Positions 1-64,000 of a DNA stretch of 64,000 nucleotides are shown piece by piece. Location of the stretch: positions 434,001-498,000 of the forward strand of contig NZ_JBGCCU010000006.1 of NCBI RefSeq assembly GCF_041261445.1, read 5' to 3'. This stretch comes from Catenulispora sp. EB89. Lineage in GTDB: Bacteria > Actinomycetota > Actinomycetes > Streptomycetales > Catenulisporaceae. Within the stretch, counting starts at the first letter, position 1; each line of letters opens with the position of its first letter. Below the pieces are notes generated by a model that made no database searches, was not told the origin of the DNA, and was given only the letters and a program-made list of their open reading frames with translations. Made by a program: the position numbers and the translations under genes.

Positions 1-290
1 GGGTAGTGCCGGGGTGGCGGCCTAGGCGGGCTTGAGCCGTACCGGAGCGGTTCCGAGCTGCGGGCGCGGACCTCACAGCAATCGATCCCAAATGAACGGC
101 GTAAGCCAATCCGGTCGCCACTGTTCGTTTCAGCTAACACCAGGGTCGGTCCTCAGCTAACGTGCAGCAACTTGTAGTGCTCCCGTGAACAAGACTGTGG
201 TTCGGTGCCAGCGCTGGCCGCACGCCGCGGCCCGCCTTGTGCAAGCGGAATCAGGCCTGCGACCAGCGCTTGAAGCGACGACAGCCGGGC

Positions 291-587
291 CTAGGCCGAG
301 AACGCGCTGCAATCCAGCAGGACGTCTCTGCGGTTGAGCACGTCTTCGGCGACCTTGCGAGACCACTCTTCGCGGCAGGCGGCTTCTACCGGCTCATTCG
401 CGAACGCCGCACGGACCGCCCGGGTCAGCCCGTTCCAGTCACGATGGGCTCGTAACGCATCGCTGACCGCCTGACCCACCTGACTGCCGGTGAGAACGGC
501 GCCGGCTTCTAGGTCGGAGCAGAAGACAGCGTCGGTGATACACGCCAGAGCGAGGTCGCTCTCGTTGAGATCCCACACGGCGATCAC
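291..587 (-). CDS. Small hypothetical protein, third gene of a leader-controlled mini-operon
   Basis: A 98-residue protein of unknown function, without a signal peptide or membrane segment. It is rich in charged and alanine residues and reads as a small helical cytoplasmic protein (motifs such as VWDLNESDLALA and SQVGQAVSDALRAHRDW). I chose GTG at 587 because it overlaps the TGA of the upstream 65-residue gene in a GTGA junction, a typical coupled start. A longer in-frame ORF extends upstream to 1124, but it only shadows the two upstream genes. With the genes ending at 584 and 940 it forms a reverse-strand cluster. I recognise no family. Confidence 0.5.
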   Translation of the reverse strand: MIAVWDLNESDLALACITDAVFCSDLEAGAVLTGSQVGQAVSDALRAHRDWNGLTRAVRAAFANEPVEAACREEWSRKVAEDVLNRRDVLLDCSAFSA

Positions 588-781
588 CGTCCAGCCGTGG
601 CCGGAGCCACATTCAGGCCGACCAGCCGGTCGGAGATGGTGATCTGACCACCACGTCGCGAAATCCGCCCGAGAGCGACGACACGGCGCGGCTCGTGCGG
701 CTCCGCGAAAGGGCTTGTCACCATGGCCACGATGACCACGACTCCGGCGAACATGCGCCGGGACATGACGAACTGGGACAC
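584..781 (-). CDS. Small membrane or secreted hypothetical protein
   Basis: A 65-residue protein starting at GTG 781, preceded by an AGGAGG ribosome site about 5 bases upstream. The N-terminus has one hydrophobic stretch (FAGVVVIVAMVTSPFA, residues about 11-26), which could be a membrane anchor or signal peptide, followed by a basic tail. Its leader is nearly identical to that of the neighbouring gene at 940-1134, so the two units look duplicated with their control region. It is translationally coupled to the downstream gene through a GTGA overlap. The function is unknown; tiny membrane proteins of this kind are common on actinobacterial mobile elements. Confidence 0.5.
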   Translation of the reverse strand: MSQFVMSRRMFAGVVVIVAMVTSPFAEPHEPRRVVALGRISRRGGQITISDRLVGLNVAPATAGR

Positions 782-808
782 GAAATCCTCCTGTGTAGGG
801 GTGTCCTG

Positions 809-838
809 GCCCGGCCGACGCTGTAACACCGGCCGGGC
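809..838 (-). promoter_or_regulatory. Leader hairpin, copy 1
   Basis: A perfect 9-bp stem (GCCCGGCCG / CGGCCGGGC) with a 12-base loop lies about 28 bases upstream of GTG 781. It is not followed by a U-run, so it looks like a 5'-UTR element rather than a terminator. The same leader, including AGGGGT, CCTGGCCCGGCC and GCTGTAACACC blocks, recurs at 1140-1190. Confidence 0.5.
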
Positions 839-939
839 AGTTTCTTGATGGGATCGAGCGCCAACTCGACTCCGAGGGGACGTGCGCGTGAAGCCTCAGA
901 CTTCGGGGTTTCCGAAGGCGACGACGGCCAACGGTTCGC

Positions 940-1134
940 TCACCGGCTCCACCACTTTCCGGCATCGATCCCGGCAGCCACGGCGAAGACCACGATGCTG
1001 AAGGTGAGGTCTTTCCCGACAAGCGACAGCCCGAGGGGCTCAAGGCCGTCAGCGAGCAACATGTCGTCGAGACCGGGGACGGGTTCGTCCTCGAAGGGCA
1101 GGAACTCGTCGTCGGGAATGGCAAAATGGGTCAC
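940..1134 (-). CDS. Small single-pass membrane hypothetical protein
   Basis: A 64-residue protein starting at GTG 1134, with a strong AGGAGGG site 6 bases upstream. The N-terminal half is acidic (IPDDEFLPFEDEPVPGLDD), and one hydrophobic segment near residues 46-58 (DLTFSIVVFAVAAG) may be a membrane helix. It is first in the reverse-strand cluster with the genes ending at 584 and 291. No family is recognised. A longer start at 1242 is possible, but it would run through the hairpin leader and ignore the strong ribosome site. Confidence 0.5.
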   Translation of the reverse strand: MTHFAIPDDEFLPFEDEPVPGLDDMLLADGLEPLGLSLVGKDLTFSIVVFAVAAGIDAGKWWSR

Positions 1135-1139
1135 TGGAT

Positions 1140-1190
1140 TCCCTCCTGTGTTAGGGGTCCTGGCCCGGCCGGTGCTGTAACACCGAGTCG
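1140..1190 (-). promoter_or_regulatory. Leader hairpin, copy 2
   Basis: This is the leader of the 64-residue gene. It is a near copy of the leader at 788-838, with the same order of AGGAGG, TAGGGGT, CCTGGCCCGGCC and CTGTAACACCG. It folds as CGGTG / CACCG (1170-1174 with 1181-1185), a shorter stem than copy 1. Two closely spaced genes sharing one leader suggests a common translational or antitermination control. Confidence 0.45.
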
Positions 1191-1375
1191 AGCGTCTAAC
1201 GAGGGGGTCGGGCGCCAACCCGGCCCCCTCTCGCGTTTCCAAGATTCACGATAGCTCAGAACCCTTAAAGTCTTAGAGGTCCAAAAGAGTGAATCTCTTT
1301 GGATTTGAGCTGATAGCGGGCTACAAAGGTAGGACTACCGCATGTTCCTGACTCGCTCCAGCTGGAAGGCACGAG

Positions 1376-1867
1376 ATGACGCCCCTGGGCCGTGACACTT
1401 CGCAGGGTTCGGATGAACGCCCGAAGACTCGCCCGAAGCAGGCGCTGATCCGCCCCGACCAGCAGACCGGACTGGACCACCTGGCTCGCCGGCTCCATGA
1501 CGATCGCAGTGTCAAGGGCGAGAGGATCACCGCCAACACAGTGCTTCGGGTCGCGATCGACGGATTGGTCGAGCACGAAGACCGGCTGCACGGCGACAAC
1601 GAAGTGCAGCTGCTCGCGTCATGGCGCGAGTTCCTGAGCCTTGCCGCGTCGCTGGGAAGCCTTGAGACGGCGCTCATTGACGCAGCCAACGATCTCGACG
1701 CTGCCCGAAACACAGTGGGCGATCCGATCACCGTAAGCACGTTGATCCGGGTTGCCGTCGCCGGACTCGCTCGGCACCAGGACGCGCTTCGCGGTGCGAC
1801 CGAGGGCGAGTTGCTGACGTCCTGGTTGCAGTTCCTCGACTCCCGCGAGGCGACTGCCAGCTGTTGA
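1376..1867 (+). CDS. Hypothetical protein with an internal duplication
   Basis: A 163-residue cytoplasmic protein with two related halves. ITANTVLRVAIDGLVEH followed by LLASWREFL (about residues 50-85) is echoed by ITVSTLIRVAVAGLARH followed by LLTSWLQFL (about 115-155). The short strand plus two helices in each half, and the basic N-terminus (RPKTRPKQALIRPDQQ), resemble ribbon-helix-helix or ParG-type DNA-binding proteins of plasmids; this is inference. The ATG follows GGAAGG by about 7 bases. The DUF2637 gene lies downstream on the same strand beyond a strong hairpin. Confidence 0.6.
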   Translation: MTPLGRDTSQGSDERPKTRPKQALIRPDQQTGLDHLARRLHDDRSVKGERITANTVLRVAIDGLVEHEDRLHGDNEVQLLASWREFLSLAASLGSLETALIDAANDLDAARNTVGDPITVSTLIRVAVAGLARHQDALRGATEGELLTSWLQFLDSREATASC

Positions 1868-1883
1868 ACACGAAAATTAGGCA

Positions 1884-1921
1884 GCCCCGATGGTGAAGAT
1901 CTTGGCGGATCCCATCGGGGC
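1884..1921 (+). terminator. Intergenic hairpin between the duplicated-domain gene and the DUF2637 gene
   Basis: A perfect 10-bp inverted repeat, GCCCCGATGG / CCATCGGGGC, with an 18-base loop, lies 16 bases after the stop at 1867. There is no T-run. It could be a terminator, an mRNA stabiliser or an attenuator ahead of the gene at 1945. Confidence 0.5.
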
Positions 1922-1944
1922 CTGATCAGAGGAAGGCACCCCTG

Positions 1945-2925
1945 ATGTCTCACCAGAATACGGTTTGGCCTGTACGCGCGGTCGCACCATCGTCCGCAGC
2001 GGCCGGCCATGCGTCCGATGCCCCGCCTCTGCCGACCTGGCTGGCGACCGGATTGCTGGCTCTATCCGGAGGTGTGCTGCTCGCGCTCGCGTGCGCCTCC
2101 GCCTGGTTGTCGTACCACGCCCAGGTGGGGTACGTGCTGGCCCACAACGGCAACCAGGCCGCGGAGGCAAGAGTCTGGGCTCTACTCCTGGACGCCGGGA
2201 CGGCCGGCGTTTCCCTCCTCCGTCTCTACGAGACGCTGCAGCGCCGTACGAATGTGGCTACGAGCGTCTCGTTACTCGGATGCATCACGGCGAGCGTGGT
2301 CATGAACCTGCTGAACACTCCTTCTCACTCGCTTGGCGGGTATCTCGTCGCAGCCGTTCCGCCTGTGATGTACGCGGTGTTTCTGGAGCACTTGCTCGCC
2401 AACGTGCGCAACGTCCTAGCGCGGGATGAGGAGCGGCGCAGCATGTGGCGCACGTCCACGTTGTGGGTCAACTTCCCCGCACTGATGTGGAGTACGCGGC
2501 GCAGCTTGCTGCGCCACGAGGCCGAAAGCGCGCTGAAGGCGTCGGAATCTGCGTCCTGCTCCGACGACGTCTCGCCATGTGCTGGTTCGGCCGTGGAAGA
2601 ACAAGTGGAACGACCGGAGGGCACCAAGGGCACCCGACGCACAAAAGCGCCCGCGCGAGCGTTTCGTCGCGGTCGGGGCCCGGGCCCCAAGCGCATCGCC
2701 TTCGAAGCCGCGCTAAAGGATCAGGTGCAGTCCGGCGATCTGCGCCTGTTCTCGCAAGACGAGCGTGAACGAAACGCAGCCGCGTATCAGGCTGCCGCGT
2801 CACTTCCTGCGCCACTTTCTCGCGGAACAGCTCGGCGTTACGTGGTGCAAGCTCTGCCACGCTTGGAGAAGAGCGGCGCGCCTCTCGAGTTGCCGACGTC
2901 AGCGGGCGCACCGAAGTCCGGCTGA
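1945..2925 (+). CDS. DUF2637 membrane protein, plasmid-transfer (Spd-like) type
   Basis: A 326-residue integral membrane protein. The N-terminal half (about residues 30-155) has four hydrophobic segments and the DUF2637 pattern: a first helix (GLLALSGGVLLALACASAW), then ALLLDAGTAGVSLLRLYE, SVSLLGCITASVVMNLLN and a helix before MYAVFLEHLLANVRN. The C-terminal half is soluble and basic (RTKAPARAFRRGRGPGPKR), with a possible DNA-binding or HTH-like tail. DUF2637 proteins are typical of actinobacterial conjugative plasmids and ICEs, where relatives are linked to spread of the element within mycelium. The ATG has an AGGAAGG site 8 bases upstream. Its exact role is not known. Confidence 0.7.
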   Translation: MSHQNTVWPVRAVAPSSAAAGHASDAPPLPTWLATGLLALSGGVLLALACASAWLSYHAQVGYVLAHNGNQAAEARVWALLLDAGTAGVSLLRLYETLQRRTNVATSVSLLGCITASVVMNLLNTPSHSLGGYLVAAVPPVMYAVFLEHLLANVRNVLARDEERRSMWRTSTLWVNFPALMWSTRRSLLRHEAESALKASESASCSDDVSPCAGSAVEEQVERPEGTKGTRRTKAPARAFRRGRGPGPKRIAFEAALKDQVQSGDLRLFSQDERERNAAAYQAAASLPAPLSRGTARRYVVQALPRLEKSGAPLELPTSAGAPKSG

Positions 2926-2968
2926 CGCACCCGAAGCGGCGCAGTTCGAACTCCGGAGCGGATGGCCA

Positions 2969-3403
2969 TCAGCCTCCGGCGCGTACGACAGGCGTGTCAG
3001 CGGGTGCTTGCCCGCCAACGGTGTCGGCATCCGGCCGGCTGCCGCGCCGCGCCAGTTCTTCGACAGTCGGCGCACCCGGCGCCGACTCGTTCGAAGCCAT
3101 GTCGGAGAGGTAGTCACGGACGCGAGGCACCGAAAGACCAGTGAGCCCGGCGATGCCGGCACGGGTCTCGCCCAGATGGTCCAGGGCACGCACAGCCCCG
3201 CGAATCATGGCCTCGAACGGTGCCGCTGCCGCCTCGGCATCGTTCTGTATTCGCGCCACCTCGCCTTGAGCCTGGTAGTAGTCGGCCAGCGTGGCTTCGA
3301 GTTGCCTCTCCCGCTTGATCCGTTCCGCGTCTCGCAGCGCTACCGCTTCCTGCGCCCTGGTCAGTGCCAGGGTCCGCGCTGACGCTCCAGTTCGTCGTGG
3401 CAT
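2969..3403 (-). CDS. Mobile-element hypothetical protein with coiled coil and HTH-like segment
   Basis: A 144-residue protein. Residues about 15-50 form a charged helix likely to be a coiled coil (LTRAQEAVALRDAERIKRER). Residues about 75-100 (LDHLGETRAGIAGLTGLSVP) look like a helix-turn-helix, and the tail is proline- and alanine-rich. The arrangement resembles small relaxosome or regulatory proteins of actinobacterial mobile elements, but I cannot name a family. I prefer ATG 3403 (start MPRRTGAS); an alternative start at 3433 adds ten residues. It is convergent with the DUF2637 gene, 43 bases apart. Confidence 0.55.
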   Translation of the reverse strand: MPRRTGASARTLALTRAQEAVALRDAERIKRERQLEATLADYYQAQGEVARIQNDAEAAAAPFEAMIRGAVRALDHLGETRAGIAGLTGLSVPRVRDYLSDMASNESAPGAPTVEELARRGSRPDADTVGGQAPADTPVVRAGG

Positions 3404-3630
3404 GTTCACCACGGTAAGTGGATAGCCAGCCAACGGCGACTTGAGTGCATCTCAGCTCACAAACGGCCTCCGCCGGGCCGCCCGAGGCGCACTCGCCCAC
3501 GCGAGTGAATCCCACCCTCCAATCCGCCTCAGTCCCGCATCGCGTGACTTTTCATTGCTATATTTGACTTGTCGCCGAGAGATGGAAGCCGACGCGACGG
3601 ACCAGGTCACAGCCTTGAGAAGGGACACGC

Positions 3631-4176
3631 ATGAACAAGAACACAGCGCAGGTCATGCCAAGGAGCGAGCAAACGGTCGTACTCATGGCCCTGCTCTCGG
3701 TCGAGGACCGCGCAGCAACCGATCGAGTCGTCTTCAGCGAGACCCCCGGCCACCTGATCGACGGCCACCCGTGGTCCGCGACGGTGCTTCGCCGGATCGG
3801 CGAAGACGCTGTAGTGCGGGACTACCTCGCCACATTCGCCTGCACCGAGGAGGGAGCGCGCCGGGTCTTGCTGCTGACGCTCGGCCTCGCCAGGATGGCC
3901 GGCCACGTAAGCACGTCCGGCGCCGCCGCGCTGAGCGTCGCGGGATGGTGCGCGCTAAGCCTGGGCCGCTGGGCAGTGGCCGACAACCTGGCGCTGCGAT
4001 CCCTTGACGCAGCCCACAACACACTCGCCGAACGCGTCCGCGAGATGGTCGCCGGTCAGTGGTTCGCCGACGTGCTCAACGTCGAGAGTGACTTCGACAC
4101 GGCGGCCGTCCGACGGTGCTCAGCACGCGTTCTCCACGAACTCACCGAAACACGTGCATACGTCTTGCTGCACTAG
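3631..4176 (+). CDS. DUF4192-like hypothetical protein
   Basis: A 181-residue soluble protein. The C-terminal half (AALSVAGWCALSLGRWAVAD, then LALRSLDAAHNTLAERVREM) matches the helical end of DUF4192 proteins, which are widespread in actinobacteria and of unknown function. It is shorter than the usual members (about 300 or more residues), lacking most of the N-terminal beta-rich part. The ATG is preceded by GAAGGGA with good spacing, and an AT-rich stretch at 3548-3572 probably carries its promoter. The family assignment is tentative. Confidence 0.5.
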   Translation: MNKNTAQVMPRSEQTVVLMALLSVEDRAATDRVVFSETPGHLIDGHPWSATVLRRIGEDAVVRDYLATFACTEEGARRVLLLTLGLARMAGHVSTSGAAALSVAGWCALSLGRWAVADNLALRSLDAAHNTLAERVREMVAGQWFADVLNVESDFDTAAVRRCSARVLHELTETRAYVLLH

Positions 4177-4261
4177 TCCCAACGTCGTTCGCTTAGGCGT
4201 GGTGGGGGTGTATCAAGGCCTGAGGTAAGCAAAAAAGCGGAGCTCCCGCAGAAGAGGGCTG

Positions 4262-4486
4262 TCACTCCAAGACATCCTCACTAAGGGGGCTCCGCTGCTG
4301 GAGCGGGCTGCAATATCACGCACGATCCGGGTAGCTGCGGGAGCCTTCGCACCCGGGCATATCGGTGAGTTGACTCGGATCGTGCCGCTCGAGATGCACG
4401 ACGACGTACTCGAACGCACCGGGAGCGCACAGACGCAGGTCGGGGACGGGCTGCACAGCGCCTGCGCGCGACATCGGGGACGCTGA
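4262..4486 (+). pseudogene. IS4-type transposase N-terminal remnant
   Basis: Read in frame from 4262, the sequence gives a typical start of an actinobacterial IS4-family transposase: IRVAAGAFAPGHIGELTRIV and then PLEMHDDVLERTGSAQTQV. It then loses the family pattern and stops at TGA 4484. No catalytic DDE region follows. The preceding bases 4231-4300 contain a facing repeat (AGCGGAGCTCC / GGGGCTCCGCT) that could be the old IS end. It is a dead fragment in the otherwise gene-free stretch 4177-4671. Confidence 0.6.
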
Positions 4487-4671
4487 ATCATCACCAGCCG
4501 GGAGAAGAAGGAATCGGGGCCGACGGAGATGTCCGCTCGCGCGGTGGAAGCTCGCCGACCCCGACCGGTTACAGCCCTTGAGAAGCGCTGTGGTGTTGAG
4601 TATAGGTCGGAGTAGTCCAGCCGCCCTGAAGCTCTGAGCGGCTCGTCGCTGATGCCCACGAGGAAGGACCG

Positions 4672-5286
4672 TTGAGGGTGATCCCAGCCGGCGTCGAGCC
4701 CGTGAATGCCGCCGGTGTCGCCCGGATCCGCGGCGTCACGCTGGGAACACTGCGCAATACGCAAGTGCTCAAGGACGCCGGCTTCCCGAAGCCGCTCAAC
4801 CCTCACCGCGGGCGGGACTACGTATGGGATCCGGCCGCGGTCGAGGCGCACATGGCTGGGCAGACTCCTCCCGTAGCGCCAGGGTCCTCCCCCGACGACC
4901 TACTCGACGACTTCGAAGCTGCGGCCGTGGTGGGCGTATCGGTCGACGTGTTCACGGACCAGGTCCTCCGCCTCGGTCTCACTGCACACAGCATCGAAGC
5001 GCACAACCTGCGCTACTGGCGCCGCGGGGACTTGGTGCAACGCCACGAGATGGCACCCGGCAAGCGTGGCAAACCGGCAGGCGCGAAGGACCTCACGCCA
5101 AGAAAGAAGCGAGGAACACCAGCGCCGGCGGCAAAGAAGGCGAACAAACAGGCGGCCTCGTTGGCCGCCCACCTGGCCGAGCTCGACGACGCAGGATCTG
5201 CGAGGCCTGACACGGCCGAGCTGGCCAGACGATACGACGTGAGCGCGCGGACCATTCAGCGGTGGCTCGCGCGCGAAGAAAGCTGA
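4672..5286 (+). CDS. DNA-binding protein with excisionase-like and C-terminal HTH segments
   Basis: A 204-residue protein. Residues about 15-60 (GVARIRGVTLGTLRNTQVLK, then GRDYVWDPAAVEAHM) resemble an AlpA or MerR-type winged HTH that reads a modular recognition site. A second similar segment covers about 75-120 (EAAAVVGVSVDVFTDQVLR). A lysine- and alanine-rich linker leads to a C-terminal HTH (TAELARRYDVSARTIQRWLA). The nearest ribosome site (AGGAAGG) serves either TTG 4672 or GTG 4678. It may be an excisionase or regulator of the element; the target is unknown. Confidence 0.6.
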   Translation: MRVIPAGVEPVNAAGVARIRGVTLGTLRNTQVLKDAGFPKPLNPHRGRDYVWDPAAVEAHMAGQTPPVAPGSSPDDLLDDFEAAAVVGVSVDVFTDQVLRLGLTAHSIEAHNLRYWRRGDLVQRHEMAPGKRGKPAGAKDLTPRKKRGTPAPAAKKANKQAASLAAHLAELDDAGSARPDTAELARRYDVSARTIQRWLAREES

Positions 5287-5521
5287 GGCGACAACCCAAC
5301 CCGCCTGACTCCCATCGAAGAGCCGCTCGACCCTCTCGCCGGCGGTTGCGTCGGGTCGCAGCGCGGCGGTCGCGCTCCCGGCGGTCAGGGTGAGGCCGGC
5401 CGTGATGGTGACGGCCGCGGAGCCTCGATGCGACGACCGCCTCAATGAGCCCTCAACGGATCGCGATCGCCGCTTGGACCCCTCCCCCGTGATCTGGTTA
5501 TCTACAGCCTTTGTGTGACCG

Positions 5522-6271
5522 ATGACAGCTGACAGGCGATGGGGTGGGATCGTGGCAAGGCAAGATTCACGTTCGGTGACGGGCGCTTTGAAACGGGCAC
5601 AAATGGTGGCGTTCAGCGTCGCGATGGCCGGTATGGTCGCCGGCTGTTCCAGCTCTGGAACTGCGGCCAGCGGTCCGGATCCGGGCACAACCACCTCGGT
5701 CTCAGCCACGCAGCCCGCGACGAGCTCTGCGGCTTCCGATTCCGCAACGCCGGGTGGGACGACAACGTCCGAATCCCAGACATCCGCACCCGCATCCACG
5801 TCCACAGCGTCGTCGCACACCGCACCATCGCGAGCCGCGAGCACGACCACGACCACCGCGACGTCAGCGGCCCCCGCCAAGACCTATGCCGTCGGCAAGA
5901 CCACGACCTACGCGTCCTGGCTCGTCACAATCCAGTCCGTCCAGTTCCCCTACCCGACGAAGAGCACGACCTACAAGCCGTGGGCCGGCCAGGCCTACCT
6001 CCGCGTCTCGATCCAGGTGAAGAACATCAGCACCAAGACCGACAACTTCTCCCACATGGAACTGTCGATCTCCGACTCCTCGGGCATGAAGTACGTCAGC
6101 GACGGCCCCGGCGCCCAGGGTCTGCACCTCCCCGACTGCCAACTCGCCCCCGGCGCGTCCTGCGCAGGCGATGTCGTCTTCATGGTCCCCGCCAACCCCC
6201 ACGGACTCGACGCCGTCGTGAGCGAGTTCGCAGTCGGCCCTGCTCCCGGCGTGGTCCCGCTTCCTCTCTGA
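5522..6271 (+). CDS. Lipoprotein with a C-terminal DUF4352-like domain
   Basis: A 249-residue exported lipoprotein. The signal peptide (VAFSVAMAGMVAGC) ends in a lipobox with the modified cysteine near residue 42. A Ser/Thr-rich linker of about 75 residues would span the cell wall, followed by a beta-rich domain (residues about 125-245) with TYASWLVTIQSVQFPYP, LRVSIQVKNISTKTDNF and a Cys pair (LPDCQLAPGASC). This matches the immunoglobulin-like DUF4352 pattern. Starts closer to the signal (GTG 5552 or ATG 5603) are equally plausible, since the first 27 residues are not needed for export. The function of this family is unknown. Confidence 0.7.
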   Translation: MTADRRWGGIVARQDSRSVTGALKRAQMVAFSVAMAGMVAGCSSSGTAASGPDPGTTTSVSATQPATSSAASDSATPGGTTTSESQTSAPASTSTASSHTAPSRAASTTTTTATSAAPAKTYAVGKTTTYASWLVTIQSVQFPYPTKSTTYKPWAGQAYLRVSIQVKNISTKTDNFSHMELSISDSSGMKYVSDGPGAQGLHLPDCQLAPGASCAGDVVFMVPANPHGLDAVVSEFAVGPAPGVVPLPL

Positions 6272-6299
6272 GCCGCGGGAAATTCGAACTCCTAGTCGG

Positions 6300-6339
6300 T
6301 GGGCATTTACTGGGCAAAGTGCTGGGCATTTACTGGGCA
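6300..6339 (+). promoter_or_regulatory. Two direct repeats upstream of the LysRS-like/ASCH operon
   Basis: TGGGCATTTACTGGGCA occurs twice, at 6300-6316 and 6323-6339, a 23-base period of about two helical turns. Each copy itself holds two TGGGCA half-sites. The block sits 46 bases before GTG 6385 and looks like an operator array; an attachment-site or iteron role is less likely but not excluded. Confidence 0.5.
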
Positions 6340-6384
6340 TCGGTGGTTAACTGATGCTATGACCAGGTCCTTCACGCTCACGAG

Positions 6385-7293
6385 GTGCCGCCAGTGACCA
6401 CCGCGCCGCGGGCCTCGGGAGCGGTCCTGCGTGATCTGCTGCGTGGCGGGCTACCGCTGTCCGACTACGCGTCAGTCGATCCGGTCCTGCTCGATCTGCG
6501 CGGCGTCGTCGCGCGGGCCGCGTGGCCGGACGACCCCGCCAGCCGGCTGCGGGCCCTGGACTCGCTGCTTCGTTGGCAGCTCGCCCGTTTCACCCACCAC
6601 CGCCTGGCCGTCCCGGCCCGCCTGCTGTTCGGCGCCGCCCCGGAGGCCAGGGGACTGACGCTGACCGAACGGCGAGAGAAGGCCGCGGCGTCAGCCGACT
6701 ACGAAGTTCACCACTTCCGAAAGCGCATCGAGCCGGAGATCTGCGAACAGCTCGCGGACATGCTCAACGCTGACAGCGAGGACCTGCGCAGCCGAGCGAT
6801 ACCTCCGGCACTCGGCCAGGCTCGCAAGCCTCTGCGGCTGCCGGCCGACGTGTTCGCGTGGGAGGCCGCCGAGCACGAACAGGCGCTGTCCGTGCTGTGG
6901 TCCGGTGTCTACGCACTACGGGCCGCGTTGCTGGCCGCCGCAGTGGCCACCGGAACCGGCGGGCCGGACTCGGCACAAGCGGTCGATGCCGCCCGCACTG
7001 CATTGTGGCGGCTGGCCCAGACCCTGAACGCGGCCGCCGCATACGCGGTCGCATATGGGCCGAGCGTGCTCGGGGCTGATCCGCCGACCGAGCCTGAGGA
7101 GTTGGCGTTGCTGGCCGGCTGGTACCCCGTCCTCACCGATGAACTCGCCGCCGAACTGGCGGCAGCTGCCTCCGGGTCCGACCAGCCCGAGCAGTTCTGG
7201 ACCGCCGTCCAAGCCGGCTCCGCCGCCGCCGGAGCGAACTCCTGGTGCACAGACCTGGCCGCTTCAGCGGCCGCCGAAGAAGGAGCTTCCTGA
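6385..7293 (+). CDS. Helical hypothetical protein, first gene of the LysRS-like/ASCH operon
   Basis: A 302-residue, alanine-rich, mostly helical soluble protein. A segment near residues 90-125 (LTLTERREKAAASADYEVHH, then FRKRIEPEICEQLADML) resembles a module I have seen in many uncharacterised actinobacterial proteins. No catalytic motif stands out. The stop overlaps the start of the next gene (TGATG at 7291-7295), so the two are translationally coupled. The start is GTG 6385 or GTG 6394. The operon context suggests a partner of the downstream NTPase and LysRS-like protein. Confidence 0.65.
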   Translation: MPPVTTAPRASGAVLRDLLRGGLPLSDYASVDPVLLDLRGVVARAAWPDDPASRLRALDSLLRWQLARFTHHRLAVPARLLFGAAPEARGLTLTERREKAAASADYEVHHFRKRIEPEICEQLADMLNADSEDLRSRAIPPALGQARKPLRLPADVFAWEAAEHEQALSVLWSGVYALRAALLAAAVATGTGGPDSAQAVDAARTALWRLAQTLNAAAAYAVAYGPSVLGADPPTEPEELALLAGWYPVLTDELAAELAAAASGSDQPEQFWTAVQAGSAAAGANSWCTDLAASAAAEEGAS

Positions 7294-7865
7294 TGGACCT
7301 CGCCGCACTGATCGACCCGTCTGGACCACCCCGCCGCTACGTGATCACCGGCGGGCCGTCCGCCGGCAAGGAGGCCGTGCTCGACGAGCTGGCCACCCGC
7401 GCCATCCCCGCCACCGAGGGTGAGCCGGCCCGCGAGATCTACCGCGCGCACCGCGAACGCCTGGGCCGTCACCTCCAGGTCGGGGACCGCCGCGAGTACT
7501 CCCGTGAAGTCCTCGCAGCGTTTGTCCAGGAATACACCGCCCACAAGCACGGCCTGCGGTTCTACAACCGCGGCATCCCCGACGGCTACGGCTGGGACGC
7601 CTTCTTCGGCCTGTCGCCATACCCGGAGTTGGAGGAGGCCGCCAGGATCTACCGCTACGACGCCGTGTTCGTCCTGGACCCGCTGGATTCCTTCAACGCG
7701 GAGGACGACCTGGTGTTCGCCCAAGACCGGGAGATCCGTCGCGTCCATGAACTGATCGTTCAGGGCTACTACGACACCGGCTACCGCCCGATCTTCATCC
7801 CCGCCGACGACCCCGCCAAGCGCGTCGACCAGATCCTCGCCAACGTTTCCGCACCCACCGCCTAG
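7293..7865 (+). CDS. AAA_28-type (NadR/Ttd14-like) P-loop NTPase or kinase
   Basis: A 190-residue soluble P-loop protein. The Walker A motif is GGPSAGKE at residues about 15-22. The middle has NRGIPDGYGWDAFF and YDAVFVLDPLDSF, followed by a lid-type helix (AQDREIRRVHELIVQGYY). This fits the AAA_28 group, whose members act as nucleotide- or nicotinamide-type kinases or bind phosphoinositides. The substrate here is unknown. ATG 7293 has AAGGAG 7 bases upstream and overlaps the previous stop. It lies 18 bases before the LysRS-like/ASCH gene. Confidence 0.75.
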   Translation: MDLAALIDPSGPPRRYVITGGPSAGKEAVLDELATRAIPATEGEPAREIYRAHRERLGRHLQVGDRREYSREVLAAFVQEYTAHKHGLRFYNRGIPDGYGWDAFFGLSPYPELEEAARIYRYDAVFVLDPLDSFNAEDDLVFAQDREIRRVHELIVQGYYDTGYRPIFIPADDPAKRVDQILANVSAPTA

Positions 7866-7883
7866 CAGCGCAGGAGATCGCTC

Positions 7884-9320
7884 GTGGCCCTCGAACAGAC
7901 CGTGGAGATCGTCAGCCCGAACAACGTCCTGGCCAACGCGATGCTGCGCAGCATCGACATGATCCGGCCTCGCCTGCAGGCATCCCGGCCCGAGCGCGTC
8001 GCGTTCTGTGTCGGCACGCAGATCAACGGCGCGCCGCACTTGGGCACCTCTTTGGTGCAAACCGCCGCGTTCCTACTGGCCAAAGCCGCCAAGCGCACCT
8101 TCAACGTCGATGCCATAGTCCGCTTCGGCGCGCTCGACAACGCCCCCTACGACGTCGTCCTGGACCCCGAGACGCACCACGCCTACCAGCAGACCTACCA
8201 CCACGCCCTGGGCGCGCCCGCTGTCGATGGCCTGATCGAGCAGTACTACCGGGCCTTCTTCGACTCCCTCGCCGACGCCACCGGCGTCGACTACGAAGTC
8301 GAGACCTACACCACCCAGCAAGCCGACCCCGTGTTCCGGTACGAGTTCCTGGCGACCCTAGGCCATCTGGAAACAATCCGTTGGCCACTGGCCCCCTCAC
8401 ACGGCCAGGTCCACCTACGCTTCCCGTGTCCGGCGTGCGGCTGGGCCGAGAAGCGAGCCGAACGCACGCGCCTGGTTGCCGCCGGCTCCGGCGGCGCCGA
8501 CTTCGCCGCGGTCTGCACCGACCACGGCGACTACAAGGTCACCATCACCCCGGACAGTCACGCCTACCTGGACTTGGCCACCCTGTACCGGAACCTCGTC
8601 AAGGAGCGCGTGGCAGCCCGCGACGCTGTGACACTGTCAGTCATGATCAAAGGTGGCGACTGGGCCTTCGGCTGCCAACTGGTCGACGAGGCCTTCACCC
8701 AGCTGCCCGGCCTCACACCGCCGCCGCGCGTGTTCACTCCCATGGTGCTGACCGACACCGGTGCGAAACTGTCCAAGTCCCTGATCCGGGAGGGCCGGAT
8801 GGCCCCACCGCCCGGCGCCCGTCCCTGGATGCTGGACGCGACCGCCTGGACCGGCGCCGTCGACGACTACGTCGACGCGATGGTCTGGCTCGTCGGCCGC
8901 GTGCTGTCGGACCCGAAACACTTCTACCGCTCGTACACGACCCTGGAGATCGACCGCCTGATGAACGCCCGCCCTGACACCGAGACCGGCGTGCGCGCCC
9001 GCGAGATGAACCTCTACCGGCGCTACTTCGACCTGGTCGCCTCCGGCCGCAAGACCATCGAGGTCCGGGTCCAGTACCCCAACCTGCGCAGCCTGGCCGC
9101 CGGCGACCACATCCGCTTCATCTGCGGCACCGACGACGCCCTGACGCGCGTCAAGCGCGTCGCCCGCTACACCTCCTTCGAGCAGATGCTCGACACCGAA
9201 GGCCCGGCACGCGTCAACCCCGACAGCCCGCGCGAGCAACAACTCGCCAACATCCGCCGGATCTACGGCCCGGAGAAGGAAGCCCTCGGCGTCCTGGCCA
9301 TCGAGATTGAACTCGTCTGA
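7884..9320 (+). CDS. Class I lysyl-tRNA-synthetase-like catalytic domain fused to an ASCH domain
   Basis: A 478-residue soluble protein. Residues about 40-310 resemble the Rossmann core of class I aminoacyl-tRNA synthetases: GAPHLGT corresponds to HIGH, and GAKLSKS (about 293-299) to KMSKS. A zinc-ribbon-type insert (CPACG near 182, C and H near 210-214) is as in archaeal class I LysRS. The helical anticodon-binding domain expected after KMSKS is missing; instead residues about 370-478 form an ASCH domain (YRRYFDLVASGRKTIEVRVQ, then LAAGDHIRFICG), a PUA-like RNA-binding fold. GTG 7884 follows GGAG. It may charge lysine or an analogue onto an RNA or small-molecule acceptor, or modify RNA. It is not a housekeeping synthetase. 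Confidence 0.75.
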   Translation: MALEQTVEIVSPNNVLANAMLRSIDMIRPRLQASRPERVAFCVGTQINGAPHLGTSLVQTAAFLLAKAAKRTFNVDAIVRFGALDNAPYDVVLDPETHHAYQQTYHHALGAPAVDGLIEQYYRAFFDSLADATGVDYEVETYTTQQADPVFRYEFLATLGHLETIRWPLAPSHGQVHLRFPCPACGWAEKRAERTRLVAAGSGGADFAAVCTDHGDYKVTITPDSHAYLDLATLYRNLVKERVAARDAVTLSVMIKGGDWAFGCQLVDEAFTQLPGLTPPPRVFTPMVLTDTGAKLSKSLIREGRMAPPPGARPWMLDATAWTGAVDDYVDAMVWLVGRVLSDPKHFYRSYTTLEIDRLMNARPDTETGVRAREMNLYRRYFDLVASGRKTIEVRVQYPNLRSLAAGDHIRFICGTDDALTRVKRVARYTSFEQMLDTEGPARVNPDSPREQQLANIRRIYGPEKEALGVLAIEIELV

Positions 9321-9339
9321 CAGACGCCGGCGTCGTCTG
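9321..9339 (+). terminator. Weak hairpin after the LysRS-like/ASCH gene
   Basis: CAGACG / CGTCTG with a 7-base loop begins directly after the stop codon. The stem is short and there is no T-run, so termination is uncertain. Confidence 0.3.
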
Positions 9340-9446
9340 CAAGTTGCGGCAGCGCTTGTCGATGAGTTCGACAGGGCCTGCTTGGCTCTCCGGCAGCGGC
9401 GCGATAACCGGTTGCGCCTCAGCAGCTGCCTCGCCACCTTGGCCTG

Positions 9447-10199
9447 GTGACAACACACGATCTCGGCAGGGTCGAACGGATCGGTGACACGGTGCACCGA
9501 CCGGTGGGGCCATGGACTCCGGCGATCCATGGGTTGCTTCGCCATCTTGAGGCAGTCGGCTACGAGCAGGCGCCCCGTGTTCTCGGGTTTGATGAGCAGG
9601 GGCGCGAGGTTCTGACCTGGATCGGTGGCGAGTCCGGCCCGGACGGCTGGGCCAAGGTCATCGGCGACCGTGGGCTGATCGCGTTCGCGCGCCTGTTGCG
9701 CGACTACCACGATGCCGTCGCCGGGTACCGTCCTACTGAGACGACCTGCTGGTCGACCACGACCGCGGCCCCAGCGGACGATGAGGTGGTCTGCCATGGA
9801 GACTTCGGTCCCTGGAACATCGTCTGGCACGGCGATCGGCCAGTCGGAGTCATCGACTGGGACCACGCTCGTCCGGCGCAGCGCCGGCATGATGTCGCCT
9901 ACGCCCTCGAATACGTCGCGCCATTCCGCGACGATGCCGAGTGCCTGCGCTGGCTCCGCTATCCCGAGCCGCCCGATCGGCGCCGCCGCCTTGAGGTGTT
10001 CGCTGGCGCCTACGGCCTGACCGACACCACGGGTCTCGTCGATGCCGTCATCACCGTTCAAGAAGAGGGCATCGACGCTGTTCGGCGCTTGGCCGAGCAG
10101 GGCCACGAGCCCCAGGCCACCTGGGTGGCTGAAGGACATTTGGAGGAGCTTCGAGCGCGTGTCGCGTGGAGCCGGGCCAACCGGCGTCTGATCGACTGA
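9447..10199 (+). CDS. APH-family phosphotransferase
   Basis: A 250-residue kinase of the aminoglycoside phosphotransferase / choline kinase fold. The catalytic loop HGDFGPWNIV (residues about 115-124) supplies the Asp and Asn, and the metal-binding VIDWDHARP motif follows at about 133-141. The N-terminal lobe is short, with VLTWIGGESGPDGW in the hinge region. The substrate cannot be read from sequence; relatives phosphorylate aminoglycosides, macrolides or small metabolites. It starts 126 bases after the LysRS-like/ASCH gene on the same strand and could be a fourth member of that cluster. Confidence 0.8.
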   Translation: MTTHDLGRVERIGDTVHRPVGPWTPAIHGLLRHLEAVGYEQAPRVLGFDEQGREVLTWIGGESGPDGWAKVIGDRGLIAFARLLRDYHDAVAGYRPTETTCWSTTTAAPADDEVVCHGDFGPWNIVWHGDRPVGVIDWDHARPAQRRHDVAYALEYVAPFRDDAECLRWLRYPEPPDRRRRLEVFAGAYGLTDTTGLVDAVITVQEEGIDAVRRLAEQGHEPQATWVAEGHLEELRARVAWSRANRRLID

Positions 10200-10488
10200 C
10201 GGATCCTGCCGGTCTTTCGGCCACGCCAGTTACTGGTGGGTGCCGGGATCGAGCTTCGCGAGCCAGCGCGGGGCAGCCACTACTTCGGCGGTCCTGTGGC
10301 TCCGCTCGACCTCGTCCTGCGCTCCGTAGAAGCCGACCAGAGCGGCTTCGAGTTGCTTCCCACCCTCCGCAAGCATCACCGAGTCTCGGTGGTGACTGCG
10401 GCCTGGTGAACACCCAATGGGGCGAACTTCGCCGTGTCGGCGTCCATAGAATGAGGTTTACATATTCCGCGCTGCCTAGCGTGCCACT

Positions 10489-11067
10489 GTGCCACCCGAA
10501 CTGTCTCCGGAGAACGCGACTCTCCTCGTGGTCTCAGTCATCTGGCTTGCGATGGAGTTCCGGCAGAGCCGACGGACCCGCCCCACCGCCGAAAAAGCCC
10601 AGGACCGCTGCGGCAGGGTCCTCACCTTCGCCCCTGTAACCGGCGTTGTCACGGGGGCCGTCCTGTCATGGATCGTGCCGGAGGCCGCAATCCGTCCCTC
10701 GTGGCTGATTGCTCCGATTGGGCTCGGAGCAATGGGCTGCGGCGCCGCCTTGCGTTTGTGGTGCTTCCAGACACTGGGCGACTACTTCACCTTCGAGCTG
10801 ATGACCAGCAGCGACCAGGCCGTCATCACCTCCGGCCCGTACAGAATCGTCAGGCACCCGAGTTATGCCGGCCTCGTCCTGGTGTTGGTGGGCTCAGTAA
10901 CGCTGATGTCGAATTGGCTGTCGCTCGGCGTCGCAGCCGTGGCGACCGTGGTCTTCCTCACCGCAGCGATCAAGGTGGAGGAAGAGGTTCTGCACCGCGA
11001 ACTGGGTGATGCCTACCGGACATACGCAGCGGCCACTCCCCATCGGCTGATCCCCTTCGTTTGGTGA
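10489..11067 (+). CDS. ICMT-family membrane methyltransferase
   Basis: A 192-residue integral membrane protein of the isoprenylcysteine carboxyl methyltransferase / phospholipid methyltransferase group. Several hydrophobic segments are followed by the conserved cofactor region: LGDYFTFEL, then SGPYRIVRHPSYAG, then EEEVLHRELGDAYRTYAAAT near the C-terminus. The RHPSY and E-x-x-L-x-x-x-x-G-x-x-Y elements are the family's SAM-binding signature. It likely methylates a lipid-like or small hydrophobic acceptor. The start is GTG 10489. It is the last gene before the relaxase region. Confidence 0.8.
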   Translation: MPPELSPENATLLVVSVIWLAMEFRQSRRTRPTAEKAQDRCGRVLTFAPVTGVVTGAVLSWIVPEAAIRPSWLIAPIGLGAMGCGAALRLWCFQTLGDYFTFELMTSSDQAVITSGPYRIVRHPSYAGLVLVLVGSVTLMSNWLSLGVAAVATVVFLTAAIKVEEEVLHRELGDAYRTYAAATPHRLIPFVW

Positions 11068-11234
11068 CCGCCGTACCTAGGCTGAGGGTTCGCCGCGAGA
11101 CCGCGACTGCGTTAGCGCACATGAACAACTTGCCATATATTTCTACTAACACACCTTTTGCAGACAATCTGAACATGGGCCCGCTACGCGGGACGCGGTG
11201 ACACAGCCGACTCGCGAAGGGCGGTGATCCGATC
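11068..11234 (+). other. Candidate oriT / relaxase promoter region
   Basis: The 167-bp gap before the relaxase holds an AT-rich run (about 11124-11172) unlike its GC-rich surroundings, and a small hairpin, CCCGC TAC GCGGG, near 11179-11191. MobF relaxases often have their nic site just upstream, so this is the best oriT candidate in the window. No nic sequence is recognised; placement is inference. Confidence 0.3.
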
Positions 11235-14200
11235 GTGATGACGATCCACAAGATCACCGCCGGGGACGGCTATACCTACCTGACCAGGCAAGTAGCCGCC
11301 GGAGACAGCAGCCCACAGAGGGGCAAGTCAGCGGCCGAGTACTACACCGAAACCGGCAACCCGCCGGGATCATGGATGGGGTCGGGACTACAGAGTCTCG
11401 GCGTATCCGGCCAGGTCTCAGAAGCACAGATGACGGCGCTGTACGGGCAGGGCCTGCACCCGAACGCCGCCGCCATCATCGCGAACTACCAGCGCGAGAA
11501 CGTCACAGCCGAGATGTCGGAACGGCAGCTTAAGAAGGTCAACGAGCAGGCGCGGAAGGCAGCCGGCCTCGGCCGGCCATTCCCCGAGTACCAGGATCTC
11601 GGCCCCTTCGACGATCGCGTGTCGGCCAGGCTGGAAGCAATCCAGACCGAAGTCGGCCGTGCACCGACAGCGGCCGAGGAGAAGAAGGTCCGGCGGGAGG
11701 AAGCCCGGCGCCAGCGGCGGGCTGTGGCTGGCTTCGATCTGGTCTTCACACCGGTGTCTTCAGTCTCGCGGCTGTGGGGTCTCGATCCCCGTCCGTGGGT
11801 CCGCGGGGCGATCGAGCAGGCACACCGCGCAGCCCGAGACGCCGCCTTGAAACTGCTCGAAGAGCACGCCGCGTACACCCGTACCGGCTCATCCGGACAG
11901 GCACAGATCGAGACACATGGACTGATCGCCGCCGTCTTCGACCACGCGGACAACCGACTGGGAGAGCCGAACCTCCACTCACACGTCGCAGTCTCCAGCA
12001 AGGTCCTCGGGACCAACGGAAAGTGGCAGGCACTCGACGCCCGCAGCCTGTACCGGATGACGGTGGCGGCCTCCGAGCTCTACAACACCGTGCTGGAGAA
12101 CGAGCTGCACGCCCGCCTCGGACTCGAATTCGAGACCCGTCCGGACACCGTGGGAAAGCGCGAGCCTGTGCGCGAGATCAGAGGCTTCCCTGCGCAGGTG
12201 CTGTCGCATTTCACCCGCCGGCGAACCGACATCGAGGTCGAGTACCAGCGCCTGGTGGCCGAGTTCCGCGCGGCGCATGGACGCGATCCGACACTGCCGG
12301 CGGCGCACGAACTCGCTCAGCAAGCGACGTTGGCGACCCGCAAGGGCAAAAAGCCACCACGAGCGTGGGCCCTGATGCGGGACGAGTGGCGCGACGACCT
12401 GATAGCGACCTTCGGTCCGCGTGCCCTCGCCGGAGTGAGCGCGGTCGTCCCCACGCGCGGCCGCCGCAGACCGCGGCCCATCACCAGCGCCGAGCTGGAT
12501 GTGGCAGATGTCGCCAGGCGAGTGGTGGCCGAAGTCCAAGAGCACCACGCGACGTGGACCCGCTGGAGCGTATTCGCACAGGCGCAGCGAGAGCTGCGCG
12601 GAACGCGGTTCACGACGCCAGCCGAGCAGGAGTTCGCCGTCACCGCGGTCGTGGATGCGGCGCTGTCCAGGTGGTCGATCTCCACCGAGCCGCCGGAGCT
12701 GGTGGCTGAGCCGACGGCGCTGCGCCGCTCGGACGGGTCGTCGGTGTTCGTCCAACACGGCGCCGAACGCTTCACCAGCCAAGCCGTTCTGGACGCCGAG
12801 GCCCGGCTGGTCGGCGCCGCCGGATATCGCACCACGGTCGGGGTGGACGGGGAGACCACCGACCGGGTGCTGGCCACTCACGAGCAGCAGACCGGCGACG
12901 ATCTCGACGCGGGTCAGCGAGCGCTGGTGAAGGCATTCGCGTGCGACGGACGGTTGCTGCTGGCCGGAATCGGCCCAGCCGGAGCTGGCAAAACCACCGC
13001 TATGAAGGCTCTGACCACCGTAATCGGCGCTGGAAGGAGCGGGCGGCTGGTGCCGTTGGCGACCTCGGCATCGGCGGCCGGGGTCTTGGCTGCGGAGCTG
13101 GGAACCGGAGCCGAAAACCTGCACAAGTTCCTGTGGGAATGGAGGAAAGGACCGCACGCCAAGGCCCTGGCTGCCGGACGGAAGGTACCGCGGGGGAAGG
13201 AGTTCTTCGCCCTGAACCCGGGCGACACCGTCTTGGTGGACGAGGCCGGCATGGCCGGCACCTTGAACCTCGACCGGCTCGTGACCATCGCCGCCCAACA
13301 TGGTGCCGCCGTGCGCCTGCTAGGCGACTACCGGCAGCTTGGCGCTGTCGAATCCGGTGGAGCCCTGAGGCTCATCGCGAACGAGTCCGGAGCGGTGGAG
13401 TTGTCGACCCTGTACCGGTTCGAGGACCCCTTCGAAGCAGAGGCAACACTCAAGATCCGTGTCGGCGACACCGCCGGGCTCGACTTCTACCAGGATGCCG
13501 GACGGATTCAGCACGGGTCGCGTCAGGGCATGACCGAGCAGGCGTACGCCGGCTGGAAGACCGACATGCTCGCCGGCCGCAACGCTCTCATGGTCGCCGC
13601 GGCCAACGCCGATGTGGCCGAACTGTGCGCTCGGGCTCGTGCCGACCGGGTCGCCGCCGGACAGGTCGAAGCTGACGGCGTGCGCTTGCACGACGGCAAC
13701 CTCGCGGGCACACGGGACCTAATCGTGACCCGCGACAACGACCGCCGGCTCCGCTCCGGGACACGCGACTTCGTGAAGAATGGCGATGCCTGGGAAGTGG
13801 TCGAACGCCACGCCAACGGCGCCCTGACCGTCGAGCACCTGGAGCACCACGGGCGTGTGTCGCTCCCGCCGGAGTACGTCGCCGCCAACGTCGAACTGCT
13901 CTACGCCACCACCGCCCACCGTGCCCAGGGTTCAACAGTGGACACCTGCCACGCACTGATAACCGAGGAGATGGGACGGGAGAACTTCTACGTCATCGCC
14001 TCCCGGGCCCGGCACGGCACGGTCTTGTATGTCGCCACTCATGAGCTCGCGAGCTTGGACGAAGACGAGCATGTAGACGCCGTGAAGTTCGACGCGGACG
14101 CCTACGTCGCCCGCGAGATCCTCGAACACGTGGTGGCTCGTGAGACTGCCGAGCTGTCAGCGACCGAGCAGATCCGAGCCTCGTTCGCCGAAGCCGAATC

Positions 14201-15818
14201 GCTGTTCAGCCTCGTACCGCGATACGACCACGCACTCGATGTCGCAACCGACTCCCACTACCGGCAGGTAGTCGAGAAGGTGCTGCCAGATCTGGCCGAG
14301 TCGATCATCAGCGATCCGGCATGGCACGCGGCCCTGCGGGCACTTCGCGATGCCGACGCTGGCGGATGGGACGTCTCGGCCCTTCTCGGTAGGACCGCAC
14401 GCAAGCGCGAGTTGGCCACCGCAGACTCGCTTGCTCAAGTCATTTCGTGGCGTCTACGCCAGGTCATCGAGACGGAATCGGCGCCGCTCACCGATGGCTC
14501 CGACGAGATCCGCTATCGCTCCGTCCTCGCCGAGGTCGCCCCGGCCCTGGCATCTGGAGTCGATTCGGCTCCTCCGGCGACGGTCCCGGCTCCGGGTGCA
14601 CCTGGCGACGATTCCGACCGGCTGTACGAGCGCGCCGTCTATAGAGCTCTGGGAACCGTCCGCACCGAACAGGCTCGCGTGGAAGACACCTGGCCGGCAC
14701 TGCTGCTCGCGCTACGGCGCGCCGACGCCCTCGGGGCGGACGCCACCGAAGTTCTGGAAGCCGTGACCTGCCGCAGAACACTCCGTCTCGGAGCCTCGAT
14801 CTGTCAATCCGCCGCCTTGGCCGTCCACCGCTACCTTGACGCGAGAACCACCAGTACGACCGACGACTCGCGCTCAGCTTGGCGACGGATCACGCATGCG
14901 CTGACGCGGCTCGAAGAGGCCGGCACCGAACCCGAAGCCGCGTTGACCGAGGCCATCATGAGCCTCCAAGCCGGCGCGGACAGCGTCGCCCTTAGCACCT
15001 TGGCCAAGCTCCTGGAGTCGGCTGCGCGTCGTGCGGAAGACCCCCTCCTACCTGCCTGGCTCCGCAGCGCGCGACCGGTCGCCGCTCCGCAGTGGCGCCC
15101 GTATCTGGACGCGCGAGCCGAACTGATCCGCCGTCGCGTCGACCAGCTGGCCCAAACCGCCGTGGCCGAACGACCCACCTGGACCGCGCACCTCAGCATG
15201 GAACCCACCGACCCGGCCCAGCGCGAAACCTGGCTGAACCACGTCGCCGCCATAGCCGCCTACCGCGACCAGTACCAGGTCGCAGACGACGACCCGTCCG
15301 CTCTCGGCCCATATCCCGAGAGCGGACGGGTCGGCCATCGCGCCTACTGGATCGCTGCCGCGTCCCTCCTGGCCCTACGTGGCACCAGTCCGACCGCAGA
15401 CCCGAGCTGGGGGCGACTGGCCGCCGACCGCTACCGGACTCTGGACATCGAGGAGCAGAACCGCATCGCCGCCGAACTCGCCAACCGACTCGGCCGAAAC
15501 TGGCTCGGAGACAACCGCGAGCCGGCTGTCGACGCCGACCAGCCTGTCTACCACCAGAAACTCGCCGCCATCCTCGTCGAGCACGGACACCTGGACATCC
15601 CCGAACCCAGCCTCGCCAGCCAGCCCACACCAAGGACGCCGAGCGCCCGCGGTCGTGCCAAGCAGCGCCACCGCCGCTCGATCCACCCAAATCCGCAGCA
15701 GCAGCTGCCTAGAATCCCCGAGATCATCGAGTCGCCAGAAAGCCGGTCGGGCACCTTCGCTCAGCGCCCGCCCCAGACCGCGCCGGACCAGCCACGTAGG
15801 CCAGAGGCAGGACGTTAA
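11235..15818 (+). CDS. MobF (TrwC/TraA-type) conjugative relaxase-helicase
   Basis: A 1,527-residue protein that would nick the element at oriT and unwind it for transfer. The N-terminal relaxase domain (residues about 1-310) has the metal-binding HSH motif (LGEPNLHSHVAV near 245-255) and several Tyr residues near the start that could be catalytic. The RecD-like helicase part (about 550-960) shows Walker A GPAGAGKTT, Walker B LVDEAGM, GDYRQLGAVESGG and the late motif TTAHRAQGST. The C-terminal 500 residues are helical and less conserved. Length and order fit TrwC/TraA relatives of actinobacteria. The start is GTG 11235 or ATG 11238. It stands apart from the transfer operon (22-38 kb). Confidence 0.9.
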   Translation: MMTIHKITAGDGYTYLTRQVAAGDSSPQRGKSAAEYYTETGNPPGSWMGSGLQSLGVSGQVSEAQMTALYGQGLHPNAAAIIANYQRENVTAEMSERQLKKVNEQARKAAGLGRPFPEYQDLGPFDDRVSARLEAIQTEVGRAPTAAEEKKVRREEARRQRRAVAGFDLVFTPVSSVSRLWGLDPRPWVRGAIEQAHRAARDAALKLLEEHAAYTRTGSSGQAQIETHGLIAAVFDHADNRLGEPNLHSHVAVSSKVLGTNGKWQALDARSLYRMTVAASELYNTVLENELHARLGLEFETRPDTVGKREPVREIRGFPAQVLSHFTRRRTDIEVEYQRLVAEFRAAHGRDPTLPAAHELAQQATLATRKGKKPPRAWALMRDEWRDDLIATFGPRALAGVSAVVPTRGRRRPRPITSAELDVADVARRVVAEVQEHHATWTRWSVFAQAQRELRGTRFTTPAEQEFAVTAVVDAALSRWSISTEPPELVAEPTALRRSDGSSVFVQHGAERFTSQAVLDAEARLVGAAGYRTTVGVDGETTDRVLATHEQQTGDDLDAGQRALVKAFACDGRLLLAGIGPAGAGKTTAMKALTTVIGAGRSGRLVPLATSASAAGVLAAELGTGAENLHKFLWEWRKGPHAKALAAGRKVPRGKEFFALNPGDTVLVDEAGMAGTLNLDRLVTIAAQHGAAVRLLGDYRQLGAVESGGALRLIANESGAVELSTLYRFEDPFEAEATLKIRVGDTAGLDFYQDAGRIQHGSRQGMTEQAYAGWKTDMLAGRNALMVAAANADVAELCARARADRVAAGQVEADGVRLHDGNLAGTRDLIVTRDNDRRLRSGTRDFVKNGDAWEVVERHANGALTVEHLEHHGRVSLPPEYVAANVELLYATTAHRAQGSTVDTCHALITEEMGRENFYVIASRARHGTVLYVATHELASLDEDEHVDAVKFDADAYVAREILEHVVARETAELSATEQIRASFAEAESLFSLVPRYDHALDVATDSHYRQVVEKVLPDLAESIISDPAWHAALRALRDADAGGWDVSALLGRTARKRELATADSLAQVISWRLRQVIETESAPLTDGSDEIRYRSVLAEVAPALASGVDSAPPATVPAPGAPGDDSDRLYERAVYRALGTVRTEQARVEDTWPALLLALRRADALGADATEVLEAVTCRRTLRLGASICQSAALAVHRYLDARTTSTTDDSRSAWRRITHALTRLEEAGTEPEAALTEAIMSLQAGADSVALSTLAKLLESAARRAEDPLLPAWLRSARPVAAPQWRPYLDARAELIRRRVDQLAQTAVAERPTWTAHLSMEPTDPAQRETWLNHVAAIAAYRDQYQVADDDPSALGPYPESGRVGHRAYWIAAASLLALRGTSPTADPSWGRLAADRYRTLDIEEQNRIAAELANRLGRNWLGDNREPAVDADQPVYHQKLAAILVEHGHLDIPEPSLASQPTPRTPSARGRAKQRHRRSIHPNPQQQLPRIPEIIESPESRSGTFAQRPPQTAPDQPRRPEAGR

Positions 15819-15854
15819 GGTCGTGCAGGCTGGGTCCGAGTCGCCGTGATTCAG

Positions 15855-16238
15855 CTACGCCGTACGGCCTTGCTCAACCCAGCGCCGAACACGAGGCATC
15901 AGGAGCAAGCCGAGCTCGGCGGCAACGAGAACAAGGTGCCAAAACGCCCACTGGTTGCTCTGGCCGGTATGAACGACGTTGAAGATCGCCAAACCGTCCA
16001 ACACTGCCACGACGGAGACAAGAGCCAGCAAGACGTTCCATGCGACTTCTCCACCCCGCCAGATTCGCCACACCAAATAGCCGCTCAAGAGAGCCCAAAG
16101 AACGACAGTTGCATTAAGCGATGACGGATAGGCGGTTGACATATACTGCACAGCTTCTAGCGCGGCGATTCCTAGAATCGGCCAGGTCGGCCGGTGCGGA
16201 GCAAACACGGTTAGCGGAGCACCGAGTGAGTCGGTCAT
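15855..16238 (-). CDS. Small polytopic membrane protein
   Basis: A 127-residue protein with about four hydrophobic segments (WPILGIAALEAVQYM, ATVVLWALLSGYLVW, NVLLALVSVVAVLDGLAIF and FWHLVLVAAELGLLLM) and a basic C-terminus (RVRRWVEQGRTA). No family is recognised. It is convergent with the relaxase gene, 36 bases apart, and downstream of the secreted-protein gene on its own strand, with a terminator between. Confidence 0.6.
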   Translation of the reverse strand: MTDSLGAPLTVFAPHRPTWPILGIAALEAVQYMSTAYPSSLNATVVLWALLSGYLVWRIWRGGEVAWNVLLALVSVVAVLDGLAIFNVVHTGQSNQWAFWHLVLVAAELGLLLMPRVRRWVEQGRTA

Positions 16239-16284
16239 TGGGCTTCACCTTCGCTAGATCGCCGTTCAACCTACATCCAAAGAA

Positions 16285-16310
16285 CGGCCCCCGCTGCGAA
16301 GCGGGGGCCG
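16285..16310 (-). terminator. Strong hairpin terminator
   Basis: A perfect 10-bp GC stem, CGGCCCCCGC / GCGGGGGCCG, with a TGCGAA loop lies just downstream of the secreted-protein gene ending at 16319. The U-tract is poor, as is usual for actinobacterial terminators. Confidence 0.7.
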
Positions 16311-16318
16311 TCGGGTTA

Positions 16319-16993
16319 CTAGCCGCAGCTCCCGCCGTCGCCATCACTGCTGTAGCACGTGGCGCCATCGCCACGGGTCTCCCCACGCAGCACGTGACCC
16401 GCGTGGATCGGGAATCCCTTGACAATGGCAGTGACCTGGAAGTCCTGCGTCATCCCGAATCCTTGGCCACTCGTGAAGGCGGGGATCTGCCCGTACCACG
16501 AACATTCGTCGGCGCCGGTCGATAGCGTGACGTCCCCGCCAACAGCCCAGTTGTCCTGACAGTCCGGGTTCCCGTTCGGCGTGGCACCGAACGTGTACCG
16601 GTTGTTGTAGATCCCTTCGATGTCGCTCCAACCCCAGGTGATCTTCTCGCCCCAGAACTTTCCACCGTAGGCGTCGGTCTCCGACACCCAGGTGGCGTGC
16701 GCAGCCTGCGGGCTTGCCACGCCCAAGGCGCTGGAAGCAGCACGATGCACGGTGGTGTGGACTGCGCACACCTTCTCCGCCGCCTCAGTCAGGTTGGCCG
16801 TCGTCTGCGCCGACGCCGGAAGCTGGCTCTTCACGTCGTCGACGCACCGAACCGGCGAACCCGTCACTGAAGCGATTGAGCTCACAGACAGCGTCTGCGA
16901 TGCGGCCGACGCCGCCCCCGTACTGATGATTCCAGCTGCAAGCAACATGCTGAGAGCTGCGCCTGCGCGCAGTACCATGTTCGGTGTCCTCAC
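16319..16993 (-). CDS. Secreted hypothetical protein
   Basis: A 224-residue exported protein. The N-terminus has a basic start, a hydrophobic core (LSMLLAAGIISTG) and a likely signal peptidase site after ASA (AASAASQ, near residue 33). The mature part is rich in Trp, Tyr, Gly and Asp, with Cys residues that could form disulfides (RCVDDVK, KVCAVH, PDCQDN, DECSWY, ATCYSSDGDGGSC). GTG 16993 is chosen because GGGAGGGG precedes it by about 6 bases; a longer start at 17056 would bury the signal peptide. I recognise no family. The 279 bases upstream hold no gene, only AT-rich promoter-like DNA with two similar TTTGCATCAC / TCTGCATCAT boxes. Confidence 0.6.
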   Translation of the reverse strand: MRTPNMVLRAGAALSMLLAAGIISTGAASAASQTLSVSSIASVTGSPVRCVDDVKSQLPASAQTTANLTEAAEKVCAVHTTVHRAASSALGVASPQAAHATWVSETDAYGGKFWGEKITWGWSDIEGIYNNRYTFGATPNGNPDCQDNWAVGGDVTLSTGADECSWYGQIPAFTSGQGFGMTQDFQVTAIVKGFPIHAGHVLRGETRGDGATCYSSDGDGGSCG

Positions 16994-17272
16994 GGACCCC
17001 TCCCCTTCACGAGTGGACGGACAGTGGGGATCTTCGGCGGTCGGGTGTCCTACCACCCGGCCGCCCCCATGTCAGGGCCCTGCGACCCATGTGCAGTGAT
17101 CCTTCCAGCACCGAACGTCATTGTCAACGGATCATAACGGCCTCTTGATCTGCATCATTTGACATGCTAAAGAAGGCACCCAGCACAACACGTATGAATC
17201 GCGCGTAGAGCCGCTATCCAAGATCGAAATACGGCACATCCGCGTGATTTGCATCACACATAACGCTGCGGT

Positions 17273-18184
17273 TTAAAGATCCACCGCCCCGTAGGCCAAA
17301 GCAGGCGTCAAACGCTCTACCGACAGACCTCGTAGTGCCGCGCGGGCTTTCGCGACACCGCGAGCAAGGACCTGGTTTTCCGTCGCCGCTGAGGCTCCAG
17401 CAGGCTGGGCTTCTCGGCAGGATCGGCATAGGCCCGGAGTCGGAGCCGGAACGCCGCACCCTTCGCACTCGGGCCGCAGCGGGACCACGCAGCGCTCAAG
17501 GGGCATCTTGGCAACGAGTCGCGTCTCGACGAACCGCGCCGGGTGGTGGACTCCAGCCCGCGGCAGTCCGGAGGTCAATGAACTGGCGATGTGCAGCTCT
17601 GAGGCGCCGCGACGCCGCCATTCAGCCACCAAGGGCGCTAACCGCAGTACGTCGGTCCATCCCAACGCCAACCGTGGCTCCGCCCGCAACACGCGGGCAA
17701 GCAGTTGGGCAGCGCTAGCTTGCGTCTTCTCGTTGAGGTTTTTGTTGGGCCCGTTATCCCCGCCTTCGGCGGCCGGCGTCGGGCGGGTGGGTTCTTCAAC
17801 CCGTTCCTTCACGGGGTGATCGCCGTCTGGGCTGACCGCCAGCGCACCGGAGGCCGGGAACCCGGCGTTCGGCTCACGCTGCGACGACGCTCCCTCTGGC
17901 CTGTCGAAGACCTCTACCTCGGTGTAGATGTGCCCGTCGGGCGTGCGCTTCTTGGTCCGGGTGAGGTAGCCGAGCTTCTCCAGCTCCCGCATCGCGGAAG
18001 CCACACGCTCCCGACCCTCCGGTGTTCGTTCCGAGAGCGTCCGGATGTCGTCGCGCTTCCCGTCAGGCTGGGAGAGCAGGTAGGCGAGGATGCCGCGAGC
18101 GCAGAAGCTCAAGCGGCTGTCGCGGAGAACTTCGTTGCCCAACGTCGTAAAAAAGCGTTCGCGCGCGCTACGATGGATTCGCAT
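17273..18184 (-). CDS. Replication-type helix-turn-helix protein
   Basis: A 303-residue DNA-binding protein. The N-terminal winged HTH (residues about 15-85: LSFCARGILAYLLSQPDGKR, then DIRTLSERTPEGRERVASAM) matches the N-terminal fold found in RepA/DnaD-like proteins of actinobacterial plasmids and phages. The C-terminal half has a zinc-finger-like group (CEGCGVPAPTPGLCRSC near 245-262). ATG 18184 (start MRIHRSAR) is preferred over GTG 18334, since the longer form would read through a hairpin leader. It may initiate or regulate replication of the element; this is inference from the fold and context. Confidence 0.6.
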   Translation of the reverse strand: MRIHRSARERFFTTLGNEVLRDSRLSFCARGILAYLLSQPDGKRDDIRTLSERTPEGRERVASAMRELEKLGYLTRTKKRTPDGHIYTEVEVFDRPEGASSQREPNAGFPASGALAVSPDGDHPVKERVEEPTRPTPAAEGGDNGPNKNLNEKTQASAAQLLARVLRAEPRLALGWTDVLRLAPLVAEWRRRGASELHIASSLTSGLPRAGVHHPARFVETRLVAKMPLERCVVPLRPECEGCGVPAPTPGLCRSCREAQPAGASAATENQVLARGVAKARAALRGLSVERLTPALAYGAVDL

Positions 18185-18212
18185 TCGGGAGCCCTTTACT
18201 CCTGGTGCCACG

Positions 18213-18243
18213 CCCCGGCGGTGTTGGTAGCACCGGCCGGGGT
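18213..18243 (-). promoter_or_regulatory. Leader hairpin, copy 3
   Basis: CCCCGGC and GGTG on one side pair with CACCG and CCGGGG on the other around a CTACCAA-type loop, about 35 bases upstream of ATG 18184. Placement, size and the GGTG..ACC core resemble the leaders at 809-838 and 1140-1190, although the primary sequence is less similar. Confidence 0.4.
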
Positions 18244-18409
18244 ACTTGCTTCTCAGCTGCCGAAGATAGTACCCACGGGGCACTCCGGGTTGCAGAATCT
18301 CGCATCCCCATAAGGTCGCACGCTCAGATTTCACCCGATCGCGTGAAGGCGCTTCAGCTCGGCCGGCACATGCCGAATGCGATATCGCGCGGCCGGCCGA
18401 GAGCAGGCT

Positions 18410-18964
18410 TCAGAAGCCCGCCAGAAGTTCGTCCTTCGCCGCCGCGAGCGCGGAATGGACCTCGGCCCACGGGAACGTGGCAGCCCCTGGCCTCCCCGAG
18501 GCCGGCAGTGGGAGGGCGGCCCGATCGAGCACGAAACGCACTCCAGCCTCGGCAAGCAGCTCGACGCTTCGAGGGAAGGCTGGATGCTTGACGAGCTCCT
18601 GGTTCGGCCAGGGCGCCAAGATGACGGGCTTCCCCATGCCGATGGCTTCGTTGATCAAACCCAGCGCCAACGTGTCAGAGATGCCAGCGGCTACCTTGTT
18701 GACGGTGTTGAAGGTCGCCGGCGCAACAACGAAGGCATCTGCATCCGGCAAGACATCGGGCTCGTTAGGCTTCTTATAGTCATCGCGAACGGGATAGCCG
18801 GTCAGCTCCTGCAGCAGAACGGCGTCAAGAAACCGTATTCCCATCCGGGTCCCAATCACGCAGACGTCCCATCCCTCACCCTGCGCATGCCTCACGAGAT
18901 CCGGCATGAGCTCCGACGGGTAGCCACCGCAACCGATGGCGTAAAGAACGGGCTTCTTCGGCAA
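18410..18964 (-). CDS. Flavoprotein of the phosphopantothenoylcysteine-decarboxylase fold
   Basis: A protein of about 184 residues with the flavoprotein fold (FMN binding). It has VLYAIGCGGYPSELMPDLV at the N-terminus, the family signature ADAFVVAPATFNTVNKVAAG in the middle, and GKPVILAPWPNQELVKHP after it. Family members decarboxylate C-terminal or free cysteine groups using FMN. The substrate here is unknown. TTG 18964, 8 bases after GGAAGG, looks like the start; the frame stays open upstream to 19051. It is divergent from the XRE gene at 19083, a pairing I recall as frequent in Streptomyces relatives. Confidence 0.75.
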   Translation of the reverse strand: MPKKPVLYAIGCGGYPSELMPDLVRHAQGEGWDVCVIGTRMGIRFLDAVLLQELTGYPVRDDYKKPNEPDVLPDADAFVVAPATFNTVNKVAAGISDTLALGLINEAIGMGKPVILAPWPNQELVKHPAFPRSVELLAEAGVRFVLDRAALPLPASGRPGAATFPWAEVHSALAAAKDELLAGF

Positions 18965-19082
18965 GACAGTGTCCTTCCAACCGCACGGCCATAAATAATC
19001 AGGGCACGAGGGTTCCGGGGCGGACGTCGCGCATCGTAACATCGGAACCACCTACCGTTAACTATGCCCCGGGTGGTGTCCC

Positions 19083-20309
19083 ATGCCGTCGTCCGAGAAG
19101 CGTAGCGCCGACCCGCTCACCACTGGCGAACGTGTGAAGTGGCACCGGGAACGACGCGGCATGCGACGCAAGGCCCTGGCCGAGTTGGTCGGGAGATCCG
19201 AGGAATGGCTCCGGCTACTCGAGGTCGAGGGACGCGGCGCGGAACGGCTCTCCAATCTGGTCGACATCGCGCGTGCGCTCGGCATGAGCGACGCCTCGAT
19301 GCTCGTCGGCTTCGAACTCCGCCCCCGCGGCACAGCAGGAGTACCTGAGCATCCTGCGGTCGCCGAGGTACGCCTCGCCCTGAGCCTCGCTCTCCTCGCG
19401 CCGGCAGCCGATGGCCCGCGATGCACCATGCGCTCGCTGCAGGAGCGCGTTCAGCACGCGTGGAATGGCTGGCGAATGTCGCGAGCGCAATACATCGCGC
19501 TTGGCGCCGTGCTGCCGGACCTGCTCACCGACGCTATCGCGCTGGCGCATTGGGCGCCGGAAATCGAGCATCGAGCAGCACACAAACTGCTCACGCATGT
19601 CTACCTACTCGCCCAACGCTTCGCATTCTGCGTAAGCGCGACGTCACTCGCGACTCGCTGCACTGATCGCGCGCTCCTGGCTGCCGACCAGGCCGATGAT
19701 CCGGAGCTGCTGGCTCTCGCCGGCTGGGCCGCCGCCATGACGTCGCTCGCCGCCGATGAACCCGGTGAGGCCGCGGCGATCGCACTTTGCGCGAGAGAGC
19801 ACGTCTCCGGCACGAGCACCCCCCGTGAAGCTGCGCTGCGCGGCTCCCTCCTGCTCTTCGCCGCGATCGGCGCCGCACGTGTCTGTCGCCCCGCCGATGC
19901 ATGGAGGTACTGGGACGAGGCGGCCAGGATCGCCGAGCAGTTGCATCATGGCTACCAGCATCCGCATACGCAGTTCAGCAGCGCGAACGTGGCGGTCTAC
20001 GGCGTGGCCCTGCACGTCGAAACCGGCAACGCGATCGTGGCGGCGGACAAGGCCGCCCGCCTCGATCCCAGCAAGATCCCGTCGACGAATCGCCGGGCCC
20101 AGCACTTCATCGACGTAGCGCGCAGCCACCATCGGGCCGGCAACGCCGCTCAGGTGCTCCCGGCCTTGCTAGCTTCCGTCGCCGAGTCCCGCGAGACCAT
20201 CGTCTACAGCTCCGACGCCCGAGACCTGGTTCTGGCTCAGGTCCGCGCCTCCAAGCCCGACCAGGTACCGCAGCTGGCCCAGCTCGCTCACCTGCTCGAC
20301 ATCGCGTAG
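19083..20309 (+). CDS. XRE-family regulator with a helical (TPR-like) sensor region
   Basis: A 408-residue transcription regulator. The N-terminal HTH_31-type XRE domain is at residues about 15-70 (GERVKWHRERRGMRRKALAE, then VGRSEEWLRLLEVEGRG). The rest is an alpha-helical, TPR-like repeat region, which typically senses a ligand or partner. It is divergent from the flavoprotein gene, and the space between may carry a shared operator. A hairpin follows the stop codon. Confidence 0.8.
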   Translation: MPSSEKRSADPLTTGERVKWHRERRGMRRKALAELVGRSEEWLRLLEVEGRGAERLSNLVDIARALGMSDASMLVGFELRPRGTAGVPEHPAVAEVRLALSLALLAPAADGPRCTMRSLQERVQHAWNGWRMSRAQYIALGAVLPDLLTDAIALAHWAPEIEHRAAHKLLTHVYLLAQRFAFCVSATSLATRCTDRALLAADQADDPELLALAGWAAAMTSLAADEPGEAAAIALCAREHVSGTSTPREAALRGSLLLFAAIGAARVCRPADAWRYWDEAARIAEQLHHGYQHPHTQFSSANVAVYGVALHVETGNAIVAADKAARLDPSKIPSTNRRAQHFIDVARSHHRAGNAAQVLPALLASVAESRETIVYSSDARDLVLAQVRASKPDQVPQLAQLAHLLDIA

Positions 20310-20327
20310 GTATCAGTCTCAGACCAC

Positions 20328-20342
20328 CCAACACTTTGTTGG
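20328..20342 (+). terminator. Short hairpin after the XRE gene
   Basis: CCAACA CTT TGTTGG, a 6-bp stem with a 3-base loop, 19 bases past the stop. It is a weak terminator or an operator; a second small dyad (CGTTC GAA GAACG) sits at 20411-20423 just before the next ribosome site. Confidence 0.35.
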
Positions 20343-20435
20343 ATCGACCGAGGTAGACAGCTCTTACCGTCAAGAACGGGATACGGCACACAACCCGCCG
20401 CGAATCCCAACGTTCGAAGAACGACGGAGGAGCGG

Positions 20436-20771
20436 ATGCAGGCAACGCTTCTGGCGCTGACGGTCTGGTGCTACGGCTACTACCCCACACGGTCGGTCGC
20501 CCGCGGACGGCACGCGTCCCGAACACCGTCGAAGGCGTCGCTCTTCTGCGCCGCGCAATTGCTGACGGCTTCGCTCCTATGGGGACGCGCTGGCCGGCAG
20601 CAGTGCGCCAATTCGGGCCGTCATCGCGTCTCGGAGCACCGAGTACGACGGACGACCTCCACGGTGCCGCCGAGGCCGCATTCGCATGCCCGTGGCCACG
20701 ACCCGGCGTTCTGGCGTCACCAGCAAATCAAGTCTCGGTCCTCACGATCAAGGATGGGTGCTCATGGCTGA
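20436..20771 (+). CDS. Doubtful small ORF with a good ribosome site
   Basis: A 111-codon frame starting at ATG 20436 behind GGAGGAG. Third-position GC is high, but the protein is arginine- and serine-rich and resembles nothing I know. An overlapping frame (from GTG near 20468) gives a more protein-like sequence (NTVEGVALLRRAIADGFAPM), so the true gene may have a frameshift. It overlaps the start of the next gene by 8 bases. Confidence 0.25.
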   Translation: MQATLLALTVWCYGYYPTRSVARGRHASRTPSKASLFCAAQLLTASLLWGRAGRQQCANSGRHRVSEHRVRRTTSTVPPRPHSHARGHDPAFWRHQQIKSRSSRSRMGAHG

Positions 20772-21069
20772 CAGCGCGAAGGACAGAATCCTGGAAAGAA
20801 TCATGGAAGAAGGCCACACAGACAGCTACGGCACGTTGCTGTACCTGGTGGCGGTCATAGGAGTCGACCCGATGGCGCTCGGCCCGGCCAACTCCGTCGA
20901 GCTCACCACGTGGTCCGGACACCTCGACGGCTTGAAGGGCTCACTGCTCTGTCTGGCGATGTATGAGCGCAAAAGCACGCCGCAGAAGGCTGCGGAGACT
21001 GTCGACCGACACCTCGTGGAAGCCGCGGCCGACCTCAGGCGCGGCGATAGCGCTGGAAGCGCGGGGTGA
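20764..21069 (+). CDS. Small helical hypothetical protein
   Basis: A 101-residue protein with no recognised family (begins MADSAKDRILERIMEEGHTD; ends in an alanine-rich tail). It is soluble and helical. It ends 3 bases before the ATP-binding protein gene, so it is probably co-transcribed with that gene and the double-HTH regulator. Confidence 0.5.
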   Translation: MADSAKDRILERIMEEGHTDSYGTLLYLVAVIGVDPMALGPANSVELTTWSGHLDGLKGSLLCLAMYERKSTPQKAAETVDRHLVEAAADLRRGDSAGSAG

Positions 21070-21072
21070 ACC

Positions 21073-21525
21073 ATGTCGTACTGGTCCAGGGATTTCGCGG
21101 GGCTACCCGAGCACCTGACGGAAGTACGGGAGTTCACGCGCATCGTTGCCGGCGACCGTGAAGGCGCCGATCTGGTGGAGATGGTCGCGTCGGAATTGGC
21201 CGGCAACGCGATCCAGCACAGCGAAAGTGGCGGACCCGGTGGGAAGTTCACGATTCAAGTCGCGGACTTCCACGACAGATGGCACGTCCGCGTGATCGAC
21301 GAAGGCGGGCCTCGAGTGCCGCACCTATGCGAACTCACGTCGATAGAAAGCGCCGAAGACCTCGACACGCTCGGCGATGAGGTCGAGGCCGGACGTGGTC
21401 TGGCGATGGTCGCAGCGGTGTCGTCGGCATGGGGGGTGGTCGGTGATCGGAAGGCGCACGAGGTGTGGGCGGAGATCATGGCATCGGGAAGGACGACGGT
21501 GGGAACTGCCCGTGGACGTCTCTAG
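21073..21525 (+). CDS. RsbW-like ATP-binding (HATPase_c_2) regulatory protein
   Basis: A 150-residue GHKL-fold protein like the anti-sigma kinase / RsbW group. The N-box is ELAGNAIQHS (residues about 38-47), the G1-type region is VIDEGGPRVP, and the G2 region is EAGRGLAMVAAVSSAWGVV (about 104-122). Such small stand-alone ATPases are abundant in actinobacteria and control sigma factors or partner regulators. Its stop lies inside the start region of the next gene, which suggests coupling to the double-HTH regulator. Confidence 0.8.
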   Translation: MSYWSRDFAGLPEHLTEVREFTRIVAGDREGADLVEMVASELAGNAIQHSESGGPGGKFTIQVADFHDRWHVRVIDEGGPRVPHLCELTSIESAEDLDTLGDEVEAGRGLAMVAAVSSAWGVVGDRKAHEVWAEIMASGRTTVGTARGRL

Positions 21526-22100
21526 AAGCACCGCCATCGTCGCTCAGAGGCGAGAAGCGCAGTCTCGGACTCTTCAGGTCGACGACGCTGCGAGGCGGAC
21601 ATACGCACGGATGATCAGGCATCTGCGATCCGTCCGAGAAGAAGCGGATCTTTCCCAGAACGCGCTTGCTGAAGGACTGCCGTTCAGGGGACGCGCGATC
21701 TCCGAGTGGGAGACCGGAGCCGTCGAGCCGACCTTGGAGCACCTGATGCAGTTGGCGCAGAAGCTCGGCAGCTACCTGGTGATCCTCGGCCTGTCCGGCG
21801 ACCTGCGAACGCACCCGATACGGCGGCCTGCTGGCGATTCCTGGCAGGTTTTCGAGCGAAGGCGCCTGGCCCTTCCGTTGCGCAACCGCCGCTTAGCTCT
21901 GGGGCTGTCGCAGGATGGACTCGGCTTTCACGTCGGCGTCAGCCGGGACTCGATCCAACGATGGGAGCTCGCACGTGTACCTCCGCGGCCGATGGCGCTG
22001 ATCGTTTGGGCGCAGAAGCTTGGGTACAGCCTCTCCATACGGAGCATGAGCCAGTACGACGGCGGAAACGCGACCTGTTCTGACAACCTGACCCACGGGC

Positions 22101-29423
<7,323 letters not shown>

Positions 29424-29477
29424 GGTGCGGCCTCCGTGTGGTGCGGTCCGGCGGCGAGCCGGCGCTGTGCGGGCAGC

Positions 29478-29930
29478 TCAGATCGCGTAGAAGGCCAGGG
29501 AGGCTTCGAATTCGGGATCGTCTGTCTGGTGCGAGCGGTACGGGCCGTCTTCCTGGCTCGGCGAGACGCCCGGCATCGCCAGCAGCAGGGCAAGCCAGGT
29601 GCGGATCTCGTTGGCTGGCAGGACGGCCCCGAAGCCAGGGCGCCAGATCGTGGGCAGGTTCTTGTCGTCACTGCGATGAAGGGCCAGCAGGGACCAACCG
29701 TCTTCCTCGTTCCAGCGCAGTTCCACGCGCTCGGCGCTGGCGAAGGTGTGGTGCCAGGGCTCGTCGAAGTCGTCGTCGGGTGGAAGCAGCGTCATCGCCG
29801 CTGTGCGCACGGCGCCGGCGTTGAAGGTCGCGTCGCCGACTTGGATGTCCTCCAGGAGGAGCGCAACCCGGACCGCCTCGATGTACGCCTGGTGGTCCGC
29901 CCTGCCGGTGCGGAGTTCGGTGGTGGTCAT
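29478..29930 (-). CDS. Small hypothetical protein of the transfer operon
   Basis: A 150-residue acidic soluble protein. It has a helical N-terminus (ADHQAYIEAVRVALLLEDIQ), a beta-rich middle (RVELRWNEEDGWSLLALHRS) and a Trp-containing helix (NEIRTWLALLLAMP). The pattern resembles small DUF6292-type proteins of actinobacterial mobile elements, but I am not sure. It lies between the DUF4913-like gene and the giant fusion gene on one strand, with gaps of 27 and 54 bases. Confidence 0.6.
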   Translation of the reverse strand: MTTTELRTGRADHQAYIEAVRVALLLEDIQVGDATFNAGAVRTAAMTLLPPDDDFDEPWHHTFASAERVELRWNEEDGWSLLALHRSDDKNLPTIWRPGFGAVLPANEIRTWLALLLAMPGVSPSQEDGPYRSHQTDDPEFEASLAFYAI

Positions 29931-29957
29931 GGGAGTTCTCGCTTTCGGTTTCGTGTC

Positions 29958-30773
29958 TCAGTCGGTGGAGACGGGCTGGCGGCTGAACGTGCGATCGAAG
30001 GCGAGGTCCACGTCGTCGGCGCGGAACCACATCGCGTCTTCGTCGTCGTCCTGGCGCGGACCGAAGGCCCACCAGGAGCCGTCGTAGTAGGTGAAGGCGA
30101 CGATGGTCTCGTGCTGCGGATGGGCCAGGCCGGCGTTTGTCAGGGCACGCATCTGCGCTGCGGTGACGACGTTGAGTTCGGGCATGGTGATCACCCCTTG
30201 TTCGGATGAGGGCTGGCGCAGGTGCTGCGGAACGCCGGCAAGAGGATCGGGGTACGCCCACCCACGGATTCGCTCAGGACTGAGGTCGGTGGTCGGGTTC
30301 GCGTGGCCAGCGCGGCAGCCACCGGCCCACCAGATGGAAACGTGCCCGAGGAAGGTGACAAGGGCCTGATGCCAGTAGACGGCTGACTGACCGGCGCCTT
30401 CGGGCCCATACGCTTCCATCCGCCAAGCACGCAGAGCCCATAGCTCTTCGATCAGTTCGGGATGCCGTGGCCAACAATCGGGTAGCCGGTCTTCGAGCAC
30501 CAGGCGGTAGCGACCGACGAGCCACGCAGTCCAGCCGCGCAGTTCCTCCCACGCCAGCGTGTACTCCGGCTCGGTCATCGCGTGCCACTCGATCAGGGGG
30601 ACGTGAGCGTCGCTGGATCTCGGCTGGCCCTCGCCAGGTCCCGCGACATCCGACGCAGCCCGCGGCTTGCGAGTGAGACGGTTAGCAGTCTGCCGAGGCC
30701 GGCCACGAATCCGGCGTCCGGCGCTCGGGGCGACTGAAGGTGGCGATGTGTGACGGTCGTCGAAGCCGTTCAC
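29958..30773 (-). CDS. DUF4913-like protein with a separate C-terminal segment
   Basis: A 271-residue protein. Residues about 70-165 (WEELRGWTAWLVGRYRLVLE, then CWPRHPELIEELWALRAWRM) resemble DUF4913, a domain found near T4SS genes in actinobacterial elements. The last 80 residues, from a Met at about 196 with GGGG upstream, form a distinct beta-rich unit (IVAFTYYDGSWWAFGPRQ) that might be translated separately. GTG 30773 overlaps the TGA of the coupling-protein gene (GTGA), which supports this start. The function is unknown. Confidence 0.55.
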   Translation of the reverse strand: MNGFDDRHTSPPSVAPSAGRRIRGRPRQTANRLTRKPRAASDVAGPGEGQPRSSDAHVPLIEWHAMTEPEYTLAWEELRGWTAWLVGRYRLVLEDRLPDCWPRHPELIEELWALRAWRMEAYGPEGAGQSAVYWHQALVTFLGHVSIWWAGGCRAGHANPTTDLSPERIRGWAYPDPLAGVPQHLRQPSSEQGVITMPELNVVTAAQMRALTNAGLAHPQHETIVAFTYYDGSWWAFGPRQDDDEDAMWFRADDVDLAFDRTFSRQPVSTD

Positions 30774-32605
30774 GGGGTCCGCTCCTTCATCGCTGTCGCG
30801 CAGAGGCCAGCGAGTGTGGTGTACGCGTCCCTTTCTGCTTGGGCGTACAGCGCCGCGTCGGGGCCTTCGTAGTGGCGGGTCATCCGGATCTTCACCGCTG
30901 GAGTGGTGGCGTGGATGACGAGCGCCTCGCGCGCGGCGGAGCTGAGCGTGCGGATGTCCTCGGCCGTCATGGTCTTGTGCTGCTGGATCGAGGTCCCGGT
31001 GGTGATCGAGCCATCGTCCGAGCGTTGGTAGGTGGTCATGTGCCGGTCGTACTCGCCGACCAAGTTCTCCGAGAGGTCACGCAACTCGTTGCCGGACAGG
31101 CCGCCGAGGATGAGCTTGACGGTGGCCGCGCCCCAGAGCATCGCTGCCTGTTCAGCGCCCCAGCGGGCTTCGGCCTGGGCACGGGACTGGAGGATGGCGG
31201 CGATGAAGATGCCTGAGCCGCCGGCGAACGACATCAGGTCGGGCAGGGACGGGAGCGGGACGACGTTGGCGATCTCGTCGAGGAACAGACCGAGCGGCGG
31301 GTCGAGTCGCCCGCTGGGCATCGTGTCCGCGATGCGCTTCGCGGTCTCAATCAGCTCGTCGACGAACACCGCGATGAGCGGAGCGAGAGCACTGGCCTGC
31401 TTCCTTTCGACCAGAAGGTAGATAGTCCCCTTCGATCGCAAGAAGGACTCCAGGTCGAAGCACTCGGACTCGGCCTCCGGGCAGAACGTGGCCTGCGCGG
31501 TCGGCGAAAGCAACGGAGCGAGCGCGGTCTGGACCGTGGTCCACAGGCCGGACTTGGTCTCCGGCGGCGTCCGGTAGAGGCCGTCCAGCAGCTGGGCGCT
31601 GCCGGGTGCAGCGTCCGGGTGATCGCGCAGGAGCTTGACGGGGGTGTCGTCCCGGTCGTTGAGCGACCACGTGAGCACGTCGAGCATGGAGCGGCCGGCG
31701 AGCGCGGCGGCGTGCAGCCACAGGGTGAGCAAGTTGGTGGCGTTGGCGCCGAAGTACCCGGCGTTCGACGAGTCCTGCTTCTCACTGCGCCCGACGGTGA
31801 CCATCACCTCGGCACGCTCACGGGCTTTGTCCAGGTTCTTACAGCCGGAAGTAGGCGACCATCGCACCATCGAAGACCACGACGTCATCCCAGTCGGAGC
31901 CATGACTGCGACCGGTCCTCGTCGACCTCGCAGCGCCGCGGTGGCCAGCAGCACGTCCATCCGCATCGACGTCACCAGCGCGGAGCCCGGCCAGCGGTGA
32001 ACCCACGGGATCACCACCTGCGAGGACTTGCCCTGACGGGGAGCAGCGATCACAACGACGGAGTCCTCGGTGGAGACGGCGAGCTTCACCTTCTCCGGAA
32101 TGGAGTGGCCGAGCGGCAGCCCGACATCGGTCAGCCCGAACGGCGCCTTCCTCAGGCTCGGGCGTACCACCGGCCCGCGCTTGGTGACGGCCGACGCAGC
32201 AAGGTGCACCGTGAGGTCTCTGCGCGTTGCGAATCCGTCGTCGCGTCGTCTGAACCGCACCCATACGCGAGCGCCGACGACGGTCAGCCCGGCGCCGGCG
32301 GCGAGTAGGAGAAGGCCGGCGCAGTAGAAGAGCACGGGTCCCGGCAGGATCGCAGCCGCGTCAGCCGGCCAAGCCGTACGCGGGTCACGCAGATGCTCGG
32401 CGAGGTGCAGCACGATCGACAGACTCCGCGCAGGCGGGACATGAGGCGCGACACCGTGCGCCAACAGCCCGGCTGCTTCCCCCCACAGCCAGGTGCCGAC
32501 TCCAGCAACCACGCAGAGTCCGACGGCGAGCATGATGACGAAGTCCTTGCCGTCGTGCACCAGGTGCCGAGCGGGAGAAGGGCCTGCGGAAGGCGTAGCC
32601 ATCAC
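30770..32605 (-). CDS. VirD4/TraG-type conjugative coupling protein
   Basis: A 611-residue membrane ATPase that would link the relaxase-DNA complex to the secretion channel. Two N-terminal membrane segments (residues about 22-50 and 88-112) precede the motor domain. Walker A is APRQGKSSQ near 190 and Walker B is GLFLDEIANV near 424. The C-terminal part has ILQSRAQAEARWG and GLSGNELRDLSENLVG, as in TraG/VirD4 relatives. The length is normal for the family. It lies 18 bases after the VirB4-like gene and overlaps the DUF4913-like gene by four bases. Confidence 0.85.
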   Translation of the reverse strand: MMATPSAGPSPARHLVHDGKDFVIMLAVGLCVVAGVGTWLWGEAAGLLAHGVAPHVPPARSLSIVLHLAEHLRDPRTAWPADAAAILPGPVLFYCAGLLLLAAGAGLTVVGARVWVRFRRRDDGFATRRDLTVHLAASAVTKRGPVVRPSLRKAPFGLTDVGLPLGHSIPEKVKLAVSTEDSVVVIAAPRQGKSSQVVIPWVHRWPGSALVTSMRMDVLLATAALRGRRGPVAVMAPTGMTSWSSMVRWSPTSGCKNLDKARERAEVMVTVGRSEKQDSSNAGYFGANATNLLTLWLHAAALAGRSMLDVLTWSLNDRDDTPVKLLRDHPDAAPGSAQLLDGLYRTPPETKSGLWTTVQTALAPLLSPTAQATFCPEAESECFDLESFLRSKGTIYLLVERKQASALAPLIAVFVDELIETAKRIADTMPSGRLDPPLGLFLDEIANVVPLPSLPDLMSFAGGSGIFIAAILQSRAQAEARWGAEQAAMLWGAATVKLILGGLSGNELRDLSENLVGEYDRHMTTYQRSDDGSITTGTSIQQHKTMTAEDIRTLSSAAREALVIHATTPAVKIRMTRHYEGPDAALYAQAERDAYTTLAGLCATAMKERTP

Positions 32606-32623
32606 GAACCAACCTCCTTCCGT

Positions 32624-34147
32624 CTACGCGGACATCCGCTGGTTGGTGTAGAACCACTCGCGCTCAAGCGGTGTCAGCTCCAGACGAACCGCGGCCGAGT
32701 GATGTCGACCGACCTTCCACAGGGCGTGGCCGATGTGCGCCGCGCCCCAGGAGGCGATGTGCGAGCACTCGGGGCCCGTGAGCCCGATGGCGTCGCGAGT
32801 CATGGCGAGCGGAGCGACGTCCTGGGCCAGGCACACTCGCACGTCGCAGCTGGCGATGAGGTTCGCCGCGATGGCCGCTTCCGGGCTGCCAGCGGCGCCG
32901 ACGGTCTCGAAGTCGGCCAGCCTGTGTGTGGCGAGGACCTGGATCGTTCCGGTAGCACGGGACAGACGCAGGTCGCCGTCGAGCTTGCGCACCATCGCGG
33001 GAATCCGCATCGCGCGCCAAAGCTCGTCGCGCACGACGAGGCGGACCGGCCCCGCCGGATCGTCGATCGCGGACTGGCCCCAGGACGAGACGCAGGCGAG
33101 AGTCATCGCGATCGTCTCGTCTCCGCGACCGTCGAGGCGGGAGAGGTCGACGGTCTGGATCGGTGCGGTGAAGTCGAGGGCGACAGTGGTGGGGCCGTCG
33201 AAAAGGCCCGAGAGCGAGCCGTGGACCATCGCGCGCAGCGCATCAGCGACCTGCCGCACCATGTCGCGGAGTTCTTCGGAGTCCCCACCGCGTACCCGCA
33301 GGTCCCGCGCCATCTCGCCAGTCGGGTCACGAAGCACTGCCCACACTTGCGGCAGCGTCGGGTCTACCAGGGCGGTAGCCGCACCGGCCTGACCTGTCGC
33401 CTCGTGGATGGCGAGGGAAACGGCAGCCTCTTCCGTCGGCGACAGCGGGCGGCCGAGCTTGGTGGACAGCAGAGCATTGAGGAGCGTGAGCCGCCGTCGG
33501 TGGATCTCGGCCAGGCGCTCCTCCAACTCGACGGGATCACTGGGCAGATCTTCACCCAGCGGGCCGGCGTCGAGGGGGTTGAGCCGGGCGGGAAGTCCTG
33601 GCCCCAGCTGAACTGGCTCCACGCCGAGCCCATGGGCGAGTTCCTTGTACTCGTTCTTCAGGTCGCCGAGGACGAGAGTCTTGACGCCGTAGGACATCAA
33701 GCGCAGAGAAAGGGCCTTGATGTATGCCGACTTGCCCGCCCCGGGTATGCCGGTGAACAGCACGTTGGGGTTGGTGATCAGTCCATGGTTGAGCCAGGCG
33801 ATGGGGTGGCAGGAGAACGCCGCGCCGGTGAGCAGGTTCGTGCCGACGTACGGGCCGACCGCCGGGACGCTACCGCCGTACAGGAACGGGTAGAGCCCAG
33901 CAAGCTGTGCAGTTGCGGCCCGATAGACCCGAGGTGGCGGAGCGAGGGCGGCACGGCCGGAGTAGGGGCGATTGATCCCGCGCCGCGGAGCCCTACTCGG
34001 CAGGCACGGCTCAGTCCGACCGATCGTGGAAGGCGGTGTAGAAGCAGCGGGAGCCAGAGGTCGAAGCTCAGTAATTGCGATGGCCGGAAGGCTTGTAGCT
34101 GCGGCGAGCTGACGACGCTTGCTGACGGTCGTACCCATCGTGGTCAC
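32624..34147 (-). CDS. VirB4-like secretion ATPase
   Basis: A protein of about 507 residues that would power the conjugative channel. Walker A is TGIPGAGKSAYIKALSLR near residues 140-157, followed by VKTLVLGDLKNEYKELAHG. A Walker-B-like VRLVVRDELWRAM lies near 375-387 and the sensor-like QVLATHRLADFETVG after it. The C-terminus matches VirB4/TraC motor proteins. The first 60 codons of the longest frame (to 34330) shadow the upstream gene; GTG 34147 overlaps that gene's TGA, and ATG 34138 is an alternative. Confidence 0.8.
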   Translation of the reverse strand: MTTMGTTVSKRRQLAAATSLPAIAITELRPLAPAASTPPSTIGRTEPCLPSRAPRRGINRPYSGRAALAPPPRVYRAATAQLAGLYPFLYGGSVPAVGPYVGTNLLTGAAFSCHPIAWLNHGLITNPNVLFTGIPGAGKSAYIKALSLRLMSYGVKTLVLGDLKNEYKELAHGLGVEPVQLGPGLPARLNPLDAGPLGEDLPSDPVELEERLAEIHRRRLTLLNALLSTKLGRPLSPTEEAAVSLAIHEATGQAGAATALVDPTLPQVWAVLRDPTGEMARDLRVRGGDSEELRDMVRQVADALRAMVHGSLSGLFDGPTTVALDFTAPIQTVDLSRLDGRGDETIAMTLACVSSWGQSAIDDPAGPVRLVVRDELWRAMRIPAMVRKLDGDLRLSRATGTIQVLATHRLADFETVGAAGSPEAAIAANLIASCDVRVCLAQDVAPLAMTRDAIGLTGPECSHIASWGAAHIGHALWKVGRHHSAAVRLELTPLEREWFYTNQRMSA

Positions 34148-35679
34148 CACCGCTTCGCCGGAAGGCCGAGACCGACGGGAAGGGTCATGGCGAAGCCGGT
34201 GTCTTGAGCGCCGTACATCCGCCGCAGTTCGATTCCGATGAGAGCAGCGCCGGCTTCTGCCTGCGCGCAAGCGTCCGGCAGCTCGTTCGGGTCGTCGACC
34301 GTCACGGTGAGGTAGCCGGTGAAGCGGCACAGGCCAGACCCGTGCGCATGTTCGGCGTCCTGCGCCGCGGCCCGGTCGAGCGCCACCTGCTCGGAAGCGG
34401 AGACGGCCTGACCGGTACGAGCACGCAGCCTGATACCGACCTCGCGCTTCGTACGCTCGACCATCACTGCCTTCTGCGCCGCTCGCGGCCCGAGCGGCTC
34501 GATGACGAACGAGAACGAGCGCCTGTGGGTCGCGTCAGCCAGCAGCGACGCCAGCGCAGTCGCGTAGACCGGCGATATCGGCCACGCGTGAATCGAGTAG
34601 GTCACCGATACCGCGCCGTCGTGTCGATACGACGACCACGAGTTCTCAGCCGCCGTCGGGCCGGCGGCCGCCGGATCAAGGCCGGCTTGGACGATGGGCA
34701 AGTCGCCGTGGCCGACCTGCTCGTCCGCCTCTGCGCGGCGTTGGTCGAGCAAGGCCGCCGCGTGCGGGTCGAACCCCGTGCGAATGGCTTCTGAGAGCGC
34801 CGGTGTGTCCAGCCAATGTGGGATCTTGATGCCGGCCCCGGCGAGCTGCGGACTCAGTGCCCGTACTTGCTGGCCGAGAACTCGGAAGGCTCCCTTGTCG
34901 CCGCCACCCGCCGCACGTATTGCGGTCAAGGCACGTCTGGCGTCAAGAGAGATTGCCAGCCACATCTGGCGTCGGCACGTGGCCGGCGTTGCGGCGAGCA
35001 GCGCTTCGTTCGCCATGACCGAAGCGAGCGGAGCGGCGGGATCGAGGTGCGCGGTGTGCCAGGAACGCAGCGCTCCCCCGGTCTCCGGCACGGTGCGCGA
35101 CACGAACTGGAGCCGGGCTATCGGCTGTTCCTCGGTGCACAGCGAGGCAAGTACCTCGCCCCAAGCCTGGACCATCGCCTCGGCACGATCAGCATCGAGC
35201 AGACCCAATCCGGCCGGGTCGACCAGCGCGACCGCCGTGTAGGTACATGCGTGCGAGTGGTGCAGGACTGCGATCTCCCTGCCCACGCCGTCGTGAGCCG
35301 CGAGGATCCGCACGGGTGCGAGCACACCGGGCAGGTCCGGGCGGGGCGGCTCGAGACCGCGCTCCGGGGCGAAGGCCCCGGACAAGAATTCGGTCTTGTG
35401 GCGGAACCTCAGAAGGCTGAAGGAGACCGCGGTGATCACCCATTCGTCGAGGGTGCGGCCCGCTACATGCACGTAGGCGCATCCCGCGAGCAGGAGGGCG
35501 AGCGGCCAGAACACGATGGCGCCGGCGAGGTTGCCGGAGGCGAGTGGTTGCAGGCCGAAGAAGACGGCAGCTCCGACGAGGGCGGCGCGGCGACCAGAGA
35601 GTCCGAGCAGGAAGTGCACCTTCTCGTGCTGCCAGCCGACGTAGGTCCGGGCAGGAACACGTGAGTTCATGTTGATCAC
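34144..35679 (-). CDS. SCO6880-type conjugation protein (PrgI-like N-terminus)
   Basis: A 511-residue protein. Two adjacent membrane segments near residues 30-75 (AALVGAAVFFGLQPLASGN and AIVFWPLALLLAGCAYVHVA) resemble PrgI-type T4SS inner-membrane proteins. The rest is a large soluble domain. The whole pattern (HDGVGREIAVLHHSH, the ATPATCRRQMWLAISLDA region, TKREVGIRLRARTGQAVS) matches the SCO6880 family that travels with VirB4-type ATPases in actinobacterial conjugation loci. GTG 35679 overlaps the stop of the upstream gene (GTGA). Confidence 0.8.
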   Translation of the reverse strand: MINMNSRVPARTYVGWQHEKVHFLLGLSGRRAALVGAAVFFGLQPLASGNLAGAIVFWPLALLLAGCAYVHVAGRTLDEWVITAVSFSLLRFRHKTEFLSGAFAPERGLEPPRPDLPGVLAPVRILAAHDGVGREIAVLHHSHACTYTAVALVDPAGLGLLDADRAEAMVQAWGEVLASLCTEEQPIARLQFVSRTVPETGGALRSWHTAHLDPAAPLASVMANEALLAATPATCRRQMWLAISLDARRALTAIRAAGGGDKGAFRVLGQQVRALSPQLAGAGIKIPHWLDTPALSEAIRTGFDPHAAALLDQRRAEADEQVGHGDLPIVQAGLDPAAAGPTAAENSWSSYRHDGAVSVTYSIHAWPISPVYATALASLLADATHRRSFSFVIEPLGPRAAQKAVMVERTKREVGIRLRARTGQAVSASEQVALDRAAAQDAEHAHGSGLCRFTGYLTVTVDDPNELPDACAQAEAGAALIGIELRRMYGAQDTGFAMTLPVGLGLPAKRW

Positions 35680-37031
35680 GCCTTTCCGTTGTTCGTGGCC
35701 TTGCCGGTCGGTCCCCCAGAGACCGAAGGCTCATCGCTGGAACTGCCTGACCGAGACGAGATCGCGCCGCGCGGCATCCGGACGGAGCCGTACATCGGGT
35801 ATCCAGCGGGGTATGCCGAAGGATTGGCGCCCTCCAGCCCTGCGTGGCCGGCTTGCTGCTCCATCCGCGAGCCCACCGCATTGATCGTCTTGTGCAGAGC
35901 TTGGAGTGCGGCGACCGCGACTCCCGCAGGCCCAGCGGACGCCCCGGATCCCGCAGTGCTGCCCGCGCCGGCCCCGGCGCCGCGTGCGGCGTGGGCCGAC
36001 ATGGCTTGACGCTCGGAGAACTGGCCGAACGCAGCCGGGTCGACGCCCGGCCCACCACCGGCCGTGCGGTTGGCGACCGCACCGACCAGCGCGCCCGCAC
36101 CCATCGCCCCGCCCATCGTGACCGAGGTGAAGGTGAACAGACGCCCGATGGCCGGCCAGGCGAACACGGCCATGAAGAGCACGGCCATCCCGGAGATCAC
36201 CCCAGTGATGCCGGTCGCGTTTCCGGTCTTGTCGAGGCCGATAGCGAAAACGAGTGCGATGACCGGCTTGACCATGGCCAGCTGGACTCCGCCCTTGGCC
36301 AGCTTTCGCCACCACTCAGTGGTCGTGGAGCCGATCTGCCCAGCCGCGCTGATCGGCGCGACCGCCACCATGACGCAGAACACGGCGTTGCGCAGCACGA
36401 GCTCAAGCCACAGCGTCAGCACAACGCCGATGCCGATCAGGCCGAACAGCAACAGCAGCACCGACGGGATCGCCGGTCCCGTCGGCGTACTGACTGCCAG
36501 CAAGGTGGTCAGCCGCTCAGTGAACTCCGTCATGCTGCTGCCGCTGGACGACACGATCCAGTTCGCCAGGTCGTCGGACGCCGCCATGATCTGGCTGGAG
36601 ACAGCGAGCGTGAGCAGCGAGGCCAGCACGGCCTTCGGCAACCCGGTCAGCGCTTGTGCCAGCGGCGCGCCGGAACGCGTCCACACCACGGAGCCGGCCT
36701 GCACCATCAACAGGACGACTGCGACGACCATGCCGAGCGTCAGGCTGATCGCGTACACGCCGTGGATGGACCCGAGATCGGGATCAGGCATCGAGGCGAA
36801 CACGCCGCCGAACCACTTCAACACCGAGGCGAAGGCGTCGGCGAAGGAATGGCAGATCGAATCCCAAGCCGAGCTGGCGACATCACCGACCGCGGATTCA
36901 GCGCCGGACGCGACCGCGCCGGCTGCCTTGCCGGGTAGCGCAGCCACATCCGAAAGGCACTTGCCGATGTCTCCGTCAAGACAGCCGGAGCCGGATCCTG
37001 GAGGGTCGAAGATCACGCGGGCGAGGCTCAT
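35676..37031 (-). CDS. VirB6/TrbL-like polytopic channel protein
   Basis: A 451-residue membrane protein. The extracellular-type N-terminal region contains Cys residues (GCLDGDIGKCLSDV, SICHSF), then about six membrane segments between residues 100 and 330 (LTLGMVVAVVLLMVQAGSVV, VLLLLFGLIGIGVVLTLW, ISGMAVLFMAVFAWPAIG). A Gly/Ala-rich, disordered tail follows. Topology, size and neighbours fit the TrbL/VirB6 role in the T4SS channel (SCO6881-type). ATG 37031 overlaps the previous stop (ATGA). The longest frame to 37169 is a shadow at its N-terminus. Confidence 0.75.
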   Translation of the reverse strand: MSLARVIFDPPGSGSGCLDGDIGKCLSDVAALPGKAAGAVASGAESAVGDVASSAWDSICHSFADAFASVLKWFGGVFASMPDPDLGSIHGVYAISLTLGMVVAVVLLMVQAGSVVWTRSGAPLAQALTGLPKAVLASLLTLAVSSQIMAASDDLANWIVSSSGSSMTEFTERLTTLLAVSTPTGPAIPSVLLLLFGLIGIGVVLTLWLELVLRNAVFCVMVAVAPISAAGQIGSTTTEWWRKLAKGGVQLAMVKPVIALVFAIGLDKTGNATGITGVISGMAVLFMAVFAWPAIGRLFTFTSVTMGGAMGAGALVGAVANRTAGGGPGVDPAAFGQFSERQAMSAHAARGAGAGAGSTAGSGASAGPAGVAVAALQALHKTINAVGSRMEQQAGHAGLEGANPSAYPAGYPMYGSVRMPRGAISSRSGSSSDEPSVSGGPTGKATNNGKA

Positions 37032-37747
37032 GACGCGCCGCCGGTAGCCGCGATGAGGGCGAGCCAGCCCCGCTTCACAGCGTCCTGAGTATCCGGAGTG
37101 GCGGCCAGCGAGGAGTAGTCCTGGCCGGTGCGGCCGATGGCCCCGATCTTCCAGTCCCCCGCGATCCAACGCATCTGAACTGGGAACACGCCGGTGGTTT
37201 GGGCTGTCCCGCCTTGCGCGTTGACGAACGTGCTGTCGGTGAGCAGGAGGACCAGGACGTCGTCCGCCGCGACGTTCCGCAGCTGATACATCTGCGCTGT
37301 GGTCTGGAACGTCACCGGCCGATCCAGCGGCCCGTCCGACCGCAGCTGCAACTCGGACCGGAGCTTGAGGATGCTCGTCGCGAGGCTCGACGGCAGGGCC
37401 GTGTTGCCCGGGTCGCCGGCCACGCGCATCACCGACGCGGCGTAGTCCGGATCGAGCGTGGATGCCGCGGCGTCGACGTACTCCGACGCGGCACTGACTG
37501 CGCCGATGGGCGTGTGCGGAAAGCCGACCTCGATGCCGTCGGCGACGCGGGCACCGTGAACCAGCGAAATCGGGCCCGATGGAGCTGCTGCGGGGGGAGG
37601 GGCGGGCGCCGGGATCGCGGGCTTCGTCCCGGCGGGCCGGTCGTCACGGCCGCAGATCAACGGGACGGTGATTGCCCCGATGACCAGCACGACACCGGCG
37701 GCGATAGCTCCCGGAAATAGGCGCTTTGCGCCGATAGGGTTACGCAT
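37028..37747 (-). CDS. Membrane-anchored transfer protein, NTF2/VirB8-like
   Basis: A 239-residue protein with an N-terminal membrane anchor (IAAGVVLVIGAITVPLIC, residues about 15-32), a Pro/Ala-rich linker, and a soluble domain (about 75-235) with FQTTAQMYQLRNVAADDVLV, LLLTDSTFVNAQGG and VQMRWIAGDWKIGAIG. This alpha-beta pattern and the anchor resemble NTF2-fold VirB8/TcpC proteins, which form the core of the channel. The assignment is by topology and context. It is followed, with an ATGA overlap, by the VirB6-like gene. Confidence 0.65.
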   Translation of the reverse strand: MRNPIGAKRLFPGAIAAGVVLVIGAITVPLICGRDDRPAGTKPAIPAPAPPPAAAPSGPISLVHGARVADGIEVGFPHTPIGAVSAASEYVDAAASTLDPDYAASVMRVAGDPGNTALPSSLATSILKLRSELQLRSDGPLDRPVTFQTTAQMYQLRNVAADDVLVLLLTDSTFVNAQGGTAQTTGVFPVQMRWIAGDWKIGAIGRTGQDYSSLAATPDTQDAVKRGWLALIAATGGAS

Positions 37748-37791
37748 TGTGACTCCTGGTGGTGGCGATACGCGTGCGATCGGCGGCGGGC

Positions 37792-38205
37792 TTAGCTCAA
37801 GCCGTACGAAGCGGTGATCAGCGTGACCGCCAACCCGACCACGACCGCACCGACGACGGAGCTGAACAGAGTGACTTTCCCGCGCTCGGCCATCTCGGCC
37901 CTCCGCGACGTGTTACCGAGCGCGATCATGCAGCCGCCGATGACAGCGGCGCCCGCACAGCAGGTCAGAGCGCCCCACTTGAGCCATGAGAACAAGGTGC
38001 CGATCGCGCCCGATCCGACCGGCGCCGCCGGCGGCGGGTCGGGGATCACGCTGGCGGCGTGACTGAGCACCTGGACTGCGGCCTGCTGAATGAGCATCCC
38101 GATCATGGCCTTCACCTGCTCCTTAGGCGTTCGGCGAGGCGCGAACGCCTCGCGGATCCGGCCGAGGCATCCCGAGCGGTTCTCGGATGCGGGCCAACTG
38201 TTCAT
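37792..38205 (-). CDS. Small two-helix membrane protein, VirB2/TrbC-like
   Basis: A 137-residue protein, first gene of the transfer operon. A basic N-terminus is followed by two hydrophobic segments (LKWGALTCCAGAAVIGGCMI and VTLFSSVVGAVVVGLAVTLI) separated by a short charged loop (NTSRRAEMAERGK). This is the topology of VirB2/TrbC pilins and of the small membrane proteins that open actinobacterial T4SS operons. No signal-peptide cleavage site is obvious, so it may not be a true pilin. Confidence 0.6.
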   Translation of the reverse strand: MNSWPASENRSGCLGRIREAFAPRRTPKEQVKAMIGMLIQQAAVQVLSHAASVIPDPPPAAPVGSGAIGTLFSWLKWGALTCCAGAAVIGGCMIALGNTSRRAEMAERGKVTLFSSVVGAVVVGLAVTLITASYGLS

Positions 38206-38348
38206 CTCTGCGAACAGTGTGAAACCACCATAAGCTGTCGCATGTCGGACACGTCAACCGGAGCGAACGAGGTAAGCTGAAATGACCCAGCAATGTTCAC
38301 CTGAGCGGACAGCATTCGGGCAGCTGGCACGCCGAGAAGGGACCGTCG
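38206..38348. promoter_or_regulatory. Divergent promoter region between the transfer operon and the XRE/peptidase operon
   Basis: This 143-bp gap separates the leftward transfer operon from the rightward XRE operon. It is somewhat less GC-rich and contains short dyads such as TGTCGGACA (near 38241) and GAACA/TGTTC around 38214-38297, candidate operators. No strong -10 box is recognised. Confidence 0.4.
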
Positions 38349-38879
38349 ATGAGCAAGCAGGCCAAGGGAGCGGGCGAGGAGCCGGCGACGCCTGCTGCGA
38401 CCGGCGAACGGACTCCGCCCGACGAGCAGTCACCGCATCCCAGCACGGCCGACCCAGGCGTCATCGCCGAGCGGCTGCAGTACCTGTTCGAGAACAAGCG
38501 CAAGCCGGACGGCAAGAGGTACTCCTACCGGGAGGCCATCCGGGCGATCGAGGCCGAGGGCGGAGCGTCGATCTCGGTCGGGTACCTGTCGCAGCTGGTC
38601 AACGGGGTCAGAACGAACCCGATGATGGACGCGATCCAGGGCCTTGCGAAGTTCTTCGGGGTCCCGCTGTCGTACTTCGACGAGCACGAGGACACCGAGG
38701 AGACGAACGAGCAGCTCAAGCTGGTCGCCGCACTCCAGCACGCCGGGGTCCAGGACGTGGCGATGCGCACGGTCGGGCTGCCGCCGGAGAGCGTCAAGCT
38801 GGTCTTGAGCATGATCGACCGGGTGCGCGAGGTCGAGGGACTGCCGCCGGCCGAATCGGCGCCCGACACGGACGAGTAG
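38349..38879 (+). CDS. XRE-family regulator, EspR-like
   Basis: A 176-residue DNA-binding protein. A disordered N-terminus of about 35 residues precedes an XRE HTH domain (about 38-105: VIAERLQYLFENKRKPDGKR, YSYREAIRAIEAEGG, SISVGYLSQLVNGVRTNP). The C-terminal helix pair probably drives dimerisation. This shape matches EspR-like regulators of actinobacteria. ATG 38349 has AAGGGA 6-7 bases upstream. It faces away from the transfer operon and likely represses one or both directions. The gene after it encodes a HEXXH peptidase. Confidence 0.8.
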   Translation: MSKQAKGAGEEPATPAATGERTPPDEQSPHPSTADPGVIAERLQYLFENKRKPDGKRYSYREAIRAIEAEGGASISVGYLSQLVNGVRTNPMMDAIQGLAKFFGVPLSYFDEHEDTEETNEQLKLVAALQHAGVQDVAMRTVGLPPESVKLVLSMIDRVREVEGLPPAESAPDTDE

Positions 38880-38946
38880 CACTCGACCGCTGGTCCGCCC
38901 CGCTGCGGCATGGACTCGTGCCGCTTCGAGCGCCGGGTGAACTGCG

Positions 38947-39471
38947 GTGAATCGAGAGCAGTCGCGCCGCGAGTGCTCGGCGCTGGTCGCCGGCCTCGAC
39001 CTCCCCGCCCCGTTCGATCTCCAGGGATTCTGTGCACAACTCGGTCGGCTCCTCGGCCGAAGCATCGTCCTGATGTCGCACTCGATGGTGATCGGCGGAC
39101 TGTGCGGGGCTTGGATGAGAACGTCCAACGCCGACTACGTCTTCTACGAAGAGGACACCTCGCTGCTGCACCAGCAGCACATCGTCTTCCACGAGATCGG
39201 GCACATCCTGCGCGCCCACGTGCCCGGCAAGGAGCTCAGCAACGACCTGGCGCGGACCATCGCGGCCGGCGCGAAGGTCAGCGACGTCTTCCGGGTGCTC
39301 GGGCGGGACTCATACGCCGAGGACGACGAGTTCGAGGCGGAGCTCATCGCGACGCTGATTCTGCGCCGGATCGGACGCCAACCACTTCGAGAAGTGCCAC
39401 GAGCCACGGATCCCAGCGCCGATGAGGTCATCGCGCGCATCACGACCTCTCTGTCGCGAGGTGAGCGATGA
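38947..39471 (+). CDS. ImmA/IrrE-like HEXXH metallopeptidase
   Basis: A 174-residue protein with the zinc-peptidase motif FHEIGHILRAH near residues 80-90 and a third possible ligand in the DDEFEAELIA helix (about 127-136), the usual ImmA/IrrE arrangement. The size is typical for the actinobacterial ImmA-like family encoded next to XRE genes. In ICEBs1, ImmA cleaves the repressor ImmR to switch on transfer; a similar role is inferred from the neighbours. The start is GTG 38947, and its stop overlaps the next start (ATGA). Confidence 0.8.
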   Translation: MNREQSRRECSALVAGLDLPAPFDLQGFCAQLGRLLGRSIVLMSHSMVIGGLCGAWMRTSNADYVFYEEDTSLLHQQHIVFHEIGHILRAHVPGKELSNDLARTIAAGAKVSDVFRVLGRDSYAEDDEFEAELIATLILRRIGRQPLREVPRATDPSADEVIARITTSLSRGER

Positions 39472-40715
39472 ACACCACCCTGTATCCGCTGACCGCGCTG
39501 TTCGCCTGGACGGTCGTGCTCTCCAGCGCTAAGCGGTTCCCCGCCATCATCAAGGAACCGGCGCGTCTGGCTGCCTGGTTCCTCTACCTGTCCTTCGCGC
39601 TGATTTTCACCGCCGGATGGTCAGAGGTCTGGAACCGGACCGACGCTTGGACCGGCCTGCCCGAGTCGAACACGCTCATCACGATGTGCCTGGTCGTGTG
39701 CTACAGCGCCAGCCAGCTTGCCCTCCTGCAGCTGTGGTCCTACAGCCCGGATCAGGCACGGCGCCGTATCAAGGTGACGATCTCGATCGTGGCTGTGGTG
39801 CTCACCGCGATGATCACGCTGTTCGTACACAGCGACTCCACACACCACCTCCAGCAGTCGTTCAAGGACTGGTACGGCGGATCGGTCGAGTACGACACCT
39901 ACCTCTTCATCTACCTGACGACCTACACGACCGCCGAAGTCGAGGTCATCCGCCTGTGCCGGCGGTACGCGAAGGTGATGAGCCCCAGCTGGCTCCGCAC
40001 CGGCCTGATCACTGCGAGCATCGGCGCAGCCATCGGACTGTTCTACAGCCTCACTCGGTTGGCCGACATCGCCGCCGCCCTTGCCGACGTCGACATCTCC
40101 CCGTTGGAAAACGTGGCCGAAGTCGGCGCTGGACTTGGCGCACTTCTGGTCATGATCGGTCTGACCCTGCACTGGTGGGGACCGCGCATCTCCGCGCTCG
40201 CTCAACGTTCACGGCGCTTGATCGCCTACATCCGGCTGCGTCCGCTGTGGGCGAGCTTCTACTCGCTGGATGCCTCCATCGCTTTCGATGACCCGCGCAG
40301 CCCCGGTTCCAGGAGCGTCATGGGCAGAATGCGCACCGCAACGCGCGTGCTCAGCGATGTGGAGTATCACGTCGCGCGACGGATCGTGGAGATCCGCGAT
40401 GGGATCCTCACGCTCCGGCCTTACCAGGACCCTGCATACGCGGAGCACGTTCGCGTGCTCTTCGCCAGCCGCGGTCTCGTGAACGACGACCTGGACGCCG
40501 CGGTCACCGCCGAACAGATCCATGCCGCGCTCGACGCCCGTGAAGCCGCGACCCACGGTGAACGTACTTCGTCGCCCACAGCGGGAAACTCCCCCGCCGA
40601 CCTCGACGCCGAACTGGCGTGGCTGTTGAAGGTCACCAAGCACTTCACCAAGCGGTCGGCGATGCCTCACGAGCTCGCCGACACCGACTTGACCCCGACC
40701 GGAGGTATCGCATGA
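39468..40715 (+). CDS. DUF6545 / MAB_1171c-type membrane protein
   Basis: A 415-residue membrane protein. About seven hydrophobic segments fill residues 1-240 (LTALFAWTVVLSSAKRFPAI; FLYLSFALIFTAGWSEVW; TISIVAVVLTAMITLFVH; GLITASIGAAIGLFYSLT; AGLGALLVMIGLTLHWWG). The soluble C-terminal domain (about 250-400: RLRPLWASFY, then VEYHVARRIVEIRDGILTLR) is the DUF6545 signature. Such genes commonly follow ImmA-like peptidase genes in actinobacteria. The transported or sensed molecule is unknown. It overlaps both neighbours by four bases. Confidence 0.8.
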   Translation: MNTTLYPLTALFAWTVVLSSAKRFPAIIKEPARLAAWFLYLSFALIFTAGWSEVWNRTDAWTGLPESNTLITMCLVVCYSASQLALLQLWSYSPDQARRRIKVTISIVAVVLTAMITLFVHSDSTHHLQQSFKDWYGGSVEYDTYLFIYLTTYTTAEVEVIRLCRRYAKVMSPSWLRTGLITASIGAAIGLFYSLTRLADIAAALADVDISPLENVAEVGAGLGALLVMIGLTLHWWGPRISALAQRSRRLIAYIRLRPLWASFYSLDASIAFDDPRSPGSRSVMGRMRTATRVLSDVEYHVARRIVEIRDGILTLRPYQDPAYAEHVRVLFASRGLVNDDLDAAVTAEQIHAALDAREAATHGERTSSPTAGNSPADLDAELAWLLKVTKHFTKRSAMPHELADTDLTPTGGIA

Positions 40716-41938
40716 GCACCAGCCAGCCCTTCACCGAGCCGATCGAAATGGCCCCACACCTGTCCGGCTGCCCGTACGACGCGTACGCGCAGTTACGTGA
40801 GGCCGGCGGCGCCCACCAGGCGGTCAAGCCCAGCGGCGGGCAGGTTTGGGTGATCAGCCGATACGCCGACGTCAAAGCACTGCTGTCCGACCCGCGCATG
40901 TCGATCGAGACGCGCAACTCGCGCCACGGATACCAGGGCTTCGGCCTACCGCCGGCCCTCGACGAGCACTTGATGAACGTCGATGACGAGGCACACGCCA
41001 GACTTCGCGGCCTGGTCTCCTCCGCGTTCACCCCCCGCCGCGTCGAGGCTCAGCGCGAGCGCGTCCAGGCGGCCGTCGACCGGCTGATCGCCGCGATCGC
41101 CGCGGACGGACATGCCGACCTCGTTGACGCGCTCGCCGTCCCGACGCCCGTGGTCGTCATCTGCGACCTGCTCGGGATCCCGGAGTCAGACGGCGCCGCC
41201 TTCCAGGCCTACACCCGATCGCTGATGACGCCGAACGACCCGAATCGCCCCTCCACCCGCGAACTCGTCGCCGGCATGCACGCCTGCTTGGTGGACCTGA
41301 TCGAACGTAAGCGCGCCGAGCCGGCCGACGACCTGCTCACCGCGATGATCGCCGCTCGTGACGGTGACGACCGACTGACCGAGAACGAGCTGACATCGCT
41401 GGCGTTCCTCATCCTGTGGGCCGGTTTCGAGACCACCGTGCACCTGATCTCCAACAGCATCGCCACCGTCCTCGGCGAACCGGGGCTGGCGGACCTCGTC
41501 CGTGAGGAACCCGATCCGCACACACCCCGTATGGCCGCACTCGTCGAGGAACTGCTGCGGCGAGACGGACCCATGCTCACCGCAATCCGGCGTTTCCCAG
41601 TCGAAGACATCCACGTCGGCGAGCGGACTGTGCCCGCTGGCGAGACGGTCCTGCTCGCTATCGGCTCGGCAAACCGCGACCCGCAGTACATCACCAACCC
41701 CGACGACATCGACCTCGAACGGGCCTCCAACGGGCACCTCGGCTTCGGCCACGGACCGCACTACTGCCTCGGCGCCCCGCTCGCCCGCATGGAAGTGCGC
41801 ACCGCCTTGTGGACCGCGATCCACCGGCTGCCGAACCTCGCGCTCGCCATCCCCGAGCACGACCTGCCCTGGAAGCCCGATCATCGGCAGCACGCCGTCA
41901 CCGCACTGCCCGTCACCTTCGTGGCGCAGCCCGCCTGA
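40712..41938 (+). CDS. Cytochrome P450
   Basis: A 408-residue soluble bacterial P450. The I-helix has WAGFETT (oxygen activation), the ExxR-type helix reads VEELLRRDGPML in place of the usual E-x-x-R spacing, and the heme loop FGHGPHYCLGAPLAR carries the Cys ligand. The protein resembles actinobacterial CYP105/107-type enzymes; the substrate is unknown. ATG 40712 overlaps the previous stop (ATGA), so it is coupled to the DUF6545 membrane protein, a pairing that recurs in actinobacteria. No ferredoxin gene is adjacent. Confidence 0.9.
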   Translation: MSTSQPFTEPIEMAPHLSGCPYDAYAQLREAGGAHQAVKPSGGQVWVISRYADVKALLSDPRMSIETRNSRHGYQGFGLPPALDEHLMNVDDEAHARLRGLVSSAFTPRRVEAQRERVQAAVDRLIAAIAADGHADLVDALAVPTPVVVICDLLGIPESDGAAFQAYTRSLMTPNDPNRPSTRELVAGMHACLVDLIERKRAEPADDLLTAMIAARDGDDRLTENELTSLAFLILWAGFETTVHLISNSIATVLGEPGLADLVREEPDPHTPRMAALVEELLRRDGPMLTAIRRFPVEDIHVGERTVPAGETVLLAIGSANRDPQYITNPDDIDLERASNGHLGFGHGPHYCLGAPLARMEVRTALWTAIHRLPNLALAIPEHDLPWKPDHRQHAVTALPVTFVAQPA

Positions 41939-41951
41939 TGAGGAGAGCAGC

Positions 41952-42956
41952 ATGCCCGTCAAGCCCGCCATAGCCGCCGCGATATCGGCGCCCCTGCTCG
42001 CCGTAGCCGCAGTCGCCGCCATAGCAGGGGCCATCATCACAGCACCCGACTCGACCACGACATCCATATGCACGGCCGGCTTCCGTGGGAACTCAGCCCA
42101 CACCGGAAACCTGAGCGCTGCACAACTGTCGAACGCCCAGATCATCGCCCAGGTCGGCATGAACATGGGCGTCCCAGCCCCCGGCGAGGCGATCGCCATA
42201 GCCACCGCACTACAAGAGTCCGGCCTCCAGAACCTCAACTACGGGGACCGAGACAGCCTGGGGCTGTTCCAGCAACGCCCGTCCCAAGGCTGGGGCAGCC
42301 CCGCACAGATCCTGACTCCGATGTACGCCGCCCGGCAGTTCTACGGCAGACTGCTCCAAGTCCCGGGCTGGCGCTCGATGTCCACCACCGATGCCGCCCA
42401 ATCTGTCCAGCACAGCGGTTTCCCCGACGCCTACGCGAAATGGGAGGACGAGGCCCAGGCCCTCGCCGTCGCCTTCACTGGCGGCGAAAACTGCACGCCG
42501 GAGGATTCGAGCGATATCGCCGTCGCCGCAGCAGTTGCCAACGCTGCCAGCTACCACATCCCGGCCGGCGTCCCCGCCCCCATAGCCACTGCCATCAGCT
42601 TCGCGCTGGCGCAAGTCGGCAAGCCGTATGTCTGGGGAGGAACCGGTCCCGACAGCTGGGACTGCTCCGGCCTGATGATGGTGGCCTACCGCGCCGCAGG
42701 CATCACGATCCCTCGCGGCAGCATCGCGCAATCCACCGTCGGCCAGCCGGTCTACGACACGAACCACTTGCTGCCGGGCGACCTGCTGTTCGTCCCAGGA
42801 TCGGACGGAACCGTCACCGCGCCAGGACACGTAGGCATGTACCTGGGCCAAGGGATCTTGGTGGAGGCGCCCCACAGCGGACTGACTGTCCAGCTGAGCA
42901 CGCTGGCCGGCTACTGGAGGGATAATCTCGTCGCGATCCGCCGCGAGGTTTATTAA
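41952..42956 (+). CDS. NlpC/P60 cell-wall peptidase for conjugation (VirB1-like role)
   Basis: A 334-residue exported protein. An N-terminal hydrophobic segment (AAAISAPLLAVAAVAAIAGA) acts as signal or anchor. Residues about 60-175 have a lysozyme-like look (IAIATALQESGLQNLNYGDR, then SLGLFQQRPSQGWG). The C-terminal NlpC/P60 domain has the catalytic Cys in DSWDCSGLM near 238 and the His in APGHVGMYLG near 296. The two-enzyme layout is typical of T4SS peptidoglycan hydrolases. ATG 41952 follows AGGAGAG by 5 bases and lies 13 bases after the P450 gene. Confidence 0.85.
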   Translation: MPVKPAIAAAISAPLLAVAAVAAIAGAIITAPDSTTTSICTAGFRGNSAHTGNLSAAQLSNAQIIAQVGMNMGVPAPGEAIAIATALQESGLQNLNYGDRDSLGLFQQRPSQGWGSPAQILTPMYAARQFYGRLLQVPGWRSMSTTDAAQSVQHSGFPDAYAKWEDEAQALAVAFTGGENCTPEDSSDIAVAAAVANAASYHIPAGVPAPIATAISFALAQVGKPYVWGGTGPDSWDCSGLMMVAYRAAGITIPRGSIAQSTVGQPVYDTNHLLPGDLLFVPGSDGTVTAPGHVGMYLGQGILVEAPHSGLTVQLSTLAGYWRDNLVAIRREVY

Positions 42957-43152
42957 CTACTGTAGGTTCCGGACTTCGATGCCCTTTTCCGGATCCCGAT
43001 GTCCCCTCGGTGTCCTTTGGGACCCGACTTCCGGAATCCCAGGTCGCCAGTATCGCCGGTTGGGGTGAATCGGTCGCCATTGCAGGACGGCGTTCGGCTT
43101 CTCGTCCAACGCTGGCTTTCGTAGAAGGGCTGTGCCAGGGGGTGGAGACCGC

Positions 43153-43530
43153 ATGTCGGACGTGGATGTCGCTACGGCAGCCGTGCAGGCAAGGGACGGC
43201 AACGACGAGCTCACCGATTACTCGTTCCACGATGCACCGCTCGGGAGCCTCCTGGAGGCAGGTCCGTGGCGGACGTTCCGCTGGCACCTGGGGTAGAAGC
43301 ACTACTCGGGCACCTACTGGGCAGTCACAGAACGGAACCACGTGATCTTCGAGTCCCGGTTGGAGTTGGCGCGGCTGCTGTTCGCTGACTTCGACCTGGG
43401 AGTGTCGCGGATCCTGGCGCAGCCGTTCCTCATGACGGCGACCGTCGACGGCATGCAGCGCAGGCAGCTCGGGCGCGAAGGTGCGGTGCTGTTGCTTCAC
43501 GAGACCGGGGACGTGAAGAAGGGCTGCTAA
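43153..43530 (+). pseudogene. TnsA-like transposase subunit, broken copy 1
   Basis: Starting at ATG 43153 the frame encodes the N-terminus of a TnsA-like endonuclease subunit: FRWHLG, then an in-frame TAG at 43294, then KHYSGTYWAVTERNHVIFES and LELARLLFADFDLGVSRILA. The family sequence fades after about VDGMQRR, and the catalytic C-terminal part is missing. It is a dead gene with a nonsense change and a truncation. A second fragment of the same family lies at 47913-48158. Confidence 0.65.
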
Positions 43531-43553
43531 TGCCGAACTCGGCATTAGCAGCC
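43522..43553 (+). terminator. Near-perfect 15-bp inverted repeat
   Basis: GGCTGCTAATGCCGA / TCGGCATTAGCAGCC with a 2-base centre overlaps the end of the TnsA remnant. It is longer and less GC-rich than local hairpins and could be a terminator or the end of an element. Confidence 0.55.
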
Positions 43554-43593
43554 GTATGACGTCCGAGCGGTAATGCCGCGTCGGGGGTGCTGA

Positions 43594-43830
43594 GCTGGTG
43601 CCTCTTTCGAGTGGGCGCCCGAAGGAAAGCCCGCATGGCACTGCCCGGCTTTCACCGAGCAGCAGCGCCCCGAGATCGAGGCGCGCCTGGGTATGACGAT
43701 CTCCGAGTTGGAGGCCGAAGCGAACGGCTTCGCCGAGCATGCTCTGCTGGGCGAGCCGGCCGCCATGCGTTTACAGTTCCCCGGCCTCGCCCCGTACTCC
43801 GCGTGCCGCGTGGCCGACGCCGAACTCGGC
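43594..43830 (+). pseudogene. Unassigned coding fragment
   Basis: Frame 1 from 43594 reads like protein (FEWAPEGKPAWHCPAFTEQQ, then RPEIEARLGMTISELEAEAN) but has no proper start: a TGA lies at 43591. It is cut off where the cupin gene begins on the other strand. It is probably the tail of a lost gene; the family is not recognised. Confidence 0.3.
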
Positions 43831-44319
43831 TTACTGCAGCGGGGGCCCGACATGCTCCGTGTCGTACTTGACTGTAAGTGCCTCGATGCGCGGGTCATTG
43901 TCATCGATGATCCCGCCGTTCTCCTGAGCGAGTGCGGCGATCTCGTAGAACAGCCCGTCCGGGCCGGCGGGCGCGAACATGACCAGGAACCTCGCCCGCT
44001 CGGGTCCAACCACCAGGGGCGCGTGGACCGTTCCGCGCGGCACCATGACGAGCGTGCCCGGCGTGGCGCTTACCCGCTGGTCGCCGACCTGGAAGTCCAT
44101 CTGGCCCTGGAGGACATAGAAAAGCTCCTCACTGCTGTGATGGATGTGAATAGGCGGGCCGAAGCCAGGCTCGGCCGTCCCCTCCATCACGGCGATGGAG
44201 CCTGAGCCCTGATCGGCGGCGACCTTCCCCATCAGGTTGGGGATCATCACGCCGTCACCGGGGATCGGCCGACCCCCGTCGGCGGGGAGGATGATCGCCC
44301 CGTTAGGTAGATAGCTCAT
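43831..44319 (-). CDS. Cupin-domain protein
   Basis: A 162-residue single-domain cupin. Motif 1 (PPIHIHHSSEELFYVLQG, residues about 57-74) supplies the metal-binding His-His-Glu set, and motif 2 (PRGTVHAPLVVG, about 93-104) the last His. Many relatives are small dioxygenases, isomerases or sensors. ATG 44319 follows GGGAAG by about 6 bases. The 316 bases upstream, up to the oxidoreductase end at 44636, hold no gene; the AT-rich part at 44340-44400 is the probable cupin promoter. Confidence 0.8.
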   Translation of the reverse strand: MSYLPNGAIILPADGGRPIPGDGVMIPNLMGKVAADQGSGSIAVMEGTAEPGFGPPIHIHHSSEELFYVLQGQMDFQVGDQRVSATPGTLVMVPRGTVHAPLVVGPERARFLVMFAPAGPDGLFYEIAALAQENGGIIDDNDPRIEALTVKYDTEHVGPPLQ

Positions 44320-44635
44320 GAGGTCTTCCCTTCTGAGCAAAAACGGACTTTACTCCGCTTGCTAAATGTAAGCATTCTTAGCTCAGGGATTTTGATAGCG
44401 GCGGCGGGTGGTGTCGCTTATTTTCACGGCTATGGCTCGTATATCAGAGGCCCGTGCGGAAATGCCGTGTTCTGTGACTCCTGGGGAGGTGGTAGTGCGC
44501 TTCCGCGGGGCAGGGAGGCTCACCGAACACCCGTCGCTCCAGTCACACATGCCGTTCCGGGCACACGGCTAGTTATGTGGCCTCTCGGGGTCTGGGCGGC
44601 AGGACGAGTCGCCGGCCCAGACCCAGAGGAGATCT

Positions 44636-45253
44636 TCAGTGGACTTCGGCGCCTAGGGCGAGGTTGAAGCCGGCGCCGTTTCGCGCCAGCCCCATCAGCA
44701 GGATGCTGGTCCATTCAAGGACCGAGGCCATCTGGAGTCCGCCCGTGTCGAGGGGCCGCAGGTCGATGCTCTGTAGAAACGCGGCGACTTGTGCCTTCGC
44801 CTCGGTGCTGTCGCCTGCGAGGAACGCGTCGAGCGGTATGTCTTGAGCGAGGACGTGGCCGAAGATCGTGTTCAGCGCTTTCACGACGGCTGCGTCCTTG
44901 GGAGCGGCAGCGGCGATCTCCTGGGCTGCCGAGTTGCCTGGGGTGGTCACGAGTCCGCTGGCGTCGGCGTTGAATGGATTGGAGATGTCGACGAGGATCT
45001 TGCCGGCGAGTGACTTGCCGTAGTTCGCGACCGCGGAAACCGTGTCGGTGTAGGGGATGGCCACGATGACGATGTCGCCGAGCGGTGTTGCGCCGAATGG
45101 TGCGGCAGTGGCTCCGTTGCCGATCTGGTCGGCGAGTGCCTGGGCCTTGGCGGTGTCGCGGCTGATGATCTCGATGGTGTGACCGTGCTGGGCCGCTCGG
45201 GTGCCGATGGCGGTGGCCATGTTGCCCGAGCCGAGGATGCTGATGGTGGTCAT
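44636..45253 (-). CDS. NADP(H)-binding oxidoreductase (F420-reductase / P5CR-like)
   Basis: A 205-residue Rossmann-fold protein. The glycine-rich dinucleotide site GSGNMATAIGTRAAQHGH is at residues about 8-25. Further segments VAIPYTDTVSAVANYG and KILVDISNPFNADASG are typical of NADPH-dependent F420 reductases and related F420_oxidored proteins. Its neighbour is an LLM-class oxidoreductase, a family whose members often use F420 or FMN, so the two may form a redox pair. ATG 45253 is chosen; the longer frame to 45358 is not supported by a ribosome site. Confidence 0.8.
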   Translation of the reverse strand: MTTISILGSGNMATAIGTRAAQHGHTIEIISRDTAKAQALADQIGNGATAAPFGATPLGDIVIVAIPYTDTVSAVANYGKSLAGKILVDISNPFNADASGLVTTPGNSAAQEIAAAAPKDAAVVKALNTIFGHVLAQDIPLDAFLAGDSTEAKAQVAAFLQSIDLRPLDTGGLQMASVLEWTSILLMGLARNGAGFNLALGAEVH

Positions 45254-45363
45254 GGTGCGTGTTCCTCCGTCGTGTCTGGGTCGGTCGGCTGAACTGGTTT
45301 GGTCGCCGTGATCGTGATGGGTTGCGCCAAGAGCGTTGGCCGCGGGTGCGACTGCCACGCGTG

Positions 45364-46218
45364 TTATTTACGTCCGCGGGCGACATGATCGCGTACGGCG
45401 GGGATCGTCTCGGCGGCGAAGCGTTGGAGTATGTCCGGGTCGTCGCTGGCCAGGATGAAGATGCTGACGCCGTCCTCGAGGGTCATCTGGGCCAGTTCTT
45501 CCGCGGTCTGCTGGCCCGGGAAGATGTTGAGCAGACGGGTGATGTCGCGGGGGTCGCGGCCTGCGGCCCGTGCGGCGTCGTCGATGATGGCGTTTCCTTT
45601 GGGCAGGCCGCCGGGTTCCATGGTGGGCAGCGACGGCAGCCAGCCGTCGGCCTTGCGTCCGACCAGATCCTGCATTTTCGGCTTCTGGGCGCCGATCCAG
45701 ATCGGGATGTCGTGTGCGGGGGCGGGGCCGCGCTCGGCGCCGCGGACCGTGTAGAACTCGCCATCGACGTCGAGGGTCCCGGGCCCGTCGGCGTCCCAGG
45801 TCCCGCGGATCACGTCGATTGCCTCGCCCAGGGCCGTCACGCCCTGCATGGGGGTGAGCCGCCCTCCGCCGACTGCCTGCACAGCGTCCCAGAAGAAGCC
45901 GGCGCCGAGCCCGAGGCTCGTTCGTCCACCGGAGAGCAGGTCGAGGCTGGCCATCGCGCGGGCGAGCACGGCGGGGGGCTGGCGCAGCGGCAGGTTCAGC
46001 ACGTTGCCGGCCAGGCCAATGGTTTCGGTCCGCGCGGCCACCCAGCTCAGCAGAGTCCAGGTGTCGAGGAAGTCGGCCTTGTAGGGGTGATCCTGGAAGG
46101 TGACGAAGTCGAAACCGAGCCGCTCACTGAGCTGCGCCAATTCGACTGGACGGTGCGCTGGGGAGTTGGCGGGCGAGATGAACGTGGCGAAACGCAGAGG
46201 ATGACCATAGTCAGGCAT
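45364..46218 (-). CDS. LLM-class (luciferase-like) oxidoreductase
   Basis: A 284-residue TIM-barrel flavin- or F420-dependent oxidoreductase. The N-terminus (LRFATFISPANSPAHRPVEL, then LSERLGFDFVTFQDHPY) and the middle (LDLLSGGRTSLGLGAGFFWD) match luciferase-like monooxygenases. The C-terminal GAQKPKMQDLVGRKADGWLP is the usual F420/FMN-site region. The long upstream frame (to 47562) shadows the SDR gene; ATG 46218 (MPDYGHPLR) has GGAGAGG upstream. It lies in a strand-uniform cluster with the SDR and Rossmann genes. Confidence 0.85.
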   Translation of the reverse strand: MPDYGHPLRFATFISPANSPAHRPVELAQLSERLGFDFVTFQDHPYKADFLDTWTLLSWVAARTETIGLAGNVLNLPLRQPPAVLARAMASLDLLSGGRTSLGLGAGFFWDAVQAVGGGRLTPMQGVTALGEAIDVIRGTWDADGPGTLDVDGEFYTVRGAERGPAPAHDIPIWIGAQKPKMQDLVGRKADGWLPSLPTMEPGGLPKGNAIIDDAARAAGRDPRDITRLLNIFPGQQTAEELAQMTLEDGVSIFILASDDPDILQRFAAETIPAVRDHVARGRK

Positions 46219-46352
46219 CGGTGCCTCTCCTTCAGTGATTCGTGTGCGGCCGGCCTCGAGCAAATGTGGTCGCCGACCTGGGTTCGGCGTGCCCGGGGTG
46301 ACGGGCTCGCGGAGGGCCTCGATGCCGAGCGCAGTGGCGTACTTGCTTGCCG

Positions 46353-47087
46353 TTAGATCTGGCTGAACCCGCCGTCGACGACCAGGTTCGCGCCGGTGAC
46401 GAAGCTGGCGTCCGCCGAGGCGAGAAACAGCGCAGCGGACGCGATCTCCTCGCTGGTCCCGAGCCGTCCCAGCGGTATTGCGGAGGTGATCTGCTCCCGA
46501 AATTCGGGGCCGACGGTGCTGAAGAGCGCGGTGTCGATCGAGCCGGGACTGACGACGTTGACCCGGATGCCGCGGTCCTTCAGCTCGGCGGCCCAGGTGC
46601 GCGCGAGTGAGCGTACGGCCGCCTTGCTCGCCGAGTACACCCCGGCGCCGGGGATGCCCTTGGTCGCGCTGGTCGTGCCGTTCAGGATGATCGACGCGCC
46701 GTCGCTCATCAACGGCAGCAGGTACTGAACGGTGAACACGGTGCCTCGGAAGTTGACACCCACGAGCGCGTCGAACGTGTCCGGGGTGATGCTGCCCAGC
46801 GGGTCGGACACCGAGCCGAGACCGGCGCTGGCGAACAGGACGTCGACTCGCCCTTGCTGCTGCCGCACGGTCTCGGCCAAGCGGGCCAGGTCGTGCAGAC
46901 TTCCCGAGTCCGCCTGCACGCCCGTCACGTTGTGGCCGATGGCGGCGACCGCCTCGTCCAGTCTGGCCTTGTCTCGTCCGGTGATGAACACGTGGGCGCC
47001 TTCGGCGACGAACAACTTGGCCGTCGCCAACGCCATCCCGGACGTCGCTCCAGTGATCACTGCGACCTTGCCATCCAGTTTGGGCAT
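46353..47087 (-). CDS. Short-chain dehydrogenase/reductase
   Basis: A 244-residue classical SDR. The NAD(P) site is TGATSGMALA at about 12-21, the active-site Ser is in SIILNGTTSATKG, and the YSASK tetrad (Tyr-x3-Lys) is at about 151-155. The end (SADASFVTGANLVVDGGFSQ) is the typical SDR C-terminus. ATG 47087 (MPKLDGK) is preferred over the 47207 frame start. It is divergent from the MarR gene, so it is a natural MarR target. Confidence 0.9.
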   Translation of the reverse strand: MPKLDGKVAVITGATSGMALATAKLFVAEGAHVFITGRDKARLDEAVAAIGHNVTGVQADSGSLHDLARLAETVRQQQGRVDVLFASAGLGSVSDPLGSITPDTFDALVGVNFRGTVFTVQYLLPLMSDGASIILNGTTSATKGIPGAGVYSASKAAVRSLARTWAAELKDRGIRVNVVSPGSIDTALFSTVGPEFREQITSAIPLGRLGTSEEIASAALFLASADASFVTGANLVVDGGFSQI

Positions 47088-47225
47088 GGTGTCCGTTACC
47101 TTTCTGTCGGCCGCCGGGCCGATCGGTGTGCGAGCCCACCGTCTTCGAGGCATCCGCGATCGGTCCTGGCAGAACTCTGCGAACGAGGCTGATTTCCCCT
47201 TCCGCAACTACATACCCACCGTAGC

Positions 47226-47245
47226 AGATGCGTGCGCGCGCATCT
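47226..47245 (+). promoter_or_regulatory. Candidate MarR operator
   Basis: AGATGCG TGCGCG CGCATCT is a dyad with 7-bp arms in the intergenic space between the divergent SDR and MarR genes, 28 bases before the MarR start. Placement and size fit a MarR site. Confidence 0.5.
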
Positions 47246-47272
47246 AGATGGGAGGGCATCCGGTCCTGAGGT

Positions 47273-47740
47273 ATGCTGCCTGGTGTGAAGGCACCCGTGT
47301 CACAGCCACAGATAATTTCGCCGGACCAGGTCAGGGGCTGGTTTGCCCTACTGTTCACGCACGCCACGGTCACCGGGCGGATCGACGCTGTGCTGACGGA
47401 ACAGCACAAGATCTCCTTCAGCTCCGTCGAGATCCTGTGCTGGCTCCTGGACACCGAGCCGCAGTCGGTCCGAGCCCTGGCCGGCAAACTTGTGAGCGTC
47501 AGCCCCACCAGGGCATCACGGCTGGTCCAGGACCTCATCGACGCGGGACACCTGCAGCGCAACGCCGATCAGGGCGACGGACGGGTATCGCTGATCAGCT
47601 TCACCGAGAGCGGACGGCAATTCGCCGAGACAATCAAGCGAACGTTCGAAGGGGCAGTGAAGAAGTATTTCGTCGATCCCCTCGATGACGATGACATCGC
47701 CGCCATCACCCGGATCTGGGCCAAGCTCGAAGAGCAGTAG
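47273..47740 (+). CDS. MarR-family regulator
   Basis: A 155-residue winged-helix protein. The core reads ISFSSVEILCWLLDTEP, QSVRALAGKLVSVSPTRASR and LVQDLIDAGHLQRNADQGDG. The Asp-x-Arg-type wing (DQGDGRVSLISFTESGRQF) is typical of MarR. It lies divergently to the SDR gene over a dyad, so it likely represses the SDR and perhaps the downstream oxidoreductase genes. ATG 47273 lacks a clear ribosome site; GTG 47285 is possible. Confidence 0.8.
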   Translation: MLPGVKAPVSQPQIISPDQVRGWFALLFTHATVTGRIDAVLTEQHKISFSSVEILCWLLDTEPQSVRALAGKLVSVSPTRASRLVQDLIDAGHLQRNADQGDGRVSLISFTESGRQFAETIKRTFEGAVKKYFVDPLDDDDIAAITRIWAKLEEQ

Positions 47741-47912
47741 GCGGCACCTGAGCAACTGCGACTTGACCAGATCGCTGTACGTCTCCCGGTAAACGCAAGG
47801 TCGATACGGCGCGAGCCTTCGCCGCGAGAGTGGCTTGCAGAGCGTTCGAACGATTTGGCGCCCCGGGTGGGCATCGCCTGCATGAATCAAACATCTGACA
47901 CCGGCTTTAGCC

Positions 47913-48158
47913 ATGATCGATCCGGTTGAGGCCGGGCCAGCCTCCATCCGTTACCGCAATAGTGGCGGTCGTTTCGTCGACGCCGAGTTCGACGGGATGC
48001 CGGCGGACGACGTGCTCGGCGGGATGCCGGAGCGCGAGTTCCGCTGGTACCGGGGGCGTCGGCACTACTCGGGTTGGTACTGGTCGGCAACGACTGGCCT
48101 GCTTCGCGCCTCGCACCCGCCCGACGAGCACGAACACGAACACGAACACCACGTAACC
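47913..48158 (+). pseudogene. TnsA-like transposase subunit, broken copy 2
   Basis: From ATG 47913 the first 63 codons encode a TnsA-like N-terminus (MPEREFRWYRGRRHYSGWYW, then SATTGLL). The family pattern then ends and the frame runs into low-quality sequence. It is the same family and orientation as the copy at 43153. No transposase, TniB or TniQ partner is near. Confidence 0.55.
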
Positions 48159-48278
48159 ACGAGAACTGTGCGCTCAAAGAGCGCTGCCAAGAACACCAGC
48201 AGAGGAAAGGTCGCTGCGCTCCCCCGCTGCCGGCCCCGGACGGAGTCTGGCAGCTCGGGAACCGGCTGCGGCGGCCGA

Positions 48279-48632
48279 CTACGGAACAGAGCCGTAGGTG
48301 GTCGGCAAGCGCCCGGGGGTCCAGGCGGTCAGGCCGGTGGACAGTGGTGGAGGAGCCGCAGCCAACTTCAGGGCGTGAGCCCGGGCATGTTCGCAAACTT
48401 GGGTGCGAGCCCGTGGCCGACTGGCGAGTCCGGCGGCACCGTGCTCGGCGAACCGGGCCACCCAGCGGTCGACGGTTTGCAGGGACACGCCGCACTGCGC
48501 GGCGACTTCGCCACGAGCGAGCCCGTGCCTGCGCACCAGCACCATCCGGGCCCGCACCGCTACGTCCTGCGGCGTGTTGGGGAAAGCCCCCAGCTCGCGA
48601 CGCTCCGCTAGCCGCTCCTCGGACTGGTCCAT
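48279..48632 (-). pseudogene. IS630-type transposase N-terminal fragment
   Basis: A 117-codon frame with the N-terminal HTH of IS630 transposases: TPQDVAVRARMVLVRRHGLA, then CGVSLQTVDRWVARFAEHGA and AGLASRPRARTQ. It stops where the catalytic DDE part should start, with a short, still family-like tail (PPLSTGLTAWTPGRLP). It is a truncated insertion-sequence remnant next to the second TnsA fragment. Confidence 0.65.
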
Positions 48633-49764
48633 CCCGGAGGCTCCTGCCGTACCAGATGATCAGTGTAACGTGACAGGCTCACAGATCCACTGACATATAG
48701 CATGAAACAGTCCCATAACGGCAAAACGAATAGACCCTGGGGCTCCAGCTGGCGACAGGTCAACATCAGGCCTGACAAGCGGAAATACAACACCCGAGGC
48801 GTCGCCGGTTGAAGGTTTCCTCGAGTTCGCGCGTCGAAAAACACCTGCTGAACTGCGGAAATACGTCGCAGGTTCGTGCCGCCGGCGGGGCTCCATGCAG
48901 ATCGGTCCATGTCGCGCAGGCCGCTGACCTGCGATCCTTCAAGATCGCGATGGAATGGACTCTGCCGTAGCCGGGCCGTCGCGCCTCGATTGCCACAGGC
49001 TCTACGGCCGACGCCCATCGATGCATGCCGCCAAGTGTCCCCCACGGGGTACTGGATACGCAGCCGAGGCAACTACGTCACGGCAGCAGATCCTTGGTCG
49101 ACGCGCCTGGGGTACAACTCCCGGCTGCAGCAATGGCGACGACATGCTGTCCTCATCAACGGAATGGGATCACAGCTTCACAGTGGCCTTAAGGCGGCCG
49201 TGGGACCGGGGTCATCACGCCGACAACCCCAGTCCCACGGGCTGTCCTGATCGCAAGAACGCGCCGACACCGCCGGCGTGCAGTCACTAAGCCCGCCGAG
49301 ACGCTCGGGGTCAGCGACTGCGCCGCCGTTGGTGAATGCCGCACGGGAAGCGGCCCTGGTACCCCTGGCGCCGGTTGATTCTCAGGTGGCCCCGCGGCGC
49401 CTCCGGCTATTCGCCAGCAGGAGCTTCGTGTCTGCGCCGCAAACACCAGCCGCATGGCGGTTTTCGGTGAGGGGTTAGTGCCGCTGCCGCGCCTTCCGAT
49501 TCGTCGGCAACGCGCAGTGGCGTTTACACACCCTCAAAACAGCGGTGCCGGGCCTGGATCGGCAGTGTGTCGACCGCCGATCGGCCGCAACTCGACAACG
49601 TCGCCAGCTGCTGTCGCCTTGGCACGGCTGTCCGGTAGCGAGGCCTCGCTGCACACCGGTTTGGCTACCTATGCAGTCTCGCCGCTGCGCCCGAGGTTGT
49701 GTTGTGGGCGCGCCCTGATTCGATACAGCAAGCAACCGATAGAACGCTTGAAGTGAGATCACGA
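48633..49764. other. Gene-free stretch upstream of cas1
   Basis: About 1.1 kb with no frame that reads as a protein on either strand. Codon usage is disordered and the base composition is lower in GC in places (48645-48830). It is probably decayed mobile DNA plus the cas1 promoter. No tRNA or repeat was recognised. Confidence 0.5.
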
Positions 49765-50736
49765 ATGACAGAACTTACCCGGCGAGACGCGAGAGCCCGC
49801 CTCGCGGTGCCAACCGTAGCAATGCTCCCCAAGATCGCCGATTCGCTGTCCTTTCTCTACCTCGACATCGTCCGTGTGGTGCAAGACGACACCGGTGTCT
49901 GCGCGCAGATCGAGACAAGACGCGGAACAGAGACGGTCTACATCCCGACCGCCGCCCTGTCGTGTGTTCTCCTCGGCCCCGGCACGTCTGTGACCTCGCG
50001 AGCGATGGCCACCTTCGCACGCCACGGCACGACAGTCGTCTTCGTGGGCGCCGGCGTTGTGCGAACCTACTCCGGTGTCCAGCCCAGCTCCCTGACAACC
50101 ACCTGGCTCGAACACCAGGTGAGGGCCTGGGCCAACGAAGACTCCCGGCTCGACGTGGCCAGACGCATGTACCACAAGCGATTCGATGACGACCTTCCCG
50201 AGGACATCACCCTCGCACAGCTCCGAGGGCTGGAAGGACACCGGATGAAGGCTGTCTACCGCCTTCATGCAGAGCGCCAGCGGATCGGCCGTTTCAAGCG
50301 GAACTACGACCCGGAACGCTGGCACGACCAAGACCCGGTCAACGTGGCGCTCTCGGCCGCGAACGTCTGCCTCTACGGCGTGGCCCACGCCGCAGTGTTG
50401 GCCATGGGATGCAGTCCGGCACTCGGCTTCGTCCACACGGGAACCCAGCACTCATTCCTCTTCGACATCGCCGACCTGTACAAGGCAGAGCTGACCATCC
50501 CTTTGGCTTTCGCCTCGCACGACAGCCCGGACCCCGAGCAGGCAGTTCGGCGCCATTTGCGGGAGGGGATGCGGCTTTTCCGTTTCATGCCGCGGATCGT
50601 CACTGATATCCAGAATCTTCTGGCGCCGGAGTCGAATACACCGCTCAGCCGACAGCCAGAGTCGGATCTGGTTTACCTGTGGGACCCACAGCACGGTGCG
50701 CTGGCCTCAGGCATCAACTACGCAGAAGGGGACTGA
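49765..50736 (+). CDS. cas1e: Type I-E Cas1 integrase
   Basis: A 323-residue CRISPR integrase that, with Cas2, inserts new spacers. The conserved metal-site residues are visible: Glu in LRGLEGHRMKAVYRLH, His in LGFVHTGTQHSF, and Asp in LFDIADLYKAELTI. The N-terminal beta domain and C-terminal helical domain are of normal length for Cas1e. ATG 49765 is chosen over the 49699 frame start. It is followed at once by cas2 on the same strand, but the effector genes are on the other strand at the far side of the array. Confidence 0.95.
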   Translation: MTELTRRDARARLAVPTVAMLPKIADSLSFLYLDIVRVVQDDTGVCAQIETRRGTETVYIPTAALSCVLLGPGTSVTSRAMATFARHGTTVVFVGAGVVRTYSGVQPSSLTTTWLEHQVRAWANEDSRLDVARRMYHKRFDDDLPEDITLAQLRGLEGHRMKAVYRLHAERQRIGRFKRNYDPERWHDQDPVNVALSAANVCLYGVAHAAVLAMGCSPALGFVHTGTQHSFLFDIADLYKAELTIPLAFASHDSPDPEQAVRRHLREGMRLFRFMPRIVTDIQNLLAPESNTPLSRQPESDLVYLWDPQHGALASGINYAEGD

Positions 50737-50738
50737 GT

Positions 50739-51053
50739 ATGGCCTCCATGGTCGTCATCGCCACGACTGCGGTTCCAGACTCGCTCCGTGGCGCATTGAG
50801 CCGCTGGACGATCGAGGTCCTCCCGGGCATCTTCGTCGGGACCATGTCAGCTCGTGTCAGGGACGAGCTGTGGCAGGCGACGAGCGCGGTCGTCGGCGGC
50901 GGAGCGGCAATGTTGATTCATCCAGCGGCCAACGAGCAGGGCTTTGAGTTGTCGACTGCTGGACTGCGGCGCCGTGTTCCCATCGATCTAGATGGGCTTA
51001 CTCTTATGCGGATGGTGGCGCCGCAGGAGCTGTCTTTGGTCAAGGATCTGTAA
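50739..51053 (+). CDS. cas2e: Type I-E Cas2
   Basis: A 104-residue Cas2e. The ferredoxin-like core is visible in MVVIATTAVPDSLRGALSRW, then PGIFVGTMSARVRDELW, with the family's typical C-terminal strand (VPIDLDGLTLMRM). It would bridge two Cas1 dimers. It begins 2 bases after the cas1 stop and ends only 29 bases before the first repeat. Confidence 0.95.
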   Translation: MASMVVIATTAVPDSLRGALSRWTIEVLPGIFVGTMSARVRDELWQATSAVVGGGAAMLIHPAANEQGFELSTAGLRRRVPIDLDGLTLMRMVAPQELSLVKDL

Positions 51054-51082
51054 AGCGCTTCTTCAACCGCAGGTCAGCAAGA
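51054..51082 (+). promoter_or_regulatory. Very short cas2-array leader
   Basis: Only 29 bases separate the cas2 stop from the first repeat. I see no room for a usual AT-rich leader of 60 or more bases, so part of the leader and array promoter may lie inside the 3' end of cas2, where 50985-51057 is comparatively AT-rich. Confidence 0.5.
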
Positions 51083-54000
51083 GTCCGTCCCCACCGCGTG
51101 GGGGTGAGCCCGGGTTCAACCTCATGTCAGTCCCCCTGCGATGGTCCGTCCCCACCGCGTGGGGGTGAGCCTGTGGGCCAGGACGCCGATGTGGTCGAGT
51201 ACGGGTCCGTCCCCACCGCGTGGGGGTGAGCCCGATCGGGATCTGTCCGCGGCGGAGCGTACCGCGTCCGTCCCCACCGCGTGGGGGTGAGCCCGGACCA
51301 ACTGAACCGTCTGGCGGGCGCCTAGGGTCCGTCCCCACCGCGTGGGGGTGAGCCCACCCGCGACGGGAACACCGTCGAGCTGCTGCTGTCCGTCCCCACC
51401 GCGTGGGGGTGAGCCCGCTGCGCTGATCGCGCTCTGGATCGGCACAGTGTCCGTCCCCACCGCGTGGGGGTGAGCCGGACTCCCAGAGTCTGCTGCCGAC
51501 CGTCGAGGAGTCCGTCCCCACCGCGTGGGGGTGAGCCCTCGCGGTCGGCCAGGTCACGACGCAGCTCACCGTCCGTCCCCACCGCGTGGGGGTGAGCCTC
51601 AGGGCCCAGCACTCGAAGCGGTAGGTGTCCTGTCCGTCCCCACCGCGTGGGGGTGAGCCCGTCGCTGGCGGTCACGCCCGCCAGGTCAGGGAGTCCGTCC
51701 CCACCGCGTGGGGGTGAGCCTCTGCTCGGCGGTGTAGAGCGTGGTCACTGTCGGTCCGTCCCCACCGCGTGGGGGTGAGCCCGCCGCGCTGGGCCAGGTT
51801 GAGGAGTTGACCGGGTCCGTCCCCACCGCGTGGGGGTGAGCCGATCCAGGCCAGCCAGCCGATCGTCCATGGACTGTCCGTCCCCACCGCGTGGGGGTGA
51901 GCCAGGTGGGAACGTCCAGGCAGCCGATGATGTTCAGTCCGTCCCCACCGCGTGGGGGTGAGCCCGCCTCGACGACCTCGCGCACCTCCTGCGAGACCGT
52001 CCGTCCCCACCGCGTGGGGGTGAGCCCTCTGGATGAGGTGCCTCGGGACCACGGGTACGGTCCGTCCCCACCGCGTGGGGGTGAGCCCGTCCGCGAGCTC
52101 GTCGAGTTCGAGCCCGGGTTGTCCGTCCCCACCGCGTGGGGGTGAGCCAGCCGTGCCAGCCGGCAGCATCGGTCCAGCGGTGTCCGTCCCCACCGCGTGG
52201 GGGTGAGCCGAAGACCGCGGTGCTTGTGCTCGCGCCGAAGCCGTCCGTCCCCACCGCGTGGGGGTGAGCCCCCGCCGCCGGAGCTACCGCCGGATCCGAT
52301 CAGGTCCGTCCCCACCGCGTGGGGGTGAGCCGTACATCGCGGTCCTCACCGGCCTCTACATCGTGTCCGTCCCCACCGCGTGGGGGTGAGCCCGCCGAGT
52401 CCATCAAGCACGCCACCCTCTACCTGGTCCGTCCCCACCGCGTGGGGGTGAGCCGAAGGCGGACTCGAACTTCCGGCACGACGGCTGGTCCGTCCCCACC
52501 GCGTGGGGGTGAGCCCGTGCCGCGGCCATCATGGCTGGGATCACCTCGGTCCGTCCCCACCGCGTGGGGGTGAGCCCGACAACCGGCGGTATCTACTAAC
52601 CGCGGTCATGTCCGTCCCCACCGCGTGGGGGTGAGCCCGTCGACAGCGCGGTGGTGATGCTGGCGTTGACGTCCGTCCCCACCGCGTGGGGGTGAGCCGG
52701 CGGCGGCGGCCTCGGCAGTGGGTGCGAGGGTGTCCGTCCCCACCGCGTGGGGGTGAGCCCACCGCGGCGGCCGGGACCTCGCCGCCGTGGAAGTCCGTCC
52801 CCACCGCGTGGGGGTGAGCCTTCGACACCCAGCTGCGGCCCGGACCGCCGAGCGTCCGTCCCCACCGCGTGGGGGTGAGCCCCAGGGGCTCGCAGCGATC
52901 GAGACGATGGTGGCGTCCGTCCCCACCGCGTGGGGGTGAGCCCTCCGGCGAGGCGCCGGTGTCCTCACTGAACCAGTCCGTCCCCACCGCGTGGGGGTGA
53001 GCCGGTCCACACCCGCGCGGCGGCGGAGGGTCTTGTGTCCGTCCCCACCGCGTGGGGGTGAGCCCACCTACGGCTCCACCGCGGCGCCGTTGGACTTGTC
53101 CGTCCCCACCGCGTGGGGGTGAGCCGAGCGTGTGGCGGCGATCGAGGAACGACTCGACGTCCGTCCCCACCGCGTGGGGGTGAGCCCGTTTCGACGTCGG
53201 CCTCGTGCAGCACGCCGTGGTCCGTCCCCACCGCGTGGGGGTGAGCCGATCAGCAAGTAGAGAATCTGGCCCTCTTCCTCGTCCGTCCCCACCGCGTGGG
53301 GGTGAGCCGGTCAAGGTCGACGAGACGGGCCTGTCGGACTTGTCCGTCCCCACCGCGTGGGGGTGAGCCTGCACCGCCCGCGAGCCGGGGACCGTCGAGG
53401 ACGTCCGTCCCCACCGCGTGGGGGTGAGCCGATCATTAGGTGGGAACGCCGCCGGGTTGCGCCGTCCGTCCCCACCGCGTGGGGGTGAGCCGCACCGACG
53501 CGGGGCCGGCCCCGCTCGTCGACGGTCCGTCCCCACCGCGTGGGGGTGAGCCCGGGTCAGGCGCAGGAAACATCGGCGGTAGCCTGTCCGTCCCCACCGC
53601 GTGGGGGTGAGCCGACGCAGATGGCGCTCGGGGGGGCTTCAAGCAGTCCGTCCCCACCGCGTGGGGGTGAGCCTCCCTCGAACCAGCTGGTCACGGTGAT
53701 CGATGAGTCCGTCCCCACCGCGTGGGGGTGAGCCGCATCTCCAGCGCCCGGTTCGGGATCGCGAACCGTCCGTCCCCACCGCGTGGGGGTGAGCCGGTCG
53801 AGACCGCGGCCAGCAACGCCGCGGACCAGTCCGTCCCCACCGCGTGGGGGTGAGCCCTCTGGTGGCGCCTCTCCTGATGTCGTCCAGCCGTCCGTCCCCA
53901 CCGCGTGGGGGTGAGCCGATCCCGGCGCTGCTGCTGTCGATGGAGATGCGGTCCGTCCCCACCGCGTGGGGGCGAGCCGATGTCGCTCATCCATAGACCT

Positions 54001-57000
54001 CCGCCCAGGGGGTCCGTCCCCACCGCGTGGGGGTGAGCCCACCGTGAACCCCGCCCTGGGTAATCCTGGGGCGTCCGTCCCCACCGCGTGGGGGTGAGCC
54101 CGCACCGTGGACGAGATGCTGTAGGCCACGGGAGTCCGTCCCCACCGCGTGGGGGTGAGCCCGGAGCCTCGCTCGGAAACGGCCAGGTGATTACGTCCGT
54201 CCCCACCGCGTGGGGGTGAGCCCGCGACGATCATCGTCGGTGTCGGGGGCGCCGGTGTCCGTCCCCAACGCGTGGGGGTGAGCCCGCTACTTGGCACCGT
54301 ATGACAGTCTCCATACCGTCCGTCCCCACCGCGTGGGGGTGAGCCCCTGTGCGTGGGCGAGAGCGAGGCAGCCTGATGGTCCGTCCCCACCGCGTGGGGG
54401 TGAGCCGGATCGCCGACCGCATCCCTATGACCTGCGATCGTCCGTCCCCACCGCGTGGGGGTGAGCCTATGTCGTCGACCAGCAGAACCCGAGCCTCCGA
54501 GTCCGTCCCCACCGCGTGGGGGTGAGCCCCCCCCCCGCCGGTCGGGCGGCCGGCGGGGGAAGCCGTCCGTCCCCACCGCGTGGGGGTGAGCCGGCGCGTG
54601 CGATGGACACCGTGGGGTCGTACGCGTCCGTCCCCACCGCGTGGGGGTGAGCCGCCTCGACGTTGATCACGATGATGCCGCTGCTGGTCCGTCCCCACCG
54701 CGTGGGGGTGAGCCCTCGACGCGGGCGGCGGCGGCCTTGCGGCGTACGTCCGTCCCCACCGCGTGGGGGTGAGCCCGACCGCAGCGCGACCAGTCGCGCC
54801 CGCATGGTGTCCGTCCCCACCGCGTGGGGGTGAGCCCATCCGACGGAGCATGTGCGGATGGACGTGGTCGTCCGTCCCCACCGCGTGGGGGTGAGCCCCC
54901 GAGACCGTTCGAGAGGTCAGCTATGAGCAGGTCCGTCCCCACCGCGTGGGGGTGAGCCGTATTCCAGGATCTGCGGGTAGTCCGCGTCGTCGTCCGTCCC
55001 CACCGCGTGGGGGTGAGCCCACCGGGCGCGACAAGGAAGACCGCCTCGCCGAGTCCGTCCCCACCGCGTGGGGGTGAGCCGGTCCGCAGCGGGGTGATTC
55101 GCCGCTCCTGCGAGTCCGTCCCCACCGCGTGGGGGTGAGCCCTTCTGTGCGCGCTCGACCGCCTCCGGGTGGCCGTCCGTCCCCACCGCGTGGGGGTGAG
55201 CCTGAGGCCGCGGTGCTCCTGGACGTCGCGCGACAGTCCGTCCCCACCGCGTGGGGGTGAGCCTACGCCGACGCCGTGGTCGCCTGGGCTGGGCGGGTCC
55301 GTCCCCACCGCGTGGGGGTGAGCCGTTGTCGGGGTTTTCTGGCCGCTTGCCACGCCGGTCCGTCCCCACCGCGTGGGGGTGAGCCGCTGAACGAGAAGTT
55401 CCGGCCGATCATGTCGTTGTCCGTCCCCACCGCGTGGGGGTGAGCCGTCGAGAGTGCCGAGGAAGAGGGCCAGATTCTCGTCCGTCCCCACCGCGTGGGG
55501 GTGAGCCCTGCGGGTGGCGCACTCCGCTGTAGACCTTGATGTCCGTCCCCACCGCGTGGGGGTGAGCCCGTGCTGCTTGCGGCACAGGTGATCCTGAAGC
55601 AGTCCGTCCCCACCGCGTGGGGGTGAGCCCAGCTGCGTGCCGGTCGTGGTGCTGTTGTTCGGGTCCGCCCCCACCGCGTGGGGGTGAGCCTCTGCTGTAT
55701 TCGGCGGCCGCGGTCATGATGGGGTCCGTCCCCACCGCGTGGGGGTGAGCCCTCCAAGAGCCTGATGGCGCAGCAGCTGACCAAGTCCGTCCCCACCGCG
55801 TGGGGGTGAGCCCCGCAGGGCCGGAATCTGGCCCTGACCTGCAAGGTCAGTCCCCACCGCGTGGGGGTGAGCCCGGCGACAGGCCTCGCCGCCGGGTCCG
55901 TGCCGTGTCCGTCCCCACCGCGTGGGGGGTGAGCCCGGAACGTCGCTGTGCCCCGGCCGGCGCCGAGCGTCCGTCCCCACCGCGTGGGGGTGAGCCTGTC
56001 CTTCACAGCCTGTCGTCGCGCCTCATCCTGTCCGTCCCCACCGCGTGGGGGTTAGCCCGACAAGACGGCGTACCGGGTCGTGTCCAGGGTGTCCGTCCCC
56101 ACCGCGTGGGGGTGAGCCGCCGAGCGCGTCCGCCCAGGCGATCAGGTGCTTGTCCGTCCCCACCGCGTGGGGGTGAGCCCACGACCGCGCGCGCCGAACA
56201 CGACTTCCTCGTCCGTCCCCACCGCGTGGGGGTGAGCCGCCGCACCCGACCGCGACCTGTACATCGGCTGGGTCCGTCCCCACCGCGTGGGGGTGAGCCG
56301 CCATCGGGCATCGGCGCGGCCAGCTCCTCGGTGTCCGTCCCCACCGCGTGGGGGTGAGCCCCAGATCGCCGACCTGAACAACGCGCAGGCAGAGTCCGTC
56401 CTCACCGCGTGGGGGTGAGCCTGCGCCGCTGGACCACCGAGCGCCCGGAGCCGGTCCGTCCCCACCGCGTGGGGGTGAGCCTCTGACCGCGGCTCGTGCC
56501 GCCGGCACCGTCAGTCCGTCCCCACCGCGTGGGGGTGAGCCGGTCGAGAGAGATCATCCCGGAGCGCTTCGTCAGTCCGTCCCCACCGCGTGGGGGTGAG
56601 CCCGGTGCCGCCTCCGTCATGCCGGTCCAGGTGCCGTCCGTCCCCACCGCGTGGGGGTGAGCCGGCGTACTCGATGTTCTGCTGCGCACAGAAACTGTCC
56701 GTCCCCACCGCGTGGGGGTGAGCCGGCGAAGCAGATCGACCGGCTCTATACCCGCATGTCCGTCCCCACCGCGTGGGGGTGAGCCCTCTGCGGGCAGGCG
56801 CTTGGCCGTTGCAGGTGCGTCCGTCCCCACCGCGTGGAGGTGAGCCAGTCGCCACTGCGTGCGTCTGTGTTGTGTGCGTTGGGAGTCCGTCCCCACCGCG
56901 TGGGGGTGAACCGTCCGGGAGTCCGGCAGTACGGTGGGCAGGGAGGTTCGTCCCCACCGCGTGGGGGTGAGCCCTGGGCCCCATGCCATTCCTCGGAGGC

Positions 57001-57404
57001 TCCCTCGTCGATCCCCACCGCGTGGGGGTGAGCCTGTCGCGCCGAGGTAAGCGGCCTGGCCGGGCCGGGCCGTCCCCACCGCCTGGGGGGTGAGGCGTCC
57101 GACTCTTTCTCGTGCGCGTCCTCCTGGCCGTCCGTCCCCACCGCGTGGGGGGTGAGCCCGATGACCTGGGCGTAGCACTGTCGGAGGTCATGTCGATCCC
57201 CACCGCGTGGGGGTGAGCCCGTACGTCGGTCAATATCCCCGGGCGTAAGCCAGTCCGTCCCCACCGCGTGGGGGGGTGAGCCGCCGCCGGCCACCCAGTT
57301 CTCAATCTCGTCGTCGTCCGTCCCCACCGCATGGGGGTGAGCCCAGCCAGCGGTTCGCGTACCGCACGATTACCTGGTCTGTCCCCACCATATGGGGGTG
57401 AGCC
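51083..57404 (+). CRISPR. Type I-E CRISPR array, 104 repeats and 103 spacers
   Basis: The 28-base repeat begins GTCCGTCCCCACC and ends GTGGGGGTGAGCC, with GC between. It holds a CCCCAC / GTGGGG hairpin, and its 3' end GTGAGCC would be the crRNA 5' handle, so transcription is on the plus strand. The period is 61 bases (33-base spacers), with a few exceptions (31, 36 and 38 bases). I counted 104 repeats by tracking starts from 51083 to 57377. Repeats are almost identical up to about 55.8 kb; then changes accumulate (for example at 55846, 56394, 56819, 56885, 56946, 57007, 57068, 57316), which marks the distal, older end. Leader-proximal is at cas2. Confidence 0.97.
54529..54564 (+). other. Unusual spacer with its own 10-bp hairpin
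   Basis: This spacer is 36 bases long instead of 33 and contains CCCCCGCCGG / CCGGCGGGGG around an 8-base loop. Between the repeat hairpins it would form a third stable stem in the pre-crRNA. It may come from a target terminator. Confidence 0.7.
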
Positions 57405-57635
57405 CAGCCACCAGGTGGTGGGCAGCATCGCGGCCTGGTAGGTCCCAACTGCGAGGGATGAGTCGGCGCAGGCCATGGAGGTGGGGCGGAACCGTCGCCC
57501 GTCCCCACCTCATCATGGTGGACTGCTGGTCTGAATGACGGACGGGACGGACGGTTCAGTCCGTTGGGCTGCCGCGTGGGATCGAGGGTGGCCGTGTCCG
57601 TGTGAAGCAGTTGTGCTTGTGCTCGCCTGCGCACA
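57405..57635. other. Array trailer with decayed repeats
   Basis: After the last countable repeat there are traces of further repeats (near 57442 and 57498, the latter reading CGTCCCCACCT), then no gene until cas6e ends at 57636. The array transcript and the effector operon converge here. No strong terminator is evident. Confidence 0.5.
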
Positions 57636-58292
57636 TCACTGAATCAACGCGACGCTGAGTAGCCCACACCCGAAGGACTTGCCTCGCCCAATCCCCTTCC
57701 GTATAGCTTGCACGACGGCTTCGGGGTCGGTGACAGTGGCCTGTCCGTCGAATTGGCTGGCGGCATGCTGGGCGTGGGGCGTGCCTGGTACCCGCCGGGC
57801 CCGGATGTCGTCGTGCGTCGTGGTAGCGGCTGAGGTGATCTGCAGGCCGTTGCGTGCCGCGCGCTGCTCCCACCAAGCCTGGATGGCGTCTGGACTTCGC
57901 AGGGCTATGACCTGTCCAGGTTTGCCCTCGCTGCCGACGTATTCGCGGGGCAGGCGTTTGCTGGTGTTGGCTGTGATCCGGTAAGCGATCGATGTGCCGA
58001 CTTGGAGAGCTGCGAGCAGGTTGTGCAGGGATCGGGGCTCGGGAACGTGCGCGTAGCCGTCGGGAAGGTTGGCCAGTGTGGGTTCGATGCCGGTCTGGGC
58101 CAGGATCCTGATTCCGGCACGGGTGTGTTCGATGCGGTAGAGGACGGCGGCGGTGCTGCGGGCGTGGTCTCCGAGGTCGTCGCGAACCAGGGACATGACG
58201 CGGCGGTGGACGGCCCCGGCGTCGGCGAGGTCACGGCGGGCCGCGGGATGGTTCAGGTTCAACTGGAGGCTGACCAGCCACGGCCCGGTCAT
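57636..58292 (-). CDS. cas6e: Type I-E Cas6e (CasE) crRNA endonuclease
   Basis: A 218-residue crRNA-processing nuclease. It has the double ferredoxin pattern, an N-terminal LVSLQLNLNHPAARRDLADA with the likely catalytic region near HRRVMSLVRDDLG, and the C-terminal Gly-rich loop IGRGKSFGCGLLSV. It cuts the repeat hairpin and stays in Cascade. ATG 58292 overlaps the cas5e stop (ATGA). It is the last gene of the effector operon and converges with the array. Confidence 0.92.
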   Translation of the reverse strand: MTGPWLVSLQLNLNHPAARRDLADAGAVHRRVMSLVRDDLGDHARSTAAVLYRIEHTRAGIRILAQTGIEPTLANLPDGYAHVPEPRSLHNLLAALQVGTSIAYRITANTSKRLPREYVGSEGKPGQVIALRSPDAIQAWWEQRAARNGLQITSAATTTHDDIRARRVPGTPHAQHAASQFDGQATVTDPEAVVQAIRKGIGRGKSFGCGLLSVALIQ

Positions 58293-59098
58293 GCTGGAGC
58301 CGCTTGGACGAGGGTGGCCCCGGCGATGCCCCGCAGGTGCTGGGCGATGCGGTCCATGTAGTGGATCCCCAGGCCCGCGCACAAGGCGGCGGGCAGATCG
58401 CGTGGTTCCAGAAGGACGCGGCGGCTGGTGTAGCGGCGGTTGAATCGGCCGAAGGACTGTGGAACGTCCCAGACCTCGTGCTCGATGCCGGGACCGGCTG
58501 CGTCGCCTTCGGAGTCCGCCGGGGCCTCGCGTACGAAGTCCACGCTGACGGTGTCCTGGCCGCGTGGGGCGATGCGGGGCAGCGGGAAGATGTCCAGGTG
58601 CCCGAGCGCGTCTTCCAGCCCGGTGGCCAGCAGGACCGGTTCGGCCGGGGGGCAGGAGCGGCGGCCCAGGTACAGCGGCCACACCGGTGCGGCCAGGGCG
58701 CTGGAGATCTCGTCGATGACGTGGTCGGGGCCGTCCAGGGCGACGAGGAACGCGGCGTCGGCCAGATAGTGACGGCGGGAGATCAGGGCGTTGGCCTTGC
58801 TGCGGTAGGCCGGTTTGTGGCGTTCGCTTTCGGCGGTGGGGACGGTGGCGTTCCTGGGCAGGCCGCCGCCGACGGTGTGGAAGTCGACGGTGTCGGTGCC
58901 GGCGCGGTCGACGCGGATGGTGATCTGCAGCAGGTTCAGCTCGCCCGGTGGCTGGCTGCGGTCCCGGCCCAGGGCGCAGGACAGCAGGCCGGTGATGCCT
59001 GAGCGGGTGGGGAAGGCCAGGGTGTCGCGTTCGGCGAAGGTGGAGTGCTCGCCCCAGGATTGCAGTGGCCCGGCCAGTCTGAGCAGCGCGCCGGTCAC
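58289..59098 (-). CDS. cas5e: Type I-E Cas5e (CasD)
   Basis: A 269-residue Cascade subunit that caps the crRNA 5' handle. The start matches the family pattern: LLRLAGPLQSWGEHSTF, then RDTLAFPTRSGITGLL. A Gly-rich region (VDFHTVGGGLPRN) and YLADAAFLVALDGPD follow. GTG 59098 overlaps the cas7e stop (GTGA); the longer frame to 59233 is a shadow. The length is slightly above the usual 225-250 residues, with an extended C-terminus. Confidence 0.92.
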   Translation of the reverse strand: MTGALLRLAGPLQSWGEHSTFAERDTLAFPTRSGITGLLSCALGRDRSQPPGELNLLQITIRVDRAGTDTVDFHTVGGGLPRNATVPTAESERHKPAYRSKANALISRRHYLADAAFLVALDGPDHVIDEISSALAAPVWPLYLGRRSCPPAEPVLLATGLEDALGHLDIFPLPRIAPRGQDTVSVDFVREAPADSEGDAAGPGIEHEVWDVPQSFGRFNRRYTSRRVLLEPRDLPAALCAGLGIHYMDRIAQHLRGIAGATLVQAAPA

Positions 59099-60219
59099 GA
59101 GGCCGCCTGGGTGGCGGCGTGGACGGCGGCGTCGATGAGTGTGGTGTAGGAGCTGTGGCGGTCGCCGAGTCCGGCGAGGTCTTTGTCGTCCACACCGGCG
59201 TGTCCGGCGAACAGGCGGCCGGTCGAGCCCCACAGGGTGTCAATGCGTCCGCTGTATTCGGCGAGCTTCTGCCGGGAGGGCAGGGCCCAGCCGCCCTCGC
59301 CGGCGGGCCGCACGGGCTGTTCGAAGGCGGGCGCCAGGGAGATGGGCCGGTCGCCGCGGACGGCGATGTGCACGAGGTCGGGGATGGTGCGCGGTGCGGT
59401 GGAGTTCTTCTTGCTCTCCGGCAGGGCGTCGAGGAAGGTGGCCAGGAACGCCCGGGTGACCTCCAGCGCGCCGGCCCGGTCGGCGGACAGGTTTTTGGTG
59501 AGTTCGTCCAGGTCGATTGCGGCGTAGCGGTAGAAGGTGCCGGAGGAGAACTCTGCGGTGCTCATGTGGCCGCTGCCCTGAACCTGTAGGGCGTCATCGA
59601 CGGCGGTGAAGAAGTCCAGCTCGGGCTCGCTGGCGTGGGTGGTGAAGGCGTGGGCGACCTGCACCGCGCCGTCGACCTGGCCACCGGGGATCTCGGCGAG
59701 CATCCGCCCGAACAGCGAGATCATCGAGTTGGTCGCTTTGAGGATCTCGGCGACATCTTTGTCTGGCAGGACCTGGGTGGGCTTTTTGGACCCGGCCTGC
59801 ACCTCTAGTGCGGACCTGTGCTCGCGGCACAAGGCGGCGAGTCTGGCCGGGGTATCGGCGGGGACGAACAGCAGGACCTTGGTCTGGGGGACGTCGGCGT
59901 CCTTGGCTTTCTCCGATTTCAGGTCACCGGCGGCCGACAGCAGCTGGTTGACGGCCAGCTGTGCCAGCTCTGTGGCCCAGCCGTCGGCCACCAGGAGTTC
60001 GAACAGCTCGCGGGTGATCAGGCGGGTACGCACTGCGGGCTGTCCGAGTTGGTCCTGCAGCTGAACGCGGATCGCGCGCTTCCAAGCCTGGCTGGACACC
60101 CGCGTACGCTCCGCCCCGCCGTAGATCACGGTTTTGGGGCGGTTGTTCTCGTCCCGGTTCAGGTTGACGTAGGAGAACGTCTGCAGGGCGTGGACATCGA
60201 TGAACCGTGCACGGGTCAT
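59095..60219 (-). CDS. cas7e: Type I-E Cas7e (CasC) backbone
   Basis: A 374-residue RAMP protein that polymerises along the crRNA. The N-terminus FIDVHALQTFSYVNLNRDEN and KTVIYGGAERTRVSSQAWKR are diagnostic of Cas7e. SEPELDFFTAVDD and STAEFSSGTFYRYAAIDLD follow in order. ATG 60219 overlaps the stop of the upstream fused gene (60216) in an ATGA junction, so no separate cas11 (cse2) gene fits between them. Confidence 0.95.
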   Translation of the reverse strand: MTRARFIDVHALQTFSYVNLNRDENNRPKTVIYGGAERTRVSSQAWKRAIRVQLQDQLGQPAVRTRLITRELFELLVADGWATELAQLAVNQLLSAAGDLKSEKAKDADVPQTKVLLFVPADTPARLAALCREHRSALEVQAGSKKPTQVLPDKDVAEILKATNSMISLFGRMLAEIPGGQVDGAVQVAHAFTTHASEPELDFFTAVDDALQVQGSGHMSTAEFSSGTFYRYAAIDLDELTKNLSADRAGALEVTRAFLATFLDALPESKKNSTAPRTIPDLVHIAVRGDRPISLAPAFEQPVRPAGEGGWALPSRQKLAEYSGRIDTLWGSTGRLFAGHAGVDDKDLAGLGDRHSSYTTLIDAAVHAATQAAS

Positions 60220-63200
60220 GTCGGGTCGCTGTCTTTCTCGAGAGTGGAATCGGTGTCCTGGTTGGGATCGGGGTTGTCGCTGGACAGCGCCGCCCGGTGG
60301 TAGGTGTGCAGCCAGCGCGTGGCGATCTCGGCACGATGCCGGTCCCAGCGAGCCAGGTCCAGCAGCAGCGCGGCCCAGTCCGGACGGCGGCCGACGGTGA
60401 TCAGCCGATCGGTTATGGAGGGGAGCCGTTGGCGCAGGCCAGCAGCGCTGGTGCGGGCCAGGGCGTGAATCTGGTCGGTGGTCGAGTCCCTGTTCAGGTC
60501 CCCGGCGGCGACGGCCAGCCCCAGCACCGCGGCCAGCGGCAAAGGACGTGCGGCCAGCGGCTTGCGGTTCGCGGCCTGCGCCGGCTCTGAGGCCTCGGCG
60601 ACCAGGTCTTCACGTGGTTCCGCAGTTTCCGGCGCGGCGTCGTGACCGGAGACGGCGTCGCTATCGGGGTCGTCGTCGGGGCCGGCCGAGCGCCTGACGT
60701 GCTCCTCCTCGGCGACGATGGCCGCGATGGTGTAGCAGGCGAGTTGCCAGTCCCCCACATCAATACCTGCAGGGCTCTGGCGGCCCTGGTGCTGTTCGAC
60801 TGCGGCCATCGAGGCTTCCACGACGCCGAATACCGCCTCCCCCAGCCGGTAGCGCCGCGTCTGCGCTTTCGAGCGGCGCAGCGCCGCCCTCGCCCCGTTG
60901 TCACCGCACCTGATGCGGACCTGCTGGACGAACAGGTTGGCCGCCGCCGTATTGGGGCCGGGGGCTGTCTGTGCGGTCAATGTGCTGGTCCTCTTCCTGG
61001 CCGCGGCCGCTTGCGGTTTCGGGAAGAACCGGGCGCGGCCCAGTTCCACGGCATAGATCGTCTGGGGTCGGGTCGAGCGGTTGGCTCTGGTGGTGCGGTC
61101 GTAGGCGTCCAGGGCCACGAGCCGGAACCGGCGCAGCGGGGCCACTGTGTCTCCTTCGCGCACGGCTCTCCAGAAGGCCTGCTCGGCGGCGGGCCAGTAC
61201 ATGACGGCGGCCGTCTGCTGCCACAGCTGGTCATCGCTGCGGGCGCCGGTGGTCTCCCAGGCGGTGCCGATAGCTGTCTTGAGTTGCCAGGCGGCGTTGT
61301 CCGCCGCGGCACGCAGCTTGGCGATCTGCTCGGTAGCCTGCGGGTTCTGCTGGACCGCCCAGCGCAGGACGCCGGCCGGGGTGTCGGCGGTGAACCATTG
61401 CCGGTCGGTGGTTTTGCCGTCCTGGTCAAACCCCAAGGCTCTGATCCGCAGTTGCCCGTGCACATCCGGCGGCAGCGACGTGGCACTGTGCTCCATCGCG
61501 GCGGGCTGGTCCACCAGACGCCCTTTCGCGGTGTCCTGGTGCGACCGGTAACCCAGCAATGCGTCCAGGTCCCGCCACAGCGCGCGCTCGGCAGTGGTGG
61601 AGTGCGGAAACCGTGCTTCCTTGACGGTGACGTAGGCCAGGTACGGATCGTCGGCCGGCACGGCCTCCCCGCGTACGCCCCACGTCAGGTAGGCCTGGGC
61701 TACGTGGCCGGTGTCGATCCCGCCTTTGGCGTCGGCGGCCGGCCGCAGCAGCAGCGCATGGCGTCCGCGCGTGGTGAGCAGTTCGGTGAACCGGGCAGGC
61801 CGCGACGGCAGGGCCAGGGCGTCGGGGAGCTCCGGCTGTTCCCAGGGGCAGCCCAGTTCGTCCTGGTCAAGGTCGACGCCCTTGCTGGGAAGGATGTTGA
61901 CCAGCAGCGATTGGAACAGGCTGGTCCCGATCTGGTGGTAGGACACCGCCCGACGCAGCGGTCCGGCCTTGGTGTCGGCCGCGTTCACCTCTCCGGCCTT
62001 GCGGGCAGTGCACCGGCCGGCCGGGCCGTAGTACATCTGGGCTATGAGATGCCACACCGCCTCTGCGGTTCGCAGCGGCTGCGGATCGGCGTCGATGTTG
62101 TGGTCGAACCACACCTGGTTGTTGCCAGAGGTCCGGGACAGCACCAGCCGGTTGACACCCGAGCTCTTCTCGCACTGCCGGGCCAGCCGCGGGTCCTGCA
62201 GCCAGGGCCGTTCGGCGTCGAAGACGTCGAAGCGGTCAGCATAGGTCTTGAAGTATCCGGTAATGTCCTCGATCTTGAACCGCCCGGCATCCAAGGCCTC
62301 ATCACGCCGGTCCTGCCAGGCCTCGACCCGCCCGGCAGGCCGGTCCAAACCGGTGATCCTCGCGGTGATCGCGTACAAGATCCGCCACAGCCCCGACTGC
62401 GCTGGCGGCACCGGCACAGCCAGATCCTGGATCTCGTGGGCACGCTCGAACAGCTCCAGCAGCCCCACTTCCCGCGTCTGACCGCCGGTCTCCCGCACCG
62501 GAATCCACGGCTGCGTCAGCAGGTCGAACCCCGGTGCTCCCCGGCCCCCGACCCCACCGTATGACGGCTCGGCCACAGTCCTCCCCCCTCTGCCTGGCTG
62601 ACTCCTCAACAAGCCACTGTCCGTATCCAGCAGAAAGCTAACAGTGCCCACCGACACCGGGCGGGGTTTCGCCCCATCGAGCCGGTGCGGCAGCAACACC
62701 ACCCCGGCCAGATGCGGATCATCCGCCCAGCACACCGGCGGGACGTTCTCCGGGCCCAGATCCTTCGCCCACGCCCCGCGACGCACCGGGATGCACCAGC
62801 GGCGCACCTGACGCACCTGCGCCCGCGACGGCCGGCCCCTGTATCCGAGACCGACCTCCGGCAGTGTCTCGGTGCACCCCGGGTCCAGCCACCGCCGACC
62901 CGCCGCGTCCACGAAACAGCACAGCATCTGCACCGAATCGGCATCCAACCGAGTCAAGGCATGCTCATCAGGCAGATAGGACCGCGAGAACTCGTACAGG
63001 TCCTGCATGTCCGCCGGCGCCGGGATCATCCGGGTCGCGGCCTCGCCCGCCGCGGCCTGGTCCGCACCCAGCCGTGCCAGCGCCGCCTGCTGGATCGCGG
63101 CGTCATCGGTACCGTCGAAGCCCCGGTATACGCGCTCGACAAGGTCTTGCACGTCGTCAGGGATCTTAACGACCTTGACTTGGCCAGCATCCACGCGCTT

Positions 63201-64000
63201 GGACCCGAACAAGGCCTCGGTGGTGTGGCCCAGCAGATCGTCACCGTAGATCAAGCCATCGGCAATGGGCGCTTCCAGCTCGCCTGCAGCATTCACCGGC
63301 ACCAAGACGACCAAGCCGGGCACGGGAAAGGCGCCGCGCTCCTCGGCGGGTCGCCGGTGCCGATGGCCGCGTCCGGAACGTTGCAGCAGCTGTGCCACGG
63401 GCGCCAGATCGGACACGACCACGTCGAAGTCAAAATCCAGACTCTGCTCGGCGACCTGCGTCGCAACCACGATCGCCGACTTCGGCCGCGCCCCCGGCGC
63501 CTCCGATCGCGGCCTGCCGAACTTCGCCTCCAAGTCCGACGTGATCTGCTGCCTCTGCCACAGGGGGAAACGTGCGTGCAACAGGTGCACCTCCGGCCGC
63601 CTCTCGGCCGGCCAGGACGACACAAGTTCCCGAATCTCCGCAAACGTCTGTTGCGCTGATGCGACCGTGTTCCGCAGCACCAGGGCACAGCCGCCTATGC
63701 GCGCCATCGGAGCCAGCACCTCGCCGATCCGCGCCAGGTCCTCAACGGGTTCGGCCGCGCCCCCGACGCGGTAGGGCTGGGCGCTGACGGTCAACTCCAC
63801 CGTCGGCACCTCCACCTGGCCGCCGGTAACGGCCCGGGTCTCGGCGTCGATGTGTACCCATCCCGGATACGGCAGGTCGAAGGCCGGCGGCCGCCCATCC
63901 GGGCATGCTCCCTGCCACCACGCCCGCACCAGCGACTTGGACACCGAACCCGGCAGCGTCGCCGACAGCAGGACCACCGGCGCCCCGCACGCCCCCAGCC
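60216..64000 (-). CDS. Partial Cas3-Cas8e-Cas11e triple fusion (CRISPR I-E)
   Basis: A single open frame of 1,261 codons that stays open to the window edge, so the N-terminus is missing. The first about 480 visible residues are the end of Cas3: motif III LLSATLP, VLRNTVASAQQTFAEI, motif V ATQVAEQSLDFDFDV and motif VI LLQRSGRGHRH. Then Cas8e/Cse1 (about 485-1,000) begins with FDLLTQPWIPVRETGGQTRE and has ERPWLQDPRLA and WAVQQNPQATEQIA. The last about 250 residues are Cas11e/Cse2: RCGDNGARAALRRSKAQTRR, then ACYTIAAIVAEEEHVRRS and RPDWAALLLDLARWDRHRAE. No stop or start separates the parts. Cas3-Cse1 fusions are known from some actinobacteria; adding Cse2 is less usual. The HD nuclease domain is outside the window. 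Confidence 0.9.
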   Translation of the reverse strand, partial: LGACGAPVVLLSATLPGSVSKSLVRAWWQGACPDGRPPAFDLPYPGWVHIDAETRAVTGGQVEVPTVELTVSAQPYRVGGAAEPVEDLARIGEVLAPMARIGGCALVLRNTVASAQQTFAEIRELVSSWPAERRPEVHLLHARFPLWQRQQITSDLEAKFGRPRSEAPGARPKSAIVVATQVAEQSLDFDFDVVVSDLAPVAQLLQRSGRGHRHRRPAEERGAFPVPGLVVLVPVNAAGELEAPIADGLIYGDDLLGHTTEALFGSKRVDAGQVKVVKIPDDVQDLVERVYRGFDGTDDAAIQQAALARLGADQAAAGEAATRMIPAPADMQDLYEFSRSYLPDEHALTRLDADSVQMLCCFVDAAGRRWLDPGCTETLPEVGLGYRGRPSRAQVRQVRRWCIPVRRGAWAKDLGPENVPPVCWADDPHLAGVVLLPHRLDGAKPRPVSVGTVSFLLDTDSGLLRSQPGRGGRTVAEPSYGGVGGRGAPGFDLLTQPWIPVRETGGQTREVGLLELFERAHEIQDLAVPVPPAQSGLWRILYAITARITGLDRPAGRVEAWQDRRDEALDAGRFKIEDITGYFKTYADRFDVFDAERPWLQDPRLARQCEKSSGVNRLVLSRTSGNNQVWFDHNIDADPQPLRTAEAVWHLIAQMYYGPAGRCTARKAGEVNAADTKAGPLRRAVSYHQIGTSLFQSLLVNILPSKGVDLDQDELGCPWEQPELPDALALPSRPARFTELLTTRGRHALLLRPAADAKGGIDTGHVAQAYLTWGVRGEAVPADDPYLAYVTVKEARFPHSTTAERALWRDLDALLGYRSHQDTAKGRLVDQPAAMEHSATSLPPDVHGQLRIRALGFDQDGKTTDRQWFTADTPAGVLRWAVQQNPQATEQIAKLRAAADNAAWQLKTAIGTAWETTGARSDDQLWQQTAAVMYWPAAEQAFWRAVREGDTVAPLRRFRLVALDAYDRTTRANRSTRPQTIYAVELGRARFFPKPQAAAARKRTSTLTAQTAPGPNTAAANLFVQQVRIRCGDNGARAALRRSKAQTRRYRLGEAVFGVVEASMAAVEQHQGRQSPAGIDVGDWQLACYTIAAIVAEEEHVRRSAGPDDDPDSDAVSGHDAAPETAEPREDLVAEASEPAQAANRKPLAARPLPLAAVLGLAVAAGDLNRDSTTDQIHALARTSAAGLRQRLPSITDRLITVGRRPDWAALLLDLARWDRHRAEIATRWLHTYHRAALSSDNPDPNQDTDSTLEKDSDPT

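Follow-up and report, generated by a model that had tools for sequence, protein, structure and literature searches.

A mobile three-gene cassette of actinomycetes combines a class I LysRS-like synthetase core fused to an ASCH domain with a putative controller family common to type I restriction-modification loci

Introduction

What does an aminoacyl-tRNA synthetase core do when an ASCH domain stands in place of its anticodon-binding domain and its gene is coupled to two others on a mobile element? This question is raised by a locus of Catenulispora sp. EB89 (GCF_041261445.1), in a window of 64,000 nt, the whole stretch of DNA analysed here (NZ_JBGCCU010000006.1, 434,001-498,000, forward strand). 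A preliminary description of this DNA proposed three tightly coupled genes, encoding a helical protein, an AAA_28-type NTPase and a LysRS-like/ASCH protein, which follow a repeat operator on an accessory island and match no described system. It called for a structure prediction of the third protein in comparison with LysRS-I and for a gene-neighbourhood survey.

Synthetase-derived proteins acting without an anticodon domain include GluQ-RS, EpmA/PoxA and MshC (PMC9437257, PMC2922099), and EpmA/PoxA, which is derived from LysRS, aminoacylates a protein (PMC9437257). These proteins resemble the one studied here in having a synthetase core, a non-translational use (presumed in the present case) and no anticodon reader. 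However, none of them is a LysRS-I derivative with an ASCH domain, and none has the two partner genes or a mobile, self-regulated operon.

Results

Organization of the locus

The three genes, here called A, B and C, are co-directional, and the start of B overlaps the stop of A by one base. Their features, all on the plus strand and in window coordinates, are as follows.

6300-6339, +: operator, two 17-bp copies of TGGGCATTTACTGGGCA (half-site TGGGCA-N5-TGGGCA), 23 nt apart, at 6300-6316 and 6323-6339
6385-7293, +: gene A, 302 aa, all-helical, predicted DNA-binding autoregulator
6652-6735, +: most conserved segment of A (per-column counts, 34 sequences)
7293-7865, +: gene B, 190 aa, P-loop NTPase of the AAA_28 family (Pfam and 34-sequence alignment)
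7350-7373, +: altered Walker A of B, GGPSAGKE (34-sequence counts)
7566-7574, +: NRG of B (DRG in the four AAA_28 relatives compared)
7884-9320, +: gene C, 478 aa, ASCH fusion of a class I LysRS-like synthetase core
8019-8048, +: HIGH-like motif of C, QINGAPHLGT
8427-8525, +: zinc-ribbon insert of C, C182-x2-C185 ... C211-x2-H214
8766-8780, +: KMSKS-like motif of C, KLSKS (residues 295-299)
9006-9317, +: ASCH domain of C (Pfam), with the GxKxxExR motif at 9045-9068

Gene C has a LysRS-like core without an anticodon-binding domain

C has the HIGH and KMSKS motifs and the Rossmann-type core of the class I aminoacyl-tRNA synthetase superfamily, and the motifs QINGxPHLGT, CxxC...CxxH, GxDW, KLSKS and GxKxxExR recur without exception in its intact actinobacterial homologues. 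The AF2 model of C, built from 32 homologues (mean pLDDT 86.7), has class I LysRS 1irx as its best PDB fold (E 9.8e-10) and MshC as a weaker match. By sequence, Pfam found no synthetase family in the window protein at E<=1, only one of the 32 relatives matched PF01921 (E 0.11, with no match above the cut-off), and a direct profile comparison with LysRS-I was weak (hhalign probability 2.8%, E 0.016). A distant relative from Macrococcoides came closer to PF01921 (E 2.5e-5, short of the Pfam cut-off), and C aligns with the pair of distant relatives found on Pantoea and Macrococcoides plasmids (hhalign E 3.3e-33). Because the direct profile similarity is weak, the relation of C to LysRS-I rests on the fold and on these bridging relatives. 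In a viral library, the named matches to C include glutaminyl- and lysyl-tRNA ligases and ASCH proteins.

Like class I LysRS (PF01921, 1irx), C retains the catalytic fold, the order of HIGH and KMSKS and the zinc insert. Unlike class I LysRS, it adds an ASCH domain and has neither the anticodon-binding cage nor the R-E pair after HIGH that all eight aligned LysRS-I sequences share; thus, a preference for lysine is not implied. No helical-cage anticodon-binding domain was found in the model, the C-terminal part of which matches ASCH structures. Only about 70 residues separate KMSKS (295-299) from ASCH (375), and there is no room for the cage because ASCH begins so soon. The structural comparison thus bears out a LysRS-like core with ASCH in place of the anticodon-binding domain. 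Judged from its motifs and modelled fold, the class I synthetase site appears intact and C would be able to form an aminoacyl-adenylate. A housekeeping LysRS was ruled out as an identity for C, which has no anticodon domain and is rare and mobile. ARAGORN placed a tRNA-Ser on the minus strand at 8443-8523, opposite the zinc-ribbon region of C, which is probably spurious, and an Rfam search of the window for a conserved small RNA or tRNA partner gave no match.

The ASCH domain is kept in fused and split forms

The ASCH domain covers residues 375-478 of C (Pfam E 6.9e-9) and is present in 32 of 32 relatives. This probable RNA-binding domain shows the ASCH fold and the GxKxxExR motif, with PH0355 (E 8.8e-9), PF0455 and PF0470 as PDB relatives. 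The motif and fold are common to PF0470/PH0355 and YqfB, whereas the fusion to a synthetase core sets C apart. Similarity to YqfB, an N4-acetylcytidine amidohydrolase, is marginal (E 0.3-0.4), and T24 of YqfB, which we take to be catalytic, corresponds to E393 in C. Phage Picard and many Streptomyces plasmids encode the synthetase-like part and ASCH in two overlapping genes. Since the split genes keep the ASCH partner, the two halves probably cooperate without being fused as well. Split C occurs without A and B on Streptomyces plasmids and in phages Picard and Mojorita, a temperate phage being among the carriers.

The distant relatives mentioned above are devoid of ASCH. The one from Pantoea (L052) adjoins genes for a methyltransferase, a LOG-type phosphoribohydrolase, a DMT exporter and an ITPase-like enzyme, and the one from Macrococcoides (L053) adjoins two ATP-grasp ligases and an MFS transporter. 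Viral contigs scanned with these ASCH-less relatives gave no match. At L033 (7475-7894), where C is fused but A and B are missing, an overlapping gene comes next that by eye resembles a low-molecular-weight phosphatase or arsenate reductase, and in L015 (12458-12856) a second, partial copy of C comprising the C-terminal (ASCH) end lies ~1 kb downstream of the operon.

Gene B is an AAA_28 protein with an altered active site

B matches the kinase-like NTPases of AAA_28 (PF13521) over its whole length (E 3.5e-22), as the preliminary description had anticipated. Unlike them, its Walker A ends in GK[E/D] rather than GK[S/T] in 34 of 34 sequences, and N replaces the acid of DRG, giving NRG, again in 34 of 34. 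As both changes at the active site are invariant, ordinary kinase activity of B is doubtful.

Gene A and its operator

The AF2 model of A is all-helical (pLDDT 90.5), in agreement with the initial assignment. Pfam gave no HTH or other family at E<=1, and a PDB fold search with the model gave no match. Conservation over 34 sequences peaks at G-x2-L-T-x-RR-x2-AA ... HHFRK-x-x-EP, which corresponds to two helices of the model (residues 93-103 and 108-135), and this helix pair is a candidate for DNA binding.

The bipartite operator 5' of A has the consensus TGGG[C/T]A-N5-TGGG[C/T]. Of 36 cassette loci, 35 carry TGGGC[A/T]TTTNCTGGGC once or twice upstream of A, compared with 11 occurrences of the loose form elsewhere in these loci (1.42 Mb, both strands). 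In the 11.9 Mb host genome, TGGGCNTTTNNTGGGC has two matches, both at 6300-6339 of the window. Loci with C only were searched for the operator and do not have it. Since the operator goes with A and is missing from C-only loci, A is suggested as its reader. The operator lies at the promoter of A itself, serves this operon alone and is inherited together with A, as for an autoregulated controller. A looks like a DNA-binding autoregulator, and the sequence evidence that it controls expression is strong. A short ORF, MTRSFTLTRCRQ, at 6359-6397 begins just past the operator, runs into the start of A in a different reading frame and may encode a leader peptide.

Homologues of A precede type I restriction-modification genes

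A search with A alone found homologues without C in other classes of Actinomycetota. In the first eight such loci, hsdM lies directly downstream of the A-family gene in six, the complete loci among which also have hsdS and hsdR, and TGGG[C/T]A-N5-[T/C]GGG occurs within 32 nt of the A start in all eight (strictly in six), with a background of one loose match in 187 kb; these counts are small, as genome sampling was capped, and include near-copies (L130/L141/L142 and L131/L144). In four later loci, the loose operator was found in one, and an hsdM match lies directly downstream in one, a 21-residue remnant followed by an SNF2-type helicase. These type I restriction-modification (R-M) loci are like the cassette in having the A-family gene with a TGGG[C/T]A-N5-TGGG[C/T] operator directly upstream, but they have HsdM, HsdS and HsdR where the cassette has B and C. 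Pfam searches of A, B and C revealed no HsdM, HsdS, HsdR, methylase or nuclease, so only A is common to the two. Unlike XRE-type controller proteins of R-M systems, A has no HTH family match, and the homologues at L129 and L131 likewise gave no HTH or other Pfam match at E<=0.01. By its sequence, the A family has the marks of a controller family common to type I R-M operons and the synthetase cassette, a connection overlooked in the preliminary description.

In L129 (7751-10809), the A-family gene with its operator is followed by a gap, a phosphoketolase-like protein (XFP_N, E 1.3e-36) and a 359-aa protein. In L142 (4621-6949), the hsdM behind the A-family gene matches over its first 270 residues and then gives way to recombinase-like ORFs, that is, an interrupted R-M locus.

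Distribution and mobility

Among 41 C-bearing actinomycete loci from GTDB genomes, the genes A, B and C co-occur in the same order in 37, and their conservation across genera is far beyond chance. The neighbourhood survey therefore upholds the tight coupling of the set. No other family is constant in the neighbourhood of these loci, including any transporter or biosynthetic gene. Full-length C is found in 3 of 396 sampled Actinomycetota genomes, and A in 7 of the 14 genomes of the host's own family. The tree of C requires eight changes of taxonomic order, compared with a minimum of four, and places two Actinomadura copies within the Pseudonocardiales clade. The whole set also occurs on plasmids, and resolvases and Tn3 transposases are encoded in the flanks of the cassette. 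The copy in the window adjoins a conjugative element with a TrwC-type relaxase (11235-15818) and a TraG/T4SS coupling protein (30770-32605), which substantiates the accessory island.

Neighbouring genes were not clearly enriched for defence families, PADLOC counts being similar for 91 flanking and 91 random ORFs, and an argument for a defence island from the neighbours was therefore dropped. Elsewhere in the window, beside the transfer region (38349-39471), an HTH_3 gene is followed by a small gene that by eye may be ImmA/IrrE-like, and a repeat-rich stretch lies close to ORFs at 58289-63977 that by eye resemble type I-E Cas proteins (Cas7/Cas3-like).

A, B and C are all without a match in NCBIfam, and in PADLOC 2023 they match no known anti-phage family. 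The open-access literature searched describes neither this set nor a synthetase-like defence or phage gene of this kind, although such absence is not proof. Together with the Pfam searches, these results agree with the earlier view that no described system has this set of genes.

Discussion

The explanation that we tentatively favour, while holding it to be somewhat less than an even chance, is that the cassette is a mobile, self-regulated, R-M-like conflict module, in which ASCH guides an adenylate-forming synthetase as the effector. In this mechanism, A would control the operon by binding the TGGG[C/T]A-N5-TGGG[C/T]A sites that cover its promoter, acting like the controller proteins of R-M systems that arrive in a new host. 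R-M and similar modules, which have to establish themselves in a new host, typically come with dedicated control, and A thus ties the cassette to that class of systems. C would form an aminoacyl-adenylate from an amino acid, and its ASCH domain would pick the acceptor, a role given to ASCH because C has no anticodon-binding domain. The acceptor would most likely be RNA, either a tRNA-like end or a modified base. B may be a sensor or switch that depends on nucleotide, and not an ordinary kinase.

Several lines of evidence argue for such a conflict module: the motifs kept in all intact homologues of C together with its LysRS-I fold plus ASCH, the retention of ASCH even as a separate overlapping gene, the constancy of the A-B-C unit with its plasmid copies, phage-borne split C and a tree that mixes taxonomic orders, and an operator that travels with A and, with A homologues, precedes hsdM. 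It also fits that PUA-like ASCH/EVE domains occur next to type I R-M systems (PMC7641849). Against it stand the lack of PADLOC families in A, B and C and of clear defence enrichment in the flanks, the lack of a recognisable nuclease or toxin in the operon, the weaker context of the four later A-only loci, and the small-molecule chemistry suggested by the neighbours of the ASCH-less relatives. With more doubt, one may go further and see the cassette as an R-M-like system for immunity or addiction, regulated by a controller, whose effector, the adenylate-forming synthetase, aminoacylates the RNA or DNA that ASCH reads, either for defence or for self-marking.

The strongest rival, although in our judgement an unlikely one, is a tRNA-independent amino-acid ligase like MshC, which would build a peptide-like or nucleoside-like metabolite, with ASCH binding a nucleotide-like acceptor and B phosphorylating it. 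It ranks as the strongest because the ASCH-less relatives, which are homologous to C, adjoin ATP-grasp ligases and exporters in small clusters that look biosynthetic, and the weaker fold match to MshC is in line with it. However, no transporter or biosynthetic gene is constant near A-B-C, the controller is common to R-M, and B is without the usual Walker A S/T and DRG acid. Improbable as well is a toxin-antitoxin-like addiction, with C or B toxic to translation and A (or B) restraining it so that the element is kept in the cell. An autoregulation-like operator, strict coupling, and carriage on plasmids and ICEs would suit such a system, but three genes including a large enzyme would not. Moreover, split C persists on phages and plasmids without A and B, and C alone is therefore probably tolerated.

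Two further functions for C seem to us quite improbable, to about the same degree. C may be a tRNA synthetase that reads the acceptor stem, for example as an antibiotic-insensitive spare; its HIGH and KMSKS motifs are intact, its fold is that of LysRS-I, and GluQ-RS-type enzymes work without an anticodon domain (PMC9437257). But C has neither the LysRS-I R-E pair nor the cage, and neither A nor B would be needed for such an enzyme. Alternatively, C may modify a protein, following the precedent of EpmA/PoxA, which lysylates EF-P (PMC9437257). Against this, ASCH is a domain of nucleic-acid type, and the neighbourhood encodes no conserved protein substrate.

To return to the R-M-like conflict module, the set of A, B and C hints at a module for defence or RNA modification of a kind not yet described. 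If this is true, a LysRS-I-derived ASCH enzyme would join the few synthetases recruited to tasks outside translation. The A family, as a putative controller family with a defined operator, links type I R-M loci to a synthetase-based cassette. The operator lends itself to immediate testing, and further undescribed conflict modules may be sought by means of the A family.
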